DNA from: Streptomyces antibioticus
GTDB lineage: Bacteria; Actinomycetota; Actinomycetes; Streptomycetales; Streptomycetaceae
Assembly: GCF_001514065.1 (NCBI RefSeq)
Contig: NZ_KQ948422.1
Span: 434,001 to 498,000, forward strand
Direction of reading: 5' to 3'
Length of the DNA stretch: 64,000 nucleotides
The notes under the pieces were generated by a model, which was given only the letters and a program-made list of their open reading frames with translations, searched no databases and was not told the DNA's origin. The translations under genes and the position numbers were made by a program. Positions 1 to 64,000 of the stretch are shown here, in pieces (position 1 is the first letter of the stretch; each line of letters opens with the position of its first letter).

Positions 1-516
1 CGAGTTGGCGGTTGAACAGGCGGCGGGCTGAGTGGTGCCGGGCGTCCCGAACACCTGGAACTCCCAGAGCGAGTATCCCCAGGGGGTGGCTCTGTGGATG
101 CCCTGCATACGGACGTAGCGGCCCTGGCCCGAGACCGTGAGGGTGTCGGTGCCGCCGTCCCCACCGGTGACGCTCCGAAGGTCGCTCCAGGAACCGCCGT
201 CCGGGGAGACCTGGATCTTGTAGTCCGCGGCGTAAGCGGCTTCCCAGTTCAGGACCACCTGGCTGATCGAGGCCGTGGCCCCCAGGTCGACCTGCAACCA
301 CTGGTCGTCGGTCGCGGCCGAGGACCAACGGGTGCCGGTGTCGCCGTCGACCGCGGCGGCGGCGGGGGTTGCCGCGTTCTCCGTAGAGGACGATGTGGCT
401 GTCCTGCCCTGGGACAGGTTGGCGTCGGCCGCGAGGGCCGGGGGTGGTGCGACGAGAGGAAGAGCGATCAGCGCCACCGTACTGGCGAGCGCGATACCGA
501 GCGATCTGAGGCCCAT
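1..516 (-). CDS. Secreted protein with F5/8 type C (discoidin-like) domain, 3' end outside window
   Basis: The reading frame is open from an ATG at 514-516 to the window edge (172 codons), so the C-terminus is missing. A Sec signal peptide occupies about residues 1-30, ending near ALAAD. An F5/8C/CBM32-like beta-sandwich follows from about residue 35 (NLSQGRTATSS, DGDTGTRWSS, WLQVDLGA, QVVLNWEAAYA, GRYVRMQG). Such domains bind galactose or other glycans, usually on secreted glycosidases. The catalytic part, if any, lies beyond the window. The GH26 gene is divergent, so both may serve plant polysaccharide use. Domain call firm, overall function unknown. Confidence 0.8.
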   Translation of the reverse strand, partial: MGLRSLGIALASTVALIALPLVAPPPALAADANLSQGRTATSSSTENAATPAAAAVDGDTGTRWSSAATDDQWLQVDLGATASISQVVLNWEAAYAADYKIQVSPDGGSWSDLRSVTGGDGGTDTLTVSGQGRYVRMQGIHRATPWGYSLWEFQVFGTPGTTQPAACSTANS

Positions 517-1350
517 GCCATGTTCCCCTGGGGGTGGATGAAGGATGGTCAGGAATGGCCGTGCTGCATGCGGGTGCGGGGTGCGGCGCGCAGGATGGAG
601 AGAGGTGCAGTCAAGTTGCGCCGCCACTTAGTTCACAGCTTGATTTAAATATTGACCTCAGGAGTTCGGCAAGCCCTGGGACATCAGAATCCGTGCAAGT
701 TGTGCACGGCCCCGGCATCTTGACCCGCCGTCAGCCTTCAGGGGGTGACGGCAACAAGGGCCGCACCTGCCGGCGCAGCGGCTCTCCGCATGAGGCGACT
801 TGGACAAGACAAGCCAGACTCTTTCTTTTTCGCTCAACCTCTAGTCGAATAGCACCACTTGAAGCACACGTGTGTCGTGCGTTGCGGATGTCCCTGACCA
901 GGACCCTCTCCACCTGCAGCCGACCGCGTCACGGGAAGGACCCCCACAAGTGACCTTCAGACCCTGGATGCTCAGGGCAGCGGTGGCCGGTGTCGCCGGC
1001 ACGATCCGATGGATCACACCGAGCACGACCAGGACTTGGCACCGACACCGAGGTCGAGATCGTCAAAGCGTCCGGAGACGGCTCCACGCTCCTGCCGCCC
1101 CCCTCTGTGAAGTACGCACTCCTACCGAGGAAGCCACGACCGGCCGCAACCTCGCGCAGAGCCGTGGCCGGCGCACTCCTCGCATCGTGGAAGACTGCTC
1201 GGCCTCCGAAGCGCGAAGGCTGTTCGAGGACCGACTGAGCAGGCCGCCGACGGGGGGCGGCCCACAACACCCCCTCAGGGCCGTGCACTCCGGCGCCCCC
1301 GAAAGCGACCTCCTCTTGGCGAGAGATCGCCACGTCCAACGGAGCAATAC
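517..1350. other. Divergent intergenic region between the F5/8C gene and the mannanase gene
   Basis: No convincing gene is visible; the open frames here have no recognisable domain and poor start contexts. It must hold two divergent promoters. An AT-rich island at about 640-665 contains the 8-bp palindrome ATTTAAAT, which stands out sharply from the GC-rich surroundings and could be a promoter or regulator site for the leftward gene. A second T-rich patch lies at about 822-845. Nothing else can be supported. Confidence 0.4.
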
Positions 1351-3366
1351 ATGCCCAGCTCTCCCCTGAACCGGCGCACGTTCATCCTCCTCGGCGCCAC
1401 GGTCGCCACGGCATCCGGCGCCCTGACCTCGGCGGCCGCCGCGGCGGCCTCCCCCACCGGGCTCACCGGCGCGCCGAAGCCGGTCCGGATCGTCGACGAC
1501 CAGGCGACCCCCACCACCCGCGCTCTGTTCGCATACCTGAAGCAACAACAGGGCAAAGGCATCCTGTTCGGTCACCAGCACGACCTCACCTATGGCTTCA
1601 CCTTCACCACCCCCGACGGCAAGGCGTCCGACACCAAGGCGGCGGTGGGCGACTACCCCGCGGTCTTCGGCTGGGACACCCTCATCCTCGACGGCGACGA
1701 ACGCCCCGGCGTCGAGGGCGGGACCGAAGCCGAGAACATCGCCGCACTCAGCCGGTGCATCCGGCAGGGAGACGCCCGCGGCGGGATCAACACCCTCAGC
1801 GCTCACCTGCCGAACTTCGTGACCGGCGGGAACTTCTACGACACCACGGGCCGAGTGGTCAGCCAGATCCTTCCCGGAGGCGCGAAGCATGCGGACTTCA
1901 ACGCCTTCCTCGACCGCATCGCGCAGGCGGTCAAGGGCGCCCGGCGGCCGGACGGCACCGCGATCCCGGTCGTCTTCCGCCCCTTCCACGAGAACAACGG
2001 AGCCTGGTTCTGGTGGGGTGCAGGGCACGCCACCTCTGCCGAGTTCATCGAGCTGTTCCGCTACACCGTCGAGTACCTGCGCGACACCAGGGGCGTCCAC
2101 AACCTGCTCTACGCCTACTCACCCAACTCGAGTTTCGCAGGCGACCCGACCGGCTACCTCAAGACCTACCCCGGCGACCGTTTCGTCGACATCCTCGGCT
2201 ACGACTCCTACGACGAGAACGCCGGACCGACCCCCTGGCTGGACGGTCTGGTGAAGGATCTGGCGATGGTGGTCCGGCTGGCGAACGAGCGAGGCAAGGT
2301 GCCGGCCTTCACCGAGTTCGGGGAGGGCGGCACCGAGGTCCGCAACCCGCAGTGGTTCACCCAGCTGTTGCAGGCCGTCAAGGCGGACCCGCTGGCCCGT
2401 CAGATGACGTACATGCTCACCTGGGCCAACTTCGGAGGCACCAAGCGTGCTTACGTCCCGTACCCGGGCCACGTCCTGCTGCCGGACTTCACCGCGTACC
2501 ACCAGGACCCCTACACCCTGTTCGCCGCCGATCTCCGGGGCGTGTACTCCGCTCGCACCACCGCCGTCAAAAGCGCCCCGTACCTGCACCTCGTGACCCC
2601 CACGGACCGACAGCGCGTAGCGAACTGCAAGACCACCGTCCGGGTGCGCATCACGCCCGCGAAGGCGAGCCGGGTCACCTACTCCGTGAACGGCGCACGC
2701 CCCAGACGGCTGCGCCTCGACGCCGACGGCTTCTACACGGGCGACTGGTCGATCGACCCGGCCACACGCAACAACCGCTCGGTGACCCTCACCGTGAGCG
2801 CGCGGGTGGACGGCGAGACGCTCACCGACTCGGCCGTGGTCCTCCTCTCCGAGGTCCCACCACTCCCTGCCGGCTGGGTCGACGACTTCGAGGGATACGC
2901 CGGAGACGATGTCGCCCTGAGCGAGGCGTACACCCATGTCAACTCCCACACCCTCACCCTGTCGGCCGACCACAAGTCCTCAGGCTCCTACGGACTGGCC
3001 TACGCGTACGACTTCACCAGCGCCGAGTACACCGGCACGGGCAAGCCGATCGACGCGGACTGGTCCGCCTTCACGTCCCTTGTGCTGTGGCTGCAGGGCG
3101 ACGGTTCCGCGAACGGCGGGGCGCTCCAGATCGTCGCCGGCGGAGTCGATTTCTGGTACCAGGTTCCGCTCTCCGACACGAGCGGGCAGGAGGTCAGGGC
3201 ACCCTTCAGCGAGTTCACGCCCGCTCCCTGGGACACCGAACACGCCGGAGCCGTGCTCGACGCGGCTCACCTCGCCGAGGTGACGGCGTTCAATCTGTAC
3301 CTCGTCCATGGAGACGGCGCGGCGGCCAAGGGCATCGTGTACGTGGACAACATCAGAGCCGAATGA
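1351..3366 (+). CDS. GH26 beta-mannanase (mannan endo-1,4-beta-mannosidase), Tat-secreted, with C-terminal carbohydrate-binding module
   Basis: A 671-residue secreted endo-mannanase cleaving beta-1,4-mannan/glucomannan outside the cell. The N-terminus carries a twin-arginine motif (NRRTFILL) and an Ala-rich signal region to about residue 33. The GH26 barrel spans about 45-400: GILFGHQHD, FRPFHENNGAWFWW with probable acid/base Glu214, and AFTEFGEGG with probable nucleophile Glu322. An Ig-like linker domain follows (about 410-505). A beta-sandwich at about 510-671 (DDFEGY..., VYVDNIRAE at the end) resembles CBM11/CIA30-type modules. It is monocistronic and divergent from the F5/8C gene. Family assignment is firm from motifs; substrate preference is inferred. 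Confidence 0.93.
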   Translation: MPSSPLNRRTFILLGATVATASGALTSAAAAAASPTGLTGAPKPVRIVDDQATPTTRALFAYLKQQQGKGILFGHQHDLTYGFTFTTPDGKASDTKAAVGDYPAVFGWDTLILDGDERPGVEGGTEAENIAALSRCIRQGDARGGINTLSAHLPNFVTGGNFYDTTGRVVSQILPGGAKHADFNAFLDRIAQAVKGARRPDGTAIPVVFRPFHENNGAWFWWGAGHATSAEFIELFRYTVEYLRDTRGVHNLLYAYSPNSSFAGDPTGYLKTYPGDRFVDILGYDSYDENAGPTPWLDGLVKDLAMVVRLANERGKVPAFTEFGEGGTEVRNPQWFTQLLQAVKADPLARQMTYMLTWANFGGTKRAYVPYPGHVLLPDFTAYHQDPYTLFAADLRGVYSARTTAVKSAPYLHLVTPTDRQRVANCKTTVRVRITPAKASRVTYSVNGARPRRLRLDADGFYTGDWSIDPATRNNRSVTLTVSARVDGETLTDSAVVLLSEVPPLPAGWVDDFEGYAGDDVALSEAYTHVNSHTLTLSADHKSSGSYGLAYAYDFTSAEYTGTGKPIDADWSAFTSLVLWLQGDGSANGGALQIVAGGVDFWYQVPLSDTSGQEVRAPFSEFTPAPWDTEHAGAVLDAAHLAEVTAFNLYLVHGDGAAAKGIVYVDNIRAE

Positions 3367-3553
3367 CACACCGGCACGCGGCAACCCCGTGCCGAACGGC
3401 ACACCAGGCGCGGGGTTACCGCCGCCGCCCGAGTCCCCTTCCGCCGAGACCACGTTCCCGTGCGCGGACCGCCCCGGATGTCCCGCGCCTCCACGAACTC
3501 CGGCGGTATCAGTCACACCGCCTCGCCGAGGCCCGGGCGACGGCTGCCGCCGA

Positions 3554-4075
3554 TCACTGCGCGGCGGGGTTGCTGTAGTCGTCGAGAAGCGGACTGTGGC
3601 GTTCGGTGAGTGGGCCGACGCCAAGGTCTTCACGCATGAGCTTGCGCATCTTGGCGGCCGCTTTTCCGCGGTCCTCCCAGCGGGCGCGATCTTCTGGACT
3701 GCCGACGGCAGTGCCGTCGATGTAGGCGTCGCAGATGCGTCGCAGGCAGTGGAACACGCTATTGGAGGCCTTGACGACGGGTTGGGGCGCGACGAGCCAC
3801 ATCCGTTCTGATGCGACACCTATCCCCGAGTCCCGAAATGCTTCGCGCAGCGCAAGCGCCCGCTCGTCGTCGGAGGGGTGCTCTCGCTTGGCCAAGGCTC
3901 GCAGGGTCTCACCGAGGACCTTCACGGTGGTGGTGTACTGCGTGTAGATGTCGAGCCGCAGTCGCAGGGCTTCTTTGACATCCTCGTGCTTCCACCGGTT
4001 CCGATCGGCGATGAGAGTGGCGACGATGCCGATCGCGGCCCCGGTCAGGGTGGAGAGCAGTGGCAACCAATCCAT
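3554..4075 (-). CDS. Membrane-anchored coiled-coil-like hypothetical protein (paralogue 1)
   Basis: A 173-residue protein with an N-terminal hydrophobic segment (about residues 5-22, GAAIGIVATLIADR) followed by a charged, largely helical body. The same layout (W..L...TGA.IG..AT.IADR..W..E) occurs in the next gene at 4331-4825, so the two are tandem paralogues. No catalytic motif is visible. Similar short TM-plus-helix proteins are common as uncharacterised proteins in Streptomyces. The body probably faces the cytoplasm. Function unknown. Confidence 0.75.
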   Translation of the reverse strand: MDWLPLLSTLTGAAIGIVATLIADRNRWKHEDVKEALRLRLDIYTQYTTTVKVLGETLRALAKREHPSDDERALALREAFRDSGIGVASERMWLVAPQPVVKASNSVFHCLRRICDAYIDGTAVGSPEDRARWEDRGKAAAKMRKLMREDLGVGPLTERHSPLLDDYSNPAAQ

Positions 4076-4330
4076 GCGTGCCAGATTGGATCATCCCGTG
4101 ACGGCAGCGCCAGATGGCTGACCCCGTAACCAGAAAGCGTGCGGGGTCGGAGGTGACAGCGGCCGCACTGTCATCGTCCTGTGCAGGGTCACCCAGTCAC
4201 TGGATCGTCCGCGCGGTCCCCCTGCGGTGACTGGAGCCGTTGATGGCGAGGGCCGTGCCGCTGTTCTTGTTCACGATCTTGTGGAGCTGACCGCGGTCAG
4301 AGTTCTCCACCGGCCAGTGTGCCGCTCTTC

Positions 4331-4825
4331 CTATGCCTGATCGCCCGGCATGGGCAAGGCTGAAGGATCGAGATCCCGGCGCATGCCGGCACGCATGGCG
4401 TCAAAGGAGTCGAACCACGGCCGGCAATCACTCTTCAGCTCCGGCCAAGTGTCGTACCTCCGGCCGGAGATGAGCTGCTGAACGAGGTCGCGCATGCCCT
4501 TCATCGTCTGATCCGAGAGGACAACGATCTCGGGTGGAGCCGTGATCGCCATCTGATAGCGCAGCTCGTACACCCCACCGTTGCGGAAAGCGACTTCCGC
4601 CTGACGTGCCCGTTCCGGCCATGGCTCCGTGCTGTCGACCACGGCGGCGCGGATGTCGTTCCAGGTCTTGGCCACGGCCGCTAGGTAGGCGGCATAGAGT
4701 TCGCGTTTGACATCAGTACGACGTTCGCTCTGCTCGCGGCGCCACTTTGCCCGGTCGGCTATCGACGTGGCGCCCACTCCGATGACTGCGCCGGTCACTG
4801 TGCCGAGAAGAGTCCCCCATTCCAT
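4331..4825 (-). CDS. Membrane-anchored coiled-coil-like hypothetical protein (paralogue 2)
   Basis: A 164-residue paralogue of 3554-4075: hydrophobic N-terminus (LLGTVTGAVIGVGATSIADR, about residues 5-24), then a charged helical region (WRREQSERRTDVKRELYAAY). The two copies share the N-terminal membrane part best and diverge strongly in the C-terminal half, as expected for an old duplication with different partners. A 255-bp gap separates the genes, so they may be transcribed separately. No enzyme motif is seen. Function unknown. Confidence 0.75.
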   Translation of the reverse strand: MEWGTLLGTVTGAVIGVGATSIADRAKWRREQSERRTDVKRELYAAYLAAVAKTWNDIRAAVVDSTEPWPERARQAEVAFRNGGVYELRYQMAITAPPEIVVLSDQTMKGMRDLVQQLISGRRYDTWPELKSDCRPWFDSFDAMRAGMRRDLDPSALPMPGDQA

Positions 4826-4954
4826 CGCCCCAACATAGGCCCTACTTCACGTGATCATCTGATCAGTGGTCGGTGCGCTGGATGCCCGACGGAGGGGGGA
4901 TTCGCATGATTCCCACACGAACAGCTCCCGCATGAGCGCCCCGAACTGCTCCCC

Positions 4955-6418
4955 TCACGGCGCGATGCCGACCCCGTCGATCCGGCTCCAGTCCTTTTCC
5001 TGCTGAGCCGTCATGGCCGGCCACGACACCCCTCCTGGCCGGGGCTCGACGTGAGAGGCGTACGGCAGAGGACGGAAGCCAGGGTCGTAGAAGCAGCCTG
5101 TCCCGTAGGTGTGGTCGTAGGCAGCACAGGAGGATGCGACGGACTGCGGGGTGGGCTTCTTTCCCGTACGTACCCAAGTGGACAGCGCGGCGATGGAGTT
5201 GGCGTACTCGGCGTTGCTCAATTCGCTGTGCTCGTGTTCCGTCGTGAAGGTCTGTACAAGGTTCTTCTCCCGGTGCGCGCCTTCGAGGCTGGCGCGGTAG
5301 GCGGCCTCGTGTTCGACGAACGCCGTGGGGTCGTCAATGGCATGCAGGGTGAGTACGGGGATCGAGACCCGGCCGGTGAGATCGCTGTCGTAGGACAGGT
5401 CTCGCCGGGCATCGGGATCGGCGGCGAAGCGCTCGACACCTTCGTTGAGCGCCTTGTCGTCGTGTGAACCGGAGTACCGCACCCCCGTGTTGCTGAAGGG
5501 GTTTCGATCGCCGAGCCGGTTGTGCACGATGTCGCGGAACGTGAACACGGAGAAGCGCAGGTGTGATTCGAGGGTGCGCTCCGGAATACGTGTGACTGCG
5601 AGGATGTCGTCAAGGTTGCGCTGTTGCAGCGCGGTCCGGTCCTGCGGTGCCGACGCGTATCCCGTGCACTCCTGAAGACGGGCCCGTAGTCCCGTCGTCG
5701 TCAGGGTCGATGCGGGTCGCAGTCCCTGCCACAGCGGGTACTGGGGCTCGGTGGGGCGGGGAAGGTTCTGGCAGTAGTACTGATAGACCACGCGAAGGTC
5801 GACCCGGTAGTCGTAGCCACGCGAGCCGCCACCCAGCACGCCGTTCGTGAGCAGAGCACCGTCATAGGCGCGGTGCTTGCCGTACGTCTCCACGACCTTG
5901 GCGGCGACGTTCCCGCCCCAGGACTGGCCGTGTACGTAGGTTCGCTCGGGGACACCGAACTCCTTCAAGAAGATTCGGCGCACATTCTCCGTGTCGGCGG
6001 CGGCCATACGGGTCCCGTATCCTCCGCGCCGATAGGACGAGCCCGCCCAGGCATAGCCCTGATCCACCATCACCGACCAACGTTCCAGGTCACCGACGCT
6101 CCGCTCGGGATCGGACGCGTCACCCAAGTCCGGGCCGCCGTGTGCGTGCACGACGAGCGAGCCGTTCCACCGCTTGGGAACAGCGATCGCGTAGAAGGCT
6201 CCGTTGGAGTCCTGACCGGTGTAGCAGGTGGCCTTGTCCGCCAGGTTCGCAGGGCAGGAGACGACTGCCGCGGGCGTCTCGGCGGCCGCCTGGGCCGGGT
6301 TGATGCCACTGAGTGACCCGGCAACGAGGCCTGTGACACCGGCAGTCAGCGTCACGAGACGTCGTGCGCCGGTCCGGAGACGACGAGAAGGAAGTGTGGT
6401 GCGGCCTGAGCGATTCAC
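4955..6418 (-). CDS. Secreted alpha/beta hydrolase (serine esterase/peptidase-like)
   Basis: I start this at GTG 6416-6418, which has an AGGAG seven bases upstream; an open frame extends further but its sequence is not protein-like. The 487-residue product has an Arg-rich N-terminus and hydrophobic signal segment ending near AQAAAE (about residue 45). The alpha/beta hydrolase fold shows VVHAHGGPD (oxyanion region), HGQSWGGN (nucleophile Ser elbow), LTLHAIDDP (acid) and a late TTEHEHSE (His). It probably acts outside the cell on an ester or peptide; the substrate is not evident. It looks monocistronic. Confidence 0.8.
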   Translation of the reverse strand: MNRSGRTTLPSRRLRTGARRLVTLTAGVTGLVAGSLSGINPAQAAAETPAAVVSCPANLADKATCYTGQDSNGAFYAIAVPKRWNGSLVVHAHGGPDLGDASDPERSVGDLERWSVMVDQGYAWAGSSYRRGGYGTRMAAADTENVRRIFLKEFGVPERTYVHGQSWGGNVAAKVVETYGKHRAYDGALLTNGVLGGGSRGYDYRVDLRVVYQYYCQNLPRPTEPQYPLWQGLRPASTLTTTGLRARLQECTGYASAPQDRTALQQRNLDDILAVTRIPERTLESHLRFSVFTFRDIVHNRLGDRNPFSNTGVRYSGSHDDKALNEGVERFAADPDARRDLSYDSDLTGRVSIPVLTLHAIDDPTAFVEHEAAYRASLEGAHREKNLVQTFTTEHEHSELSNAEYANSIAALSTWVRTGKKPTPQSVASSCAAYDHTYGTGCFYDPGFRPLPYASHVEPRPGGVSWPAMTAQQEKDWSRIDGVGIAP

Positions 6419-6680
6419 AGCGATGCTCCTGAACTCCAGGGGCGCGGTTGGCGCCGAGCGCTGCGATGTTAGGAACGCATGCGCGGGTGCACCATGTGTC
6501 GCGTGATTCTGTTCATAACGTGCGCACAGGTCATGCGTACCTCGATGTTGCGCAAGCCAGCCGGTCGATCCCCCGCCCACCTGTAGTACCGACACGATGC
6601 GCATGCCTCGTACGTGCGTGGACGGAGCAGCAGGTGGGCACGGTGAGGCGCGCTGGGCCGTGGGCCAGTGCGCCGGCTGA

Positions 6681-7715
6681 TCACTGGGTCCCGGGCTTGT
6701 CCTGGGCAGTGTCGCGAGCGCGCTTGCCCCGCTGCCAAGCGCCGCGCTCGCGGTGCGCACCGTCGGCTCCGCCGTAGCGCTCGACGAGCGCGTCGCCGAT
6801 CGCGGCCAGGTGGTGGCGCACGCCCGGAGGGTCGGTCACCTCGAGCCATTCGACCAGGCCGGCGAGTTCGCCGGCGAGCGTGTACTCGTCGCGGCCGCGG
6901 ATCACGACCGCGACGCGGCCGTCGTTCGTGGTGCCGCCCACGTCGAGTCGATCGCCGAGTCCGATCCGGAGGATGCCGAGGCCGTGGGGTGTGCAGAGGG
7001 CCTGGATCTCCAGGGGCGTTCGTCTGCGGTCGACTTCGTCGGCGATCTCGCGCCAGCTTGCGGCGAGGTCGAAGTCCTCGGGCCGGTTCACCGGATCGTC
7101 CGTCGGGTCGGCGGAGGACACGCGGTCGATGCGGAAGGTCCGCCGACCCGCCTCGGTATGGGTGACGAGGTACCAGGCCAGGTCCTTGGCGACGATGCCC
7201 AGCGGGTGGACGGTTCTCGTCGTTTCGGCGCCTTTGCCGTCCACGTAGCCGAGGCGCACCTGGAGGCCGCGGATCACCGCGTCCTGGAGTGCTTCGAGGA
7301 AGGGGGGCGGTCGGTGCTCGACCCGGCTCGCCCCCCATTGTCGCGGGTCCGTCACCCATGACGACGCCGCGGCCTCGGCCTGCGCCCTGAACGGCTCGGG
7401 CAGGGCCTGGACGAGCTTGCGCAGGGCCGTTTTCACCGCCGGTGTCGCGGCCGAGGCGGGGCCGGCGACCAGGAACAGGGCGCGGGCCTCACTCGCGGTC
7501 AGTCCCGACAGGTCGGTGCGGGCGCCGCCCACAAGACGCCAGCCGCCCCCGCGGCCCTGCGTCGCGTACACGGGCACCCCGGCCATGGCCAGGGCGTCGA
7601 GGTCGCGGCGGGCGGTGCGTTCGGAGACCTCCAGTTCCCGGGCGACCTCCGCCGCCGTCACCTGCTCGCGCCGCTGGAGCAACAGGAGGACGGCCACCAG
7701 CCGGTCGGTTCGCAT
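6681..7715 (-). CDS. WYL-domain transcriptional regulator (YafY/DeoR-type HTH)
   Basis: A 344-residue regulator. The N-terminal winged HTH (about residues 1-60: RTDRLVAVLLLLQRREQVTA, VSERTARRDLDALAMAGVPV) is followed by a WYL sensor domain (about 135-320), whose signature is seen as KDLAWYLVTHTEAGRRTFRIDRV. WYL proteins sense small ligands or nucleic-acid-related signals and bind DNA as dimers. It is divergent from the epoxide-hydrolase-like gene, and a perfect palindrome sits between the two starts at 7734-7760, so it probably controls itself and that neighbour. Family firm; effector unknown. Confidence 0.9.
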   Translation of the reverse strand: MRTDRLVAVLLLLQRREQVTAAEVARELEVSERTARRDLDALAMAGVPVYATQGRGGGWRLVGGARTDLSGLTASEARALFLVAGPASAATPAVKTALRKLVQALPEPFRAQAEAAASSWVTDPRQWGASRVEHRPPPFLEALQDAVIRGLQVRLGYVDGKGAETTRTVHPLGIVAKDLAWYLVTHTEAGRRTFRIDRVSSADPTDDPVNRPEDFDLAASWREIADEVDRRRTPLEIQALCTPHGLGILRIGLGDRLDVGGTTNDGRVAVVIRGRDEYTLAGELAGLVEWLEVTDPPGVRHHLAAIGDALVERYGGADGAHRERGAWQRGKRARDTAQDKPGTQ

Positions 7716-7733
7716 GGCGACAAACTCTCACAG

Positions 7734-7760
7734 GAAACCGGTCATGAGATGACCGGTTTC
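7734..7760. promoter_or_regulatory. Perfect 27-bp palindrome, probable operator of the WYL regulator
   Basis: The left arm GAAACCGGTCAT and right arm ATGACCGGTTTC are exact reverse complements (12 bp each) separated by GAG. It lies between the divergent starts of the WYL regulator (7715) and the hydrolase (7779), where a shared operator would be expected. It is close to both starts, so bound regulator would block both promoters. Confidence 0.7.
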
Positions 7761-7778
7761 GGGCGCCAGGATGGCGGC

Positions 7779-8735
7779 ATGATCTCAACCGATTTCCCCG
7801 AGCCCACCCTCGTTCCCGTCAACGGCGTGGAACTCGAAGTCTTCGAAGCGGGCCGGGAGAACGCGGGAAGGCCCATCGTGCTCTGCCACGGATGGCCCGA
7901 GCACGCCTTCTCCTGGCGCCACCAGATTCCCGCCCTCGCTGCGGCCGGCTACCACGTCATCGTCCCGAACCAGCGGGGGTACGGGAACTCCTCCCGCCCT
8001 GCCGAAGTGACGGACTACGACATCGCACACCTGTCGGGCGACCTCGTCGCACTCCTGGACCACTATGGGTACCAGGACGCCACCTTCGTCGGCCATGACT
8101 GGGGCGCGTTCGTCGTCTGGGGACTGACCCTGCTGCACCCCGGCCGCGTCAACAAGGTGATCAACCTGAGCCTGCCCTACCAGGAGCGCGGACCAAAGCC
8201 GTGGATCGAGTCCATGGAAGAGGTACTCGGCGGCGACTTCTACTTCGTCCACTTCAACCGGCAACCGGGCGTCGCCGACGCCGTCTTCGACGACAACACC
8301 TTCCCGTTCCTGCGCAACCTGTACCGGAAGAACGTACCCACCGCGGAGCCGCAGCCCGGCATGGCGCTGATCAATCTCGCCCAAGCGGACACACCCCTCG
8401 GTGAGCCCGTCATGAGCGACAGCGAACTGGCCGTCCTCGTCTCCGCCTTCCAGACATCCGGCTTCACCGGCGGCATCAACTGGTACCGCAACCTCGACCG
8501 CAACTGGCACCTGCTGGCGGACGCGGACCCGGTCATCCACCAGCCCACCCTCATGATCTACGGCGACCAGGACCTGGTCGCGAGGTCCGAGAACCTGAGC
8601 GAGTTCGTCCCCGACGTGGAAGTGGTCAGCCTGGACTGCGGCCACTGGATCCAGCAGGAGAAGCCCGAAGAAACGAACCGAGCGATCACGAAATGGCTGG
8701 AACAGCACGACCAGCCGCGCAGGCGGGCCGGCTGA
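7779..8735 (+). CDS. Alpha/beta hydrolase, epoxide hydrolase type
   Basis: A 318-residue cytoplasmic hydrolase. HGWPEHAFSW gives the HGxP oxyanion motif of epoxide hydrolases and haloalkane dehalogenases. GHDWGA places an Asp nucleophile at about residue 107 instead of Ser, and DCGHWIQQEKP supplies the catalytic His. The cap domain carries Tyr-rich segments. I chose ATG 7779 (AGGATGG upstream) because the upstream in-frame ATG at 7749 lies inside the palindrome. It is divergent from, and probably controlled by, the WYL regulator. Expected reaction: hydrolysis of an epoxide to a diol. A dehalogenase is less likely. The substrate is unknown. Confidence 0.85.
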   Translation: MISTDFPEPTLVPVNGVELEVFEAGRENAGRPIVLCHGWPEHAFSWRHQIPALAAAGYHVIVPNQRGYGNSSRPAEVTDYDIAHLSGDLVALLDHYGYQDATFVGHDWGAFVVWGLTLLHPGRVNKVINLSLPYQERGPKPWIESMEEVLGGDFYFVHFNRQPGVADAVFDDNTFPFLRNLYRKNVPTAEPQPGMALINLAQADTPLGEPVMSDSELAVLVSAFQTSGFTGGINWYRNLDRNWHLLADADPVIHQPTLMIYGDQDLVARSENLSEFVPDVEVVSLDCGHWIQQEKPEETNRAITKWLEQHDQPRRRAG

Positions 8736-8769
8736 GACAGGGGCGGCAACTGGCGCCGGGGACCGCTCG

Positions 8770-8926
8770 ATGGAGGCACTGCCCACGGTGCGGGCCCCGG
8801 TCGAGCACGGCTTCGCCCCTCTCGACAACCGGGCGTGTCCCCGGCAGGGTCCGCACGGCTCCCAGGTGGGCGGCTGTGCTCGTGCGGGCCCTGCTGGTGC
8901 CGACGAACCGGGAAGTCACCCGCTGA
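8770..8926 (+). pseudogene. Remnant of an IS5-like DDE transposase C-terminus
   Basis: Two frames together spell the usual end of IS5-type transposases. The first reads TVRAPVEHGFAPLDN; after a shift near 8825 a second reads GRVRTAPRWAAVLVRALLV and ends NREVTR-stop. No start, DDE catalytic core or terminal repeats remain. It is a non-functional IS scar downstream of the hydrolase gene. The rest of the gap 8736-9065 shows only a GC-rich inverted repeat near 9026-9041 that could end one of the neighbouring transcripts. Confidence 0.65.
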
Positions 8927-9065
8927 CGGACGACCTTGCCCGTGGACTACGGCTCCGAACCCTGCCCGAGCTCCCGACGCCTACGCACACACGACCATCT
9001 GACGTGTGGTTTTCCTTACGCACGGGCTCAGCGGGGCCCCGCTCACGCGAGGCCCCGTCACGGGA

Positions 9066-9995
9066 TCAGACGGTGAGGACGAGTTTGCCCTGGAGGTGAC
9101 CGCCGTCGAGCACCCGGTGTGCGTCGGCGACGCGCTCGAACGGGAACGTCTCCTGCACGTGGACCCGGAGCCTGCCCTGTTCTACGAGTTCGACGAGACC
9201 TCGCAGGGCCACCGGATCGGGGTCGACCCCGATACCGCTGAAGCGCATGCCGGCCGCCTCGTACTTGGCGATGAGCTCCGAATCTTCCTCGGCGACCGCC
9301 GTCACCAGGTGACCGCCTGGGCGGAGCACTGCAAGCGACCGCTCGACGGTGTCGCCGCCGATCGTGTCGAGCACGACATCGATGTCGCGGACCGCCTCGG
9401 TGAAGTCGACCGCCGTGTAGTCGATCACCTCGTCGGCGCCGAACCCCTCGACGAACTTCCGCTTGCTCCCGCTGGCGGTCGCGATCACGTACGCGCCGAG
9501 CGCCTTCGCGATCTGGATCGCGACGTGCCCGACCCCGCCACCACCGCCGTGGACCAGGACGCGGTCGCCCTCGCTCACACCGCCGAGGTCGACGAGGCCC
9601 TGCCACGCCGTCAGCCCGACCACCGGCAACGCCGACGCCTCGACGTGCGAGAGCGACGCCGGCTTACGTACGAGGTGCAACGCCGGCGCCGACACGACCT
9701 CGGCGTACGCGCTCGCCGCCCGCGGGAACAGTGGCATCCCGAACACCTCGTCGCCGGGCCTGAAGCGCCACGACTGCGGCGCCTGATCGACCACGCCGCT
9801 GATGTCCCAGCCGAGGATGAACGGCGGCTGGCCGATCAGCGGGAACTCGCCGGCGCGCAGGCGCGCCTCCAACGGATTCAGCCCGATCGCCTTGACGCGG
9901 ACAAGGACCTCGCCCGGGAGGGGCTTCGGCTCGGGCGCGTCCACGATGGTGAGGACCTCGGGACCGCCGAGCGTCTGCTGGGTGATGACTCGCAT
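9066..9995 (-). CDS. MDR-family NADP-dependent quinone oxidoreductase
   Basis: A 309-residue zinc-independent medium-chain reductase. The GroES-like N-terminus (MRVITQQTLGGPEVL, VRVKAIGLNPLEARLRAG) is followed by a Rossmann domain with VLVHGGGGGVGHVAIQIAK (about residues 145-165) and LGAYVIATASG. Cys ligands of zinc ADHs are absent. It probably reduces quinones or enals with NADPH in the cytoplasm. It is divergent from an HxlR regulator 75 bp away, the classic pairing for redox- or electrophile-responsive control of such enzymes. Confidence 0.9.
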   Translation of the reverse strand: MRVITQQTLGGPEVLTIVDAPEPKPLPGEVLVRVKAIGLNPLEARLRAGEFPLIGQPPFILGWDISGVVDQAPQSWRFRPGDEVFGMPLFPRAASAYAEVVSAPALHLVRKPASLSHVEASALPVVGLTAWQGLVDLGGVSEGDRVLVHGGGGGVGHVAIQIAKALGAYVIATASGSKRKFVEGFGADEVIDYTAVDFTEAVRDIDVVLDTIGGDTVERSLAVLRPGGHLVTAVAEEDSELIAKYEAAGMRFSGIGVDPDPVALRGLVELVEQGRLRVHVQETFPFERVADAHRVLDGGHLQGKLVLTV

Positions 9996-10070
9996 GACTC
10001 TCCTGGCTTGCGTAGGGGAAGAGCACCCACGCTAGGTTTCCGACAGGAACCAGCAGGTACCTTTGGCGCC

Positions 10071-10451
10071 ATGAGCGATTACGGTCCCGGTGATCTCTTT
10101 CTCGCCGACTGCCCGGCGCGTCTGACGGTCGAACTCATCGCGGACAAGTGGACGGTGGTCGTGCTCGCCGGCGTCAGCAAGGGCCCGGTGCGCCATGGCG
10201 AGCTGATCGAGCTGATCGGCGGCATCTCCCGCAAGATGCTCACCCAGACGCTCCGACGGCTTGAGGCGCACGGGCTCATCCGCCGCCACGCCTACGCCGA
10301 GGTCCCGCCCCGCGTCGAGTACGAGCTCACCCAGCTCGGGGCGACGCTGATCGAACCGATCCACACACTGGCCGAGTGGGCGAGGGCGAACGGCGAGGCA
10401 GTCCTCGATGCCCTCGACGCCGATCCCGAGCCGGTCGCCCACAACGAATGA
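10071..10451 (+). CDS. HxlR-family winged-helix regulator
   Basis: A 126-residue MarR-like regulator of the HxlR type (LTVELIADKWTVVVLAGV, GPVRHGELIELIGGISRKMLT, RRLEAHGLIRRHAY, VPPRVEYELTQLG). A Cys at about residue 14 (FLADCPARL) sits where HxlR/YodB-type sensors carry their redox or electrophile-sensitive thiol. It is divergent from the MDR reductase and probably controls it. The 75-bp spacer contains AGGTTTCC, AGGAACC and the palindrome AGGTACCT at about 10034-10062, a plausible but unproven operator. Function by family; inducer unknown. Confidence 0.88.
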   Translation: MSDYGPGDLFLADCPARLTVELIADKWTVVVLAGVSKGPVRHGELIELIGGISRKMLTQTLRRLEAHGLIRRHAYAEVPPRVEYELTQLGATLIEPIHTLAEWARANGEAVLDALDADPEPVAHNE

Positions 10452-10502
10452 CACCCCCGCCAGGACAGCGACCTGCTGACGGACCATAAGCGGAGGCGGG
10501 TC

Positions 10503-10931
10503 ATGAGCACAGCCGAACCCGCACCACACCGGCGAGTACCTGCTCCACCTGCGCGACTACTTTCCCGGCGAGATCGGGGAGCCGGGCATATGGTCCCTGC
10601 TGGGCAGCGGCCGAGAGCCCCGGGACGCCACACTGGAACACACGGTGCGGCGCGCACCGGCCGAGGAAGCCGGCCTCGAGATCGCCGATCTGACCCCATT
10701 CGGCACCGAGTACGCCTCCGACGACGCGGGCGCGGTCCTACCCATCGCCATCCACGCGGTCCCTGCAACGGCGACCCCCGCGAACTCCGCCTGACGGAAG
10801 GGGTGATGCTGCCCTGGTTCGCCCCGCACGACCTCCACCGCCTCCGTATCGCCGACACCACGAGCGCCCTCGTACGACGCCACACCGCCAGCCGCCCGGC
10901 CAGCACCACGCCGCCCGGGCTTCCGTCGCAA
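10503..10931 (+). pseudogene. Broken Nudix hydrolase gene
   Basis: From about 10531 one frame reads GEYLLHLRDYFPGEIGEPG, then a Nudix box (G of GREPRD..., ending RRAPAEEAGLEI) and [13 protein letters not shown], then stops at 10794. The C-terminal part ([36 protein letters not shown]) continues in a different frame from about 10765. The N-terminal ATG at 10503 is in yet another frame relation to the Nudix box. Within the box, RE is replaced by RA and the next position is Pro, which would spoil metal binding. It is therefore decayed and not a simple sequencing slip. Confidence 0.7.
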
Positions 10932-10951
10932 AGCATCGAACGGAGGCATGC

Positions 10952-11422
10952 ATGCCCGACGACACCCAGCAGGCGCTCCCAGCCGTCTCCAGCCCGTCGC
11001 CCGGAGACGAACCACACGAGCACCACCTGCACCTGCTCGGGCGGTACTACCGCCAAGTGGAAGCAGGGCGCAAGACGATCGAAGTAAGGGTGGCCACTCC
11101 CCGCAAGCGCGACATCAGCGTCGGCGACACGGTCGTCTTCCACGACCGGGACACCGGGCGGGAACTCGACGTCCGCGTGCAGCGGATCACCTCGTACCCC
11201 TCGTTCGAGGACCTGGTCACTGTCGGCGCGCTCGTCCACGCCTGGCAAGGGCTGCCGGCCACGCAACCGGACGAGAGCGTCGGCGACTGGGCATGGCACC
11301 CGCTCGATCAACTCCCCGACGGCCTGTTCGTATGCAGCGCCCAGATCCTCACGGCCTGGCGACCCGACCTGCCCATCGACCACTCGACGGCGCACTTCAC
11401 TGCCTTCGCCCCAGCCAAGTAG
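10952..11422 (+). CDS. ASCH-domain / Nudix C-terminus chimeric protein
   Basis: The 156-residue product has an ASCH-type beta-barrel start (about residues 22-90: [48 protein letters not shown]). From about residue 92 it reads like the second half of a Nudix hydrolase ([40 protein letters not shown], then [20 protein letters not shown]) but without a Nudix box. It appears to be two half-domains fused by deletion. ASCH domains bind RNA or modified nucleosides and some are hydrolases. It follows the broken Nudix gene. Whether the product folds is uncertain; a family with this fused form may exist. Confidence 0.65.
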
Positions 11423-11655
11423 GCGGCGCCGGCGCGAGAGCCGCCGATGCCTCCCGCGACACGAGGTGGGTGCCGCGCCGCTGGTACATCTCTCCATGCG
11501 GCGCCGCCGGCACCGGCCGACTGCACGATCTGGAGAAGGCTGCCCTGCGCCGTGGAATCTCTATCGAGGACGTGCTGCTGATCGCCGTCAACCTGGACGG
11601 GCCCCCTCTGACGACGACCGTCACCGGGCCGGGGCCAAGCTCCGCGCATCGGCTG

Positions 11656-11853
11656 TCATCTCCGGCGTCCCCTGAGCCAGACAATCGCCGACGCGATCAG
11701 CACGAACAACGCCGTGAAGACGAGGTGCTGTCCAACGGCCGACCAGCTGTAGTCCGTGAAGGTTGCGTCGAGGATGTACAGAAGGGCGAACACCCCGAAC
11801 AGGGCAGCCAGGACGTAGACGCATCCCCAGCCGGAATCCACTTTCCTGGTCAT
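11656..11853 (-). CDS. Small two-TM membrane protein
   Basis: A 65-residue protein with two hydrophobic segments (about residues 9-29, CVYVLAALFGVFALLYILDA, and 41-58, LVFTALFVLIASAIVWL) and an Arg-rich end (RGRRR), which by the positive-inside rule puts the C-terminus in the cytoplasm. No family is recognised. The 230 bp between it and the chimera gene contain a short protein-like stretch (LHDLEKAALRRGISIEDVLL) with no usable start, possibly another gene scrap. Confidence 0.55.
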   Translation of the reverse strand: MTRKVDSGWGCVYVLAALFGVFALLYILDATFTDYSWSAVGQHLVFTALFVLIASAIVWLRGRRR

Positions 11854-12014
11854 CTGATCAGTGCCCCGAGCTTTCCGATATGGGGTTGATGAGTGATTGC
11901 ATCTTGAAGGTGTGGCTCAGGACCCGTGTCGGCTGGCTGGCTGTCTGTCCAGCCTGGTGTTCTCCGAGAAGCCCTGCGAAAGCCCGGTCGGTGTCGACGA
12001 GCTGCGCTCGGAAG

Positions 12015-12308
12015 CTACACTCCCCGCCGCTCCCGCCTGCGCCTGTACAGGACCACGCCCATGACGAGTGCGGTGGTCATGCCTGCCTCGATGACCACGC
12101 GTATCAAGGCGCCGATCGACCCGTCGACCGTGCGGTCGGACAGGACGGTGCCAAGAAAGTGCACCAGGGTTCCCGAGTAGAGAACGAGGGCGACCAGCGC
12201 CAGGGGAATCCGGTGGGTCGGTTCCCGCGGTCGCCCTTCGTTCTCCTCGTCCGGCGTGCCGTTCCCGCCGTTCCCGCCCGTCTCGTCCCTCATGCTCTTG
12301 ACCGTCAT
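12015..12308 (-). CDS. Small two-TM membrane protein
   Basis: A 97-residue protein: a Gly/Glu/Asp-rich cytosolic start (about residues 1-32), two TM segments (IPLALVALVLYSGTLVHFLG and ALIRVVIEAGMTTALVMGVV) and a basic tail (YRRRRERRG). It is unrelated in sequence to the two-TM protein at 11656 but oriented the same way. Codon bias is typical of the genome, which supports it being real. Function unknown. Confidence 0.5.
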   Translation of the reverse strand: MTVKSMRDETGGNGGNGTPDEENEGRPREPTHRIPLALVALVLYSGTLVHFLGTVLSDRTVDGSIGALIRVVIEAGMTTALVMGVVLYRRRRERRGV

Positions 12309-12940
12309 CTCTCCAGCCCAGCCTGTTCTTGATCGCTTGCGTGATTCTGCTGACCAGTCCCGAGAGATGGAGATGCAGATGGACGTGCGCGAGCCCCGAT
12401 TCGACCTTCTCAGCCGCGGTCCCGACGCCCGTCACTATGGCGCTGCACAAGGGGAGGACGGCGGTCATGCCTGTCGCACCTGTTCGGGACCGGGTCCAGC
12501 CGGATCTGCCGGACCGTGATCTGCTGCGCACGGACTATCCCCCGCGATCTTTCCCTTGGAGACGGTTGTGGGCGGCAGATCTTTACATCGTCCACAAATG
12601 GGGGCGTATGACGAGCACTCACATGACCAAACAGGGGTAAAGGGGCCCGGCAGGAGATCCCGGGCGACGACACAGCCTGCAGGTCCGAAGACCAACCTAA
12701 ACGCTGACATTTCTTCCAAGCACACCGTCACCGATAGTGAACTGCCCCGGCTCCCGGCGAGCGCGTTTGTTGGTTAGGTCTTTATGGAAAATCACTTCAA
12801 GTAACAATAAAACGGTCACGACCGCCAAGGAGCTGACGTTACGTCCCGACAGCCCTGGGAAGGGATGACGGTTCGACAGATCGATGAACTCGACGTCTCT
12901 CTGAGCACGCGGGGGATCCCGCCGTGCCGGGATGTGGAGG
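12309..12940. other. Long region without a supported gene, including an AT-richer patch
   Basis: About 630 bp without a recognisable protein. Open frames on both strands lack family motifs and typical starts. The stretch 12690-12830 is clearly richer in A/T than its surroundings (for example TTTGTTGGTTAGG and AATAAAACGG), so it may hold promoters, a leader RNA or foreign DNA. Nothing specific can be assigned. Confidence 0.3.
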
Positions 12941-13439
12941 TCAGACAGCGGCCAGGCTCTTCGCCATGACCCGCTCCCTGCCCACACCATCGGGCAGAAG
13001 ATCGCCAGGCTCACCCGTGTCCGTGAAACCGTGCCGCTCATAAAGCGTGGTCGCATTGCTGTTGTCCGGCATGACAGCCAATCGCAGCGTCGTGGCACCG
13101 CGCTCCACCGCCCACCGCTCGACCGCCTCGATGAGATGGTCACCCACGCCGCTGCCCCGAGCTGTGGGATCGACCCACATCGAGATCAACTCCACGTCCT
13201 TTGCTCCCTCGCCCGGCACTCCGCTGGGCCATGCCGACCGGCAGGCCGTCGAGAACCGCGACGAGATCGTGCGCGCCAGGAATCGACAGACGGGCACGCC
13301 AGCGCTCCTCCCGGTCACCGGAGCCCTGCCACTGAGCCAGCGTCGATCCGAACGCATAGGGCGCCTCAGCAAGCGCGGCCAGTCGCAACTCCCGCCAAAG
13401 GGGCCAGTCGTCTGCATCCAAGGTGCGTAGTCCCAGCAT
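12941..13439 (-). pseudogene. GNAT acetyltransferase gene with frameshift
   Basis: The N-terminal half starts at 13437-13439 (MLGLRTLDADDWPLWRELRL, then AYAFGSTLAQW, DLVAVLDGLPVGMA). The C-terminal half (ELISMWVDPTARGSGVGDHL, DNSNATTLYERHGFTDTG, ending MAKSLAAV) lies in another frame and contains the acetyl-CoA loop. The frames join at about 13225-13228, where removing one base of a GGG/CCC run restores a continuous GNAT of about 165 residues. Everything else in the domain looks intact. The break is thus either recent, phase-variable or a sequencing error in a homopolymer. Confidence 0.7.
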
Positions 13440-13627
13440 GATCCAGACCCTGCCCGCCCGGCAGGGCGGGCAGCAAGTCGATTACCGCCACGCAAACGAG
13501 ATCGCTCAGCCCTGCGACCAATCACAACGGGGCGCGGAGATGCCACACGCAGGTCCAGCCATTCGTAGGGTTGGGGCATCCGAGGGGCGTGAGGTGTGGC
13601 TTTCAGTGGTCTGCCGAACGTGACTTC

Positions 13628-13964
13628 CTATGACTGGCCGCGCTCGCCACTCTTCGGACCGGCCAAAGCCCACAGGATCGGCATCCCGGACGGAGTGCAC
13701 ACCAGATAGGTCCACGAGCCGGCAGCCGTCCAGCCAGCAATCACTCGAACTTCGCCAGCCTCCGGATGACCCCCTCGACCTGGCCGAGGGCGGACCACAG
13801 CCCGTGCGTCTCGGATGCGAAGCCGAGCAGCGACTGAGCGAGCGTGAGGCACATGAGCTCGGAGTCGGTCAACACCGTGGGTCCGCCCAGCCATTGTGGT
13901 CCGCCGACTCGTCATCCATCTTCACGTACCGGGCGGTCAGAAGGGTCTCGATGTCGTTCGTCAC
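13628..13964 (-). pseudogene. Degenerate transposase remnant (IS982-like)
   Basis: Three pieces in different frames match one Streptomyces transposase type. They are a GTG start at 13962-13964 with TNDIETLLTARYVKMDDE; then LTDSELMCLTLAQSLLGFAS after a one-base shift near 13890; then, after a large deletion, LVCTPSGMPILWALAGP and GERGQS-stop. The middle of the protein, with its DDE residues, is gone. The family label is from memory and less certain than the transposase call. Non-functional. Confidence 0.6.
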
Positions 13965-14087
13965 GCAATGATCAACGAGACCCTTCTCCTTTGCGCCCGC
14001 AGGACTTCAGACCTACTCGCCCAGCCCTGGCAACCGAGGCGGGGAGGAGCCGCTCAGCATTCGTTACGGCGCGGGAGCGGCCCCCGC

Positions 14088-15023
14088 TCACAACCGGCGG
14101 GTGAACTCCTGGCGGTCGGCGAAGTTCTCGTAGCCTGCCCGTTCAAAAGCGGTGATCATGGCGGTGTTGGCCGCGTCGCAGTCGCCGCGGATCTCCTCGG
14201 CGCCCGCTTCGACCAGCAGCCGCGTGCCGCGGGCCACCACCGCCGTCGCGTAGCCGTTGCCGCGGCAGGCCGGAGACACAGCCACCAGGCCGATCACCGC
14301 GGTCGAGGCATTTCGGGCGGGGAGGCTGAGAGCAGCCGGCGTGCCGTCCGGGGCGAAGCCGACCTCCCACCACGAGGGCTCGTACGAGAACTCCTCCATG
14401 TCCGCGAAGAGGCTCTCCGCCGCACGCCGGGCGCCATACCGGGCGACCCTGGCAGCGAGTTGGGCGTCGGCGCTGGTCGGCAGCGCCTCGGCGAGGAGAG
14501 AGATGAACGGTTCACGGCCCAGGCTGGGCAGGGAACGCCAGGTCAATCGGTCATCATGCGAAGTGAGTTCTACCCCGGAGCGGCGGCGGAAGCGGCGACC
14601 GTCACGGGCCTGCTCGAAGCCCGCCAGACGGAGAAGCTCCGCGCGCCGTTCCGGCTCCGCCTGGTACTGCGGCGGCTGCGTCGGCGAGTCGATGACGTGC
14701 TCCAGCTCCGTGGCGCCGAGCGAGCCGGCCAGGGCGACGGCCTCGGCCAGCAGCGCCTGGCCGGTGGCCAGGCCGGGTTCGTCCCACGGCGTCTCAAGGA
14801 GCACCAGGGCCATCGGGACGTCGTTTCCGGGGAGGGTCCACAGCGCGGTGGCCGCGGTGAGCCGACCGGCCTTGTCATCCGCGACGAGGCACCACTCCGG
14901 CCGGGTGCACTTCTTGGCAAGCAAGTCAGTGAGGTAGGCGGCCGTCCCGGCATTGCGCTCGGGCTGGTCGGAGTGCTGGACGAGCGCAGGTAGTTCGTCT
15001 GGGCGCGCTATACGTAGAGCCAT
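14088..15023 (-). CDS. Tandem-GNAT acetyltransferase
   Basis: A 311-residue protein with two GNAT-like halves. The N-terminal one (about residues 1-150) is degenerate (LVADDKAGRLTAATALW, ALVLLETPWDEPG). The C-terminal one (about 160-311) keeps the acetyl-CoA motif region VIGLVAVSPACRGNGYATAV and FERAGYENFADRQEF. Two-domain GNATs of this length acetylate small molecules or protein amines in the cytoplasm, often for resistance or detoxification; the substrate cannot be told. It stands alone between a transposase scar and the XRE gene. The leader shows only a weak AGGATG. Confidence 0.8.
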   Translation of the reverse strand: MALRIARPDELPALVQHSDQPERNAGTAAYLTDLLAKKCTRPEWCLVADDKAGRLTAATALWTLPGNDVPMALVLLETPWDEPGLATGQALLAEAVALAGSLGATELEHVIDSPTQPPQYQAEPERRAELLRLAGFEQARDGRRFRRRSGVELTSHDDRLTWRSLPSLGREPFISLLAEALPTSADAQLAARVARYGARRAAESLFADMEEFSYEPSWWEVGFAPDGTPAALSLPARNASTAVIGLVAVSPACRGNGYATAVVARGTRLLVEAGAEEIRGDCDAANTAMITAFERAGYENFADRQEFTRRL

Positions 15024-15118
15024 GTACGGGGATCATCCTGTCTCTCGATGACGTAGCTGGACTTTGCATGAAACCGGCACCCAGTGACACCGGAGGGCCT
15101 GGCGCGGGGCGGTGCGGC

Positions 15119-15637
15119 CTAGGCATCTCGTTCCGCCGGGTAGCGCACCACCAACACCCCCTCCACGTCCCTCCCCACCGCCTCGTACAGATGCGGTACA
15201 TCCGCCGCCCACCGGGCGTGGCCGCCCGGACCGACCTCGAGTGGGGCGGAGGCGGGACCAACCCGGGCCGTGCCGCTGAGGACCAGCAAGTGCTCCTCCG
15301 TGCCCGGCACATGAGCGGCGGAGCGCTGCACCGCGCCGCTCTGAATGCGGATGCGATACACCTCCGACACCGCAGCCGCATCCTGTACGCGGTCCGTCAG
15401 CACCGCATGCACCGCCGCGCCCCGCACCGGTGCGGGGCCGACGACCGCGCTCAGCGGCGCCTCGAGAGCCGTGGTCAGCGCGTACAGCGTCTCCAGGGTC
15501 GGATTGCGTCGGCCCGTCTCCAGTTCCGAGAGTGTGCCCTTGCCGACGCCGGAGCGGCGGGCCAGTTCCGACAGCGACAGGCCGCCGGCCTGGCGCAGGC
15601 GGCGCAGACGCTCGCCCACCTCCTGGGCCAGTTCCAT
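15119..15637 (-). CDS. XRE-family regulator with cupin sensor domain
   Basis: A 172-residue regulator. The HTH is at about residues 8-62 (VGERLRRLRQAGGLSLSELA, GVGKGTLSELETGRRNPTLE) and a RmlC-like cupin follows at about 95-170 (VPGTEEHLLVLSGTARVGPA, PHLYEAVGRDVEGVLVVRYP). The start at 15637 is chosen because the HTH follows directly; codons further upstream cross the palindrome at 15688-15721 and are not protein-like. Such HTH-cupin proteins repress amino-acid exporters or small-molecule pathways. It is downstream of the MMPL gene on the same strand, but has its own promoter region. Confidence 0.88.
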   Translation of the reverse strand: MELAQEVGERLRRLRQAGGLSLSELARRSGVGKGTLSELETGRRNPTLETLYALTTALEAPLSAVVGPAPVRGAAVHAVLTDRVQDAAAVSEVYRIRIQSGAVQRSAAHVPGTEEHLLVLSGTARVGPASAPLEVGPGGHARWAADVPHLYEAVGRDVEGVLVVRYPAERDA

Positions 15638-15687
15638 GGCTTTCCGCCCCTGCCTCGCCGGTGATGCGTTGACCGTGACGCGACTAG

Positions 15688-15721
15688 CGTTCCACAAACA
15701 GAACGTTCTGTAAACGGAACG
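15688..15721. promoter_or_regulatory. Interrupted 34-bp palindrome upstream of the XRE-cupin gene
   Basis: The core ACAGAACGTTCTGT (15698-15711) is a perfect 14-bp palindrome. Outer arms CGTTCC and GGAACG mirror each other at the same distance from the centre, with only the segment between core and arms mismatched. It lies 50-85 bp upstream of the XRE gene start and just past the MMPL stop, so an autoregulatory operator is the simplest reading. Confidence 0.65.
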
Positions 15722-15762
15722 ATCGGGGCCGTGCAACTGCACGGCGCGAGGCCGGAGTTGAG

Positions 15763-18033
15763 TCAACGGTCCACCAGCCTCGGACGGGGAGCCTCACCTG
15801 TGGATTCCGCGTCGGTGTCGTCGGTGCCGACCGGGCCGCGGGGAAGCATCCGGTCCAGCCACTTCGGCAGCCACCAGTTGGTCCGGCCGAGGAGTGTCAT
15901 GGTCGCCGGTACCAACACCATGCGTACGACCGTGGCGTCGATGAAGATCGCGGTGGCCAGGCCGAGCCCGAACATCTTGGTGGAGGGGTCCTCGGCGACG
16001 GCGAAGGACAGGAAGACCGCCACCATGATGAGGGCGGCCGAGGTGATGATCCGGGCGGTGCGCGAGACGCCTTCGACGATCGCCGTGCCGTTGTCGCCGG
16101 TGCGCAGATACTCCTCGCGTACGCGGGAGAGGAGGAACACCTCGTAGTCCATCGACAGGCCGAACAGGATGGCGAAGAGGAACATCGGGATGAACGACAC
16201 GATCGGAACCGTCGCTTCCAGCCCGATGAGTGCGCCTCCCCAGCCCCATTGGAAGACCGCGACCATGACGCCGTAGGCCGCACCGATGCTCAGCAGATTC
16301 AGCAGTACCGCCTTGAGCGGTACGAGTACCGAGCGGAAGACCAGCATCAGCAGCAGGAACGACATCGCCAGCACGGCTGCGACGAACAACGGCAGGCGCT
16401 CGCTGGTGCGTTGGCCCACATCGGACAGGCTCGCGGCGGCGCCGCCTACGTGGGCCCTGGCCGGGCCGTGCCCGATCACCGTGGGCAGCACGTCGGTGCG
16501 CAGCCGGGCGATGGTGTCGGCTGTGGCCTTGTCCTGAGGACTGCTGGTCGGGAACACCACCAGGGTCGCGATGCCGGTGGCCCGATCGATGTGCGTCGGC
16601 GCGACGGATGCGATGCCCGGATCCGCCGCGACCGCCCCGACGAGCCGGTCCAGCACTCCCGGATCACCGGCGGGGTCCGCGGCGATGACGAGAGGACCAT
16701 TGGTGCCCGGGCCGAACCCCTCGGCCACGAGGTCGTAGGCACGGCGCTCGGTACGGCTGTGGGGCAGAGAGCCGTCGTCGGGCAGGCCGACGCGCAGACC
16801 GAGCACGGGCAGCGTCGCGGTCAGCAGCAGCCCCGCCGCGCCGATCGCGTACGGCACCGGATGCCGGCTGACGTGTCCGATCCAGCGCCGCCACCCGGCG
16901 GCGGGAGCGGCGCCCGCCACCGGGTCCCGCCGTCGTGCGAGGCGGCCCAACTTCCTGCTCTGCAAAGCGCGACCGATCCGGCCGACCCGAGCCAGGCGCG
17001 GGCCGGCGGCGCCGAGGAAGGCCGGCAGCAGCGTCACCGACGCCAGCACCATGATCAGGACGACGATCGAGACGGCGAACCCGCCCACCGTCATGAACGG
17101 TACGTTCGCGACCGCCAGGCCGAGGATCGATACGACGACGGTGCCGCCGGCGAAGACCACCGGCTGCCCCGCCGTGGCCACCGCTCGCCCCGCCGCCTCG
17201 TGGGGCTCGAGCCCGCGCGCGAGGTACTCGCGGTGCCTGGCGAGCACGAACAGCGCGTAGTCGATGCCCACTCCGAGCCCGACCATGCTCCCCAGGACGG
17301 GGGCGAAGGTGGGGACGTCCGTGACCCCCGCCAGGACCGTCATCGTGGCGACCCCGATGGTCAGCCCGAAGACCGCCATGCCGATCGGCAGCGCGGCGGC
17401 GACGAGCGAACCGAACGCCAGGAACAGGATCGCGGCCGCGGCCAGGAGGCCGATCAACTCGCTTACGCCGCCGTCGGCGTCGGAGAAGGCGTAGAAGAGG
17501 TTCCCGCCCATCTCGATGCGCAGGGGCAGTTCGGCGCGCAGCCGGTCGCCGAGTTCGACGAGAGCGTCGAGGTCTTCGGTCGACAGCCGGCTCTGGTCGG
17601 GGTACTGCACGCGGACGACCGCGATCCGCCCGTCGGTCGAGACGAGACCGTCGCGCAGCGCGGTGTCCCCGCGGGCGTCGAGCGCACCCGCCGGGTCGCT
17701 CGTGCCGAGCACGCGCGGCAGCCGCCGCACCTCGGTCTGCAGCCGCGCCAGAGCGGTACGCGCGCTGGGGTGGTCGAAGAACGTCTCACCGTCATCGACA
17801 GGGGTGACGACCACTTGAGCGGTCATCCCCTCCTGGCCGGTACCGGCCCGCTCGATCAGTTCCGCGGCCCGTTGCGAGTCCAGTCCCGGAGCAGTCATCG
17901 AGTCCGCGGTCCGCCCGCCGATGGCGATCGCGGCGAGGACGGCGAGCGTGGCGGCGATCAGCCATGCCGCGATCACCCGCCAGGGATGGCGGGCGGCGCC
18001 GGCGCCCAGGCGCAACAGGGCTTTCGAGAGCAT
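15763..18033 (-). CDS. MMPL/RND-family transporter (YdfJ-like)
   Basis: A 756-residue polytopic membrane protein. Start ATG 18031-18033 has GGAGG seven bases upstream. The fold is two repeats: TM1 (VIAAWLIAATLAVLAAIAIG), a large outer domain, a block of five or six TM helices with GVGIDYALFVLARHREYLARG, then the second half with GLSMDYEVFLLSRVREEYLR. The paired D-Y motifs in TM helices are the proton-relay sites of MMPL transporters. Its likely role is export of drugs or lipids. It is divergent from the histidine kinase by 175 bp, so it may be a target of that two-component system; this is inferred from position. Confidence 0.9.
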   Translation of the reverse strand: MLSKALLRLGAGAARHPWRVIAAWLIAATLAVLAAIAIGGRTADSMTAPGLDSQRAAELIERAGTGQEGMTAQVVVTPVDDGETFFDHPSARTALARLQTEVRRLPRVLGTSDPAGALDARGDTALRDGLVSTDGRIAVVRVQYPDQSRLSTEDLDALVELGDRLRAELPLRIEMGGNLFYAFSDADGGVSELIGLLAAAAILFLAFGSLVAAALPIGMAVFGLTIGVATMTVLAGVTDVPTFAPVLGSMVGLGVGIDYALFVLARHREYLARGLEPHEAAGRAVATAGQPVVFAGGTVVVSILGLAVANVPFMTVGGFAVSIVVLIMVLASVTLLPAFLGAAGPRLARVGRIGRALQSRKLGRLARRRDPVAGAAPAAGWRRWIGHVSRHPVPYAIGAAGLLLTATLPVLGLRVGLPDDGSLPHSRTERRAYDLVAEGFGPGTNGPLVIAADPAGDPGVLDRLVGAVAADPGIASVAPTHIDRATGIATLVVFPTSSPQDKATADTIARLRTDVLPTVIGHGPARAHVGGAAASLSDVGQRTSERLPLFVAAVLAMSFLLLMLVFRSVLVPLKAVLLNLLSIGAAYGVMVAVFQWGWGGALIGLEATVPIVSFIPMFLFAILFGLSMDYEVFLLSRVREEYLRTGDNGTAIVEGVSRTARIITSAALIMVAVFLSFAVAEDPSTKMFGLGLATAIFIDATVVRMVLVPATMTLLGRTNWWLPKWLDRMLPRGPVGTDDTDAESTGEAPRPRLVDR

Positions 18034-18195
18034 CGGGTCCTCCAACCACCTCGTCGGCCGTCCTTGTACGGCCGCCGATGCCGAGGTTCGTCGCCACGGC
18101 GCCCCGCGGCATCGGCCCGCGGGCCGCGGATCCGTCGGCCCCGGGGCGGAGCGACGAACCGTCCTTTCGGCCGATGCGCACCGCGCCACGGTCCC

Positions 18196-18201
18196 TACGC
18201 T
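18196..18201 (+). promoter_or_regulatory. Probable -10 box (TACGCT) of a leaderless histidine kinase transcript
   Basis: TACGCT fits the actinobacterial TANNNT -10 pattern and ends seven bases before GTG 18209, so transcription would start at or next to the start codon. There is no Shine-Dalgarno sequence in that gap. No clear -35 element is seen. Confidence 0.45.
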
Positions 18202-18208
18202 GAGAACC

Positions 18209-19381
18209 GTGCTGCGAGACGACCTGCGAAACCTGTGGACCGAACCCCGTCCGCCCGACGCACCCGCCCGGGTGTGGCGGGACTGGGTGCTGCTCGCCGC
18301 GGGCCTGGGCGGTGTGGCGCTGGAGGCCACCCTGCGCGAGAACGTCGTGTGGCGGCCGGTGGCGGTGGTGCTCGCCGTATGGCTGTGCCTGCTGCCCCTG
18401 TGGCGCCGCACCCGCCCCCTGGCGATGGTCACGCTGGCGTTCGGCTCGCTGAGCCTGCTTCAGGTGGCCTCGCTGATTGCCGCTCAGCGCGAGCCCGTCG
18501 GCCTCTACACCGGCCTGGTCGTGCTCGTGCTGGTGTACGCGCTGCCCCGGTGGGGATCGGGACGCGAGATCGTGCTGGGCGGCGCGGTGATCCTCACGAC
18601 CGGCGTGCTGTGTTCCGTCACGGACGACACGCCGGTCGTCGAGAACGTCGTGGGCTTGGTGTTTCTGCTGATGCCCGGCGTGTTCGGGGCTTCCGTGCGG
18701 TTCTGGGTGACGGCTCGCGAGCGGCAGGTGGAGCAGGTGCGCTCCCGTGAGCGCGAGCAACTCGCCCGGGAACTGCACGACACGGTGGCCCACCACGTGT
18801 CGGCCATGGTGATCATCGCGCAGGCGGGCGGGGTGCTCGCGGGTGCCGACCCGTCCGCCGCCGTCAAGGCGCTGGAGGAGGTCGAGGAGGAAGGGGCGCG
18901 CACGCTGGAGGAAATGCGTGCCATGGTCGCCGCGTTGCGCGACCGCGGGGTCGGCGCCGAGTTGGCGCCCCCTGCCGGCGTCGCGGACCTGGAGCGCCTG
19001 GTGCGCACCCCGGGTGGTCGCCTCAGGGTCGACCTGGGACTCGACGGCGAACTGGACGCGCTGCCCCCGGCCGTGGACGCGGCCGTCTACCGGATCGTCC
19101 AGGAGTCGGTGACCAACGCCCTGCGTCATGCGGTGGACGCGACCGAGCTCGTCGTCCGGGTCGCCGCGGATCAGCACACGGTACGGGTGAGCGTGCACGA
19201 CAACGGCCGGCGCACCGGCCGGGGTCGCGACGGATACGGACTTACCGGACTGCGCGAGCGCGCGACCCTGCTCGGCGGCACACTGCAAGCCGGCCCGGGC
19301 ACCGACCGGGGCTGGCATGTCGAAGCCGAACTGCCGAGAGCGAGGAGCGAGAGCGGTGTCCATTCGCGTCCTCGTCGCTGA
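18209..19381 (+). CDS. Two-component sensor histidine kinase (NarL-associated, HisKA_3)
   Basis: A 390-residue membrane kinase. Four or five TM helices fill about residues 20-165 with little extracellular sequence, so it may sense the membrane itself. HisKA_3 follows with ARELHDTVAHHVSAMVIIAQ (His190 phosphorylated) and a HATPase with VQESVTNALRHA (N box) and DGYGLTGLRERATLLGG (G box). The GTG start is suggested by an upstream TACGCT -10 box and absence of a ribosome site. It overlaps the response regulator gene by 26 bp (translational coupling). It is divergent from the MMPL exporter, a frequent arrangement for envelope-stress or antibiotic sensing. Confidence 0.9.
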   Translation: MLRDDLRNLWTEPRPPDAPARVWRDWVLLAAGLGGVALEATLRENVVWRPVAVVLAVWLCLLPLWRRTRPLAMVTLAFGSLSLLQVASLIAAQREPVGLYTGLVVLVLVYALPRWGSGREIVLGGAVILTTGVLCSVTDDTPVVENVVGLVFLLMPGVFGASVRFWVTARERQVEQVRSREREQLARELHDTVAHHVSAMVIIAQAGGVLAGADPSAAVKALEEVEEEGARTLEEMRAMVAALRDRGVGAELAPPAGVADLERLVRTPGGRLRVDLGLDGELDALPPAVDAAVYRIVQESVTNALRHAVDATELVVRVAADQHTVRVSVHDNGRRTGRGRDGYGLTGLRERATLLGGTLQAGPGTDRGWHVEAELPRARSESGVHSRPRR

Positions 19382-20018
19382 CGACCAGACGATCATCCGC
19401 ACCGGATTGCGGATCATGCTGAACGCCCAGCCCGACATCGAGGTGGTCGGCGAGGCCGCCGACGGACACGAAGCGGTACGTCTGGCCCGCGAACTGCGCC
19501 CCGACGTCTGCCTGTTCGACATCCGCATGCCCGTGATCGACGGACTCGAGGCCACCCGGCTGATCGCCGGCCCGGGCGTCACCGACCCGCTGGTCGTGGT
19601 CGTCATCACCACGTTCGACCTCGACGAGTACGTCTACGGCTCACTGCGCGCCGGCGCCCGCGGATTCCTCCTCAAGGACACGGGACCAGACCTTCTGGCC
19701 CAGGCCGTACGCTCGGCGTCCGACGGTGAGGCCCTGATCGCACCCAGCGTCACCGTCCGTCTGCTCCAGGCCTTCGCGGACCTGCCCGCAGGCCGGCCCG
19801 CGGCCCAGCCGGTCTCCCCCGTCACCGCCCGCGAGGAGCAGGTGCTCCTCGCCGTCGCCCGCGGACTGACCAACACCGAGATCGCCGACGCACTGCACAT
19901 CAGCCTCAGCACGGTGAAGACACATCTGGCCAGCCTGATGGCGAAACTCGGCGCCCGCAACCGGGTCGAGATCGCGATGTGGGCCTACGAAACGCGCCGC
20001 ATCCTCCCCGCGACCTGA
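19356..20018 (+). CDS. NarL/LuxR-type response regulator
   Basis: A 220-residue regulator. The receiver domain is at about residues 1-120 (RVLVADDQTIIRTGLRIMLN) with phosphoacceptor Asp55 in VCLFDIRMPVIDGLE, followed by TTFDLDEYVY and GFLLKDTGPDLLAQAVR. The LuxR-type HTH is at about 150-212 (VTAREEQVLLAVARGLTNTE, STVKTHLASLMAKLGARNRV). GTG 19356 is preceded by GAGGAG. It is the partner of the overlapping kinase. Probable targets are the divergent MMPL gene or its own operon; no binding site could be recognised. Confidence 0.93.
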   Translation: MSIRVLVADDQTIIRTGLRIMLNAQPDIEVVGEAADGHEAVRLARELRPDVCLFDIRMPVIDGLEATRLIAGPGVTDPLVVVVITTFDLDEYVYGSLRAGARGFLLKDTGPDLLAQAVRSASDGEALIAPSVTVRLLQAFADLPAGRPAAQPVSPVTAREEQVLLAVARGLTNTEIADALHISLSTVKTHLASLMAKLGARNRVEIAMWAYETRRILPAT

Positions 20019-20382
20019 GCCGGGTGCCGGGCCCGGTCCCATGAGTCCCCGGGGCGGCTGCCGTGTCCGGAACGGCACACGAGGCGGAATCGGGCCGGCG
20101 GAGGGCGCGCAACCACCTGTGCGGCCCGCGGCCTCAATCGCCTCGCGCAGTTGAACGGCTCGTCAAGAGGTGCGCGTGTACAGGGCGTTCAGGAGGCGCA
20201 CTCGGGTGACAGTCAGAACAGGCTGCGACTAGGGTGCGCCCAGCGAGCACCGGAGTGATCTCGACCGGTGCTGCGCAGGGATCCCCCCGACCGCGCGCAG
20301 CCGGAGATCGCCCACCTGCACACCACCGGCCTCGCCCGTGACTTCGACGTCCGAGGCACATCCAAGATGCGGAAGAAGCTTG

Positions 20383-20934
20383 ATGGCGGAGATGACGAGC
20401 CCGGATGACGAAAAGCGACTGCCCGTCGCAGCTCTCATCGTGGCCTGCGGTGTGTTTCTGCTGGTCGCCGGAGTGATCCTCGCGGGACCGCTGCTGCCCT
20501 TCGGGTTCAAAGACAACGCGCTGCCGAACGCTCCGCGGGAGAAACACGGGGTACCCGCCGCCGCGCTGCAGAAGACCTTCCGGCTCGCGGTGCCAGCCGG
20601 AGCCCGGGACGCCTCCTACTTGGTGCTCCCGGGCGACGGCAGCGCGAAGAGCGGCCAGGACATCTATCTGCGCTTCCGTACCACTCCCGACGGTCTGAAG
20701 GCGTTCGTGACTTCCCTGGGGACGACCGCCGGGGACTTGACGGCCGGGAACGCGAGCCTGGACCAGGACGACATCGACTCCGTCGAGCTTCCCTGGAAGA
20801 TCGATACCAGGGGCCGGCTGGGCGGCCTCTACGCGGAGATCCCCGAGCAGGGCGACACCATGGGCACGGCCCTGCTGACCGTCGACGAGACCGACGCGTC
20901 CGCGCCCTTGATCTACGCGCACGTGACCGTTTAA
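20383..20934 (+). CDS. Single-TM hypothetical protein
   Basis: A 183-residue protein with one N-terminal TM helix (about residues 13-35, PVAALIVACGVFLLVAGVIL) and a 145-residue outer domain without cysteines or known motifs (FRLAVPAGARDASYLVLPGD, YLRFRTTPDGLKAFVTSLG). ATG 20383 has GGAAGAAG upstream; an in-frame ATG at 20392 is an alternative. It resembles uncharacterised Streptomyces membrane-anchored proteins. It stands alone. The preceding 365 bp (20019-20382) show a GC-rich inverted repeat near 20020-20040, possibly ending the two-component operon, and otherwise nothing. Confidence 0.75.
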   Translation: MAEMTSPDDEKRLPVAALIVACGVFLLVAGVILAGPLLPFGFKDNALPNAPREKHGVPAAALQKTFRLAVPAGARDASYLVLPGDGSAKSGQDIYLRFRTTPDGLKAFVTSLGTTAGDLTAGNASLDQDDIDSVELPWKIDTRGRLGGLYAEIPEQGDTMGTALLTVDETDASAPLIYAHVTV

Positions 20935-21337
20935 GGGATCCGTCCTCGCGGGCGCGTCATGGCGCACGAGGGCGTGGAAGAAGGGTTGTCTCGAGCCGGC
21001 TCTTTCGTGGCTTCGCGGCGCGCCACGGTGTCCGCGAGCACGCAGGGCAGCCCAGTGGCGCATACGCGGTAGACGGCGATGAACTTGGGGGCTGTGGCGA
21101 GGTGGACGACGGCTTGGGCGATCGCCAACTCGCCCTCGGCGAGCCGAGTCGCTCGTATACGCGTCCGCTTCGCGAACGAAGACGTCTTCACCGCAGACCC
21201 GCACGCTATCCAACAGGCCCTCGCCGCCTGGGACACGCCGCCCAGGCGGCCCCGGCCCATATCCACAGGCTCACCCCAGCCGGATGATCACGCCCGCCCC
21301 AACTGCGGTCACAGTCGTCCGCAACACGCTTTAGATT
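20935..21337. other. Intergenic region without a supported gene
   Basis: Open frames exist on both strands (for example a leftward one from about 21266 with an Arg/Ala-rich product), but none has a ribosome site plus recognisable motif. Close to its right end TAGATT at 21332-21337 looks like the -10 element of the next gene. Confidence 0.3.
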
Positions 21338-21823
21338 GTGGGTGTGTTCGAACGAGTGAGTGCTGAAGAGTCCGCGGCCCTGGAGGCACTGTCCTTGATG
21401 GTCCGCAACGAGCTGGCGGCCGCAGGGCTGCCCGTGCTCGCACCGGGGCTGGACACGATTCTGGCCGGTGGCGCCAAGGTATACGTCGATTGCAGTTCCG
21501 ATGCTTCAGGCGGCGTAATCGTAGGCTGGACGGCAAGCCCTCGTCTGCGAGCCTGCGCAAGCCGCGCGTTCAGGCTGAAGCAACTGGACGAGCCGGTCTT
21601 GCGGCACTCCAAGGCGGTCGGGGCCGCGATGATGCAGGCGATCGCTGCCGTATTGTCCTCGGCGGGCTTCAGCGTTGAGGACGCGCGCGACGATTACCGG
21701 CCCCAGGAGCTGCGAGTGCTTGCCGCACCACCGTCCACACAACTGCCGACCTGGTCGCTTCGCGACGACGAACTGGCGTTGCCTGGCTGGCAGGACGCTC
21801 CTGTCGACGGCGCCGCCCAATGA
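21338..21823 (+). CDS. Hypothetical protein, probably leaderless mRNA
   Basis: A 161-residue soluble protein from GTG 21338, or 159 residues from GTG 21344. TAGATT at 21332-21337 fits a -10 box that would put transcription start on GTG 21344, favouring the shorter leaderless form. The product has a helical start (SAEESAALEALSLMVRNELA), a beta-rich middle (KVYVDCSSDASGGVIVGWTA) and a helical stretch (AVGAAMMQAIAAVLSSAGFS). No family is recognised; the layout resembles small immunity-like or chaperone-like hypotheticals of Streptomyces. Function unknown. Confidence 0.7.
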   Translation: MGVFERVSAEESAALEALSLMVRNELAAAGLPVLAPGLDTILAGGAKVYVDCSSDASGGVIVGWTASPRLRACASRAFRLKQLDEPVLRHSKAVGAAMMQAIAAVLSSAGFSVEDARDDYRPQELRVLAAPPSTQLPTWSLRDDELALPGWQDAPVDGAAQ

Positions 21824-22314
21824 GGCCTCAGCGAACCACGGGCGGAAGCGCCCGACCTGGCTGTTGGCCTCACCAGGCGGCAACATCATCCTCGGCCTGC
21901 TGCTGACCGTGCTGGTCACCGCCGTCGGCGTTACACCTCGGCTCGGAGCTGGGCCGGAACTGACCTGTGTGAGCGGCAAGGCACATCGGAGCTCGGGCGC
22001 AACCCCGGCTCTGGTCAGGGCTGTCTTCGTCCGCGGCCGATCTCCTTCTGGGCGTTCGCTGGGTGCGGGTCAACGATCGCGCCGGCGGAAGGCGGTCGTA
22101 GCGATACCCGCCGGGGGCATGCTCACGCACACACTGTGGCAGAGCCCACCGGCACCGCCGGGGCGCTGGCCATGGCCTGCGGTGAGCCAGGCCATGCATT
22201 GCGGTCAGGCGGCCGTCTACGTCTTCACCATCGGCGCCCTCGCCGCCCGCCGTGGGCTCGGCTCTGGCCAGCGCCACCCTGCCGCCAGTCGGAGAGGCTG
22301 CCTCACACGCCACG
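21824..22314. other. Gap with a stray membrane-segment-like frame, no supported gene
   Basis: A rightward frame overlapping the previous gene continues through here and encodes one hydrophobic stretch (GGNIILGLLLTVLVTAVGV, about 21878-21934), then degenerates into Arg/Pro-rich sequence. It could be a scrap of a membrane protein gene. No ribosome site or complete domain is visible, so I do not call a gene. Confidence 0.3.
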
Positions 22315-23406
22315 TCAGGGCATGCTCCTGGCGGTGATCAGATCGGTGACGGCGGGCAGGCCGCCTTGGACCAGGGCGGCGCGCTGCCGGTCGGCGCCGG
22401 TGCCGTCCTGCAGAAGCCGGTGCACCAGGGCCGTCACCTGCCTGCTGTCGCCGGAGGCCTCGAGCGCGGGAGCGACGTGGCGCAGCAGCTCGTACAGCAT
22501 CTCGCCGGCTCGGCGTTGCCGGCCACCTGGATCGATCAGGGTGCTGCTCAGCCCGTGGCGGGCCGCGTGCCACATGCTCGCCTGCAGCAGCTCCTGATCG
22601 CAGTCGAGCTCGGGGACACCGGCGGCGGCCCCCGTACGCGCGGTCTCCACGAGGGCCCGGACGAGGCCGGTGAGCATCACCGCGTCATCCGGGCGCAGCT
22701 GCACGTCCAGGCACCGCACCTCGATGGTGGGATACCGGGTCGAGAGCCGGGCCTGCCAGTACAGCTGACCGGTGTCCGAGATCAGACCGCTGTCCAGCAG
22801 CTGCCGCACGCGCCGATCGTGGTCGGCGATGTCGGCGAAGTGCGGGGGCATGCCGCTGACCGGCCACCGGCTGAAGATCACGGTGCGCCAGCTGGCGAAG
22901 CCGGTGTCGTGACCGTCCCACAGCGGGGAGTTCGCGGACAGGGCGGTGAGGGTCGGCAGCCACACCCGGATCCGGTTCAGGATCTGCACGCCGGTGTCCC
23001 GGCTGGGGACGCCGACGTGTACATGCATGCCGTTGACCAGCTGTTCCGCCACCAGCTGGGGCGCCTGGGTGAGCATGGCCCGGTACCGGGCCTGGTCGGT
23101 GACGGCCACAGGGTGGCCGTGGCGCAATGGGGGTGTGGCACAGGCCGCGATCCGGCAGCCGTGCTCCTCGGCGGCCGCTCCGACGGCGTGCCGCAGCCGC
23201 AGCAGGTGTCCACCGGCCTCCTCGAGCGTGCTGCACACCGGGGTGACCACCTCCACCTGCGCCTGCAGCAGCTCACAGTGCACCTCCTGGTCGGCCACGA
23301 GATGCCCCAGGCCTGCCGCGGCGCGCACTTTGTCCGCCATGGGTACCGGTAGACCCGTGACCGGGTCGAGCAGCAGGTACTCCTCTTCGACACCGATCGT
23401 CGTCAT
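22315..23406 (-). CDS. Carboxylate-amine ligase of the YbdK/GCS2 family
   Basis: A 363-residue ATP-dependent ligase related to glutamate-cysteine ligase type 2. It shows the N-terminal [20 protein letters not shown] with the conserved EEE, the metal/ATP region [20 protein letters not shown], and [20 protein letters not shown]. Start ATG 23404-23406 puts the VEEE motif at the usual position 5-8. YbdK proteins have weak gamma-glutamyl-cysteine synthetase activity; in actinomycetes they may make small glutamyl-amides. The natural substrates here are unknown. The gene stands alone; the 3' side abuts a gap with a stray hydrophobic frame. Confidence 0.88.
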
Positions 23407-23664
23407 CGACGGCCTTCTGTTCCGCCCGGCTGCGCCACCGAGCTGGCTCCCGATGCACCTGGCCGGCGCATCCCATGACGAGGACTCGTCGGAGGGGTCA
23501 CTCGTGGTGCCCGAGTGCCGCGCCCCTCTTCGCAGTAAACCATCACCAGCTGCCGTCGGCAGCCGACAACGAGCTCGCCGAGGATCTGCCAGGACGATAG
23601 CGGGCTGGCAGTCCTCGAGCCCCCTTGACCTTCTTGACCGGCCCGGCTTCACAGCCCCGGTATG

Positions 23665-23940
23665 TCAGCCCTCCCCAGGGCCTTGCGGATGGCGTGCCTG
23701 GTGCGGTCCGAGGGCTGCCACGGGGCCGAGGGCCACGTCGGCCGCGGCGGACTCGACGCCGAGGTGCGGCCCGGGTGGGGGCGATGGCCTCGGCGGTCTC
23801 GTGGACGGCCAGAAGCCATACGAGGCGCCGGGCTCTGCTCGACCTCGTCGAATGTCGCCGTGCTGACGCATCAGCAGAGCCACTACGTCCATGTCGAGGG
23901 CCTGGTGGTCGCTGGCCTGGGGCGTCTCCAGCTCGGACAT
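23665..23940 (-). pseudogene. Decayed hemerythrin (HHE) domain gene
   Basis: Frames read leftward give consecutive pieces of an HHE four-helix iron protein: DMDVVALLMRQHGDIR in the first frame, FDEVEQS in a second, and RRLVWLLAVHETAEAI in a third. In intact relatives these follow each other directly, with the H of MRQHGDI and of AVHETAE acting as iron ligands. At least two frameshifts or small deletions (near 23848 and 23815) separate them, and the C-terminal helices are not recoverable. The flanking 23407-23664 and 23941-24265 carry no supported gene apart from the ribosome site of the next one. Confidence 0.55.
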
Positions 23941-24265
23941 CTGCGGCGGCCTCTCTTCTCGCGCCGGGCGGGGTCAGAGTGCTCGCCCTCGGTCCGGAGG
24001 CGGTGCTCGCGGCCGAAATGGGTGTCCTGGGCCTCGCGGCGGTGAGCCTCGTGCTCGTCCATGACGCCGGTCGCTGGGCGGGGCTTCGCCGCCGTGGATC
24101 TACTCCTGCATCTCCTCGAACCGCTCGTGGGCCTCGCGCACATAGCCCGTAGTCGCGTGCAGTGCACGTGCAGCGTGACGTGGTATCCGAGGCCGATGGG
24201 ACTGTTGTGAGTGTGATGACCGGGGCATCTGCGGGAAGAAGGATCCGTAACTCAGGGAGGGTGCG

Positions 24266-25465
24266 GTGAAGCGTGATCGACTCGGACTGGCCGAGGTACT
24301 GGCAGCAGCGGAGGGTGCCGCGCCGGTGCGCTCCCTGGATGTCGTGGCGCACAACCTGCGCGAGCGATTCGGTGCGCGTTACGTGTCGTTCCTTTTCGTC
24401 GACGTCGTCGGCCGACGCCTGCTACGAGTCAATGACGAGGCGATGGCACCACATGAGCAGGGCTCCGAGCAGGTTCTGCTAGCGGGCAGTGTCTACGACG
24501 ATGTCCTGCGCAGTCAGAAGCTGGTGAACGTGACGGAGGGGGCGCTGGGGCAGCGCGTGCTCGCGCCGGTGACCAACCGTGGCGACGCCATCGGGGTGCT
24601 GGAGCTCCATCTCACCCACGCCACACAAAGCGTCCTGCGGCAGGTCGAGGAGGCTGCTCACGCCCTGGCGTACATCATTGTCACCGACCGGCGCTTCACC
24701 GACCTCTACCACTGGGGCAACCGCACCGCCACGGTCACGCTGGCCGCGGAGATCCAGCGTCAGCTACTGCCGTCGGCTCCCTCGTGCGAGGCTCCCGAGT
24801 TCACTCTCGCCGGCGCCCTCGTCCCGGCCTCCGACATCGCCGGTGACACCTACGACTACAGCCTTGACCACGACACCCTGCACGTGTCCATCACCGACGC
24901 CATGGGCCACGACGTCGACGCCTCCCTCATGGCGACCCTTCTGGTCAACGCCTCCCGCGGCGCCCGCCGCGCCGGCGCCGACCTTGCCGAACAAGCCCGT
25001 CAGACGCACGATGCCCTCATCAAACACGGCAGAAGGACCTTCGCCACCGGACAGCTGATGCGCATCGCTCTGGACGGAAGCAGCGCACAGCTCGTCAACG
25101 CCGGCCACCCCTGGCCCCTACGGCTGCGCGACGGCTCCGTTGACGAGATCAAGCTGCACATCAACCAACCCTTCGGGTTCTTCACACAGGGCGCCTACCA
25201 AGTACAGGACATCGACCTGCGCCCTGGTGACCGCCTGGTCTTCTACACCGACGGCGTGCAGGAGCGCCAAGCAGAAGCCGTCGACCTGTCGCGCCTTATG
25301 CGTGACACCGCAAGCCAGCATCCCCGCGAGGCCGTACGCGCCATGGTCACCGCCGTCACCGAGGCCTGTCACGGCCATGTGCAAGACGACGCCACCGTCC
25401 TGTGCATGGACTGGCACGGCCCTGCCCCCGCAGACCGAAGCGCGAACCACCCAGGGCCTGCGTGA
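24266..25465 (+). CDS. GAF domain-containing PP2C/SpoIIE-type phosphatase
   Basis: A 399-residue protein. GTG 24266 has GGGAGG just upstream. The N-terminal GAF-like sensor (about residues 15-150: [39 protein letters not shown]) is followed by a SpoIIE PP2C phosphatase (about 165-385: [83 protein letters not shown]). The metal Asp residues of D-x-Y/F-D, DAMGH and TDGV are all present, so it should be active. It probably dephosphorylates an anti-sigma factor antagonist (STAS protein) in a partner-switching pathway; no partner gene is nearby. Confidence 0.92.
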
Positions 25466-25548
25466 TCGTGAGGGTACGGGTCGTACCGAGGGCGGCGGTA
25501 CGACCAGCCCTGAGGGGCGGCAGCTCGCGGGGGTCCACGAAGCGCGGG

Positions 25549-25896
25549 TCAGGGGTTGTCTGCGTTGGCACCGTCCGGGGCGCACGTCCACAGCCCCGTC
25601 ACGTAGTTGCCGTTGAAACCGTACCCGGAGAAGGTCGCCCAGTTGCCGGGTTCTATGACACGGCAGAGGGCCCACTGGTGGTTCGTGTACTCAACCGTGA
25701 CGGCAACGGTCTCCTGGCAGCCGTTGTGGACGTCGGTGTAACGCCAGCTCTGGTAATACTCCACGCACGGCGGAGCCGGAATTTCGGTGGCCGCCACCGC
25801 AGGGCGGGCCGTGATCAGCAAGAGGCCCGCTGTGGTCATGGTGGCGAGAGCCGTGTGACGCGATATCTGTGCGATGCGTGTCGTCATGTGACGCAT
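25549..25896 (-). CDS. Tendamistat-like secreted alpha-amylase inhibitor
   Basis: A 115-residue secreted protein (or 112 from ATG 25885-25887). A signal peptide of about 35 residues ends near AVAATE. The mature part has CVEYYQSWRYTDVHNGCQET, matching the tendamistat/parvulustat family of Streptomyces proteins, including the Trp-Arg-Tyr triplet that inserts into the active site of animal GH13 amylases. Four cysteines (CVEYY, NGC, ALC, LWTC) fit its two disulfides. Mature length of about 75-78 residues fits. It is expected to block mammalian or insect amylases outside the cell. Family call by motif and cysteine pattern; inhibition untested. Confidence 0.85.
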   Translation of the reverse strand: MRHMTTRIAQISRHTALATMTTAGLLLITARPAVAATEIPAPPCVEYYQSWRYTDVHNGCQETVAVTVEYTNHQWALCRVIEPGNWATFSGYGFNGNYVTGLWTCAPDGANADNP

Positions 25897-26389
25897 TCTC
25901 AGACGAGCTGAAAACCTGATGCAAGTCGTTGAAAGACTTTTCAGCCAAGATCTCGATTGGAGGACAAAGAGCCAGCTAAAGGCTCATGTTGAGCATTGAA
26001 GGAATTTGAAATGATCTCAGGTCTCTCCCGCAGGCGGGGTCCTGTTTCTCCCGTTCGTTCCGTGATGATCGTCCGAGTGCCGCCGGCCGCGGCCGTAAAG
26101 CCCTGCGGTAGGCAGGAGAGGCAACTGGCAGCCGCGGCACCTCCAACTGCGCGCGCACCAGGCAGCCGGGGCCCGCCTCCGAGCGCGGAACCAGGAGTTG
26201 CCAGGGGCTGCTCGCCGCGCGGTGCGCCATCACGCCCACAGACCGGGCAACCCACGAACCGGCGGGGTCCGCCCGCCTCGCCTCATCTGACGCCAGGCCG
26301 GACAATCCGAACACGCTCTGCTTCACCGCCTCGGCACCCGCGACCTGCTCGGCGGCCGTCGGCCCGACCTCCGCCGACGAAGGACACAC
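25897..26389. other. Intergenic region without a supported gene
   Basis: About 490 bp. It holds the promoter of the leftward amylase inhibitor gene: the first 80 bp (25900-25990) are AT-richer than the rest. Frames on both strands further right give Arg/Pro-rich products without motifs, and no start with ribosome site. Confidence 0.3.
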
Positions 26390-26687
26390 CACCCTGCCCA
26401 AGCCCCTGTTCGCCCGAGTGCACCGCTCGCGAGGGAGCGGAGGACGAGGCCGCCCGTCTGATCCTCGACTACGCCGAGAAGGCGCGTGAGGAGGAGGGCA
26501 ACCTCGTCTTCGACGTCCTGACCAAGGAAGCGAATCCGCGCGCCTTCCGGATCTACGAGGTCCACCGGGACGAGGACGCCTCCAGGCGCACCTCAGGGCT
26601 CCTTACGGCGGCCCGTTCAACGCCGTGCTCGCCCCTCTCATCGAGGAGGACGCCTCGGTGCTGACCTTCCTCGTCCCGGTCGGCTGA
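26390..26687 (+). pseudogene. Broken antibiotic-biosynthesis monooxygenase (ABM) domain gene
   Basis: Pieces of a YgiN-like ABM protein in three frames: PLFARV; then TAREGAEDEAARLILDYAEK, NLVFDVLTKEANPRAFRIYE and VHRDED; then QAHLRAPYGGPFNAVLAPLI and SVLTFLVPVG-stop. One extra base near 26421 (GTGCACC for GTGACC) and one missing T near 26579 explain the shifts. No start codon with ribosome site is left. Intact relatives are about 100-residue haem-independent monooxygenases. The pieces together cover the whole domain, so the decay looks recent. Confidence 0.7.
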
Positions 26688-26698
26688 CTTTCGCCGGC

Positions 26699-28552
26699 TC
26701 AGCCGTCGATACGGTGCGTGCTCCAGAAGGACGTGAGATCCGTGCTGGTCGCCGCCTGAGCCGCCGCCTTGAACTCGGCGGTGGTCGAGACGCCGTACCA
26801 GTGTGAACTCGCGTAACTCTTCAGCAGGTTGGTCATCGCCGTGTCACCGATCAGCCGCCGCAGATCGTGCAGGGCGCACTTGCCGTAGCCGTAGACGACG
26901 GTGGAGTACCGGGACGAGTGGGCGTCCCAGTAGGCCATGGAGTTGGTGATCTTCTCCGCCGAGGAGGCCCAGGAGACGCTGTTCCAGCAGTTGGCGCCGG
27001 TCTTGCCGAGGGCGAGGTCGGTGGCGTAGTCGGTGAACGACTCGTCCAGCCAGGGGCTGTTGTACTCGTCGTCGCCCACGATGCCGTACCACCACTGGTG
27101 GCCGATCTCGTGGGTGAGCGCGGTGGTGCTGACGAGGTCCAGGACGAAGCCCGGGTACTCCATGCCGCCGAACCAGTAGTTGTTGTCGATGACCGCGTCC
27201 AACTCACCGTAGGGGTAGGCCCCGAAGCGGCCGGCGTGTGCGTCGACGGCGGTCTTGGCGGTGCTCAGCATCGACTGCGCGTCGGAGGAGCTGATGCCCG
27301 AGACGGAGTAGATGTTGATGGGCGTTCCGGCCGCCGAGGTCCCGGAGATCTTGCTGAACGGGCCCGCCGCCCAGGCGAAGTCCCGGACCTTCGACGCGGT
27401 CGCCGTGGTGACGGTGCGCCCGCTGGAACCGGGGGTGTCGGTCGAGGTGCCGGTGGCCGGGACCAGGAGCGAACTCGGGTGGTCCAGCGTCACCTTGAAG
27501 TCGGCGGCCAGGGAGTAGAACGACTCGCCGTTGTTGGTGTACGGGTCCAGGTGCCAGCCCGAGCCGTCCTTCACCGCGAGCACGGGCAGGGCGTTGCCGA
27601 TGTTGTTGAACGCGCCGTCATGGCCGAACCGGTCGGCGCCGCTGGGCACGGTGATGCCCAGGTCGAAGCCGATCGTGGCGGACTGACCCTGCGTCAGGGG
27701 TGTCGCCAGGGTGATCTTGAGCGCCGTGCAGGCGACGGAGAGTGAACCGGCCGTGCCGCCGGTGACGTTGGTGACCGTGATCGGCATCGCGTCGCAGGTG
27801 CCGTGGTAGTTGTCCCACAGGCGCAGGTACACCTCGCTCAGCGCGGTCGAGGAGGCGTTGGTGAAGGTGGCGCTCTCGTGGCCGGTCCAGACGGTGCCGG
27901 AGGTGTTGCTGCTCAGGTTCACCGTGTACGACGGCGCGACCGGCGTCCGGGTCGAGTCCGCCGGCGGGACGGTGTCGCCGGAGGTGTCGAGGGCGATGTC
28001 GTCAAGGACGAAGCTGGTCTGAAGGCTGGAGTCCTCGGTGCCGGTGAAGGCGAGGGTGACGGTCTGCCCCGCGAACGACGACACGTCGAGGGTCTTCTTC
28101 ACGTACCCCGTGGCCTTGTTGAGGTTCGAGTACGTCGCCAGCGTGGTACTGCCGATCTTCACCGTCAGCTTGTCGTAGGCGGTGGACGAGGTGGTCTCGG
28201 TGGTGTCGATGTGCAGCCAGAAGGACAGGGTGGCGGTGCTGCAGCCGGACGGGATCGTCACGCTCTGCGAGAGCGTGTCGGTGTGTGTACCGCCGGTGCC
28301 ATCGAGCCAGGCGAAGCTGGTGCCGCCGTGCGCGGACTGGCCGGAACGGCTGGTAATGACGCTCGTGGACGACTGCGTCCAGGGCGAAGTGCCGCTCTCG
28401 AAGCCGCCGTTGACGACCGCCTGGGTCGGCGTGCAGGCCGCGGCCGCGTCGGTGGCGGCGGACGCCGGCTGGACGGGGAGCAGGGACACGGCGACCAGCG
28501 CGGCGACGGCGAGGGCGCGCGCGGCGACGGGTCTGTGGGGGATGGTTCTCAC
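26699..28552 (-). CDS. Secreted M1-family zinc metallopeptidase with N-terminal beta-sandwich domain
   Basis: A 617-residue protein from GTG 28550-28552 (AGGAG upstream). Signal peptide is about residues 1-33 (ending ASAA). A beta-sandwich follows at about 38-190 ([20 protein letters not shown]), typical of carbohydrate or substrate-binding modules on secreted hydrolases. The M1 fold spans about 205-617: HEIGHQWW with zinc ligands His481 and His485, catalytic Glu482, and third ligand Glu504 in [11 protein letters not shown]. The aminopeptidase exopeptidase motif GAMEN is replaced by GGMEYPG, so substrate choice may differ. Peptide hydrolysis outside the cell is expected. Monocistronic. Confidence 0.9.
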
Positions 28553-29140
28553 GCGTAACTCCTTTGCGGCGACCGGGATCCCGGTCTGCTCGGCGGCTAC
28601 CCACCGGCTGGGGTGCGTCGGCGGGTGGTCGTGGGCTGCGTGTATCGATTGACGGGAGCATGCCATACGGGAGGGTGCGATGGGGATGGGCACACCGGCT
28701 CGGAGACCGATTCACCGAGCGTGGATCCAGTGGGCCGAGATCAGTCGCCGGCGCCACGTCCTGTGAGGTGGCCGCTGCCGCGGCCCGTCGGATAGCCGCT
28801 CTCGCCCTTGACGACCGGGCGTGTCATGGAGCACGGGGGCAGCTACACCCACCCAACGCCCCGTCTCCTAGGGCTAGTTGACCCAGGGGTGAATGTGCTC
28901 CACGTCACCCTGCGGCCAGCGAAGAAGTGACCCCTGCCGCGCCGTCAACCTGGCATGCTCATGCGTACTTACTGACAGGTAATAACCGCCGCGCACTGTC
29001 ACGAGGACAGCCGCGCCGCGCAGCCACGCCCACCCCCGCTCGTACCCGCTCACCCGAACATCGCCATGGCACCCGCGCCAGGCCACTTCGCCACTCCTTC
29101 CCGAAGCACACCCCCCACCACCGCTCCCGAGGACTCACGC
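28553..29140. other. Divergent promoter region between the M1 peptidase and lipoprotein genes
   Basis: No gene with motif or ribosome site is seen in these 590 bp. It contains an AT-richer stretch at about 28955-28985 with the arms TTAC and GTAA around TGACAG, reminiscent of a TetR-type half-site repeat, roughly 160 bp before the lipoprotein start. This is weak evidence. Confidence 0.3.
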
Positions 29141-30628
29141 GTGCACAGACTCAGAGCGCATGCCCTGGTTTCGGCCCTGTCGACGATCACCGTCGCGGCC
29201 CTACTGGCCACCGGCTGCTCCGCCCACTCCCCCGCCACCACCGGCGACGCAGCCGCCCCGACGGCCGAAGCCTCGAAGCCCGGCACCGACGACGAACGAC
29301 TCGCGGTCGTCTCCGCCCCGACCGGCGGCGTCGCCACCCCGACCGCCGTGGCCGCCGCGAACACGCCCGACCAGGCCCGGGCCAGGAAATCCGCGCTCAA
29401 GGTCGCGTCGTACGACAAGAAGAGCGGCCGGGCGGTCATAGCGGCACGGGCCTCCGGCTCGGGCACGGCACCGTCGGCAACCCCCTCGACAACGACCCCT
29501 TCCTCGCCCGCCGCCACCGGCACTGCCCAGGACCCGGGCTCGGACGGCGCGAATTCCAAGGCAGCCGTGGCTGTCGGCGACGTCATCGCCAGCGCCCCCG
29601 CCCCCGGCGCCCCCGACGGCGTACTGGCCAAGGTGACCGAGATCGTCGACACCGCGGCGGACGGCAGTGCGACCGTCCAGACGGAACCGGCCAAGCTCAA
29701 CTCCGTTCTGGGCAGGAGCAAGGCGGACGGTGCGGTCCCCGTCGACCCGTCCGCCCTGAAGGTCGAGCCGCTCGTCGAGGGCGTGAAGGTCTCCTGGGCG
29801 AAGACCGGTGACCTCACCTTCGGCCCCGAGGGTGCGAAGCTCCCGCTGGGCAGCCTGCGCATCGACGTCGGAACCGCTGTGCAGACCGCCGCAGGTGCCC
29901 CCGCCTCGGCCGCCGCCTCGCTCAAGGGCTTTGTCCAACTGGCCCCCGAGGTCGCCTTCTCGTACGACGGATCCCGCGCCGCCGCGAGCTCTTCACCCAG
30001 CGGCGCGTTCCTGGGGCTGACCGGCGAGTGGACCTCCCAGTGGCAGCTGAAGGGCCGCGCGGCCGGCACGACAAACGGCAAGCCGATCCGCATCCCCTTC
30101 GCCGAACTGCACGCCGACCCCGTGATCCAGGTCGGCCCCGTCCCGATCGTCGTCAATCTCGATCTCGTCTGCTACTTCCGGGTGGACGCCGACGGCCGCG
30201 TCACCGTCGACGCCGAACAGCACCTCAAGGGCGACTTCCGCGCAGGCGGCAACTTCACCTGGGCCAAGGGCTGGCGCGGCGTCAGCGAATCCCACATGAC
30301 CGGCGAGCCCCTCAAGACGACGGTCACCGCCGTCGGCAACGTCAAGGCCGCCATGGGCGCCGAAGCGACGGTGGGCCTCTACGGCACGGTGGGCGTCACC
30401 GCCGACCTCGCCCCCTATCTCCGCGCCGAATCCAACGCGGCAGCCGGCGGCTCGGCGAACGGCACCGGCTCCGCCTCCGGTTCCTGGGCTCTGTACGGCG
30501 GAGTCGACCTGAGCGGCACGCTGAATCTGCAGCTGTCCATCTTCGGCACCCCCGTCTTCCAGACGCGGATTCCTCTGGGCGCCGTGCACGAGGAGTGGCT
30601 GCTGACCAAGGGCGAAGTGAGGACGTAG
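29141..30628 (+). CDS. Putative surface lipoprotein of unknown function
   Basis: A 495-residue protein from GTG 29141 (GAGGA upstream). A hydrophobic signal (ALVSALSTITVAALLATGC) ends in a Cys fitting a lipobox (ATGC), so it is probably diacylated and anchored outside. A low-complexity Ser/Thr/Pro/Ala linker (about 25-165) follows, and then a beta-rich domain: KVTEIVDTAADGSATVQTEP, QVGPVPIVVNLDLVCYFRVD, ALYGGVDLSGTLNLQLSIFG. The repeating beta strands with few charged surfaces resemble a solenoid or barrel, but no family is recognised. It is divergent from the M1 peptidase. Function unknown. Confidence 0.75.
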   Translation: MHRLRAHALVSALSTITVAALLATGCSAHSPATTGDAAAPTAEASKPGTDDERLAVVSAPTGGVATPTAVAAANTPDQARARKSALKVASYDKKSGRAVIAARASGSGTAPSATPSTTTPSSPAATGTAQDPGSDGANSKAAVAVGDVIASAPAPGAPDGVLAKVTEIVDTAADGSATVQTEPAKLNSVLGRSKADGAVPVDPSALKVEPLVEGVKVSWAKTGDLTFGPEGAKLPLGSLRIDVGTAVQTAAGAPASAAASLKGFVQLAPEVAFSYDGSRAAASSSPSGAFLGLTGEWTSQWQLKGRAAGTTNGKPIRIPFAELHADPVIQVGPVPIVVNLDLVCYFRVDADGRVTVDAEQHLKGDFRAGGNFTWAKGWRGVSESHMTGEPLKTTVTAVGNVKAAMGAEATVGLYGTVGVTADLAPYLRAESNAAAGGSANGTGSASGSWALYGGVDLSGTLNLQLSIFGTPVFQTRIPLGAVHEEWLLTKGEVRT

Positions 30629-30718
30629 AAACGCTCGCGGCCAGGACGAGCCGGAGCGGGCCTGCTCTGTAGGCCGTGCAAAAGCGCCCTGATGGATGAC
30701 ATCACCGTCGAGGCAGAA

Positions 30719-30751
30719 GGCGCCCACAGGTTCGCCGGGCATGTGGGCGCC
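30719..30751. terminator. Inverted repeat downstream of the lipoprotein gene
   Basis: The arms GGCGCCCACA (30719-30728) and TGTGGGCGCC (30742-30751) are exact reverse complements around a 13-base loop. The repeat sits about 90 bp after the lipoprotein stop and before the convergent decayed phosphatase gene, a suitable place for a terminator serving both strands. There is no T-run, which is usual in Streptomyces. Confidence 0.45.
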
Positions 30752-30814
30752 GAACTCGACGGTGGGGCTGAGGCAGGGCCAGTCGGCGGGTTGGCTTGTG
30801 CTTTACGTCGTCGT

Positions 30815-32054
30815 TCACAGGATCAGCTGAGCCGTTACCGGGCGTGATGGTGCTGGCGGGCAGCAAGGATTGCGACGTCGTCCTCGTACGCGCCGTTTGG
30901 GTTCGTAGCCGCCCAGCCCGGTGCCGATGGGCGGGCCGGCCGGCAGCCACAGGATGTCGATGCTGCCGTCCGGGCGCAGCACGGCGGGCGGCGGGTGTCC
31001 TGCGCCGGCTGCGGTGCATGTGCCGTCCTGCGGGTCCACGACCGCGAGGAGGCAGGTGGCGAGGCGCTCGAGCCCGAGCTGTGCGACCTGGCGGTCGAAC
31101 TCTTCGAGGATCTCTTCGACGCCCGTGACGTTGGTGGCGATGGTGCGCAGCAGGGAGCGGTACTGGCTCATGGTGACGGCGGCCTGGAAGCCGTGACCCA
31201 TCACGTCACCCATGACCAGGAGAGTCCGCGCATCGGGCAGAGGCATCGAGTCGTACCAGTCTCCGCCGACCAGGAGTCTGCGGCCGGAGGGAAGATAGCG
31301 GGCGCTCACACTCGTCCGAGGCCAGGTTGCCCAGCCATGGCCGCCCGACGTCCATGCAATGGCGCGTGGCGATACCGCGAGGGATGTCGATGTAGGGGCC
31401 CGGTCCGCCCATCTGGTGCAGCAGCCACTCCATCCCCGCAGGCGCGGAGCCCCTCACCTTGCGCAGCCGCACGAAGCCGGGCCGAGGTGGGGGCGCACTG
31501 GTGAACTCCTCCTCCACGATGCCCACTGCGGCCATGTCCGCCTGCGAGGGGGCCAGGAGGTCGGACAGTTCCTGGCACGTGGTCTCGATGTCGAGGGTGG
31601 TGCCGACCCGCGTGGCCACAGCATCCAGCAGGGCGAGCCGTAGATGAGCGGTCTCCAGAGCGTCCAGGTAGCTGCGCAGACTGCTGATCTCCACGCCGAT
31701 CCAGCACAGGCCTGCATCCTGCCCGGGCAGTTCCACGCGGTGATAGACCGCCCGCCACAACCGTTGCCCGAGCGGAGAGGAGACACCGGTCGTTCCTGAG
31801 ACGGTCGTCTCGCGTGGCTGACCGTCCGCGAGGACCTCGGCCAGGACATCGTCCGGGCGTTGCAGGTCCGGCAGCACTTCCCCGAGCGTGCGCCCCAGGA
31901 ACGCGGACGCGGGCAGGCCGCTGATCTCGGCTCATGCCGGATTGACGTAGAGATGTCGCAACTGCGCATCGAGGACGACGATGGCGGCCAGGGTCCCCTC
32001 GACCAGCTGACGCCCGGGAAGGCCCTTGCCCTTGGGAAAGTGCCACTGCGGCAT
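30815..32054 (-). pseudogene. Decayed PAS-GAF-PP2C (SpoIIE) phosphatase gene
   Basis: Reading leftward from ATG 32052-32054, a PAS domain (QLVEGTLAAIVVLDAQLRHL, YVNPA) is interrupted by a TGA at 31932-31934 and resumes AEISGLPASAFLGRTLGEVL. A GAF domain follows (VATRVGTTLDIETTCQELSD, AAVGIVEEEF, WLGNLASDE). The frame then changes near 31310 and the linker to the phosphatase is missing. The PP2C part (LVGGDWYDSMPLPDARTLLV, GDVMGHGFQAAVTMSQYRSL, AGAGHPPPAVL) ends after GTGLGGYEPKR without its last metal-binding TDG motif. A stop, frameshift, internal loss and truncation together make it clearly non-functional. It is of the same kind as the intact phosphatase at 24266-25465, but not close in sequence. 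Confidence 0.75.
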
Positions 32055-32245
32055 GGCCCCGTCACCGTTCGCAGATGTGCCTCTCGCTGCCGTCAACGGA
32101 GCTCATCCATACCCGGTTCATCCGCTGATCTCTCGTCCGGGCGGAGCCGACCGCGGCCCGGTCGGTGGCTCCCTGACCTTCCTCAGCCGCAACTCAAAGC
32201 ACGCCGGTGCATCACTTTCGTGAAACATGGGGCTTCTACTGTGAA

Positions 32246-32261
32246 TGAACCGGTTGGTTCA
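32246..32261. promoter_or_regulatory. Inverted repeat, possible TetR-type operator before the TauD-like gene
   Basis: The arms TGAACC and GGTTCA mirror each other around GGTT. Sequences of this shape are typical of TetR-family operators. It covers the upstream in-frame ATG at 32245, which argues that translation starts further down at GTG 32296. The cognate regulator is not known; a truncated TetR gene lies at the other end of this cluster (40253-40729). Confidence 0.5.
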
Positions 32262-32295
32262 ATCGGGCTTCGCTCCGGGGACTTCAGGAGGCGCT

Positions 32296-33135
32296 GTGCC
32301 GGACGTCAGCTCCGCAAGTTTCATCCCGCGCAAGGTGACCGGCCCGCAGGAGGCGGCAGAGGTGCTCGCCGCCGAGGGTGCGGCCATCGTGACCGGGCTG
32401 GCGGACGAGGAGAGGGCGGTCGCGATGGGCCGCGCGATCATGGGGGACCGGGCGGTGCGGTGCGGCACTCAGTTCGAGGCGACGAAGGAGAGCGCCCGGG
32501 TCGAGGCGATGCAGATGAAGGCGCAGCCCGCCGACGGACGCGGCCGCAAACGCGACGCCGCCGGCCCGTCCGAGGAACGGATGGTCGCCCACAACGACGG
32601 CTTCGCTTTCGGTGACTACGCCCCCGACCATCTGTTCCTGTGGTGCGAGCGGCCCGCGGCCCGCGGCGGCGACTCCTTCCTGATCGACACGTCGCGGTTG
32701 CTGGACCTGCTGGCCGCAGATCCCGGCAGCGCCGCGCTCGCCGACTTCTGCCGCACGGTCGACATCGACCACTCCGAGCCCAACTACCCGCAGCGCGGCT
32801 TCTCACCGATCGTCCGGCGGACCCCGTCGGGCCGTTTCCAGGGCCGTCACCATCCCTATCTCGCGCCGGTCGAGGGCCCGTTGGAGCTGGAGCACTGGAC
32901 GTATGTGCGCGCCTGGCAGGCCGCGGTCGTCGCGGCCCGTGACAGCGGTCCGATGTTCCGGGTGGGCCCGGGCGAGATGATCTGCGTCGACAACTACCGG
33001 GTGTTGCACGGCAGGGACGGATACAGCGACCCGCGGCGCAGGGTGTGTTCGATCTGGGGCTGGAGCCAGGACGCGGTCGCGGTTCCGGACGGTCCGCTGG
33101 ACATTGTCGTCCCCCGGATCCCGATGGCGTCGTGA
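32296..33135 (+). CDS. TauD/TfdA-like Fe(II)/2-oxoglutarate-dependent dioxygenase
   Basis: A 279-residue oxygenase from GTG 32296, with AGGAGG four bases upstream. A jelly-roll core shows the metal triad: H-N-D in MVAHNDGFAFGDYAPDHLFL, and the distal His in NYRVLHGRDGYSDPRRRV, whose following Arg binds 2-oxoglutarate. It expects Fe(II), O2 and 2-oxoglutarate and hydroxylates or oxidatively demethylates a small molecule in the cytoplasm. It precedes the Rieske oxygenase by 580 bp, so it may be a separate transcript under the 32246-32261 site. Family firm; relation to the Rieske pathway is inferred from adjacency. Confidence 0.85.
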   Translation: MPDVSSASFIPRKVTGPQEAAEVLAAEGAAIVTGLADEERAVAMGRAIMGDRAVRCGTQFEATKESARVEAMQMKAQPADGRGRKRDAAGPSEERMVAHNDGFAFGDYAPDHLFLWCERPAARGGDSFLIDTSRLLDLLAADPGSAALADFCRTVDIDHSEPNYPQRGFSPIVRRTPSGRFQGRHHPYLAPVEGPLELEHWTYVRAWQAAVVAARDSGPMFRVGPGEMICVDNYRVLHGRDGYSDPRRRVCSIWGWSQDAVAVPDGPLDIVVPRIPMAS

Positions 33136-33714
33136 AATCTCCGCCGTTGCAGGTGTGAGCTCGCGCAGCGGGCGCAGCCGGCCGTCACGGACGTTTGAGG
33201 ACCCGCACCGCACTCCCCCACGTCACAGGCGTCACCACACCTGGCTGCGCGACCGGCCCCACCTTCCACGGTTACTCACTTCGCCCCCCACGCCGAAACC
33301 GGGCACGGAATCCGCAAGTAACAAACACGGAATGGCAGGGCAATCTACGTGCGTCAGTCTCGGCTTGGTCGTCCGGCGGCAGACAGTCGGCACTGAGCAC
33401 GGAGGGATGCGCGATGAGCTGTGTCAGCGCGTGCAGCACGGACCTCCGGTGCCGTGCCCACCAGTCGGCCTGGACCCGCGGACGCGTGGCGCACGGTTCA
33501 CATCCGGAGTCCGAGGGCTCTCACACCTGACCTCGTACCGATGACCGCGCCCGGCGCCCTGCCCGCTCAGCGGTTCCACGGTGCCTCCACCCCGGGATCG
33601 GCTCGTCACCGGCGCTCTCTCGCCTCACACGTGTTCACACCACCGTACCGGCGTGCGCGCATCACAGGTGTCTGTCCGGCCGTTCCCCGCCGCGCCACGC
33701 AGAAGGACCTCCGC
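33136..33714. other. Leader region of the Rieske oxygenase operon, no supported gene
   Basis: No domain-bearing frame is visible on either strand. The stretch should hold the promoter of the Rieske-reductase-transporter operon. Around 33290-33330 the sequence is AT-richer (for example CAAGTAACAAACACGG), a plausible promoter zone. No operator could be picked out. Confidence 0.3.
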
Positions 33715-34755
33715 ATGACCACTGCTCCACCCCGGCCGACTCTCCCCCGGGACTGCACGTTCGACGCCGACGACTGGGCGATCCTCGCCCAACACTGGTA
33801 CCCGGTCGCCCTGTCGAGAGAGATCGGCGACGCCCCGACCGCGGTGCGCCTGCTCGACGAGACGCTGGTGGCCTACCGGGCGGGCGGCAACGTGGTCGTG
33901 GCCCACGACATCTGCCCGCACCGCGGGGTGCCTCTGAGCCTGGGCGGCGGCGACGGGAACGGCATCACCTGCGCCTATCACGGGTTGCGCTTCGGCGAGG
34001 GCGGCCGGTGCGTGCAGGTACCGGCGCACCCGGAGTCGAAGATCCCGTCCCGGCTGAACCTGCGGACCTACCCCGTCGTCGAGCGGTACGGGCTGGTGTG
34101 GACGTGCCTGCGCCCCGAGCCCGACGCGGCCCCGGTGATCCCGGCGATGGCCCACTGGGACGAGGCGGGCTTCCAGCACATCAACTGTCCCTGGATCGAC
34201 ATCGCCGCCTTCGCCGGGCGCCAGGTCGAGGGCTTCCTCGACGTCGCCCACTTCGGCTTCGTCCACCTCGGCTCCTTCGGCGACCCCGACAACGTGGAGG
34301 TCCCCGACTACACCCCGGTCCGCCACCGCTACGGCCACTCCGTCGACTACTGGAGCACCGTCGGCAACTACCCGCACGGCACCAAGCAGGCCCCGCCCGG
34401 CTTCCGGTGGCTGCGCCGCTTCGACGTGCACCTGCCGTTCACGGCCACGCTCGTCGTGCACTTCCCCGACGGTGGGCTGCTCAACATCATGAACGCCGCC
34501 TCCCCCGTCTCCGCCCGCCAAACCCGCATGTTCGCGCCCATCGCCCGCAACTTCGACACCGACCAACCCGTCCAGGAGGTATACGACTTCAACCGCACAG
34601 TCTTCGAGGAGGACCGCGCCGTCGTCGAGGTCCAGAAACCCGAGAACCTCCCCCTCGACCCGAAACTCGAAGTGCACATCCCCGCCGACCGCAGTTCCAT
34701 CGCCTACCGCCGCGGCCTGCGCGACCTGGGCCTGAGCCACTTCTTCACCGCGTAG
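33715..34755 (+). CDS. Rieske non-haem iron oxygenase, VanA-like (aromatic/heterocycle O- or N-demethylase type)
   Basis: A 346-residue terminal oxygenase; ATG 33715 follows GAAGGA. Rieske ligands are Cys67 and His69 (ICPHRG) and Cys86 and His89 (CAYHGLRF). The mononuclear iron triad begins EGFLDVAHFGFVH with Asp176, His179 and His184. The single-component length and close similarity of layout to vanillate O-demethylase and caffeine N-demethylases point to oxidative demethylation or hydroxylation of a small ring compound. It is followed after 9 bp by its reductase, then by an importer and a deaminase. The substrate is inferred only from neighbours. Confidence 0.9.
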   Translation: MTTAPPRPTLPRDCTFDADDWAILAQHWYPVALSREIGDAPTAVRLLDETLVAYRAGGNVVVAHDICPHRGVPLSLGGGDGNGITCAYHGLRFGEGGRCVQVPAHPESKIPSRLNLRTYPVVERYGLVWTCLRPEPDAAPVIPAMAHWDEAGFQHINCPWIDIAAFAGRQVEGFLDVAHFGFVHLGSFGDPDNVEVPDYTPVRHRYGHSVDYWSTVGNYPHGTKQAPPGFRWLRRFDVHLPFTATLVVHFPDGGLLNIMNAASPVSARQTRMFAPIARNFDTDQPVQEVYDFNRTVFEEDRAVVEVQKPENLPLDPKLEVHIPADRSSIAYRRGLRDLGLSHFFTA

Positions 34756-34764
34756 GGGCCCGCC

Positions 34765-35739
34765 GTGCAGACACTCGACGTCATCGTCCACACGATCTCC
34801 CTCGCCTCCGCCACCAGCCGCACCTACGAACTCCGGGCGGCGGACGGCGGGCCGCTGCCGTCCTTCGAGGCCGGCGCCCACATCGACGTACATCTCGGGC
34901 CCTCCCTCGTCCGTCCGTACTCCCTGTGCAACTCACCCCGGGAAAAAGGCCGTTACCTGATCTGCGTACGGCGCGACGACACCGGGCGGGGCGGCTCCCG
35001 CACCCTGCACCGCGACCTCACCGTGGGCCGACGGCTCCGGATCTCGGCCCCGCGCAACCACTTCCCGCTCGTGGCGGCCGGGCATCACGTGCTCGTCGCG
35101 GGCGGTATCGGCATCACACCCCTGCTGTCGATGGCCGAAGCCCTGGCCGCGCGGGGAGCGTCGTTCGTCCTGCACCACTACACCTCCAGCGCCGCGGAGG
35201 CCCCCCTGCTGGAGCGGCTCCAGAACTCCGCTCCCGGCGAGCGGGCCGTGGTCCACCACAGCGACCAGGGGGACACCGTCCGCGCGGGGCTGCCCCCCGA
35301 ACTCCAGGTCCCCGAACCGGACACGGCCGTCTACGTCTGCGGGCCCGACGGCTTCATGACCCACGTCGTGGCCGAGGCGATGGCCGCGGGCTGGCACCCC
35401 GGGCAACTTCACACCGAACGCTTCGCTCCCGCAGCCCAGGCTGCTCCAGCGACTGCGGGCGACGAGATGGCCACCGCGTTCACCGTACGGATCGCGAGCA
35501 CCGGCACCGGCTACCGCGTCCCCGCCGACCGCACCATCGCCGAGGTCCTCACCGCCCACGGCGTCGACGTCGAGCTCTCCTGCGAGCAGGGCATCTGCGG
35601 CGCTTGCCTGACCCCCGTCCTGGCCGGCGAACCCGACCACCGCGACGAGGTGCAGACCCCGGACGAGCGAGCGGCGGGTGACCGGATCACCATCTGCTGC
35701 TCCCGCGCCCGCTCCCCCGAACTCCTCCTCGGCCTGTGA
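34765..35739 (+). CDS. Flavin and [2Fe-2S] reductase of the Rieske oxygenase (VanB-like)
   Basis: A 324-residue electron-transfer protein that passes electrons from NAD(P)H to the Rieske enzyme. An FMN-binding barrel is at about residues 1-100 (VRPYSLCNSP). The NAD domain shows GHHVLVAGGIGITPLLSMAE and VYVCGPDGFM. A C-terminal plant-type ferredoxin (about 230-324) carries C-x4-C-x2-C in ELSCEQGICGACL and a fourth Cys in ITICCSRA. GTG 34765 lies 9 bp after the oxygenase stop without a strong ribosome site, so translation is probably coupled. Same transcript as the oxygenase. Confidence 0.93.
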   Translation: MQTLDVIVHTISLASATSRTYELRAADGGPLPSFEAGAHIDVHLGPSLVRPYSLCNSPREKGRYLICVRRDDTGRGGSRTLHRDLTVGRRLRISAPRNHFPLVAAGHHVLVAGGIGITPLLSMAEALAARGASFVLHHYTSSAAEAPLLERLQNSAPGERAVVHHSDQGDTVRAGLPPELQVPEPDTAVYVCGPDGFMTHVVAEAMAAGWHPGQLHTERFAPAAQAAPATAGDEMATAFTVRIASTGTGYRVPADRTIAEVLTAHGVDVELSCEQGICGACLTPVLAGEPDHRDEVQTPDERAAGDRITICCSRARSPELLLGL

Positions 35740-35760
35740 CCCGGGATCCCTGATCCCGGG
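35740..35760. terminator. Perfect inverted repeat just after the reductase stop codon
   Basis: The arms CCCGGGATC and GATCCCGGG are exact reverse complements separated by CCT, directly after the TGA at 35737-35739. There is no T-run. Placed between an enzyme pair and the importer genes, it could attenuate read-through or protect the upstream mRNA 3' end, setting different expression levels within one operon. Confidence 0.55.
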
Positions 35761-35868
35761 CCGCCGCCCGACCGGAGACCGGCCCGGCACTGTCCGGGCC
35801 TTGCCCCACCCATGTTCCTCAGGTCCGTCAGGCCGGTGCCGACCCGGCCAGTGAAAGGAAAGCGCGCC

Positions 35869-36969
35869 ATGACCCGAAGCACGAACAGTGACAGAGCGTT
35901 CGCCGCCACCGACCGCCGTCTCTTCCTCAGGCGGGGACTCCAGTTGGGCGGTGCCGTGCTGCTCGGCGGCCCGCTGCTCGCCGCGTGCGGCGATTCCGAT
36001 TCGTCGTCCTCCACCTCTCCCACGTCCTCCGGTGACAAGAGTTTCGGTGAGCTCACGCTTCGGCTGTCCTGGATCAAGAACGTCGAGTTCGCGGGCAGCT
36101 ACATCGCGGACAGCAAGGGCTACTACACGGACGAGGGCTTCTCGAAGGTCACGCTGATAGGCGGCGGCCCGTCCGCGACCCCGATGGAGACGGACGTCGT
36201 CACCAAGAAGGCGCTCGTGGCGATCAGCGCCCCCGACATCACGGGCTCGGCCGTCGCCAAGGGCGCGCCCCTGAAGATCATCGGTGCGCAGTACCAGAAG
36301 AACCCGTTCTGCATCATGTCGATGGCCAAGGCCCCGATCACCAAGCCGGAGGACATGTACGGCAAGAAGATCGGAGTCCAGGCGGGCAACGAGTCCGTGT
36401 GGGCGGCCTACATCAAGGCGACCGGGCTCGACGAGTCCAAGATCACGAAGGTGCCGGTGCAGTTCGACCCGCTGCCCCTGACCCAGGGCACCGTGGACGG
36501 CTGGTTCTCCTTCGTGACGAACGAGCCGAACACCCTGCGTCTGAAGGGCTTCAAGGTCGCCACGATGCTGCTCGCCGACACCGGCTACCCGCTGGTCTCG
36601 GAGACGTACATCGTCCGCCAGGACACCATCGACAAGCAGCGCGAACTGCTCAAGGCGTTCCTGCGCGCGGAGATCAAGGGCTGGAAGGCGAACATCGCCG
36701 ACCCGGCGCTCGGCGCGAAGCTCGCGGCCGAGACGTACGGCAAGGGGCTCGGGCTGACGACCGAGGAGCAGACCCTCGAGGCCAAGGACGAGAACAAGCT
36801 CATCGTGAGCGCCGACACCAAGAAGAACGGTCTGTTCACGATCACGCCGGAGCTGGTCGAGGAGAACCTCAAGACGCTGAAGTACGGCGGCCTCGACCTC
36901 ACCGCCGACAAGCTCTTCGACCTCTCGATCATCGAAGAGGTCTACAAGGAGGACCCCAGCCTCATCTGA
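35869..36969 (+). CDS. NMT1/THI5-type ABC transporter substrate-binding lipoprotein
   Basis: A 366-residue secreted binding protein; ATG 35869 has GAAAGGA upstream. A twin-arginine-like start ([12 protein letters not shown]) leads to a lipobox LLAAC, so it is lipid-anchored outside. The NMT1 fold starts at about residue 55 ([78 protein letters not shown]). Relatives bind pyrimidine precursors, thiamine moieties, riboflavin or sulfonates. With a deaminase and Rieske enzyme next door, a nitrogen heterocycle is the best guess for the ligand. It is followed by an ATPase and two permeases. Confidence 0.9.
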
Positions 36970-36978
36970 GGCGCCGGC

Positions 36979-37013
36979 GGTACCGGTGCGGCCCCGATCG
37001 GCCCGCCGGTACC
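36979..37013. terminator. GC-rich hairpin after the binding-protein gene
   Basis: GGTACCGG at 36979-36986 pairs with CCGGTACC at 37006-37013, with further partial pairing between GCGGCC and GGCCCGC inside. It lies between the binding-protein stop and the ATPase start. Such hairpins often stabilise the upstream transcript so the binding protein is made in excess over the membrane components. Confidence 0.45.
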
Positions 37014-37051
37014 GGCTTCCCACTACCCGCACCGCACCCAGAGGTCAACTG

Positions 37052-37954
37052 ATGAGTACCGCAGCAGCTGTTCCCGACGCCTCCGACGACCCCGGACAAG
37101 AGGCCGGCTCCGGCACTGGGCTGTCCCTGCGCGGGCTGAGCAAGGAGTTCAAGCTCGGCCGACAGCGCGTCCCCGCACTGGCCGGCGTCGACCTGGACAC
37201 GGCCGAGGGCCAGTTCCTCACCCTGCTCGGGCCGTCGGGCTGCGGCAAGTCGACCGTGCTGCGGATCCTCGCCGGTCTCGACAGCCCGACCTCCGGTACG
37301 GCGCTCGTGCACGGCGAGGAGCCGGAAGCGGCCCGGAAACGGCACCACTTGGGCATAGCCTTCCAGGACGCCGCACTGCTGCCGTGGCGCTCGGTCGCCG
37401 CCAACATCCGGCTCCCGCTGGAGATCAGCGGCATCAAGACCGACCCGGCAGCCATCGCCGACCTCATCAAGCTGGTCGGCCTCGAAGGCTTCGAGAAGGC
37501 CCGCCCCGCCCAGCTCTCCGGCGGCATGCGGCAGCGCGTCGCGATCGCCCGCTCGCTGGTCGTCGACCCCAAGGTGTTGCTGCTGGACGAGCCGTTCGGC
37601 GCGCTGGACGACATGACCCGCCAGCGGCTCAACCTCGAACTCCAGCGCATCTGGCAGGCCCGCGCGGTGACCACCCTGCTGGTCACGCACTCCATCAACG
37701 AGGCCGTGCTGCTCAGCGACACCGTCGCGGTCATGTCGCCCCGTCCGGGCCGGATCGTGGAGAAGGTCACCATCGACCTGCCCCGGCCGCGCACACCCGA
37801 GATGATGCGCTCGCCCGAATTCCACGCGTACGCCGACCAGTTGTCGGAACTCCTCTTCGGCCGCGCGGAGGCTCCCGCCGAGGCCGCCGAGTCCGCCGAG
37901 GCCACCGCCGATGCCGCCGAGTCCGCCCCCGAGCCCGCCGCGGAGGCGTCATGA
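37052..37954 (+). CDS. ABC importer ATPase (SsuB/TauB-like)
   Basis: A 300-residue ATPase with Walker [11 protein letters not shown]-loop [11 protein letters not shown], signature [15 protein letters not shown], Walker [15 protein letters not shown] and the H-loop [11 protein letters not shown]-terminal Ala/Glu-rich tail (about 275-300) is an addition to the usual length. It powers import of the compound bound by the preceding lipoprotein. ATG 37052 follows GAGG. Its stop overlaps the next gene by the ATGA type, so the importer genes are translationally coupled. Confidence 0.95.
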
Positions 37955-38730
37955 GCGCGCACCGCTCCGCCTGGGCCGGAGGGGCCCTCGGCATCGCCGC
38001 CCTGGTCGGGGTGTGGTCGCTGCTGTCCACCACGGTCGTCGGCACCGGGGACGGCGTGCCCACCCCCTGGGCGGTCGTGGCGAGCGTGTTCGACGACGGC
38101 TGGACCTTCTACAGCCCGCACGTCACCCAGACCGTGGGCGAGGCCCTGACCGGCTATCTGCTCGGCAACGCGCTGGCGCTGGGCCTGGCCGTGCTGGTCC
38201 TCCTCGTGCCCGTGCTGGAGCGGGTGATCACGCAGATCGCGGTGGCCTCGTACTGTCTGCCGATCGTCGCGGTCGGCCCGATCCTGTCCCTCGTCCTGGA
38301 CGGCGACAAGCCGATGGCGGCGATGGCCGGGCTGTCGGTCTTCTTCACCACCCTCATCGGCACCCTGCTCGGACTGCGCTCGGCCGACCCGGCCTCGCTG
38401 GACCTGGTACGCGCCTACGGCGGCGGCCGTTGGCAGCAACTGCTCCGGGTCCGCCTGATCGCCGCGCTGCCCAGCACCCTGGCCGCGCTCCGGATCGCCG
38501 GTCCTGCGGCACTGCTCGGCGCGATCATCGGCGAGTACCTCGGCCGCGTCGACAGCGGCCTCGGCATCGCCATGACCATCGCCCAGCAGCAGCTCGACGT
38601 GCCCCGCACCTGGGGCATCGCCCTGGTCTCGGGCGCGGTGGCAGGTGTCGCGTACGGCGCGGTCGGGCTGGTCGCCCGCTACGCCCTGCCGTGGTCGCGC
38701 ACGACGACAGTGGAAGGCGGAGGCGCATGA
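37951..38730 (+). CDS. ABC importer permease 1
   Basis: A 259-residue membrane protein with about six TM helices and the binding-protein-dependent permease EAA-like loop at [20 protein letters not shown], which contacts the ATPase. Related to SsuC/TauC permeases. The start ATG overlaps the ATPase stop (ATGA) and its own stop overlaps permease 2 in the same way. Two distinct permease genes imply a heterodimeric channel. Confidence 0.93.
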
Positions 38731-39566
38731 GCACCGTGACGGGGACACAGACGGGGAGGGCCCCGGCGCTGCGGTTCGCGGCGGGCGTGCTGCGCCCGCT
38801 GCTGAACGTGATCGTGACGATGGCGGCCGTCATCGTCCTCTGGATCGTCTTCCTGCAGGTCTACGACCTGGACCCGCTGGTGGCCAAGTCACCGGTCGAC
38901 ATCTTCCACTACCTGTTCACGGGCACGGACGCGGACGCCCACCGCTCACTGGTCTCCTCGGGCCTCGGCCGCACGCTGCTCGACGCCGGGTTCGGCTTCG
39001 TGGCCGGGTTGGTGGCGGCGGTCACGGTGGCAGTCGTCTTCGTCCTGTCCCGGAGCATCGAGCAGGCGCTGCTGCCCGTGGCGGTCGTCCTGCGGTCGGT
39101 ACCCCTGGTGGCGATGACCCCGCTCATCACCCTCGTCTTCGGGCGCGGTCTGATGGCCACCACCGTCATCAGCGGCCTGATCGTCTTCTTCCCCGCCCTG
39201 GTCACCATGGCCTTCGGCCTGCGCTCCGCGTCCCGCCAGGCGGCCGACCTGTGCCGCGCCTACGGCGCCGGTGACTGGACGGTCGCCCGCAAGGTCATGC
39301 TGCCCAGCGCGGTCCCCGCGTTCTTCGCCAGCGCCCGCGTCGGCGTGCCGGGAGCCCTGATCGGCGCACTGCTCGCCGAATGGCTCTCCACCGGACAAGG
39401 TCTCGGCTACGCCATGCTCAAGGACTCCTCCACCTTCGACTACGACCACCTCTGGGCGTCGGTCGCGGTCCTCACCGCGGTGTCCGCACTGGCGTACAAC
39501 ATCATCGCGGCCGTCGAGACCGTCGCCCTGGCCCGCTTCGCGCCCAACATCCGTCCGGGCACCTGA
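38727..39566 (+). CDS. ABC importer permease 2
   Basis: A 279-residue second permease of the same family: about six TM helices and the ATPase-contact loop GLRSASRQAADLCRAYGAGD followed by VARKVMLPSAVPAFF. An outside loop after TM1 (about residues 45-75) is longer than in permease 1. It forms the heterodimeric translocation pore with permease 1. ATGA overlap with the previous gene. The deaminase gene follows after 32 bp. Confidence 0.93.
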   Translation: MSTVTGTQTGRAPALRFAAGVLRPLLNVIVTMAAVIVLWIVFLQVYDLDPLVAKSPVDIFHYLFTGTDADAHRSLVSSGLGRTLLDAGFGFVAGLVAAVTVAVVFVLSRSIEQALLPVAVVLRSVPLVAMTPLITLVFGRGLMATTVISGLIVFFPALVTMAFGLRSASRQAADLCRAYGAGDWTVARKVMLPSAVPAFFASARVGVPGALIGALLAEWLSTGQGLGYAMLKDSSTFDYDHLWASVAVLTAVSALAYNIIAAVETVALARFAPNIRPGT

Positions 39567-39598
39567 CCCCGTCCCGCCTGCACCTGGAGCCCTGAGCC

Positions 39599-40213
39599 AT
39601 GGATGCCTCCGCCTTCGCCACCACGTTCGGCGCCCAACTCCCCCCATGGGTGCTGACCGAACTGGCCGACGCGCCCGAGACCCTGCCCACCGACGAGGAC
39701 CGGATCCGTCTCACCAACCGCCTCGCGGACCGCAACCACCGCGAGGACACCGGCGGCCCGTTCGCCGCCCTCGTCGTGGAGACGGAGACCGGTCGCCTCG
39801 TCTCGGCGGGAGTCAACCTCGTCCTGTCCTCAGGGCTCTCCTCCACCCACGCCGAGGTCGTCGCCGTCTCCCTCGCGCAGACCCGGCTGGGCGCGTGGGA
39901 CCTCGGCGCACCGGGCGGCCCCGATCTCGAACTGGTCGTCAACTGGCGTCCCTGCGCGATGTGTTACGGCGCCGCGATGTGGTCCGGCATCCGCCGCCTG
40001 GTCATCCCCGGAGAAGGCCCCGAACTGGAACAGCTCACCGGCTTCGACGAGGGCCCCATGCGCGAGGACTGGGCCGAGCAGTTCGAGCAGCGTGGCATCC
40101 AGGTCACGTCCGGCGTACTGCGCGACGAGGCGATCGCGGTCTTCCGTGCCTACGGCGAACGCGAGGACGCCGTCGTCTACAACGCACGCGGCGCCGTGAC
40201 GGCCACCTCGTAG
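39599..40213 (+). CDS. Cytidine-deaminase-fold nucleobase deaminase
   Basis: A 204-residue zinc hydrolase. HAE (His84, Glu86) in SSTHAEVVAVSLAQTRLG and PCAMC (Cys119, Cys122) in VVNWRPCAMCYGAAMWSG provide zinc and the catalytic Glu. The layout is closer to guanine deaminase/TadA-like enzymes than to free cytidine deaminases, and the C-terminal part (GFDEGPMREDWAEQFEQRGI) is typical of a group sitting beside ABC importers. It probably removes an exocyclic amino group from the imported heterocycle. It ends the rightward operon. Ring substrate inferred, not shown. Confidence 0.88.
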   Translation: MDASAFATTFGAQLPPWVLTELADAPETLPTDEDRIRLTNRLADRNHREDTGGPFAALVVETETGRLVSAGVNLVLSSGLSSTHAEVVAVSLAQTRLGAWDLGAPGGPDLELVVNWRPCAMCYGAAMWSGIRRLVIPGEGPELEQLTGFDEGPMREDWAEQFEQRGIQVTSGVLRDEAIAVFRAYGEREDAVVYNARGAVTATS

Positions 40214-40252
40214 CGGGCCCGGGTCGCGCCAGGTCCCAGCCCTTCAGCTGCC

Positions 40253-40729
40253 TCAGGCCGGGTGGGCGGCGGTCTCCACGATGAGCCCCTGAAGGAACGT
40301 GGCGATCGCGGCCTCGAAAGCCTCGGTGAAGGCCGGGTGCATGAACGCCGGACTCGCGTCGGCCTGGAAGGCGGCGAGCAGTGAGGGGGCGGGACGGCTG
40401 CGGGTCCACAGGGCGCCGACGAGGATGATGACCATGTGCGCGGCGCGGAGCGCCTGTTCGTCGTCGAGTTCGGGAAGCAGACCGTGGAGCTGCTCCCCGA
40501 GCCAGCGGATGGCGTCACGCGAGGCCCTCTTGTACCTGGTCGCGACGTCGACCGAGATGTTGTGCTCCAGGATCGCGTGTTGCACGCTCAGCAGTTCGCA
40601 CAGCATCGGGTGGGCGGCGAACGTGGCGGCCAGCCGCGCCGCGACCTGGCGTGCCCGCACCGGAGCCGGTGCAGACAGGTCGGCACACTCGGCGAACGTC
40701 TCGGCGGTCTCGGGTGAGCCTCAACGAAC
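40253..40729 (-). pseudogene. TetR-family regulator lacking its DNA-binding domain
   Basis: Read leftward, the frame gives an all-helical TetR ligand domain (VAARLAATFAAHPMLCELLS, VVIILVGALWTRSRPAPSLL-like stretch, AIATFLQGLIVETAAHPA). A stop codon precedes it near 40730, and only about ten recognisable TetR residues (ETAETFAECADL) stand before the first possible start GTG 40660. The N-terminal HTH of about 50 residues is absent. Either it is a truncation scar, or the short protein (135 residues) survives as a non-binding partner. It faces the deaminase gene convergently and could once have regulated the catabolic cluster. Confidence 0.6.
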
Positions 40730-40932
40730 TCAGTCGGCGCAACGGATCGGGGTCCCCCGCGTGGAATCACCCCTGCTCACAGTGCCGACCCTCTTCTGGA
40801 GGGACCTCGCAGGGGCGTGCGCACCCCGTATCCGGCTCCTCGGCGGACGACGCCGCGCGGTCATGCTTCCGCCACCACCGGCGTCGACACCGCCGCGCCG
40901 ACGCCCCTTAGCGGCAGACTGGCCAAGTGCTT

Positions 40933-40966
40933 ATCGAAAACGTACTGTCGAAAACACGTTTTCGAT
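40933..40966. promoter_or_regulatory. Overlapping inverted repeats, probable TetR operator
   Basis: The arms ATCGAAAACGT (40933-40943) and ACGTTTTCGAT (40956-40966) are exact complements around a 12-base spacer. A nested palindrome uses TCGAAAAC and GTTTTCGA around AC (40948-40965). The T/A content stands out from the GC-rich surroundings. It lies 57-90 bp upstream of the TetR start, so the regulator should bind here and control itself and the downstream reductases. Confidence 0.7.
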
Positions 40967-41022
40967 CCCTGCTGTCCAGACGGACGGTCATGGACCGGCG
41001 ACTGGGACGACGGGAAGCACTG

Positions 41023-41613
41023 ATGAGCAAGCAGGCACCGGCATCCAACCGGCGCAAGCGACTGACTGCGGAACGCGAGCGCGAGATCCTCGACGTCACC
41101 TTCGAGCTGGTCGCCGAGGTCGGCTACGAGCAGGCGACCGTGGACGAGGTAGCCAGACGGACCAAAGCGAGCACGGCCACGCTGTACCGGCAGTGGGAGA
41201 ACAAGCCCAAGCTCGTGATCACGGCGATGATGGCGCGCAAGTATCCGCCCCTGCCACACATCGACGCCGGAAGCCTTCGCGACGACCTGGTGGCGCTGGC
41301 CCGTCTGATGCCGGCGCCACACCCGAAGGGCGCCCCGACGCTGGGAATCTGGCAGGCGGTTGTGTCCGACCCCGCCCTCGCCCAGGCCCTGAAGGATGTC
41401 CTGTTCGCGCCCTACCTCGACGCGCTGCGGGCGATCCTGGCCCGGCACGTCGAGCGCGGAACGATCCGTCCCGACAATCCGGCCCTGGCGCACGCCGAGA
41501 TGTTCCTGATGGGCAGCGTCTTCGTGAAGAAGCTCTTCACCGGCACCGAGGCGGACGCCGACCAGCTCATCGCGGTGATGGACGCCCTGCTGCTGCCCGC
41601 GCTGACCAGCTAG
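41023..41613 (+). CDS. TetR-family repressor
   Basis: A 196-residue regulator. The HTH is at about residues 12-60 (EREREILDVTFELVAEVGYE, DEVARRTKASTATLYRQWEN), with a helical ligand domain after it (HIDAGSLRDDLVALARLMPA, FLMGSVFVKKLFTGTEAD). I chose ATG 41023 because the HTH begins at its usual position; upstream in-frame starts would add a basic stretch that overlaps the operator. It probably binds the inverted repeat at 40933-40966 and, with the SDR and MDR genes downstream, forms a regulator-plus-reductase unit. Inducer unknown. Confidence 0.88.
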   Translation: MSKQAPASNRRKRLTAEREREILDVTFELVAEVGYEQATVDEVARRTKASTATLYRQWENKPKLVITAMMARKYPPLPHIDAGSLRDDLVALARLMPAPHPKGAPTLGIWQAVVSDPALAQALKDVLFAPYLDALRAILARHVERGTIRPDNPALAHAEMFLMGSVFVKKLFTGTEADADQLIAVMDALLLPALTS

Positions 41614-41693
41614 CCGCAGATGACCCCTTCCTCATCCGGGCGGCATCCCCTTGGCCAGTCGGTACGAGGACGAGAAGACAAAGGAACTTGGCC

Positions 41694-42746
41694 ATGAGCA
41701 GCACTTCGACCGACACCGTCCTGGTCACTGGAGGCTCCGGATTCCTGGGCGGCCGTGTGATCGCCCAGGCGCTCGGGGAGGGCTACAAGGTCCGCACCAC
41801 GGTGCGAAACCTCAGCCGCGAGGCGCAGGTTCGCAGGGACTTGGAGGCCATGGGCGCGCACGCGGGTGACCGGCTCACTTTCGTGGAGGCGGACCTCACC
41901 GCGGACGGAGGGTGGGCCCAGGCGGTGGCGGACTGCCGCTACGTCCTGCACATCGCCTCCCCCTTCCCAGGCGGCGAGCCCGACCACGAGGACGACCTGA
42001 TCGTCCCGGCCCGAGAAGGCACGCTGCGCGTGCTGCGCGCCGCCCGCGACGCAGGCGTGGAACGCGTGGTGGCCACCTCCTCGTTCGCCGCCGTCGGCTA
42101 CGGAAGGCCCGCCACCGAACGGCCTTTCACCGAGAACGACTGGACCGACCCGGACAGCGACCTCCCCGCCTACATCAGGTCCAAGGCGCTGGCCGAACGA
42201 GCCGCCTGGGACTTCGTCGAGCGCGAGGGCAACGGCCTCCAGCTCGCCACCGTCGCCCCGGTCGGCATCTTCGGCCCCGTCGTCGGCAGCGACCACTCCT
42301 CCTCGATCGACATGATCATCGGCCTGTTCAGCGGCGCCATGCCGGGCACGCCCCGCCTGTACTTCGCGGTCGTCGATGTCCGGGACGCCGCCGACCTGCA
42401 CCTCGAGGCCATGACCGACCCCAGGGCAGCCGGCGAACGCTTCATCGCCGCCGCCGGCGACGCCGTCTCCCTGCACCGGATCGCACTCGCCATCCGCGAC
42501 CGCCTCGGCGACGCGGCCAGTGCCGTCCCGACCACCGAGCTTCCGGACGAGACGGTGCGCAAGGCCGCAGAGGCCAACCCGGCACTGCGGGGTGTGCTGT
42601 CCAACCTCGGCAAGGTCCGCCACGTCAGCAACGACAAGGCCCGTACCGTCCTCGACTGGAACCCCCGCAGCAGCGACGAAGCCGTCGTGGCCACCGCCGA
42701 AAGCCTCTTGGAGCTCGGCCTTCTGCCCACCGCGCAGCCCGCATAG
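41694..42746 (+). CDS. Extended SDR reductase, dihydroflavonol-4-reductase-like
   Basis: A 350-residue NAD(P)-dependent oxidoreductase: nucleotide-binding VLVTGGSGFLGGRVIAQALG, then VATSSFAAVGYG and the active-site Y-x3-K in AYIRSKALAERAAW. The layout matches the DFR/cinnamoyl-CoA reductase group that reduces aldehydes or ketones. ATG 41694 has AAGGA upstream. It follows the TetR gene by 80 bp and is probably derepressed by its ligand. The MDR enzyme comes 116 bp later, so carbonyl detoxification is a likely joint role. Confidence 0.9.
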   Translation: MSSTSTDTVLVTGGSGFLGGRVIAQALGEGYKVRTTVRNLSREAQVRRDLEAMGAHAGDRLTFVEADLTADGGWAQAVADCRYVLHIASPFPGGEPDHEDDLIVPAREGTLRVLRAARDAGVERVVATSSFAAVGYGRPATERPFTENDWTDPDSDLPAYIRSKALAERAAWDFVEREGNGLQLATVAPVGIFGPVVGSDHSSSIDMIIGLFSGAMPGTPRLYFAVVDVRDAADLHLEAMTDPRAAGERFIAAAGDAVSLHRIALAIRDRLGDAASAVPTTELPDETVRKAAEANPALRGVLSNLGKVRHVSNDKARTVLDWNPRSSDEAVVATAESLLELGLLPTAQPA

Positions 42747-42862
42747 ATGCAGGCGCGCATCCGGGCTCTTGCCTGCTCGACGGAGTCCCCGGCAGCCGAC
42801 GTGACGCCCCACCAGCTTTCAACGGCCTTACAGAGAACCGTGGACTTCCCGACGGAGGAAAC

Positions 42863-43765
42863 ATGCCCAAAGCGATCACGCTGACCGACTTCGGCGGTCC
42901 TGACGTGCTGCGATGGACTGAGGTCCCGCTTCCCCAGCCGAGCGAGGGGCAGATCAGGGTGAAGGTGAAAGCCGCGGGCGTCGGCCCGACCGACCTCGCC
43001 CTGCGCTCGGGCCGCCTCAAGGCCTTTTCGCTACGGCGGAACGCCGTACTCGGCTTCGAGGTGGCAGGCACTGTCGACGCAGTCGGGCCCGGAGTGAACG
43101 GAACGCAGATCGGCGAAGAAGTATCGGCACTGCTTTTCGACCTTGGTGGATACGCCGAATACGCGGTTGCCTCAATGTGGGTCACAAAGCCACCGTCCGT
43201 CCCGTGGGCGGCCGCAGCCTCTCTGCCCGCCTCGGCGGAGGCGGCAGCGGGGGTTCTGCGACAGCTGGCGGTGAAGACGGGCGACACACTGCTGGTGCTC
43301 GGTGGGGGCGGGGCTGTCGGCTTGATCGCAACCCAGCTGGCGGTCGCTCAGGGCATCAAAGTGGTGAGTGCCGTAGGCGAGCGGGACGACGCACTGGTCA
43401 CGTCCCTGGGTGCCACGCCCGTACGCTACGGCGCGAAGCTGGTGGACGCGGTCAGGCGTGTCGGAGCTGTCGGCTTCGCGTTCGACGCCGCTGGCAAGGG
43501 AATGCTGGCGGACGCGATCGCGTTGACCGGAGCCGCCGACCGGGTGATCACCTTGTCCGACCCCGCTGCGGCGGACTTCGGTGTCGCACTGTCACATCCC
43601 AGTCCTCAGCGGGCTCCTCACGCATTGAAGGACACCATGTCCATGTTGGCTCAGGGGCGGCTCAGGCTGCGGGAGTACAGAACCATGCACATGCAAGACG
43701 CCAACGAGGCGCACCGTCTGCTCGAAGGCGGTCAGGTGCACGAGCGGATCGTACTGACCCTCTGA
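42863..43765 (+). CDS. MDR-family NADPH:quinone/enal oxidoreductase
   Basis: A 300-residue zinc-independent reductase; ATG 42863 follows GGAGGAAAC. N-terminal GroES fold (KAITLTDFGGPDVLRWTEVP, KVKAAGVGPTDLALRSGRL) and Rossmann domain with LLVLGGGGAVGLIATQLAVA. No zinc-binding cysteines. It probably reduces alpha,beta-unsaturated carbonyls or quinones. It shares family and topology, but not close sequence, with the reductase at 9066-9995. Possible co-transcription with the TetR and SDR genes. Confidence 0.9.
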   Translation: MPKAITLTDFGGPDVLRWTEVPLPQPSEGQIRVKVKAAGVGPTDLALRSGRLKAFSLRRNAVLGFEVAGTVDAVGPGVNGTQIGEEVSALLFDLGGYAEYAVASMWVTKPPSVPWAAAASLPASAEAAAGVLRQLAVKTGDTLLVLGGGGAVGLIATQLAVAQGIKVVSAVGERDDALVTSLGATPVRYGAKLVDAVRRVGAVGFAFDAAGKGMLADAIALTGAADRVITLSDPAAADFGVALSHPSPQRAPHALKDTMSMLAQGRLRLREYRTMHMQDANEAHRLLEGGQVHERIVLTL

Positions 43766-43886
43766 CCCCGATTCCACGCACTGACGGTCTGGTCCTTCAG
43801 CGGCCGCAGCCGCGGAAGAAGCGGGACTCACGGCCGACGGATGATGGGTCCGCTGCTCTGCGCTGTCGGCGTTCCGCGGATCCGGA

Positions 43887-46355
43887 TCAGGGGCGCGCGA
43901 GTCTGGCCGCTAGATACGGTGCCGTGGCGCTGCGACGGGCCCTCGCCACCTTGGCCGGCGACCCCGCCGCGACCACCCGCCCGCCCGCGTCGCCGCCGCC
44001 CGGACCGAGGTCGATGACCCAGTCGGCGGTGGCGATGGTGTCCAGGTCGTGCTCGACGAGGACAACCGTGTTGCCGGCGTCGACGAGCCGGTGCAACTGG
44101 CGCAGCAGCAGCGCGATGTCCGAGGGGTGGAGCCCGGCCGTCGGTTCGTCGAGCAGGTAGAGCGCGTGCCCGCGGCGGGCTCGCTGCAGTTCGGTGGCCA
44201 GTTTGATGCGTTGCGCCTCACCGCCGCTGAGTTCCGTCGCGGGCTGGCCCAGCCTCAGGTACCCGAGCCCCACCTCCCGCAACGTCTCCAGACTGCGGGA
44301 GGCGGCCGGGACGGCGGACAGGAACTTGGCGGCGGCGTCGACGGACAGCGACAGCACGTCCGCGATGTTCTTGCCGCGGTAGGTGACTTCCAGCGTTTCG
44401 GCGTTGTACCGGGCGCCTGCGCAGGTCGGGCACGGCGCGTAGGTGCCGGGCAGGAACAGCAGTTCCACCGCGACGAATCCCTCGCCCTGGCAGGTCTCGC
44501 ACCGCCCTTCGGGCACGTTGAAGGAGAACCGTCCGGCCGAGTAGCCGCGCTCCCTGGCCTCGTCCGTCGCCGCGTACAGCTTGCGCACCGCGTCGAACAT
44601 CCCGGTGTAGGTGGCCAGGTTGGACCGGGGGGTGCGGCCGATGGGCCGTTGGTCGACCAGGACCAGCCGGTCGAACGACTCGACTCCCGACGTGTCCTGG
44701 ACGTCGACGTCCAGCTGCGCCTCGTCGGGTTCCTCGGGCGCGAGTCCAAGGTGGCCGCGGACGACCTCGGCGAGCACCTGGGTCACCAGCGTCGACTTCC
44801 CGGAACCGGACACGCCCGTCACCGCCGTCAGCACGCAGAGCGGTACGTCGACGGACACGTCGTGCAGGTTGTGGCGGGAGACGCCGCGCAGGTGGAGCCA
44901 GCCGTGGGGGGTGCGCGGGCGGTGGTCGAGCGGCTGGGCGCGCCCGAACAGGTACTGGCTCGTGGCCGACTCCTCGACCTGCTCAAGACCTGCGACCGGG
45001 CCGCTGTACAGCACGCGTCCGCCGCCCTCGCCCGCGCCGGGGCCGATGTCGACGACCCAGTCCGCCCGTCGTACGACGTCCATGTCGTGCTCCACGACGA
45101 ACAGCGAGTTGCCCGCCGCCTTGAGGCGGTCCAGCACGTCCAGCAGCGGTTCCGCGTCGGCCGGGTGCAGGCCCGCGGAGGGTTCGTCGAGGACGTAGAC
45201 GACACCGAACAGCCCCGAGCGCAGCTGGGTGGCGATCCGCAGGCGCTGCGCCTCGCCGGGCGACAGGGTCGTCGAGCGGCGCCCGAGGCTGAGATACCCG
45301 AGGCCCAGGTCGAGCAGTACGTCGATCCGCGCGACCAGATCGCCGCAGATCCGGACCGCGACCTCGGTCGTCTCCCCGGATCGGGCGGTCGACGTGGTGG
45401 CGTCGGCCTTCGACCGCCCCGCGACGGGCCGCAGCAGCGCCAACACCTCGGTGAGCGGCATCGCGTTGATCTCGGCGATGGAACGCCCGGCGAAGGTCAC
45501 GGCGAGCGCCTCGGGCCGCAGTCCGCTGCCATGACACTCGGGGCAGGGCACGCTCCTGACGAACCGGAGCGCCCGTTCGCGCATCTTCTCGCTCTTGGAG
45601 TCGGCGAGGACGTGCATGACGTGCTTGCGGGCGCTCCAGAACTTGCCCTGGTAGCCGTAGTCGATGCGGTCCTCCTCCGGCTCGATGTACACGGAGGGCT
45701 GCTCGTCCGTGTACAGCAGCCAGTCCCGGTCCTTCTTGCGGAGCCTGCGCCACGGTCGGTCGATGTCGATCCCCAGGTTGCTCACGACGCTGCGCAGGTT
45801 GGCGCCCTGCCAGGCGCCCGGCCATGCGGCGATCGCCCCCTCGCGGATGCTCAGCGAGGGATCCGGGACGAGCAGGTCCTCGGTGACGTCGTGCACGACG
45901 CCCAGCCCGTGGCACTCCGGGCAGGCTCCGGCCGCGGTGTTGGGTGAGAACGACTCGGCTTCCAGCCGTGCGGCCCCGGGCGGATAGGTGCCGGCGCGGG
46001 AGTACAGCATGCGCAGCAGATTGGACAGCGTGGTGAGGGTGCCGACCGTGGAGCGCGAGCTGGGCGACCCGCGCCGCTGCTGCAGGGCCACGGCCGGTGG
46101 CAGTCCGGTGATCTCCTGCACGTGCGGTGCACCGACCTGTTGCAACAGCCTTCGGGCGTACGGTGCCACGGACTCGAAGTAGCGCCGCTGGGCCTCTGCG
46201 TAGAGCGTGCCGAACGCGAGCGAGGACTTGCCCGACCCGGAGACGCCGGTGAAGGCGACCATCGCGTCCCGCGGGACGTCGACATCGATGTTCCGCAGAT
46301 TGTTCTCACCGGCGCCCCGGACATGCACGAAAGGGTCGGTCGCGTCCTTGTCCAC
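43887..46355 (-). CDS. UvrA2-like excinuclease subunit A homologue (DrrC type)
   Basis: An 822-residue twin ABC ATPase, shorter than housekeeping UvrA (about 950). The first ATPase has FTGVSGSGKSSLAFGTLYAE and SPGEAQRLRIATQL with VLDEPSAGLHPAD. Zinc modules carry C-P-E-C-H-G (near 45520 and 45905) and CETCQGEG. The second has GVSGSGKSTLVTQVLAEVVR, TELSGGEAQRIKLATELQ and LLDEPTAGLHPSD. The UvrB-binding region typical of UvrA is reduced, as in UvrA2/DrrC proteins tied to DNA-binding drug tolerance. GTG 46353-46355 is the only suitable start. Cytoplasmic; role in drug resistance or repair inferred. Confidence 0.9.
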   Translation of the reverse strand: MDKDATDPFVHVRGAGENNLRNIDVDVPRDAMVAFTGVSGSGKSSLAFGTLYAEAQRRYFESVAPYARRLLQQVGAPHVQEITGLPPAVALQQRRGSPSSRSTVGTLTTLSNLLRMLYSRAGTYPPGAARLEAESFSPNTAAGACPECHGLGVVHDVTEDLLVPDPSLSIREGAIAAWPGAWQGANLRSVVSNLGIDIDRPWRRLRKKDRDWLLYTDEQPSVYIEPEEDRIDYGYQGKFWSARKHVMHVLADSKSEKMRERALRFVRSVPCPECHGSGLRPEALAVTFAGRSIAEINAMPLTEVLALLRPVAGRSKADATTSTARSGETTEVAVRICGDLVARIDVLLDLGLGYLSLGRRSTTLSPGEAQRLRIATQLRSGLFGVVYVLDEPSAGLHPADAEPLLDVLDRLKAAGNSLFVVEHDMDVVRRADWVVDIGPGAGEGGGRVLYSGPVAGLEQVEESATSQYLFGRAQPLDHRPRTPHGWLHLRGVSRHNLHDVSVDVPLCVLTAVTGVSGSGKSTLVTQVLAEVVRGHLGLAPEEPDEAQLDVDVQDTSGVESFDRLVLVDQRPIGRTPRSNLATYTGMFDAVRKLYAATDEARERGYSAGRFSFNVPEGRCETCQGEGFVAVELLFLPGTYAPCPTCAGARYNAETLEVTYRGKNIADVLSLSVDAAAKFLSAVPAASRSLETLREVGLGYLRLGQPATELSGGEAQRIKLATELQRARRGHALYLLDEPTAGLHPSDIALLLRQLHRLVDAGNTVVLVEHDLDTIATADWVIDLGPGGGDAGGRVVAAGSPAKVARARRSATAPYLAARLARP

Positions 46356-46568
46356 CGTTCATGCTTACCTGATCCCGCCGGGCACCGCGCGACAGACGGC
46401 GTCGTGGGACCCCGCTCAGGCGAGCGCCCGCCAGGTAACCCGTAGGGACGCCCCCCCGGGGCCCTACTTGCAGCGCGCCTCGTCCCGCGGGCAGGCTGTC
46501 GCGCCACTCGACGGACTGCGAAGCGACGATCCGCGACCCCCGCAATCGTCGGCAGACACCTGTTGTCG

Positions 46569-47153
46569 TCACGGCTTGGGAGTTGACGGACCTCGATCAG
46601 GGACCGGCACGTCAAAGCAGTTCAACACCATCGCGATGAGGCAGTAGCTGCCGATGAGGAACACGAGCTCGCCGACTCCGTCGTGGCCCAGCAACTGCGT
46701 GGCCCGATCGTATGTGGAGTCCGGCAGTATGCGCCCGGCGGTCAACGCCGACGCGACATCGTGGGCGACAGCCTGTGCGTCACTCAGCCCGGAGGGCCTC
46801 CCACCCGCCGCCAGGGTTGCGATCTGTGCCGCCGGAAGACCGACCTCATCTGCCGTCTGCTCGTGTGCGTACAGCAGGTACCGGGCACCGTAGGCGCCTC
46901 CGACGGTGAGGATCGCCACCTCGCGAACTATGGGATCGAGGCGAGCCTCGGCCGCGACCGCACGTTGCAGAAACAGAGCCGGAACCCCGAATGCGGGGAA
47001 GTGCAGCATCGCCGCGAACGGCCCGACGAGTGCGCCGTCGTCGTCCAGGATGACGACGCGGCCCTGCTCCTCGGTGACGAGGCCGGCGATGCCGTCATGC
47101 ACCTCGCGCAGCTGAGGGTCGAGGGCATCGGGCGGGATGGGTGGAATGCGCAT
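46569..47153 (-). CDS. Carboxymuconolactone decarboxylase/AhpD-like protein
   Basis: A 194-residue helical protein. ATG 47151-47153 follows GAGGAAGGGAA. It shows a CMD-like core (AMLHFPAFGVPALFLQRAVA, LDPIVREVAILTVGGAYGAR, YLLYAHEQTADEVGLPAAQI). The CxxC thiol pair of AhpD is absent, so the peroxidase type can be excluded; a lactone decarboxylase or binding role is more likely. It starts 13 bp after the cupin gene and is probably the last gene of the leftward five-gene cluster. Reaction unknown. Confidence 0.82.
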   Translation of the reverse strand: MRIPPIPPDALDPQLREVHDGIAGLVTEEQGRVVILDDDGALVGPFAAMLHFPAFGVPALFLQRAVAAEARLDPIVREVAILTVGGAYGARYLLYAHEQTADEVGLPAAQIATLAAGGRPSGLSDAQAVAHDVASALTAGRILPDSTYDRATQLLGHDGVGELVFLIGSYCLIAMVLNCFDVPVPDRGPSTPKP

Positions 47154-47166
47154 GCGATTCCCTTCC

Positions 47167-47730
47167 TCAGAGTCCGTCGGTGTACTGGCCGTCGATGAGC
47201 ACGAAAGCGACCCGGCAGTTCGCAGCTGACCGGTTTGCCCATGCGTGGCTGGTGCCACGCTGAATCACGATGTCCCCGGTGCGGACGGTGGTCTCGTCGT
47301 CGTCGAGAACCAGCGTGAGTTCGCCCTCGATGACGATCCCGTAGTCGATCGTCTGTGTGCGGTGCATCAACGGATGCGGGGCGCCGGCAACGGACCGCGC
47401 GGCGTCGGCACCGCCCATCTCCCCGAACTTCTCGGCGGCCTCGGCCCCCGTCAGGTTCCTGATGCGGTCGCCCTCCGGAGGGAAGTCGATCACCCGGATG
47501 CGAGTCCCTCGCTCGGGAGGTCCGAGCACCAGACCCTCCTCCGCCGGCTCGCCTGACTGCCGGTCGATGACGGCTGGTGTCTGGCGCGTGTTCCACACCT
47601 CGTAGAACGTCGGGCCACCAGGCCCGCCGATCTCCACCACGCGAGTCGGTGGTGCGTCCTGCACAATCACCGCATGGTCGGACGCGTCATGGCCTGTCAC
47701 GATTCTCCGGAACGGTTGCACTGGGCTCAT
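47167..47730 (-). CDS. Cupin-domain protein
   Basis: A 187-residue protein with a C-terminal cupin barrel (HRTQTIDYGIVIEGELTLVL, EGELTLVLDDDETTVRTGDI, VIQRGTSHAWANRS). The conserved metal-site H/E positions are partly kept (TIDYG replaces the usual H-x-H), so it may bind metal weakly or not at all. Similar proteins occur next to aromatic or hydroxy-acid catabolic genes. I chose ATG 47730 over an upstream in-frame ATG at 47766 that lacks any ribosome site. It is part of the leftward cluster. Confidence 0.82.
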   Translation of the reverse strand: MSPVQPFRRIVTGHDASDHAVIVQDAPPTRVVEIGGPGGPTFYEVWNTRQTPAVIDRQSGEPAEEGLVLGPPERGTRIRVIDFPPEGDRIRNLTGAEAAEKFGEMGGADAARSVAGAPHPLMHRTQTIDYGIVIEGELTLVLDDDETTVRTGDIVIQRGTSHAWANRSAANCRVAFVLIDGQYTDGL

Positions 47731-47885
47731 AGGGTGAGTCCTGCCGCTTTCTTGAGATTTGGACATGCGAGGTCATCTCGTGGCGGGTGCTCACCCCGAT
47801 GGTGCCGGTACTCGGCTGCACTGCGGCGATGCGACCACGGGGGTGTCCATGCGAGCCGAGGCTGTCCGGGGTGAGCGACCCTCGC

Positions 47886-48377
47886 CTACTCCTTTGCTGC
47901 GCTGAGCCGTTGGGCCGCCGTGTCGCCGCGCCGGCCGACCGGCACAACGCCCGTTGCGGCGGCGAGGCCGTACGCCGGCATGTCGTCGTACACCGATTCG
48001 TAGGAGCCTGCCGGGACGATGAACGTCTCGTGCCAGATCCCCACATGCCCCTTCCCGGCGCGTGCTCGCCGGTTGAACGCCGTCCAGGCGGGCCGGTGTT
48101 CCTTGTCCTGCTGGTGGGCGTAGGCGAGGAGCCGGTCTTTGTCGGTCCAGTACTGGACGATGTAGTACTCCCGGAAGCCGCCGTAGAGCACCTTGTAGCC
48201 GAGCAGCCCGCTGCCCTTCTCCTGTGACAGCTCGCGCAGCATGCGCGGCATCGACATGAAGGCCGGCAACCAGCTGGAGAATGCCAGCAGCCGGTTGATG
48301 CGCAGCCCGATGTGGAAGACGACGACATCGCCTTCGGCGGCGGCGGTGTTGCGACCCGGTACTACTTTCTCGGACAT
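47886..48377 (-). CDS. DUF4188-like protein (monooxygenase-like)
   Basis: A 163-residue protein; ATG 48375-48377 has GAGGAGG immediately upstream, one of the strongest ribosome sites here. Sequence features (DVVVFHIGLRINRLLAFSSW, GGFREYYIVQYWTDKDRLLA, HVGIWHETFIVPAGSYESVY) match the DUF4188 group of ferredoxin-like-fold proteins. His residues at GLRIN, IWHET could bind haem or substrate, but this is a guess. It lies between a membrane protein and a cupin gene in the same orientation. Confidence 0.8.
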   Translation of the reverse strand: MSEKVVPGRNTAAAEGDVVVFHIGLRINRLLAFSSWLPAFMSMPRMLRELSQEKGSGLLGYKVLYGGFREYYIVQYWTDKDRLLAYAHQQDKEHRPAWTAFNRRARAGKGHVGIWHETFIVPAGSYESVYDDMPAYGLAAATGVVPVGRRGDTAAQRLSAAKE

Positions 48378-48411
48378 GATCCTCCTCTGGTCGCCGTGGT
48401 GTTGGTCCGGA

Positions 48412-48621
48412 TCATGGCCGGGCGAGTGATCGGTACGCGGAGCGAATCGCCCAGGCGTGCGCCACGAGTCCGATTCCCCAGCCCACGATCGACCACAAGG
48501 GCCAGAAGAAGTGGTCGGGTGTGAGAATCGCCCACAGCACCACCTGGGCCGCATTGGCGACGACGTACCAGAAGAAGTGGATCTGCAGGCCCCGCCTCAT
48601 GGCCTTGTCGCTCTTGTGCAT
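48412..48621 (-). CDS. Small 2TM-domain membrane protein
   Basis: A 69-residue protein with a basic N-terminus, then two TM helices (HFFWYVVANAAQVVLWAILT and FFWPLWSIVGWGIGLVAHAW) and a basic end, fitting the 2TM (pfam13239-like) domain often attached to regulators. ATG 48619-48621 has GGAGGG upstream. It sits 34 bp before the DUF4188 gene and 52 bp after the hydrolase, so it is in the same leftward transcript. Function unknown. Confidence 0.75.
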   Translation of the reverse strand: MHKSDKAMRRGLQIHFFWYVVANAAQVVLWAILTPDHFFWPLWSIVGWGIGLVAHAWAIRSAYRSLARP

Positions 48622-48673
48622 TTTCCCTCCCGAGGGCCGATGGTTCGGCGTGCACTTGGGGTGAGCGGTGGTG

Positions 48674-49396
48674 CTATCGCGGGCGCGCCTGTTCCTGCAC
48701 GGCTGTCTCGATGAGCGCCACCGTCGCGCCCGGCCGGGAGACGAACACCATGTGCGAGGCACCCTCGACCACCTGGGTCTTGGCGCCGGAGCGCTGGGCC
48801 ATGAACTCCTGCGTGGCCGGCGGGATGATCCTGTCGGCGCCGCTGATCAGGTTGTAGCTCGGGATGGTCTGCCAAGCCTGCGGACCTGCGGCCGGCTCCC
48901 CCAGCGCGGCGCCCGTGGCCGGGCGTTGCGTGATCGAGTAGAGGGTGGCTTCCTCCTCCGACACGTCGGCCGCGAAGTGGGGATGAAAGACCCTGGGGTC
49001 GATGTAGAGGTCCACCTGTCCGTCGGGCAGCGGCACCGGCTTCAGGGACTCGCCCACGGTGCTCCCGGGGAACTTCTCGACCAGTGCCTGCGCGCTCTCA
49101 CCCGTATCCGGCACGAACGCCGCCAGGTAGACCAGTGCCTTCACGTTCGCGTTGCCCTCGGCGGCGGCGGAGATGACCGCACCGCCGTACGAGTGCCCGA
49201 CCAGGACGATCGGCCCCTCGATGGTCTCCAGCAGTGCCTTGACGTTGGCCGCGTCGAAAGCGAGTCCCCGCAGGGGATTCGGCGCGGCGACCACTGGATA
49301 ACCGTCGGCGACCAGCCGCTTGACGACAGCGTTGAAACCGCTGCCGTCAGCGAAGGCACCGTGCACCAAGACGATCGTCGGATTCCCGCTCACCAT
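48674..49396 (-). CDS. Alpha/beta hydrolase (paralogue A)
   Basis: A 240-residue cytoplasmic hydrolase; ATG 49394-49396 has GAGGTAGG upstream. Motifs: VLVHGAFADGSGFNAV, PNPLRGLAFDAANVKALLET, nucleophile elbow GHSYGG (Ser), LISGADRIIPP (Asp) and EGASHMVFVS (His). No signal peptide, unlike paralogues at 55812 and 61175. The family hydrolyses small esters or acts as a cofactor-free haloperoxidase-like enzyme. It is the first gene of the leftward five-gene cluster, divergent from the SARP regulator. Substrate unknown. Confidence 0.88.
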   Translation of the reverse strand: MVSGNPTIVLVHGAFADGSGFNAVVKRLVADGYPVVAAPNPLRGLAFDAANVKALLETIEGPIVLVGHSYGGAVISAAAEGNANVKALVYLAAFVPDTGESAQALVEKFPGSTVGESLKPVPLPDGQVDLYIDPRVFHPHFAADVSEEEATLYSITQRPATGAALGEPAAGPQAWQTIPSYNLISGADRIIPPATQEFMAQRSGAKTQVVEGASHMVFVSRPGATVALIETAVQEQARPR

Positions 49397-49852
49397 GGAC
49401 CTACCTCTCCTTCGGGCAAGGGCCGGCATGGACCGGAGCGGGTGACGGGTTCTCCCGCACCGTCCGGCTGACGGCCATTTCTTCGAACCGCGGTTGCAGG
49501 GAACGTCCGCCGACGCGATGGTCTTGCGGAGGCACTCAGCGAAGAACGACACGGCTCCACGCGCTCTGGCTCGACGCAACGCTATGGCGTCGCACTGGAC
49601 GCAAATTGAACGAGACCGGGATCTGGTTCCCGGTGGACTTCACAGATCATTCAGTCGGCGTCAAGCCCACCCGGCCAATCTGAGGGCCTCGGAAGACAGA
49701 TGCACAGTTCGACGGGAGGCGTGTTCTCGCACTCGAACAGCACTACATGAGCGCACGTGCCGGCACCCATGATGCAGGACCTGATCGGTCCGGTGTCACC
49801 GAGTTGCAGCGGCCACCATCCCTTGACGACCAGGACTGGGAACGGAAAAGGA
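49397..49852. other. Divergent promoter region between the hydrolase cluster and the SARP gene
   Basis: About 455 bp without a supported gene. Two divergent promoters are expected. AT-richer patches lie at 49595-49660. An alternative in-frame start for the SARP gene at 49757 falls inside, but lacks a ribosome site. No SARP-type heptamer repeat could be picked out by eye. Confidence 0.35.
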
Positions 49853-52800
49853 ATGGCTCCCTCAAACGCGTCTCTGCGTCTGCAGGTTCTCGGTCCGATG
49901 CGGATCTGGCGGGACGGCGTCGAACTGGACCCCGGCCCTCGGCAGCAGTCGTATCTGCTGGCGATCCTGCTCGCCCGGGCGGGCCAGCCGATCAGCACGA
50001 GCGAGTTGGTCGACCTGATCTGGGCCGAGGACGTCCCGGCGTCGGCCGTGAACATTCTCCAGAAGTACGTCGGCGCATTGCGACGGCTGCTCGAACCCCT
50101 GCTGCCGGTTCGTGAAGCCGGCTCGTTCCTCCACCGTCGCGGCCATTCCTATCTCTTCGTCGCCCCGCCCCACACGCTGGATCTCGTGGCCTTCCGCGAA
50201 CTCGTCGACGCCGCCAGGGCCGCGCTCAGTCAGCAGGATCACGAGAGGGCTCTCGATCACTACGTCGCAGCGCTCGGGCTCTGGCGCGGCTCGGTGGGCG
50301 ACGGCATCGCCGACGGGACGCTCGCCGCAGCGGTCTTCGCCGCACTAGACAATGAGTTCTACGACGCGTGCACCGCGGCGGCGGAACTCGCCGTGTCGAC
50401 GGGACGGCCGGAGCGCGTGCTGACTGCTCTCCAACTGGCCGCATCGATGGGGCCGTTCAACGAACCCGTGCTGGCCGCTCTCATCGGCGTTCTCGGCGCG
50501 GCCGGCCGCCAGGCGGAGGCACTGTCGGTGTTTCAGCAGGCCCGCGACCGGCTCGCCGAGGAGCTGGGCATCGACCCGGGCCCGGCGCTGGTGGACGCGC
50601 AGCACCGGATTCTCACGCAGCCTTCAGCGGTGCCGCTCGCGTCGCCGACGCAGGAGAAGGCCGGGGCGACCACGGCGGCCACCTTGATCGGCCGGACCGA
50701 GGAACTCGCCACACTGGGGCGCATGGTGGAGCGCGCGCTCGCCGGTGACACTGCGATCGGCGTGGTCGAAGGCGAACCGGGCGCGGGCAAGACCCGGCTG
50801 CTGGAGGAGGCGGCCGCCGAGGCGGGGCGACGGGGTGCACTCTCCGTCTGGGGCGCCTGTCTGGAGGGCGACGGAACACCGGCGATGTGGCCCTGGGAGC
50901 AGGCACTGAGTCAGCTCGTCGACAGCCTTCCCGCGCCGGCGAGCGAACAGTGGCTCACCGGCGGGCTGGGCAGCCTCCTCACGGCGCGGGACGACGGTAC
51001 CCGGGAACTCCCCGACGCCAACGCCCAGTTCCGGTTGTTCGAACAGGTCGTCGCCCTCGTCGCACACGCCTCGGCTCGACGGCCGACCCTTCTGATCCTC
51101 GACGACCTCCAATGGGCCGACCCCACCTCCCTGCAGTTGCTGCAGCACCTGGCGGGACGACTGCCCCAGGGCACCGCGCTCATCGGCGCGCTGCGGGACC
51201 GCGCGCCCGCACTCAGCCCGGACCTGTCGCGGGTACTGGCCGCTGCCAGCCGGCGGCCCGGTCACCGCAGGTTCCGGCTCGGCCTGCTCGGTCCCGCCGA
51301 CGTGGCCGAACTCATCCGCAACGAGATCGGCCACGTGCCCGGCGATGCCGTGGCCCGCGCCATCCACGCCCGTACCTCGGGCAACCCGTTCTTCGTCCGT
51401 GAGCTGTCCCGACTCCTCAGCGGGGGCGGCTCGATCGGCGACGGCGATGCGTCCGCGGCGGCCGCCGTGCCCTCCACCGTCCATGACGTCGTCCGCGACC
51501 GGATGGCCGGGCTCGACGACCCCGCTCGCGACCTGCTGCGGGTGGCCGCGCTCATCGGCCGCGATGTCGACCTCAGGTTGCTGTCCCGCGCCACCGGCGT
51601 GGACATCGCGGACTGTCTCCAACGCCTGGAACCGCTGCACACGCTCGGACTGCTCGAACCCGGACCCCAGGACCCGTCCTCACTCCGCTTCGCGCACGAC
51701 CTGGTGCGCGAGTCGGTCTCCCAGACCGCGGCGAAACAGCAGGTCATCCAGCTGCATCTGCAGGTCGCGGACGCGCTCGAACACATCCACGCCGACGACG
51801 AGGACGTCGCTGAACGCCTTGCCTACCACCTGTGGGCCGCCGGTCCCCTCGCCGAACCCGCCCGCACCGCCGAGGCACTGATCCGTGCCGGACGCCGCGC
51901 GGCCGCGAAACTCGCCTTCGAGTCCGCCAACCGACAGCTGCGCTCCGCCGTACAGGTCACCCGGGCATCCGGACTCATGGAACTGGAGTTCTCCGCCCTC
52001 ACCCTGCTCGCCATCGTCGTCCGACGACAGTCGGGGTACGACGCCTCCACCTTCGATCTGCTGGAGCGGGCCGAATACCTGGCCCGCACCCTCGGCCGGG
52101 AGGAGGAGGCCGCCGACTTCCTCTTCATCCGCCTGATGGGCGCCTACACCGCCATCGAGAAGGGCCGCGGGCGGTTGGCGCGCCGCATGCACGAACTCGG
52201 GCAGGCGTCCTCCGCTCCCGCAGTGCGACGCTACGGCCGACAGGCCTGGGGTCTGCATCAGTGGGACATCGGCAACATCGGTGAGGCGTACCGGGCCTTC
52301 AGCAAGGAGGACGTCGCGCCCGCCGACGCCACCCTCGCCCCGGGCGAAGAGACGCCGCTGCGGCGGGACGGCAGCATTCCCGGGGAGGGACCCGGCTGGC
52401 GGGCCGTCATGACCGCGCTGCACGGTGATGTCGACACAGCGCTGGCCTTCGTCGACACCTGGGACACCCCGGGGGACCCGTACGCGGCCGCGGTCTGGGT
52501 CTACTACACGACGATGATCGCTTCCATGGCCGGGGACGCCGAAACGGCACGGCGAGCGGGCGAGCGGTGGGTCGCCGCCGGCCTTGCCCGCCTCGGCGCC
52601 CAGATCGACCACTACATCCGGCAGTGCTGGTGCTGGGCCCGCGCCCTCACCGGCGACGACCCGGCAGGTGCCGCGGCCGAGGCCGAGGAACTCCTGACCG
52701 CCCACCTGCTCGATCCGCCGCAATGGGGCATCGCTTATCACTATGGGCTGATCGCCGAGATGTGGCTGGCCGCGGGATCACCCGACCGGGCCGCACAAGC

Positions 52801-53020
52801 TCTCGACCGGGCCGACCAGGCCATGTGGGACTACGGCCAGCGCTATGCCGAGGGACTGCTCCTGCTGCTCAAGGCGCGTCTGCTGCAGGCCCGCAACGCA
52901 CCGCTCGCCGCTGTCCAGGCCGCCGCGGAACGCGCCCACACGCAAGCCACCGCGTGCGAGGCGCACCTGTTCGCCCGCCGCGCCGAACGACTGCTGTCAG
53001 GACCCGGAGGCACGACATGA
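49853..53020 (+). CDS. AfsR/SARP-family pathway regulator with AAA ATPase domain
   Basis: A 1055-residue regulator. An OmpR-type winged HTH (about residues 5-95: SLRLQVLGPMRIWRDGVELD, LLARAGQPISTSELVDLIWA) and BTAD domain (about 100-245) define SARP. Then comes an AAA/NB-ARC-like ATPase with GVVEGEPGAGKTRLLEEAAA (Walker A) and TLLILDDLQWADPTSLQLLQ (Walker B), and a long TPR-like tail. SARPs of this size (AfsR type) activate metabolite genes after ATP- or phosphorylation-dependent switching. Start ATG 49853 has GGAAAAGGA upstream. It overlaps the aminotransferase by ATGA, so it drives its own operon. Confidence 0.9.
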   Translation: MAPSNASLRLQVLGPMRIWRDGVELDPGPRQQSYLLAILLARAGQPISTSELVDLIWAEDVPASAVNILQKYVGALRRLLEPLLPVREAGSFLHRRGHSYLFVAPPHTLDLVAFRELVDAARAALSQQDHERALDHYVAALGLWRGSVGDGIADGTLAAAVFAALDNEFYDACTAAAELAVSTGRPERVLTALQLAASMGPFNEPVLAALIGVLGAAGRQAEALSVFQQARDRLAEELGIDPGPALVDAQHRILTQPSAVPLASPTQEKAGATTAATLIGRTEELATLGRMVERALAGDTAIGVVEGEPGAGKTRLLEEAAAEAGRRGALSVWGACLEGDGTPAMWPWEQALSQLVDSLPAPASEQWLTGGLGSLLTARDDGTRELPDANAQFRLFEQVVALVAHASARRPTLLILDDLQWADPTSLQLLQHLAGRLPQGTALIGALRDRAPALSPDLSRVLAAASRRPGHRRFRLGLLGPADVAELIRNEIGHVPGDAVARAIHARTSGNPFFVRELSRLLSGGGSIGDGDASAAAAVPSTVHDVVRDRMAGLDDPARDLLRVAALIGRDVDLRLLSRATGVDIADCLQRLEPLHTLGLLEPGPQDPSSLRFAHDLVRESVSQTAAKQQVIQLHLQVADALEHIHADDEDVAERLAYHLWAAGPLAEPARTAEALIRAGRRAAAKLAFESANRQLRSAVQVTRASGLMELEFSALTLLAIVVRRQSGYDASTFDLLERAEYLARTLGREEEAADFLFIRLMGAYTAIEKGRGRLARRMHELGQASSAPAVRRYGRQAWGLHQWDIGNIGEAYRAFSKEDVAPADATLAPGEETPLRRDGSIPGEGPGWRAVMTALHGDVDTALAFVDTWDTPGDPYAAAVWVYYTTMIASMAGDAETARRAGERWVAAGLARLGAQIDHYIRQCWCWARALTGDDPAGAAAEAEELLTAHLLDPPQWGIAYHYGLIAEMWLAAGSPDRAAQALDRADQAMWDYGQRYAEGLLLLLKARLLQARNAPLAAVQAAAERAHTQATACEAHLFARRAERLLSGPGGTT

Positions 53021-54213
53021 CCGCAGGCCCTGAGGAACGGAACGGGCTGACGGCCCTGGCCCGTGGGCTCTCCGCGCCGAAAGGCTTCGTCGACGCCAGC
53101 ATGGCCGCCCCCGCCCCCGGCACGATTCGCCTGCTGGGCGGCATCCCGTCGCCCGCCGCTCTGCCGGTCGAGGCGATCGGCCAGGCATCGGCGCGGCTGT
53201 GGCAGGACCCCGACGCCGCGGTCGCGAGCCTGCAGTACTCCCCCGCGCGCGGGACCGACGCGCTGTGCGACTGGATCGCGAAACGGGAGGGCGTCGACCC
53301 GAGCCGGATCGTGGTGACGAACGGTGGCATGCACGGCCTCGCACTCGCCGTGCTGACCGTGGTCGAGCGCGGCGCAACCGTCGCGGTGGACGATCCGGTG
53401 TTCCCGGGCTTCCTGTGGGCCCTGGAGGTGTCGACCACCCAGATCCTGCCCGTACCGGTCCTGGCCGACGGCTTCGACGTCGAACACCTCGCCCGGCGGC
53501 TCGCCACCGGCGCCCGGATCGCCGCCGCCTACACCGTGCCCGACTTCCACAACCCCGCCCAGGTCAGCCTCTCGGCGCCGAAGCGGCACGCACTGATCGA
53601 GCTCGCCGAGCACTACGGCTTCTACGTGATCGTCGACAACCCGTACCGCGAACTGCGCTTCCACGGCCGCGACCAGGGCGTCGCGGCCTTCAACGAGTCG
53701 GATCGGGCGATCCACGTCAACACCTTCACCAAGACCCTCGGGCCCGGCTGGCGGGTGGGCTGGCTGGTGCTGCCGGACCATCTGGTGGACCCGGTGATCC
53801 GACTGCGCAACCGCCTCGACGTTCACACCTCCTCGGTCACGCAGACGCTCGTCGAACGGCTGCTCACCGCCGACAGCGAAGGGTTCGACGCGATCGTGCG
53901 CGGCGCCACCACGCTGTACCGGGAACGCGCCGGCGTGCTGATCGACGCCTTGCGGGAACAACTCCCGGACGCCCTAGACGTCGTACCCCCCGAAGGCGGG
54001 CTGTTCCTCTGGCCGCGGCTCACCGACGACGCCGTGGACCCCGCGGCCCTGTTCCGGCGCGCGGCCGCCCGCGGCGTGCTCTACCAACAGGGCGAGTTCT
54101 TTGCGGCGGCTCCCGGGGAGCAGTCCTCGGCCCGGCATCTGCGGTTGTCGTACAGCGACCGCACTCCGGCGGAACTGCGGGAGGCCGTACGCCGGTTGGC
54201 CCTGGCCTTCTGA
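53017..54213 (+). CDS. PLP-dependent fold-type I aminotransferase (MocR-like catalytic part)
   Basis: A 398-residue enzyme similar to the aminotransferase half of MocR proteins but without an HTH. Features: LQYSPARGTDALCDWIAKRE, VTNGGMHGLALAVLTV, VDDPVFPGFLWALE, TVPDFHNPAQVSLSAPKRHA, and the PLP Lys in HVNTFTKTLGPGWRVGW. It acts on a 2-amino acid or related amine; the specificity is not readable. Its start overlaps the regulator stop by ATGA, and the transporter follows after 47 bp, so the trio is one transcript. It could make or degrade a small amino compound that the neighbour exports. Confidence 0.9.
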   Translation: MTAGPEERNGLTALARGLSAPKGFVDASMAAPAPGTIRLLGGIPSPAALPVEAIGQASARLWQDPDAAVASLQYSPARGTDALCDWIAKREGVDPSRIVVTNGGMHGLALAVLTVVERGATVAVDDPVFPGFLWALEVSTTQILPVPVLADGFDVEHLARRLATGARIAAAYTVPDFHNPAQVSLSAPKRHALIELAEHYGFYVIVDNPYRELRFHGRDQGVAAFNESDRAIHVNTFTKTLGPGWRVGWLVLPDHLVDPVIRLRNRLDVHTSSVTQTLVERLLTADSEGFDAIVRGATTLYRERAGVLIDALREQLPDALDVVPPEGGLFLWPRLTDDAVDPAALFRRAAARGVLYQQGEFFAAAPGEQSSARHLRLSYSDRTPAELREAVRRLALAF

Positions 54214-54260
54214 GGACGCACCCGAGCAACGACCTGTGGCCAACTCCCTGGAGGCACCTC

Positions 54261-55625
54261 ATGACCGACGTTCGGCTCCCCCTGCGCGCACTCGTCCCGT
54301 TCGCCGCCGGTTCGGTCGGCATGGGGATCTGGGTCACCGTGCCGGGCATCTTCCTGCTGTACTTCCTGACCGACGTCCTGGCCGTGCCGCCGTCCACGGC
54401 CGGCATCGCGCTGCTGCTGCCGAATGTCGCCGACATCGTCACCCACCCGTGGGTGGGCCGGATCTCCGATACCGGCCTGGTCGGCACCGGCCACCGCCGT
54501 CGACTGATGCTGGCCGGCTGCGTGGTGGCGCTCGCCTTCGTGGCCCTGTTCGCCGTGCCCTCGGACCTGCACGGGACGACCGCCGCGATATGGGTCGCGG
54601 TGACGCTGGTCGCCGGTAACCTGCTCTACTCGCTCTACCAGGTCTCCTACCTCGCCACACCGGCCGACCTCGGCATCGGCTACCACGAGCGGACCCGCCT
54701 CATGGGCTACCGCAACGTCGTGATCACCGTGAGCGTCCTGCTCGCCGGCGTAGCCGCGCCGGTCGTCGCCGGCGACGAACCGGGCGTCGGCGACTACACG
54801 AGAATGGCCCTGCTGCTCGGCGCGGTCATGCTCGCGGCGATGCTGGTCGGCATCACCGGCGTCGCCCGCCTCAACCGGGCAGCACCGGGCACCTTGGCCG
54901 GCCCGGAGCACCGGGGCGGGCTGCTGGTGGCGCTGCGCGACCGGCAGTTCCGTGCGCTGACCGCGTCCTATCTGACCGTCGCGATCACGATGAACCTGGT
55001 GCTGGCCGCCATGCCGTACTTCGCCGAGTACGAGATGGGCCGCTCCTCGCTCACGACCGTGCTCATCGCGGCGTTCATGGCTCCGGCGGTCCTGACCACG
55101 CCGCTGTGGGTGCTGGTGGCCCGGCGTTTCGGCAAGCACCGCAGTCTGATCATGGCCCAGACCGCGTTCGTGGCCGGCTCGCTGGTGCTGGCCCTGGGCG
55201 CCGCGGCCGGCCTGCATCTGGTGATCGCCGCCGTGGCCGTGCTCGGCGTCTCGTTCGCCGCGATGCAGTTGATGCCGCTGTCGATGGTGCCCGACGTCAT
55301 CGCCGACGCCGGGCCGGCCGGGGCCGCCAGCGCGGGCAGTTACACCGGCGTGTGGACCGCGGCCGAGGCGACCGGCGGGGCGTTGGGGCCGTACGTGTAC
55401 TCGGCCTGTCTGGCCGTGGGCGGGTTCGCGGCCAGTACGGCGGGCGAGCATGCCACGCAGCCCCCCGGTGCGCTGGCGGCGGTGCGCTACGGCTTCACCC
55501 TGGTGCCGGCAGCGCTCATGACCATCGCCATCGCGCTGCAATGCCGGTACACCTTGGACAAGGGCGCCCACACCTCGTCGCCCTCGTCGCCGGGTGCCGT
55601 CGCCCAGGAAAAAGCGGTGAGCTGA
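54261..55625 (+). CDS. MFS transporter, GPH (sugar-cation symporter) type
   Basis: A 454-residue polytopic protein with about twelve TM helices. The N-terminal half has IFLLYFLTDVLAVPPSTAGI and DIVTHPWVGRISDTG, the cation/substrate region of MelB-type carriers; the two halves are joined by a long loop. The charged HRRR loop follows TM3. It may move a small organic compound linked to the aminotransferase, inward or outward. ATG 54261 has GGAGG upstream. Last gene of the SARP-led operon. Confidence 0.88.
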   Translation: MTDVRLPLRALVPFAAGSVGMGIWVTVPGIFLLYFLTDVLAVPPSTAGIALLLPNVADIVTHPWVGRISDTGLVGTGHRRRLMLAGCVVALAFVALFAVPSDLHGTTAAIWVAVTLVAGNLLYSLYQVSYLATPADLGIGYHERTRLMGYRNVVITVSVLLAGVAAPVVAGDEPGVGDYTRMALLLGAVMLAAMLVGITGVARLNRAAPGTLAGPEHRGGLLVALRDRQFRALTASYLTVAITMNLVLAAMPYFAEYEMGRSSLTTVLIAAFMAPAVLTTPLWVLVARRFGKHRSLIMAQTAFVAGSLVLALGAAAGLHLVIAAVAVLGVSFAAMQLMPLSMVPDVIADAGPAGAASAGSYTGVWTAAEATGGALGPYVYSACLAVGGFAASTAGEHATQPPGALAAVRYGFTLVPAALMTIAIALQCRYTLDKGAHTSSPSSPGAVAQEKAVS

Positions 55626-55811
55626 CGGCCCTTCAGACGGCTCTCTTTCCCCGACGGGTTTCCGCCGAGGCGTATTCGGATTCTGCGCGAAGGTGTCCTT
55701 GACAACCACGGAATCGGCATCTGTGTTCCTGTTCAGGATTCGTCAAGTAGCCGGTTTTACGCTGACCCGCGATCGCCACTGAGAACAGCGGACATCGAAG
55801 GGGATACACCG

Positions 55812-56609
55812 ATGACGACAACTCGCCGGGGACTGCTGGCCGGATCCGCCGCGGTCGTAGTAGGCGCCGCACTCGACACACCCACCGCACAGGCACACAC
55901 CGCAGGCAGCAGCGCGCCCAAGCCGACCGTGGTACTCGTGCACGGGGCTTTCGCCGACGCCTCCGGCTGGAACGGGGTCGCCTCCCGGCTCATCCGCGAC
56001 GGCTATCCCCTCATCGCACCACCCAACCCCCTGCGCGGCGTCGCCTCCGACTCCGCCTATCTCGCCACCGTCCTCGCCACACTCAGCGGCCCGCTCGTCC
56101 TGGTCGCGCACTCCTACGGCGGGATCGTCGTCACCAACGCCGCGACCGGCAACCCGAACGTGAAAGCACTGGTCTACGTCGACGCCTTCGTACCCGATCA
56201 GGGCGAGACGCTCCAGGGCCTGCAGACGAAATACCCCGGAAGCAGAATCAACGAGACGGCACTGGACTTCCGCCCCCACGGCGAAGGCCTCCTCGACGCC
56301 TACATCAAGAAGGAGTACTTCCACGACGTGTTCGCCGCGGACCTGCCCAGGTCGGCCACCGACCTGATGTGGGCCGGCCAGCGACCCGCCGACACACGCG
56401 CCCTCGGCGAGCCCTCCGGCCCCCCGGCCTGGAAGACCATTCCCTCCTGGTACCTCGTGGGCCGCGACGACCAGGTCCTGCCCCCGGCGGCCCAGCGGTT
56501 CATGGCACACCGGGCCGGCGCCCACACCTACGAGATCGACGCCTCCCACGTCGCGATGATCTCGCAACCCACCGCGACGGCCGCCCTCATCAAACGCGCA
56601 GCACGCTGA
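55812..56609 (+). CDS. Tat-exported alpha/beta hydrolase (paralogue B)
   Basis: A 265-residue protein with a twin-arginine signal (TTRRGLLAGSAAVVVGAALD) ending near AQAHT, then a hydrolase closely like the one at 48674: VLVHGAFADASGWNGV, PNPLRGVASDSAYL, Ser elbow AHSYGG, LVGRDDQVLPPAA (Asp) and IDASHVAMIS (His). It is therefore a secreted copy of the same activity. It precedes an exporter gene by 134 bp, but its own leader and the gap suggest a separate promoter. The preceding 186 bp hold no other gene. Confidence 0.9.
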   Translation: MTTTRRGLLAGSAAVVVGAALDTPTAQAHTAGSSAPKPTVVLVHGAFADASGWNGVASRLIRDGYPLIAPPNPLRGVASDSAYLATVLATLSGPLVLVAHSYGGIVVTNAATGNPNVKALVYVDAFVPDQGETLQGLQTKYPGSRINETALDFRPHGEGLLDAYIKKEYFHDVFAADLPRSATDLMWAGQRPADTRALGEPSGPPAWKTIPSWYLVGRDDQVLPPAAQRFMAHRAGAHTYEIDASHVAMISQPTATAALIKRAAR

Positions 56610-56743
56610 TCCAGCCGAGGAGGCAGCCACCGTGCGGCGGTGGGAGCGGGTGCTGATTCCCCCGCGGGACGGACACCTGGTCCGGCCGAGTCTCCCACCG
56701 GCCCGCACGCTCGACAGCTGATTTCCCTGGAAAGGACGAGCCG

Positions 56744-57985
56744 ATGCACCAGCATGCCTACGACAGCCAGTGCACCGCCGAGGAGAACCGGCACACCCTC
56801 GCGACCACGACCATCCGCAATCCGAAGCTCACCTTGTTCGCGCTGGCCCTGGGCACCTTCGCCATCGGCACCGGCGAGTTCGGCAGCAACGGCGTCATCC
56901 AGCTGATCGCATCCGACCTGGACGTGTCTGTTCCGGTCGCGACCTACCCCATCACGGCCTACGCCTTCGGGGTGATGCTCGGCTCTCCGGCCATCACCCT
57001 GCTCGCGGCCAGGGTCAACCGGCGCACGCTGCTGCTCGGCCTGATCGCCCTGTTCCTCGTCGGCAACACCCTCTCCGCCCTGGCACCGAACATTGCGCTG
57101 CTCGTCGCCTTCCGGTTCATCACCGGCAGCGTGCAAGGGGCGTTCTTCGGTGCCGGGGCCGTCGTCGCCGCGTACACGTACGGCCCTGGCAAGGGCGGCA
57201 AGGCGTTCGCCACCGTGATGGCCGGACTCACCGTCGCCACCATCGCCGGATCGCCACTGGGCACCTTCATCGGCCAGAACGCAGGCTGGCGCGTCATGTA
57301 CTGGACCGTGGTCGCCGTCGGACTGCTCGCCGCAGCCGCCCTGATCTCCTGGCTGCCACGCACCGACGACCTGCGCGGCAGTTCCATCACCAGCGAACTG
57401 GGCGCCCTGCGACGGCGGGAGGTCTGGCTCATGGTCACCGTCGCGGCGCTCGGCATCTCCAGCATCTTCGCCGTCTACACGTTCATCGGCCCGTTCATCA
57501 CCGACGCGGCGCTGCGGGACGACTCCCTCATCCCGATCGCTCTCGCTGTCTTCGGCCTCGGCATGGCGGTCGGCAACCACGCCGGCGGACGGATCGCCGA
57601 CCAGTACCGAAGCCGCGGCCTGATCTGGGGCTACGGGGGTGTGCTGGGGATCCTGGCACTGATCGGCGTGGCAGGCAGCAGCCTGGCGGTTCTGCTGCCC
57701 TGCCTGTTCGGCGTCGGCGCCACCATGATGTTCGCGATCCCCACCATCCAGGTCCGGCTGACCGACTTCGCACCGGACGCCCCGACCCTGATGGGAACGC
57801 TCAACCTGGCCGCCCTCAACCTCGCCAACTCGCTCGGCGCGATCGGCGGCGCCATCGTCCTCGACGCCGGCTGGGGCACCCTGTCCACCGTCTGGGCAGG
57901 CTTCGTTCTCACCACCGCCGGCCTGCTCCTGTACGTCGCCACCGTCGGCCGGGTGAAGGCGACACCCGTACCCGTCCGTGTCTGA
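56744..57985 (+). CDS. DHA1-family MFS exporter (AraJ-like)
   Basis: A 413-residue transporter with twelve predicted TM helices (TLFALALGTFAIGTGEFGSN, ALLVAFRFITGSVQGAFFGA, MYWTVVAVGLLAAAALISWL and others). The conserved loop between TM2 and TM3 (GARVNRRTLLLG-like, AARVNRRTLLL) fits the drug:H+ antiporter group. The first 30 residues are charged and probably cytoplasmic. GGAAAGGA upstream supports ATG 56744. It likely exports a hydrophobic compound or sugar derivative. It follows the secreted hydrolase. Confidence 0.88.
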   Translation: MHQHAYDSQCTAEENRHTLATTTIRNPKLTLFALALGTFAIGTGEFGSNGVIQLIASDLDVSVPVATYPITAYAFGVMLGSPAITLLAARVNRRTLLLGLIALFLVGNTLSALAPNIALLVAFRFITGSVQGAFFGAGAVVAAYTYGPGKGGKAFATVMAGLTVATIAGSPLGTFIGQNAGWRVMYWTVVAVGLLAAAALISWLPRTDDLRGSSITSELGALRRREVWLMVTVAALGISSIFAVYTFIGPFITDAALRDDSLIPIALAVFGLGMAVGNHAGGRIADQYRSRGLIWGYGGVLGILALIGVAGSSLAVLLPCLFGVGATMMFAIPTIQVRLTDFAPDAPTLMGTLNLAALNLANSLGAIGGAIVLDAGWGTLSTVWAGFVLTTAGLLLYVATVGRVKATPVPVRV

Positions 57986-58243
57986 ACCAGCTCAGCTCAA
58001 CTGCCCACCGGGGCACCGGAGAGAGGACTGGGACAAGGAGTCATGCCGGCCCTGGAGGCCATAGCCCGCAACAGGCTCTACGAGGCCTTCGGGTCTGGGC
58101 ATGGTCGGCCGGTGCACCGTTCAGTCGCGCCGCCGGGAGTTGGGGAGAGGTCATCGGCCGGGCGTGGGTCCGAGGTAGCCGGATTTCCTTTGCCGCGCAG
58201 CATCCCCGCCACGTAGGGTCACCGCATTCCAGGAGGTGAGGCG

Positions 58244-58861
58244 GTGGCCTCGTATGGCACGATTCTGATCCGCAAGCCCCTCGGGCAGGCGGCCCCCATC
58301 CTGCGCGAGGTCTGCGCGGCCGGCTACGCGACTGCGGCCGGGCCGGGATTCTGCCTCGTCCATCCGGACCGGTCCGTCAACGGCAATGGTGTCTTCGCGC
58401 TCGCCGGGCCGATCAGCGCCGAGATGGGCGCCCCGGTGCTGGCGGCCTTCCAATACGACGGTGACCGACTGGAGTTGGAGATCTGGCGGGGAGGAGCACG
58501 CGCCCACCGCTACGACTCACGGCCGCACTGGGATGAGGAGGTCGCCGACGGCACACCCGAGGATGCAGACCTCGCCGCGTTCCTGGACTTCGCAGCCGGC
58601 CCCGTGGACAGCCACCGTTTGGCCTGTGCGCTCGCGGACACTCCGATCGACGTCGAGGACATGGACGTTGACGGCGCATCGGGCTACGTCTGGGCCCAGG
58701 CCCTGCACTGGGACGTGCTGTGCGCGCTCGGCCACCCGGACCAGGTGATCCTCCGTGCGCAGTGGGACTACTTCCACCTACGCCGCGATCCGCAGGCGTT
58801 CGGGAAGGTGCTGGACAGCACCGAACTCGTCCTCCTGGGGACGACCGGTCAACCGTTCTGA
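58244..58861 (+). CDS. Hypothetical protein
   Basis: A 205-residue protein from GTG 58244 with AGGAGGTGAG just upstream. An acidic, soluble product (SYGTILIRKPLGQAAPILRE, NGVFALAGPISAEMGAPVLA, EDMDVDGASGYVWAQAL). No family recognised; the size and acidity resemble uncharacterised Streptomyces proteins. The preceding 258 bp show no gene. Codon bias is typical, so it is probably real. Confidence 0.75.
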   Translation: MASYGTILIRKPLGQAAPILREVCAAGYATAAGPGFCLVHPDRSVNGNGVFALAGPISAEMGAPVLAAFQYDGDRLELEIWRGGARAHRYDSRPHWDEEVADGTPEDADLAAFLDFAAGPVDSHRLACALADTPIDVEDMDVDGASGYVWAQALHWDVLCALGHPDQVILRAQWDYFHLRRDPQAFGKVLDSTELVLLGTTGQPF

Positions 58862-59011
58862 AGCCCCACCAGCCCGCGCCGCCGACACCGCGCCCGGCGC
58901 TCGGGAAGCTCCCCACGATGCTCAACGCCGCACCGAATGGGGCGACGAGCATGCCCGGCCGTTTCCAAGGATCTGTCCGCAGTTCCGTGAACGCCGGGTG
59001 AGGTTGCCCGG

Positions 59012-59590
59012 TCAGCCCAGCGACGCACTCGCTGCACGCAGTTCGTCCAGGGCCGCCAGGGTGTACCCGGCGAGCTCGTCCTTGCCGTCACGGTCGCCTT
59101 CGGACCATTGGGCGTATCCCCGTTTGAAGGCGAGGACGCCCAGCTCGCCCGCCAGGGCCGCGGTGGGATCGGGTATGCCGCGTGCGACCAGAGCGGTCGT
59201 CATCGCGGCCGCGAGGCTGACGCTCTTGAGGGCGTCACGCTCTTGGAGTTCGGCGCTGGCGGCTACGGCCGCCTTCAGACGAGGCGCGAGCTCGCGGCTC
59301 ATGGGGCCCATCGCGCTCGACGCGCGCTCCAGACCGGCAGCGACCGCTTCGAGCGGGCTGGCGTCGGCGGGCGCGTCGGCGATCCCCTCGGCCAGCAGTC
59401 GGCTCAGCGTCTCCTGTCCGGCGACCAGCAGCTCGCGCTTGTCGGGGAAGTGCCGGAAGAAGGTGCTCTTGGTGACTCCTGCGCGCCCGGCGATCTGCGC
59501 GACCGTCGTTGCGTCGTAACCCTGCTCGGTGAACAGGTCGACGGCAGCCATGACGAGGCGTTCGCGTGCGCCTGGTTCCCATCTACCCAT
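59012..59590 (-). CDS. TetR-family repressor
   Basis: A 192-residue regulator. HTH at about residues 8-52 (ARERLVMAAVDLFTEQGYDA, AQIAGRAGVTKSTFFRHFPD). The ligand domain (SSAMGPMSRELAPRLKAAVA, AALAGELGVLAFKRGYAQWS) follows. I start at ATG 59588-59590; an in-frame ATG at 59597-59599 would add three residues. It is divergent from the SDR gene and two copies of one operator lie between them (59622-59668), so it should repress both. Confidence 0.88.
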   Translation of the reverse strand: MGRWEPGARERLVMAAVDLFTEQGYDATTVAQIAGRAGVTKSTFFRHFPDKRELLVAGQETLSRLLAEGIADAPADASPLEAVAAGLERASSAMGPMSRELAPRLKAAVAASAELQERDALKSVSLAAAMTTALVARGIPDPTAALAGELGVLAFKRGYAQWSEGDRDGKDELAGYTLAALDELRAASASLG

Positions 59591-59621
59591 GGTCGCCATC
59601 CTAAGTGACGGGCTCAGCGAT

Positions 59622-59668
59622 GGGACTCTTGTCCCGTCACTGCGGTAGGGTGATGGGACAAGAGTCCC
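59622..59668. promoter_or_regulatory. Two head-to-head copies of a 14-bp TetR operator
   Basis: GGGACTCTTGTCCC at 59622-59635 and GGGACAAGAGTCCC at 59655-59668 are exact reverse complements, and each copy is itself near-palindromic with GGGAC and GTCCC halves. Flanking bases (GAT or ATC) match as well. They sit 32 bp upstream of the TetR start and 22 bp upstream of the SDR start, ideal for dual repression by the regulator. Confidence 0.75.
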
Positions 59669-59689
59669 ATCACCCTGGGGGAGCTTCCC

Positions 59690-60571
59690 ATGCGCGTTTT
59701 CGTCACCGGCGGCACCGGTCTCATCGGTTCCGCTGTCGTCGCCGAACTGCTCGACAACGGCCACACCGTCCTCGCACTCGCTCGCTCCGACGCATCCGCA
59801 CAGGCCATAGCGGCGGCCGGCGCCGAGCCCCTTCGGGGAGCCCTCGCCGACCTGAACACCCTTCGCGCCGGCGCGGCCCGGGCCGACGGGGTGATCCACC
59901 TCGCGTTCGACCACGACTTCAGCAGCCCCGACACCCTCGCGAAGTCGGTCGCGGAGGAAGGTGCCGCCCTCGCGGCCCTCGGCGAGGAACTCGTCGGCAG
60001 CGACCGCCCCTTCGTCACCGTCTCGGGTACACCCGCCGTGCCGGGCCGCGCATCCGTCGAAAGCGACCCGGTGCCCACCGACGGGCCGGTCGGCGGTCGC
60101 GGCCGTGCGGTCACCTCGGTCCTGGGCCTGTCCTCGCGCGGGGTCCGCAGCAGCGCCGTACGCCTGCCGCGCACGGTTCACAACCAGGGCTCCGGCGGAT
60201 TCGCCGGCCTGCTGACCGACATCGCACGCCGGACCGGAGTGTCCGGTTACCCGGGCGACGGAGCACAGCGCTGGCCGGCCGTGCACGCGCTCGACGCGGC
60301 AGTCCTCTTCCGGCTCGCCCTGGAACAGGCGGAGGCGGGTACCGCCTGGCACGCCGTGGCCGACGAGGGGGACACGGTTCGCGATATCGCCGCGATCATC
60401 GGCCGACGGCTGGGCCTGCCGGTCGAGTCGGTACCGGCGGAGACCTTCGGGCCCCTCGGCCAGATCTTCGCGAGCGACCAGCCCTCGTCCAGTGCGTACA
60501 CCCGGAAGGCGCTCGGCTGGGAGCCCAAGCACCCCAGCCTTCTGGAGGACCTGGAGAACATCCAGCCCTGA
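59690..60571 (+). CDS. NAD(P)-dependent SDR-type epimerase/reductase
   Basis: A 293-residue atypical extended SDR. Nucleotide binding: VFVTGGTGLIGSAVVAELLD. Strand-turn motifs DGVIHLAFDHDF and PFVTVSGTPAVPGRA follow; the usual Y-x3-K is not apparent, suggesting a non-catalytic or altered use of the fold. The C-terminal part has a beta-helix typical of the NmrA/NAD-epimerase group (GDTVRDIAAIIGRRLGLPVE). It is divergent from its probable TetR repressor. Substrate unknown. Confidence 0.85.
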   Translation: MRVFVTGGTGLIGSAVVAELLDNGHTVLALARSDASAQAIAAAGAEPLRGALADLNTLRAGAARADGVIHLAFDHDFSSPDTLAKSVAEEGAALAALGEELVGSDRPFVTVSGTPAVPGRASVESDPVPTDGPVGGRGRAVTSVLGLSSRGVRSSAVRLPRTVHNQGSGGFAGLLTDIARRTGVSGYPGDGAQRWPAVHALDAAVLFRLALEQAEAGTAWHAVADEGDTVRDIAAIIGRRLGLPVESVPAETFGPLGQIFASDQPSSSAYTRKALGWEPKHPSLLEDLENIQP

Positions 60572-60641
60572 CCGGCGATTGGGACCTTCGGGCAGCTCTC
60601 CTGACCAAGCGATCCCTGTTCCCGCCCCTGATGCGTGAATC

Positions 60642-60880
60642 TCAAAGGCGGGCGAGGATGCGGGGCCGGAGGAGTCGAATGAAGCCCGGCCGTACATCGC
60701 CCACTTGAGCGTCTTCACCCGGTTCACGTGCCCCTAGCGCCTCATGGGCTTCGGTGCGCCCTGCTCGGCCTGCCGGATCCACCCCAGCAGCAGGTATCCG
60801 CGCCGGGGCGAACCCACTCGGCGAATGCCCGAGCCAGGTCGCAGGCACCGGGCGATGCCCGGGCAGGCGAGCCGGACTTG
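60642..60880 (-). pseudogene. Remnant of an ISL3-family transposase C-terminus
   Basis: Read leftward, pieces in successive frames match the end of ISL3 transposases: ACDLARAFAEW, then LLLGWIRQAEQGAPKPMR followed by a deletion and GHVNRVKTLKWAMYGRASF, then IRLLRPRILARL-stop. The last piece continues the previous one after a one-base shift near 60680. The catalytic DDE core and terminal repeats are gone. The position, between the SDR gene and another hydrolase, marks an old insertion. Confidence 0.7.
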
Positions 60881-61174
60881 GACCCGGTGCACCGTCCATC
60901 ATGCAGGCCTCCCATCCGTCCGCCCCCGACGAGGGCGGCACTCGCCCCCCCTCGCTCCCCCAGCCCGCCGGCACCCGTCCTCGCCGACACCTCTGCCCGG
61001 ACTCGATACGCCGGTTCGCCCCATGGCAGGCAGCCGCCGAGAGCGGCAGGACGGGTGACCAACGAGGCCCCCGAGCAGTGTCGTTGAGACGTCAGACCAC
61101 TCGATCACAGCCCGGAGGCCTCGCTCATTACGCCTCCCCGGTCACCACCTGGTCGATGGCCAACTCGCGGAGAC
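60881..61174. other. Intergenic region, no supported gene
   Basis: Frames on both strands are Arg/Pro-rich without motifs. The area may hold further unrecognisable parts of the ISL3 element whose end is seen at 60642-60880. Confidence 0.3.
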
Positions 61175-62020
61175 TCAGTGCACGGAGTTGGCAGCGGCGA
61201 CGATGGCGCGATCGACCGCTTCCGGGCTGATCGAGGGAACATCGTGGCCCGAGCGCGTGTAGATGAGGTGGGCGCCCACCCGATTGGCCTCGAACTTCTG
61301 GGCGGCCGTCGGCACGGCATGGTCCTCCGTCGCGATGACCGCCCACTTCGGCGTCTTGGCCGGCGGATTCACCGTGGCCTTGTCGGTGAAGGCCGAGAGG
61401 GCGATGGGCTCCTGAGTCACCGATGCGGCCCCGATGGCAGACTTCGACAGCCCGTTGCCGTACACCGTCCCGTACTTGTCGGCCTTGAGGTACACGTCGG
61501 TGTCACCGCCGGGCAGCGGGACGGTGCGGAAGTTCTCCGGAACAAGCTGCGATCCGGCGAACTGTCCGATCAGGGCGCCGGCGGCTTCTCCCGCCATGGG
61601 GATGAGCGCCGCCACGTACACGAGGGCCTTGACCTTCGGCGTCTTTGCGGCGACCTGGCTCACGACCTCTCCCGCGTAGGAGTGGCCGACCAGCACCACA
61701 GGGCCCTTGATCGTCTTGAGCTGCGCCTCGACATAGGCACTGTCGAAGGCCAGGCCGCGCAGCGGGGTGTCGATCGCATAGACCGGGTAGCCGTGCCGTC
61801 GCAGGTAGCCGATCTCGCTGTTCCAGCTGGAGGAGTCGGCGAACGCCCCGTGGACCAGGACCACCGTCGGCTTCGCGCGGTGCCCCGTCTGTGAGGCGGC
61901 GGCGTGATCGTTCGTCTTGGTCGTGACGGCGCTCGCGGTCGTCACGACCAGCGAAGCTATGACCGCACCACTCACGAGCCCTGCGGTCGCCAGCGCTTTG
62001 ATTCGAGCGGTGGATTTCAT
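61175..62020 (-). CDS. Exported alpha/beta hydrolase (paralogue C)
   Basis: A 281-residue protein; ATG 62018-62020 has GAGGGGAAAC upstream. Signal segment (ATAGLVSGAVIASLVVTTAS) is followed by the hydrolase with VLVHGAFADSSSWNSE, DTPLRGLAFDSAYVEAQL, Ser elbow GHSYAG, ATEDHAVPTAAQ (Asp) and SGHDVPSISP (His). It is the third member of this family within 13 kb; the second Gly of GHSYGG is Ala here, which is tolerated in relatives. Divergent from the catalase-like gene by about 500 bp with palindromes between them. Confidence 0.88.
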   Translation of the reverse strand: MKSTARIKALATAGLVSGAVIASLVVTTASAVTTKTNDHAAASQTGHRAKPTVVLVHGAFADSSSWNSEIGYLRRHGYPVYAIDTPLRGLAFDSAYVEAQLKTIKGPVVLVGHSYAGEVVSQVAAKTPKVKALVYVAALIPMAGEAAGALIGQFAGSQLVPENFRTVPLPGGDTDVYLKADKYGTVYGNGLSKSAIGAASVTQEPIALSAFTDKATVNPPAKTPKWAVIATEDHAVPTAAQKFEANRVGAHLIYTRSGHDVPSISPEAVDRAIVAAANSVH

Positions 62021-62234
62021 GGTGTTGTTTCCCCTCGAGTTGTTCAGTCGCATCGGTGTGGGGAAGCGCAGCGGTCCGCATGGACCCGAAATCCGTATTT
62101 TTTGCGGTCTGCCGCGCTTCGCGAAATCGACTATGAAGGACGGATCTTCGGTCCGCCAATGCCGATCCTGCTTTCGCCCATGCCGATCCCGTATGAGCCG
62201 GCGGGCTTAGGCGTCTCGTCCAGCTGCACACTTT

Positions 62235-62261
62235 GCCGTCATGCCGGTTCGGCATGACGGC
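62235..62261. promoter_or_regulatory. Perfect 27-bp palindrome in the hydrolase/catalase intergenic region
   Basis: The arms GCCGTCATGCCG and CGGCATGACGGC are exact complements separated by GTT. Two direct copies of ATGCCGATCC occur nearby (62159-62168 and 62180-62189), the first five bases of which echo the arm. It lies 215 bp from the hydrolase start and 285 bp from the catalase start, so it could be a regulator site or a terminator hairpin. The absence of a T-run leaves both open. Confidence 0.6.
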
Positions 62262-62355
62262 TCGGAGAATCGGCATTGGCGTGACGAGTCACGGGCCGCA
62301 ATGCTCGGCAGAAGACGGAACTCGGCTCAGCGGCCCTGAAAGCGAAGGAACGGTT

Positions 62356-62463
62356 GTGGTGAAGTTCTTGTGGCGGATGGTGGATGAAACGCTCGCCGGA
62401 GCAGTGATCTACGCACTCACCTGCAGGCTGCTTCGCGACTCGCCGTCCGTACGACGGGCCTGA
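62356..62463 (+). CDS. Possible small membrane-associated peptide
   Basis: A 35-residue frame from GTG 62356 with AAGGA seven bases upstream encodes VKFLWRMVDETLAGAVIYAL and an Arg-rich end, i.e. one amphipathic or TM-like helix. It lies 82 bp before the catalase-like gene, in the same direction. It could be a leader peptide or nothing; I report it because of the ribosome site and composition. Confidence 0.3.
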   Translation: MVKFLWRMVDETLAGAVIYALTCRLLRDSPSVRRA

Positions 62464-62545
62464 ATTCCATGGGCACGACGCCGGTGCCGTCCTGTAACCG
62501 CCTTCTGCCTGACAGAGGGCCCGACTATTGAGAAGGTTTTTTCCT

Positions 62546-63484
62546 GTGCCGAGCACGGAATGGCGCGAAGTTTTTCTGCCAGACGAGAGCACCCAGCATG
62601 CGGAACAGGCGCATGTTTTCAGTGAACTGCAACGTAAGCGTCTGAAAAGGCACGGCCGCAGGAGAGCACTGCACCGCAATCAAGTGGCTGCTCTGAAGGC
62701 CACCCTCGCAGTGGAAGAAGACCTTCCCGATTATGCGAGGCAGGGAATCTTTGCCGCTCCCGCTGTCTTTGAGGCACATGTTCGGCTGTCCAACGGAAAC
62801 TTCTCCGCCGACCGGGCGCCTGACATCCGCGGGTTCGCGATCAAGGTGCTCGGGGCTTCGACGCCGTCGTCCGCCGACGTCGAGCAGAACTTCACCCTGG
62901 TCAGTCAGGAGACCTTGAAGGTCAGCGGCAGCGCTGACGTCGTCGGGATCGTCGATCTCTCCGCGAGCGCGCCCGGTGCTGCGCTTCGCAAGGCAGCAAC
63001 GAATCCGCAGCTCACGCGCACCGCTGTCGCGAACTTCCGGGACATGGTCAAGCCGTTCAGCGGATTCGCCACGCATGACTTTTTCAGCATCATGCCCATC
63101 ACGTTCGGAGACTACGCGGCCCGGTTGAAGCTGTGTGCCGCCTCAACGGCGATCAACAAGGAGGCGCGCAAGGATCTGGCCGCCGACATCTATACGCGAC
63201 TCACGGACGACGACCTGGAGTTCCTTTTCCAGGCCCAGTTCTTCGAGGACGAGCGTCGTACCCCGATCGAGGACTCCTCGGTCCGCTGGGACGCGCCTTG
63301 GTTCACCGTGGGGCGACTGCGTGTGCCTCGGCAAGCACCGGACGAGGCCTTGGCCGAGACCGTCGAGAAGAGCAGCTTCAACCCTTGGATCGCGGCGCCG
63401 GAGCATCGGCCTCTCGGAGAATTGATGCGTGCTCGCCGGGCGGCCTATGCGCTCAGCCGGCGCAACCGGGAGGGCGCTCCCTGA
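62546..63484 (+). CDS. Catalase-related haem protein (SrpA-like)
   Basis: A 312-residue protein from GTG 62546 (AGAAGG upstream; a TTG at 62528 is an alternative). It keeps the catalase-fold core ([20 protein letters not shown] with the likely distal His, [42 protein letters not shown]-like [20 protein letters not shown]). SrpA-type relatives bind haem and act as peroxidases or oxidases on small organic substrates; true catalase activity is usually low. The proximal Tyr of catalases is not obvious. It probably acts on an organic peroxide. Monocistronic. Confidence 0.82.
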
Positions 63485-63686
63485 CAGGCCGCACAGAGAT
63501 GGACATCGGGACGGACGCGGCCGCCGGGACGGGTCCACGCCTTGCTGAGGCTACAACTCCTCTGACGGGCGCGGATGTTGTGACGGAACTCGGCCGGACC
63601 TCGGTGGATCGGCCGGGAGTCGGCGAGGCCGGCGCCCGGCCGTTCGAACCCGCAGCCGTTTCGGCATATGCCGGCACGGGCGTGGC

Positions 63687-63692
63687 TACGAT
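63687..63692 (+). promoter_or_regulatory. Probable -10 box (TACGAT) of the leaderless LysR gene
   Basis: TACGAT matches the actinobacterial -10 form and ends seven bases before ATG 63700. No Shine-Dalgarno sequence precedes that ATG, so the transcript is probably leaderless. The 200 bp upstream (63485-63686) show nothing else. Confidence 0.4.
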
Positions 63693-63699
63693 GACCCCC

Positions 63700-64000
63700 A
63701 TGGACCTCGATATGCGGCGGGTGCGCTACTTCGTGGCCGTGGCCGAGGAGTGCAGCTTCGTGCGCGCGGCGAGCCGTCTCTACATGACCCAGCCGGCGCT
63801 CAGCCGTCAGATCCGGGCGTTGGAGGAGGATCTGGGCGTGGTCCTCTTCCTGCGGGACCGGCAGGGCACTGTACTGACGCGGGCGGGACACCAGTTACTG
63901 GAGGACGCCCGACCGATGCTGGCGATGTCGCAGGCGGTGCAGCAGCGGGTGCGCATGGCGGACCGGGAGGTGAACCACTTCGCCATCGGATTCATGCCGG
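63700..64000 (+). CDS. LysR-family transcriptional regulator, 3' end outside window
   Basis: About 100 codons are visible. The N-terminal winged HTH has [40 protein letters not shown] and [15 protein letters not shown], the classic LTTR pattern. Starts at ATG 63700 (leaderless, see the -10 box) or ATG 63691. The effector domain lies outside the window. It is downstream of, and in the same direction as, the catalase-like gene, but has its own promoter. Confidence 0.88.

Follow-up and report, generated by a model that had tools for sequence, protein, structure and literature searches.

Background

In Klebsiella, the HpxDE system oxidises purines towards urate without molybdenum (PMC7373994); the underlying work (de la Riva 2008) is taken here from PMC7373994 and PMC9240774. 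According to PMC7373994, an NMT1 importer, an oxygenase and a deaminase are also the recipe of the genes found with the xanthine riboswitch (NMT1 motif) in Proteobacteria. Two further enzymes are relevant, i.e. NE0047, which is called a guanine deaminase in PMC9739398, and XanA, a molybdenum-free purine hydroxylase (xanthine/2-oxoglutarate dioxygenase) that PMC5611559 describes as fungal and for which the search given in that paper yielded no bacterial homologue. For Streptomyces, none of the papers listed in searches of the open-access literature (subscription papers being outside the scope) dealt with hpxDE in its title or abstract opening, nor with the gene set described below.

Gene content and operon structure

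The locus lies within the window, i.e. the whole stretch of 64,000 nucleotides of the soil bacterium Streptomyces antibioticus that was analysed, and comprises eight genes in one direction on the + strand (32245-40213), whose start codons were picked by eye inside the listed open reading frames:

32245..33135, + strand: TauD-family Fe(II)/2-oxoglutarate (2OG) oxygenase (PF02668, 66 bits; iron triad H116/D118 and H255)
33715..34755, + strand: HpxD-type Rieske oxygenase, of the molybdenum-independent xanthine hydroxylase type (Rieske and VanA_C; C67-x-H69 and C86-x2-H89; mononuclear iron D176/H179/H184)
34765..35739, + strand: HpxE-type reductase (FAD, NAD, 2Fe-2S; Fer2, NAD_binding_1, FAD_binding_6)
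35869..36969, + strand: NMT1-type substrate-binding lipoprotein of a probable purine importer (PF09084, 143.6 bits; LAAC at residues 37-40)
37052..37954, + strand: importer ATPase (PF00005, ABC_tran; Walker A and B, LSGG, LLLDEP)
37951..38730, + strand: importer permease A (PF00528, BPD_transp_1)
38727..39566, + strand: importer permease B (PF00528, BPD_transp_1)
39599..40213, + strand: NE0047-like, predicted guanine deaminase with the cytidine-deaminase fold (dCMP_cyt_deam_1; HAE at 84-86, PCAMC at 118-122)

All motifs are intact and each of the eight proteins has at least one Pfam match above cut-off, which confirms both the position and the visible motifs that the initial annotation had reported for these genes. 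Among the matches listed (for the ATPase, 25 of 186 families), none of the eight proteins has an NCBIfam match above cut-off. Starting with the Rieske gene and ending with the deaminase gene, the intergenic gaps are 9, 129, 82, -4, -4 and 32 bases, versus 579 bases between the TauD and Rieske genes, and it is therefore likely that 33715-40213 forms one operon, as judged from this spacing. The same gene order was found again in other Streptomyces, so that the arrangement is not due to chance; the initial annotation had named scattered homologues beforehand as the observation that would speak against it, and they are not scattered.

The HpxDE pair and the deaminase

The Rieske protein is 61% identical to Klebsiella HpxD and falls, in a tree that left out NdmA, within a 42-row clade together with the named HpxD proteins of L036, L038 and L039 (support 100/100). 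At 1e-30, 111 plasmid records match HpxD; the 30 of these that were listed are 60-69% identical (424-474 bits, tblastn), and 13 of the 30 are annotated as hpxD. In both L036 and L039 hpxO adjoins hpxD, the latter locus also carrying hpxR, uraD and uraH. The reductase gene adjoins hpxD in the window, and its product is 42-51% identical to that of the hpxD neighbour in L033, L035, L038, L039 and L040. In L064, L069 and L093 hpxE is truncated or disrupted. By family and clade, the pair is HpxDE, i.e. a known and named system of the molybdenum-independent xanthine hydroxylase type.

The best PDB match of the deaminase is 2g84 (NE0047; E 3.4e-42, residues 14-200), followed by 7c3s, and both the deaminase and NE0047 have the zinc motifs and GFDEG. 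These features assign it to the NE0047 guanine deaminase family, and activity on guanine is predicted.

The importer and its relatives

A search of 396 Actinomycetota genomes gave seven importer relatives. The five of them at 42-46% (L153-L157, from other Actinomycetota) all lie by purine genes, with a molybdenum hydroxylase of the xanthine-dehydrogenase type by the importer in four of them (L153, L154, L156 and L157). In a Nonomuraea relative (53-56%), genes for an adenosine deaminase and a PucR-type regulator lie nearby; with the more distant L158 (37%) and L159 (32%) the purine query set had no match. Importers of Rhodobacterales (L055-L059) are 40-42% identical to the binding protein and are adjoined by lipid and glycosyltransferase genes, the only purine genes nearby being xdhAB at ~5 kb from the importer in L056. 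Since the same program gives 41-45% for L153-L157, i.e. the Rhodobacterales relatives are almost as similar while lacking purine neighbours, binding-protein identity is a weak guide to purine context. ATPase identity parts the groups better (67-70% for L153-L157 versus 51-55% for Rhodobacterales). Elsewhere, a cytochrome P450 gene adjoins the L060 importer (32%), and a nucleoside deaminase and a thioinosine phosphorylase are encoded a few kb from that of L061 (31%). These misfits make the purine reading slightly less probable, and a thiamin precursor or other heterocycle slightly more so.

In sequence comparison, the solved structures of sulfonate or taurine binders are more remote from the binding protein than those of pyrimidine binders. 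Judged by the purine neighbourhoods of its relatives, the substrate of the importer is probably a purine base. Structure models of the binding protein and of TauD were set aside (mean pLDDT 31.6 and 32.1, from alignments of 10 and 4 close rows, respectively).

Linkage across Streptomyces

Including the window, 13 Streptomyces hpxD loci were compared over ~10 kb around hpxD (less in L071 and L072). The importer is present in 10 of them; the NE0047-like deaminase occurs in seven and an adenosine-deaminase family gene in three others. Within the ~10 kb, both deaminase types are absent from three of the 13 loci, and so is the binding protein from three. A binding-protein ortholog occurs in 2 of 199 Streptomyces genomes, both of which have hpxD, and none of 22 hpxD loci outside Streptomyces gave a binding-protein match. 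Neither HpxR nor HpxO has a match in the other 12 Streptomyces loci; in the window HpxO has none, and HpxR only a short LysR match (72 residues, 63691-63906), 29 kb away.

Proposed pathway

Following these results, we consider it quite probable that 33715-40213 is an operon for the uptake of a purine base and its oxidation without a molybdenum enzyme. The NMT1-type ABC importer would take in the purine base, the NE0047-like deaminase would convert guanine to xanthine, and HpxD, with electrons from HpxE, would convert xanthine (perhaps also hypoxanthine) to urate with O2, which would then feed into the uricase/UraH/UraD route, whose genes lie at other places of the host genome. Uricase, UraD, a xanthine permease and 8-oxoguanine deaminase are all found there by models above cut-off. 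The initial annotation had already proposed that a heterocycle is imported, oxidised and deaminated, and this is supported, the compound probably being a purine. Its order of steps (oxidation before removal of the amine) should probably be reversed, as deamination before ring oxidation appears more likely.

The host also encodes a pucD-like molybdenum enzyme, and such an enzyme is found in all 12 of the other Streptomyces hpxD genomes searched (in one above the curated cut-off), which makes HpxDE redundant on paper. If the proposed pathway is correct, part of an importer family that is usually labelled nitrate, sulfonate or thiamin would have a purine substrate, and a way of using purine nitrogen under molybdenum scarcity would be suggested. 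The locus shows HpxDE together with an importer in a probable Streptomyces operon, and it allows a direct test of whether a TauD-type purine hydroxylase exists in bacteria.

Alternative explanations

The demethylation proposed initially would imply catabolism of a methylated purine (methylxanthine or methylguanine), in which the Rieske protein acts as an N-demethylase like NdmA and the deaminase follows. NdmA is indeed among its best solved matches, but at 148 bits (phmmer) against 424-474 bits (tblastn) for the HpxD-type records, scores that are only roughly comparable because two programs were used; as the protein also falls in the HpxD clade (of the tree without NdmA) and the operon has no second demethylase, this reading is very unlikely and the demethylation is not upheld. 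Salvage of the thiamin pyrimidine precursor, or of another aminopyrimidine, draws on the solved structures nearest to the binding protein, which after 4nmy are the formylaminopyrimidine binder 3ix1 and THI5. The closest importer relatives, however, sit in purine clusters, both HpxD and the NE0047-like deaminase are members of purine families, and no thiamin gene was recognised in the region read, leaving this a very slight chance. NE0047 acts on ammeline too, and this double activity would fit a locus that degrades an s-triazine or another xenobiotic resembling a purine; yet no triazine hydrolase set was recognised in the operon by Pfam and an adenosine-deaminase family gene takes the place of the deaminase in three relatives, which makes it the least probable of the substrates considered. 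A purine base taken up for oxidation by HpxDE thus remains the preferred reading.

Whether TauD takes part is a separate matter. It had been counted as a core member, which its presence in only 4 of the 13 Streptomyces hpxD loci does not support, and this patchiness, together with the 579 bases that separate it from the operon in the window, could mean that it is a bystander acting on some unrelated compound, for example a trimethylammonium compound; its nearest solved matches, albeit weak, are TmpA and gamma-butyrobetaine dioxygenase. Against this, all five TauD carriers among the 199 Streptomyces genomes have an NMT1 importer close by, and in the three of these without an hpxD match the importer is followed by an adenosine-deaminase family gene (complete in two genomes, a fragment in the third). 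One riboswitch locus likewise contains a 2OG oxygenase, and one actinobacterial purine cluster has a 2OG oxygenase nearby, although these are of another Pfam family. In the plasmid collection, TauD had no match at 1e-20. We give the bystander reading somewhat less than an even chance. Its neighbours mark TauD as an accessory unit that accompanies NMT1 importers and purine deaminases. It is a 2OG oxygenase (PF02668) with the iron triad, which is the XanA-type trait, and may be a second, XanA-like iron-dependent purine hydroxylase, a claim weaker than that of the operon itself. Broader still, and rather unlikely, is the idea that behind one actinobacterial purine importer iron enzymes replaced molybdenum xanthine dehydrogenase more than once, i.e. 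by HpxDE, by TauD (with a related importer) and by both in the window, with TauD acting as a purine hydroxylase in bacteria, in the role that XanA has in fungi.

Comparison with known systems

The set had been thought to have no characterised precedent, which does not hold: HpxDE is a named system, and the recipe is that of the xanthine-riboswitch genes as given in PMC7373994. At least four xanthine-riboswitch loci were found, and all four have an NMT1 binding protein, an ABC importer, a Rieske or 2OG oxygenase and an amidohydrolase (with no more than 150 candidates scored per larger genome, a lack of hits in the other 19 records is tentative). No RF03054 xanthine riboswitch was found at 30000-43000 of the window up to E 1, nor in L153-L157, L054 and L062 (the last at the gathering score). 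The xanthine-riboswitch loci follow the same recipe with distant parts: their binding proteins are 21-22% and their Rieske proteins 27-29% identical to those of the window, the latter lying outside the HpxD clade, and they combine an amidohydrolase-type deaminase with a riboswitch, whereas the window has another deaminase fold and no riboswitch.

With the Klebsiella hpx genes (hpxDE, hpxO and hpxR) the window shares an HpxD of one clade and an adjoining HpxE-type reductase, but its operon additionally has the NMT1 ABC importer and the deaminase (with the TauD unit upstream in some species), while HpxR and HpxO do not adjoin its hpxD. The deaminase has its family, zinc motifs and GFDEG in common with NE0047 (2g84, 7c3s) but sits in an hpx operon, and the molybdenum-free purine hydroxylation of fungal XanA is the job that TauD might perform. 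The HpxD enzyme type is known, while its combination with an importer of its own, and possibly with a second iron enzyme, looks new. Like the window, the actinobacterial clusters L153, L154, L156 and L157 combine an importer that is related in its binding protein (42-46%) and ATPase (67-70%) with a deaminase-family gene; where they have a molybdenum hydroxylase of the xanthine-dehydrogenase type, the window has HpxDE in its place.

Gene set and surroundings

The stretch 32245-40213, in a host genome of 10.1 Mb, is occupied by eight co-directional genes according to our gene reading of the window, with intergenic gaps of -4 to 129 bases within the block that starts with the Rieske gene and ends with the deaminase gene, and with the TauD gene 579 bases upstream of the Rieske gene. 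Each of the eight proteins matches Pfam over cut-off, with intact catalytic motifs. The initial annotation was right in its observation, and its guess of a purine substrate was a good one; the pathway can largely be identified, as a variation on a known kind. Nearby lie:

30815-31309 and 31206-31877, minus strand: two overlapping frames, apparently frameshifted, which by eye we take to be parts of one GAF/SpoIIE-type phosphatase gene
40253-40660, minus strand, just past the operon: TetR_C_34 C-terminal domain with no helix-turn-helix match in its open frame, which looks like the remnant of a regulator gene
43887-46355, minus strand: ABC ATPase of 822 residues, UvrA-like by eye

Probable xanthine oxidation by HpxDE

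The window Rieske protein matches 111 records of the plasmid collection at 1e-30; the 30 matches listed are 60-69% identical to it, 13 of them carrying the annotation hpxD, molybdenum cofactor-independent xanthine hydroxylase. The homologue in the Klebsiella locus L039 (61% identity) has hpxR, hpxO, uraD and uraH nearby, while hpxO adjoins that in the Pseudomonas locus L036. In a 72-row tree, which left out locus L095 (a short segment), both proteins fall with that of the window inside a 42-row HpxD clade with support 100/100, the program warning of long branches (including locus L014) lying beyond this clade. Solved relatives, including the methylxanthine demethylase NdmA, reach at most 150 bits. 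A role of Klebsiella hpxDE in hypoxanthine and xanthine oxidation is mentioned in PMC7373994.

The urate pathway that such an oxygenase would feed is present in the host, where contig C7 carries grouped matches over cut-off to models of xanthine permease, 8-oxoguanine deaminase, urate oxidase and UraD, as well as a UraH match; a pucD-like molybdenum enzyme, just under cut-off, lies ~45 kb from them. A pucD-type match at 1e-100 was found in all 13 hpxD genomes searched (weak in Nocardia, over cut-off in one), and a uricase match in 16 of 16 genomes, split in two in one of them. Following these results, HpxDE would be a molybdenum-free bypass into the common urate pathway, which we infer serves molybdenum-poor conditions.

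Conservation

Orthologs of hpxD at ≥89% identity are rare, being present in 3 of 295 Streptomyces genomes (the window's included), and the next-best match in 396 Actinomycetota genomes is 43% identical (genome G388), adjoined by an 8-oxoguanine-deaminase-like gene (locus L050, 31%). The Streptomyces hpxD loci number 13, i.e. the window and 12 others, with genomes G125 and G292 (same contigs as L065 and L068) counted once and a reach of ~10 kb per side (less in L071 and L072). HpxE has a match in all 13, the importer is found in 10, the NE0047-like deaminase in seven and TauD in four. An adenosine-deaminase family gene takes the place of the NE0047-like deaminase in three (L063, L067, L069), and neither type was found within that reach in the remaining L064, L070 and L072. 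HpxE is shortened or broken in loci L064, L069 and L093, where HpxD is intact; HpxD may use another reductase there, or the copies may be decaying or misassembled.

The binding protein has matches at 1e-60 in two of 199 Streptomyces genomes, both with hpxD. The 22 non-Streptomyces hpxD loci (of which L075, L083, L085 and L090 are shorter than the rest) gave no match to it. In a Nocardia locus a deaminase match adjoins hpxD.

Deaminase

The best solved match of the window deaminase is 2g84 (E 3.4e-42, residues 14-200), followed by 7c3s, the protein of which is named guanine deaminase NE0047 in PMC9739398. The window deaminase has its zinc motifs and the GFDEG stretch in common with the NE0047 match, and homologues occur in 17 of 199 Streptomyces genomes at 1e-25. 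NE0047 is also active on ammeline. A second NE0047-like deaminase, 68-69% identical, is encoded on host contig C1 near 1014626 (locus L131, 9602-10210), adjoining an oxidoreductase gene and apart from the hpx genes; the neighbours in locus L133 are similar.

Importer and TauD

Besides that of the window, seven relatives of the binding protein were found at 1e-40 in 396 Actinomycetota genomes. Purine genes adjoin all five at 42-46% identity (L153-L157). L155 has a Xan_ur_permease gene. Each of the other four carries a xanthine-dehydrogenase-type molybdenum hydroxylase, which exceeds the pucD cut-off in L153 and stays under curated cut-offs in L154, L156 and L157. All four also carry a deaminase-family gene; it is of 8-oxoguanine deaminase type in L153 and L157 (the latter judged by 57% identity to the host copy), and its product has the cytidine-deaminase fold in L154 and L156. 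The ATPase gene of L153 is separate from the permease genes. In L154 there is, in addition, a uricase match and, at 5180-6229, near the purine cluster with the molybdenum hydroxylase gene, a 2OG-Fe(II) oxygenase from a different Pfam family; a riboswitch search of this locus found none. The purine query set gave no matches at the relatives L158 (37%) and L159 (32%). In Nonomuraea (binding protein 53-56%), adenosine deaminase, a PucR-type regulator and an amidohydrolase are among the neighbours.

Against a purine ligand, however, five Rhodobacterales relatives (L055-L059, 40-42%) have lipid and glycosyltransferase genes around them, and only one has xdhAB in the vicinity, ~5 kb from the importer. 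In this locus, L056 (Alloyangia, regions 1-3521 and 8899-12320; binding protein ~40% like the window's), the genes closer to the importer look lipid-related. Binding-protein identity alone hardly divides the two groups, whereas ATPase identity does (67-73% in L153-L157 and the further locus L054 vs 51-55% in L055-L059).

TauD is found at 1e-40 in five of 199 Streptomyces genomes, two of them with the hpxDE operon; in the other three (L128-L130) an hpxD search gave no matches. The neighbours of TauD there are an NMT1 importer that differs from the window's (33% identity for the binding protein, 55% for the ATPase), a TetR gene and an adenosine-deaminase family gene (a fragmentary match in L129), so that TauD travels with an importer and a deaminase whether HpxDE is present or absent. 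The TetR gene also adjoins TauD in loci L062, L064 and L065, but has no match in the window, where 33135-33715 separates TauD from the Rieske gene, and operon control may therefore differ in this S. antibioticus strain. Solved relatives of TauD are weak matches (TmpA, butyrobetaine dioxygenases), and only its gene company suggests a purine substrate.

Comparison with known systems

The points of interest are the importer ligand and TauD as a possible bacterial counterpart of XanA, the fungal xanthine/2-oxoglutarate dioxygenase; a 2014 review (PMC5611559) found no bacterial homologue of XanA. In Proteobacteria, xanthine riboswitches are described upstream of NMT1-type genes, tauA-type transporters, Rieske and 2OG oxygenases and deaminases (PMC7373994). 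A search of window positions 30000-43000 for the xanthine aptamer found none; it occurs in at least four of the 23 records or genomes behind the compared loci. All four aptamer loci combine an NMT1 importer with an amidohydrolase gene, either next to it or a few kb away; three have a Rieske gene, and in the fourth the aptamer is immediately followed by a 2OG oxygenase. Their binding proteins are, however, 21-22% identical to the window's over the alignment, and their Rieske proteins fall outside the HpxD clade that holds the window protein. The riboswitch loci and the window thus follow a common recipe, with parts that are not close.
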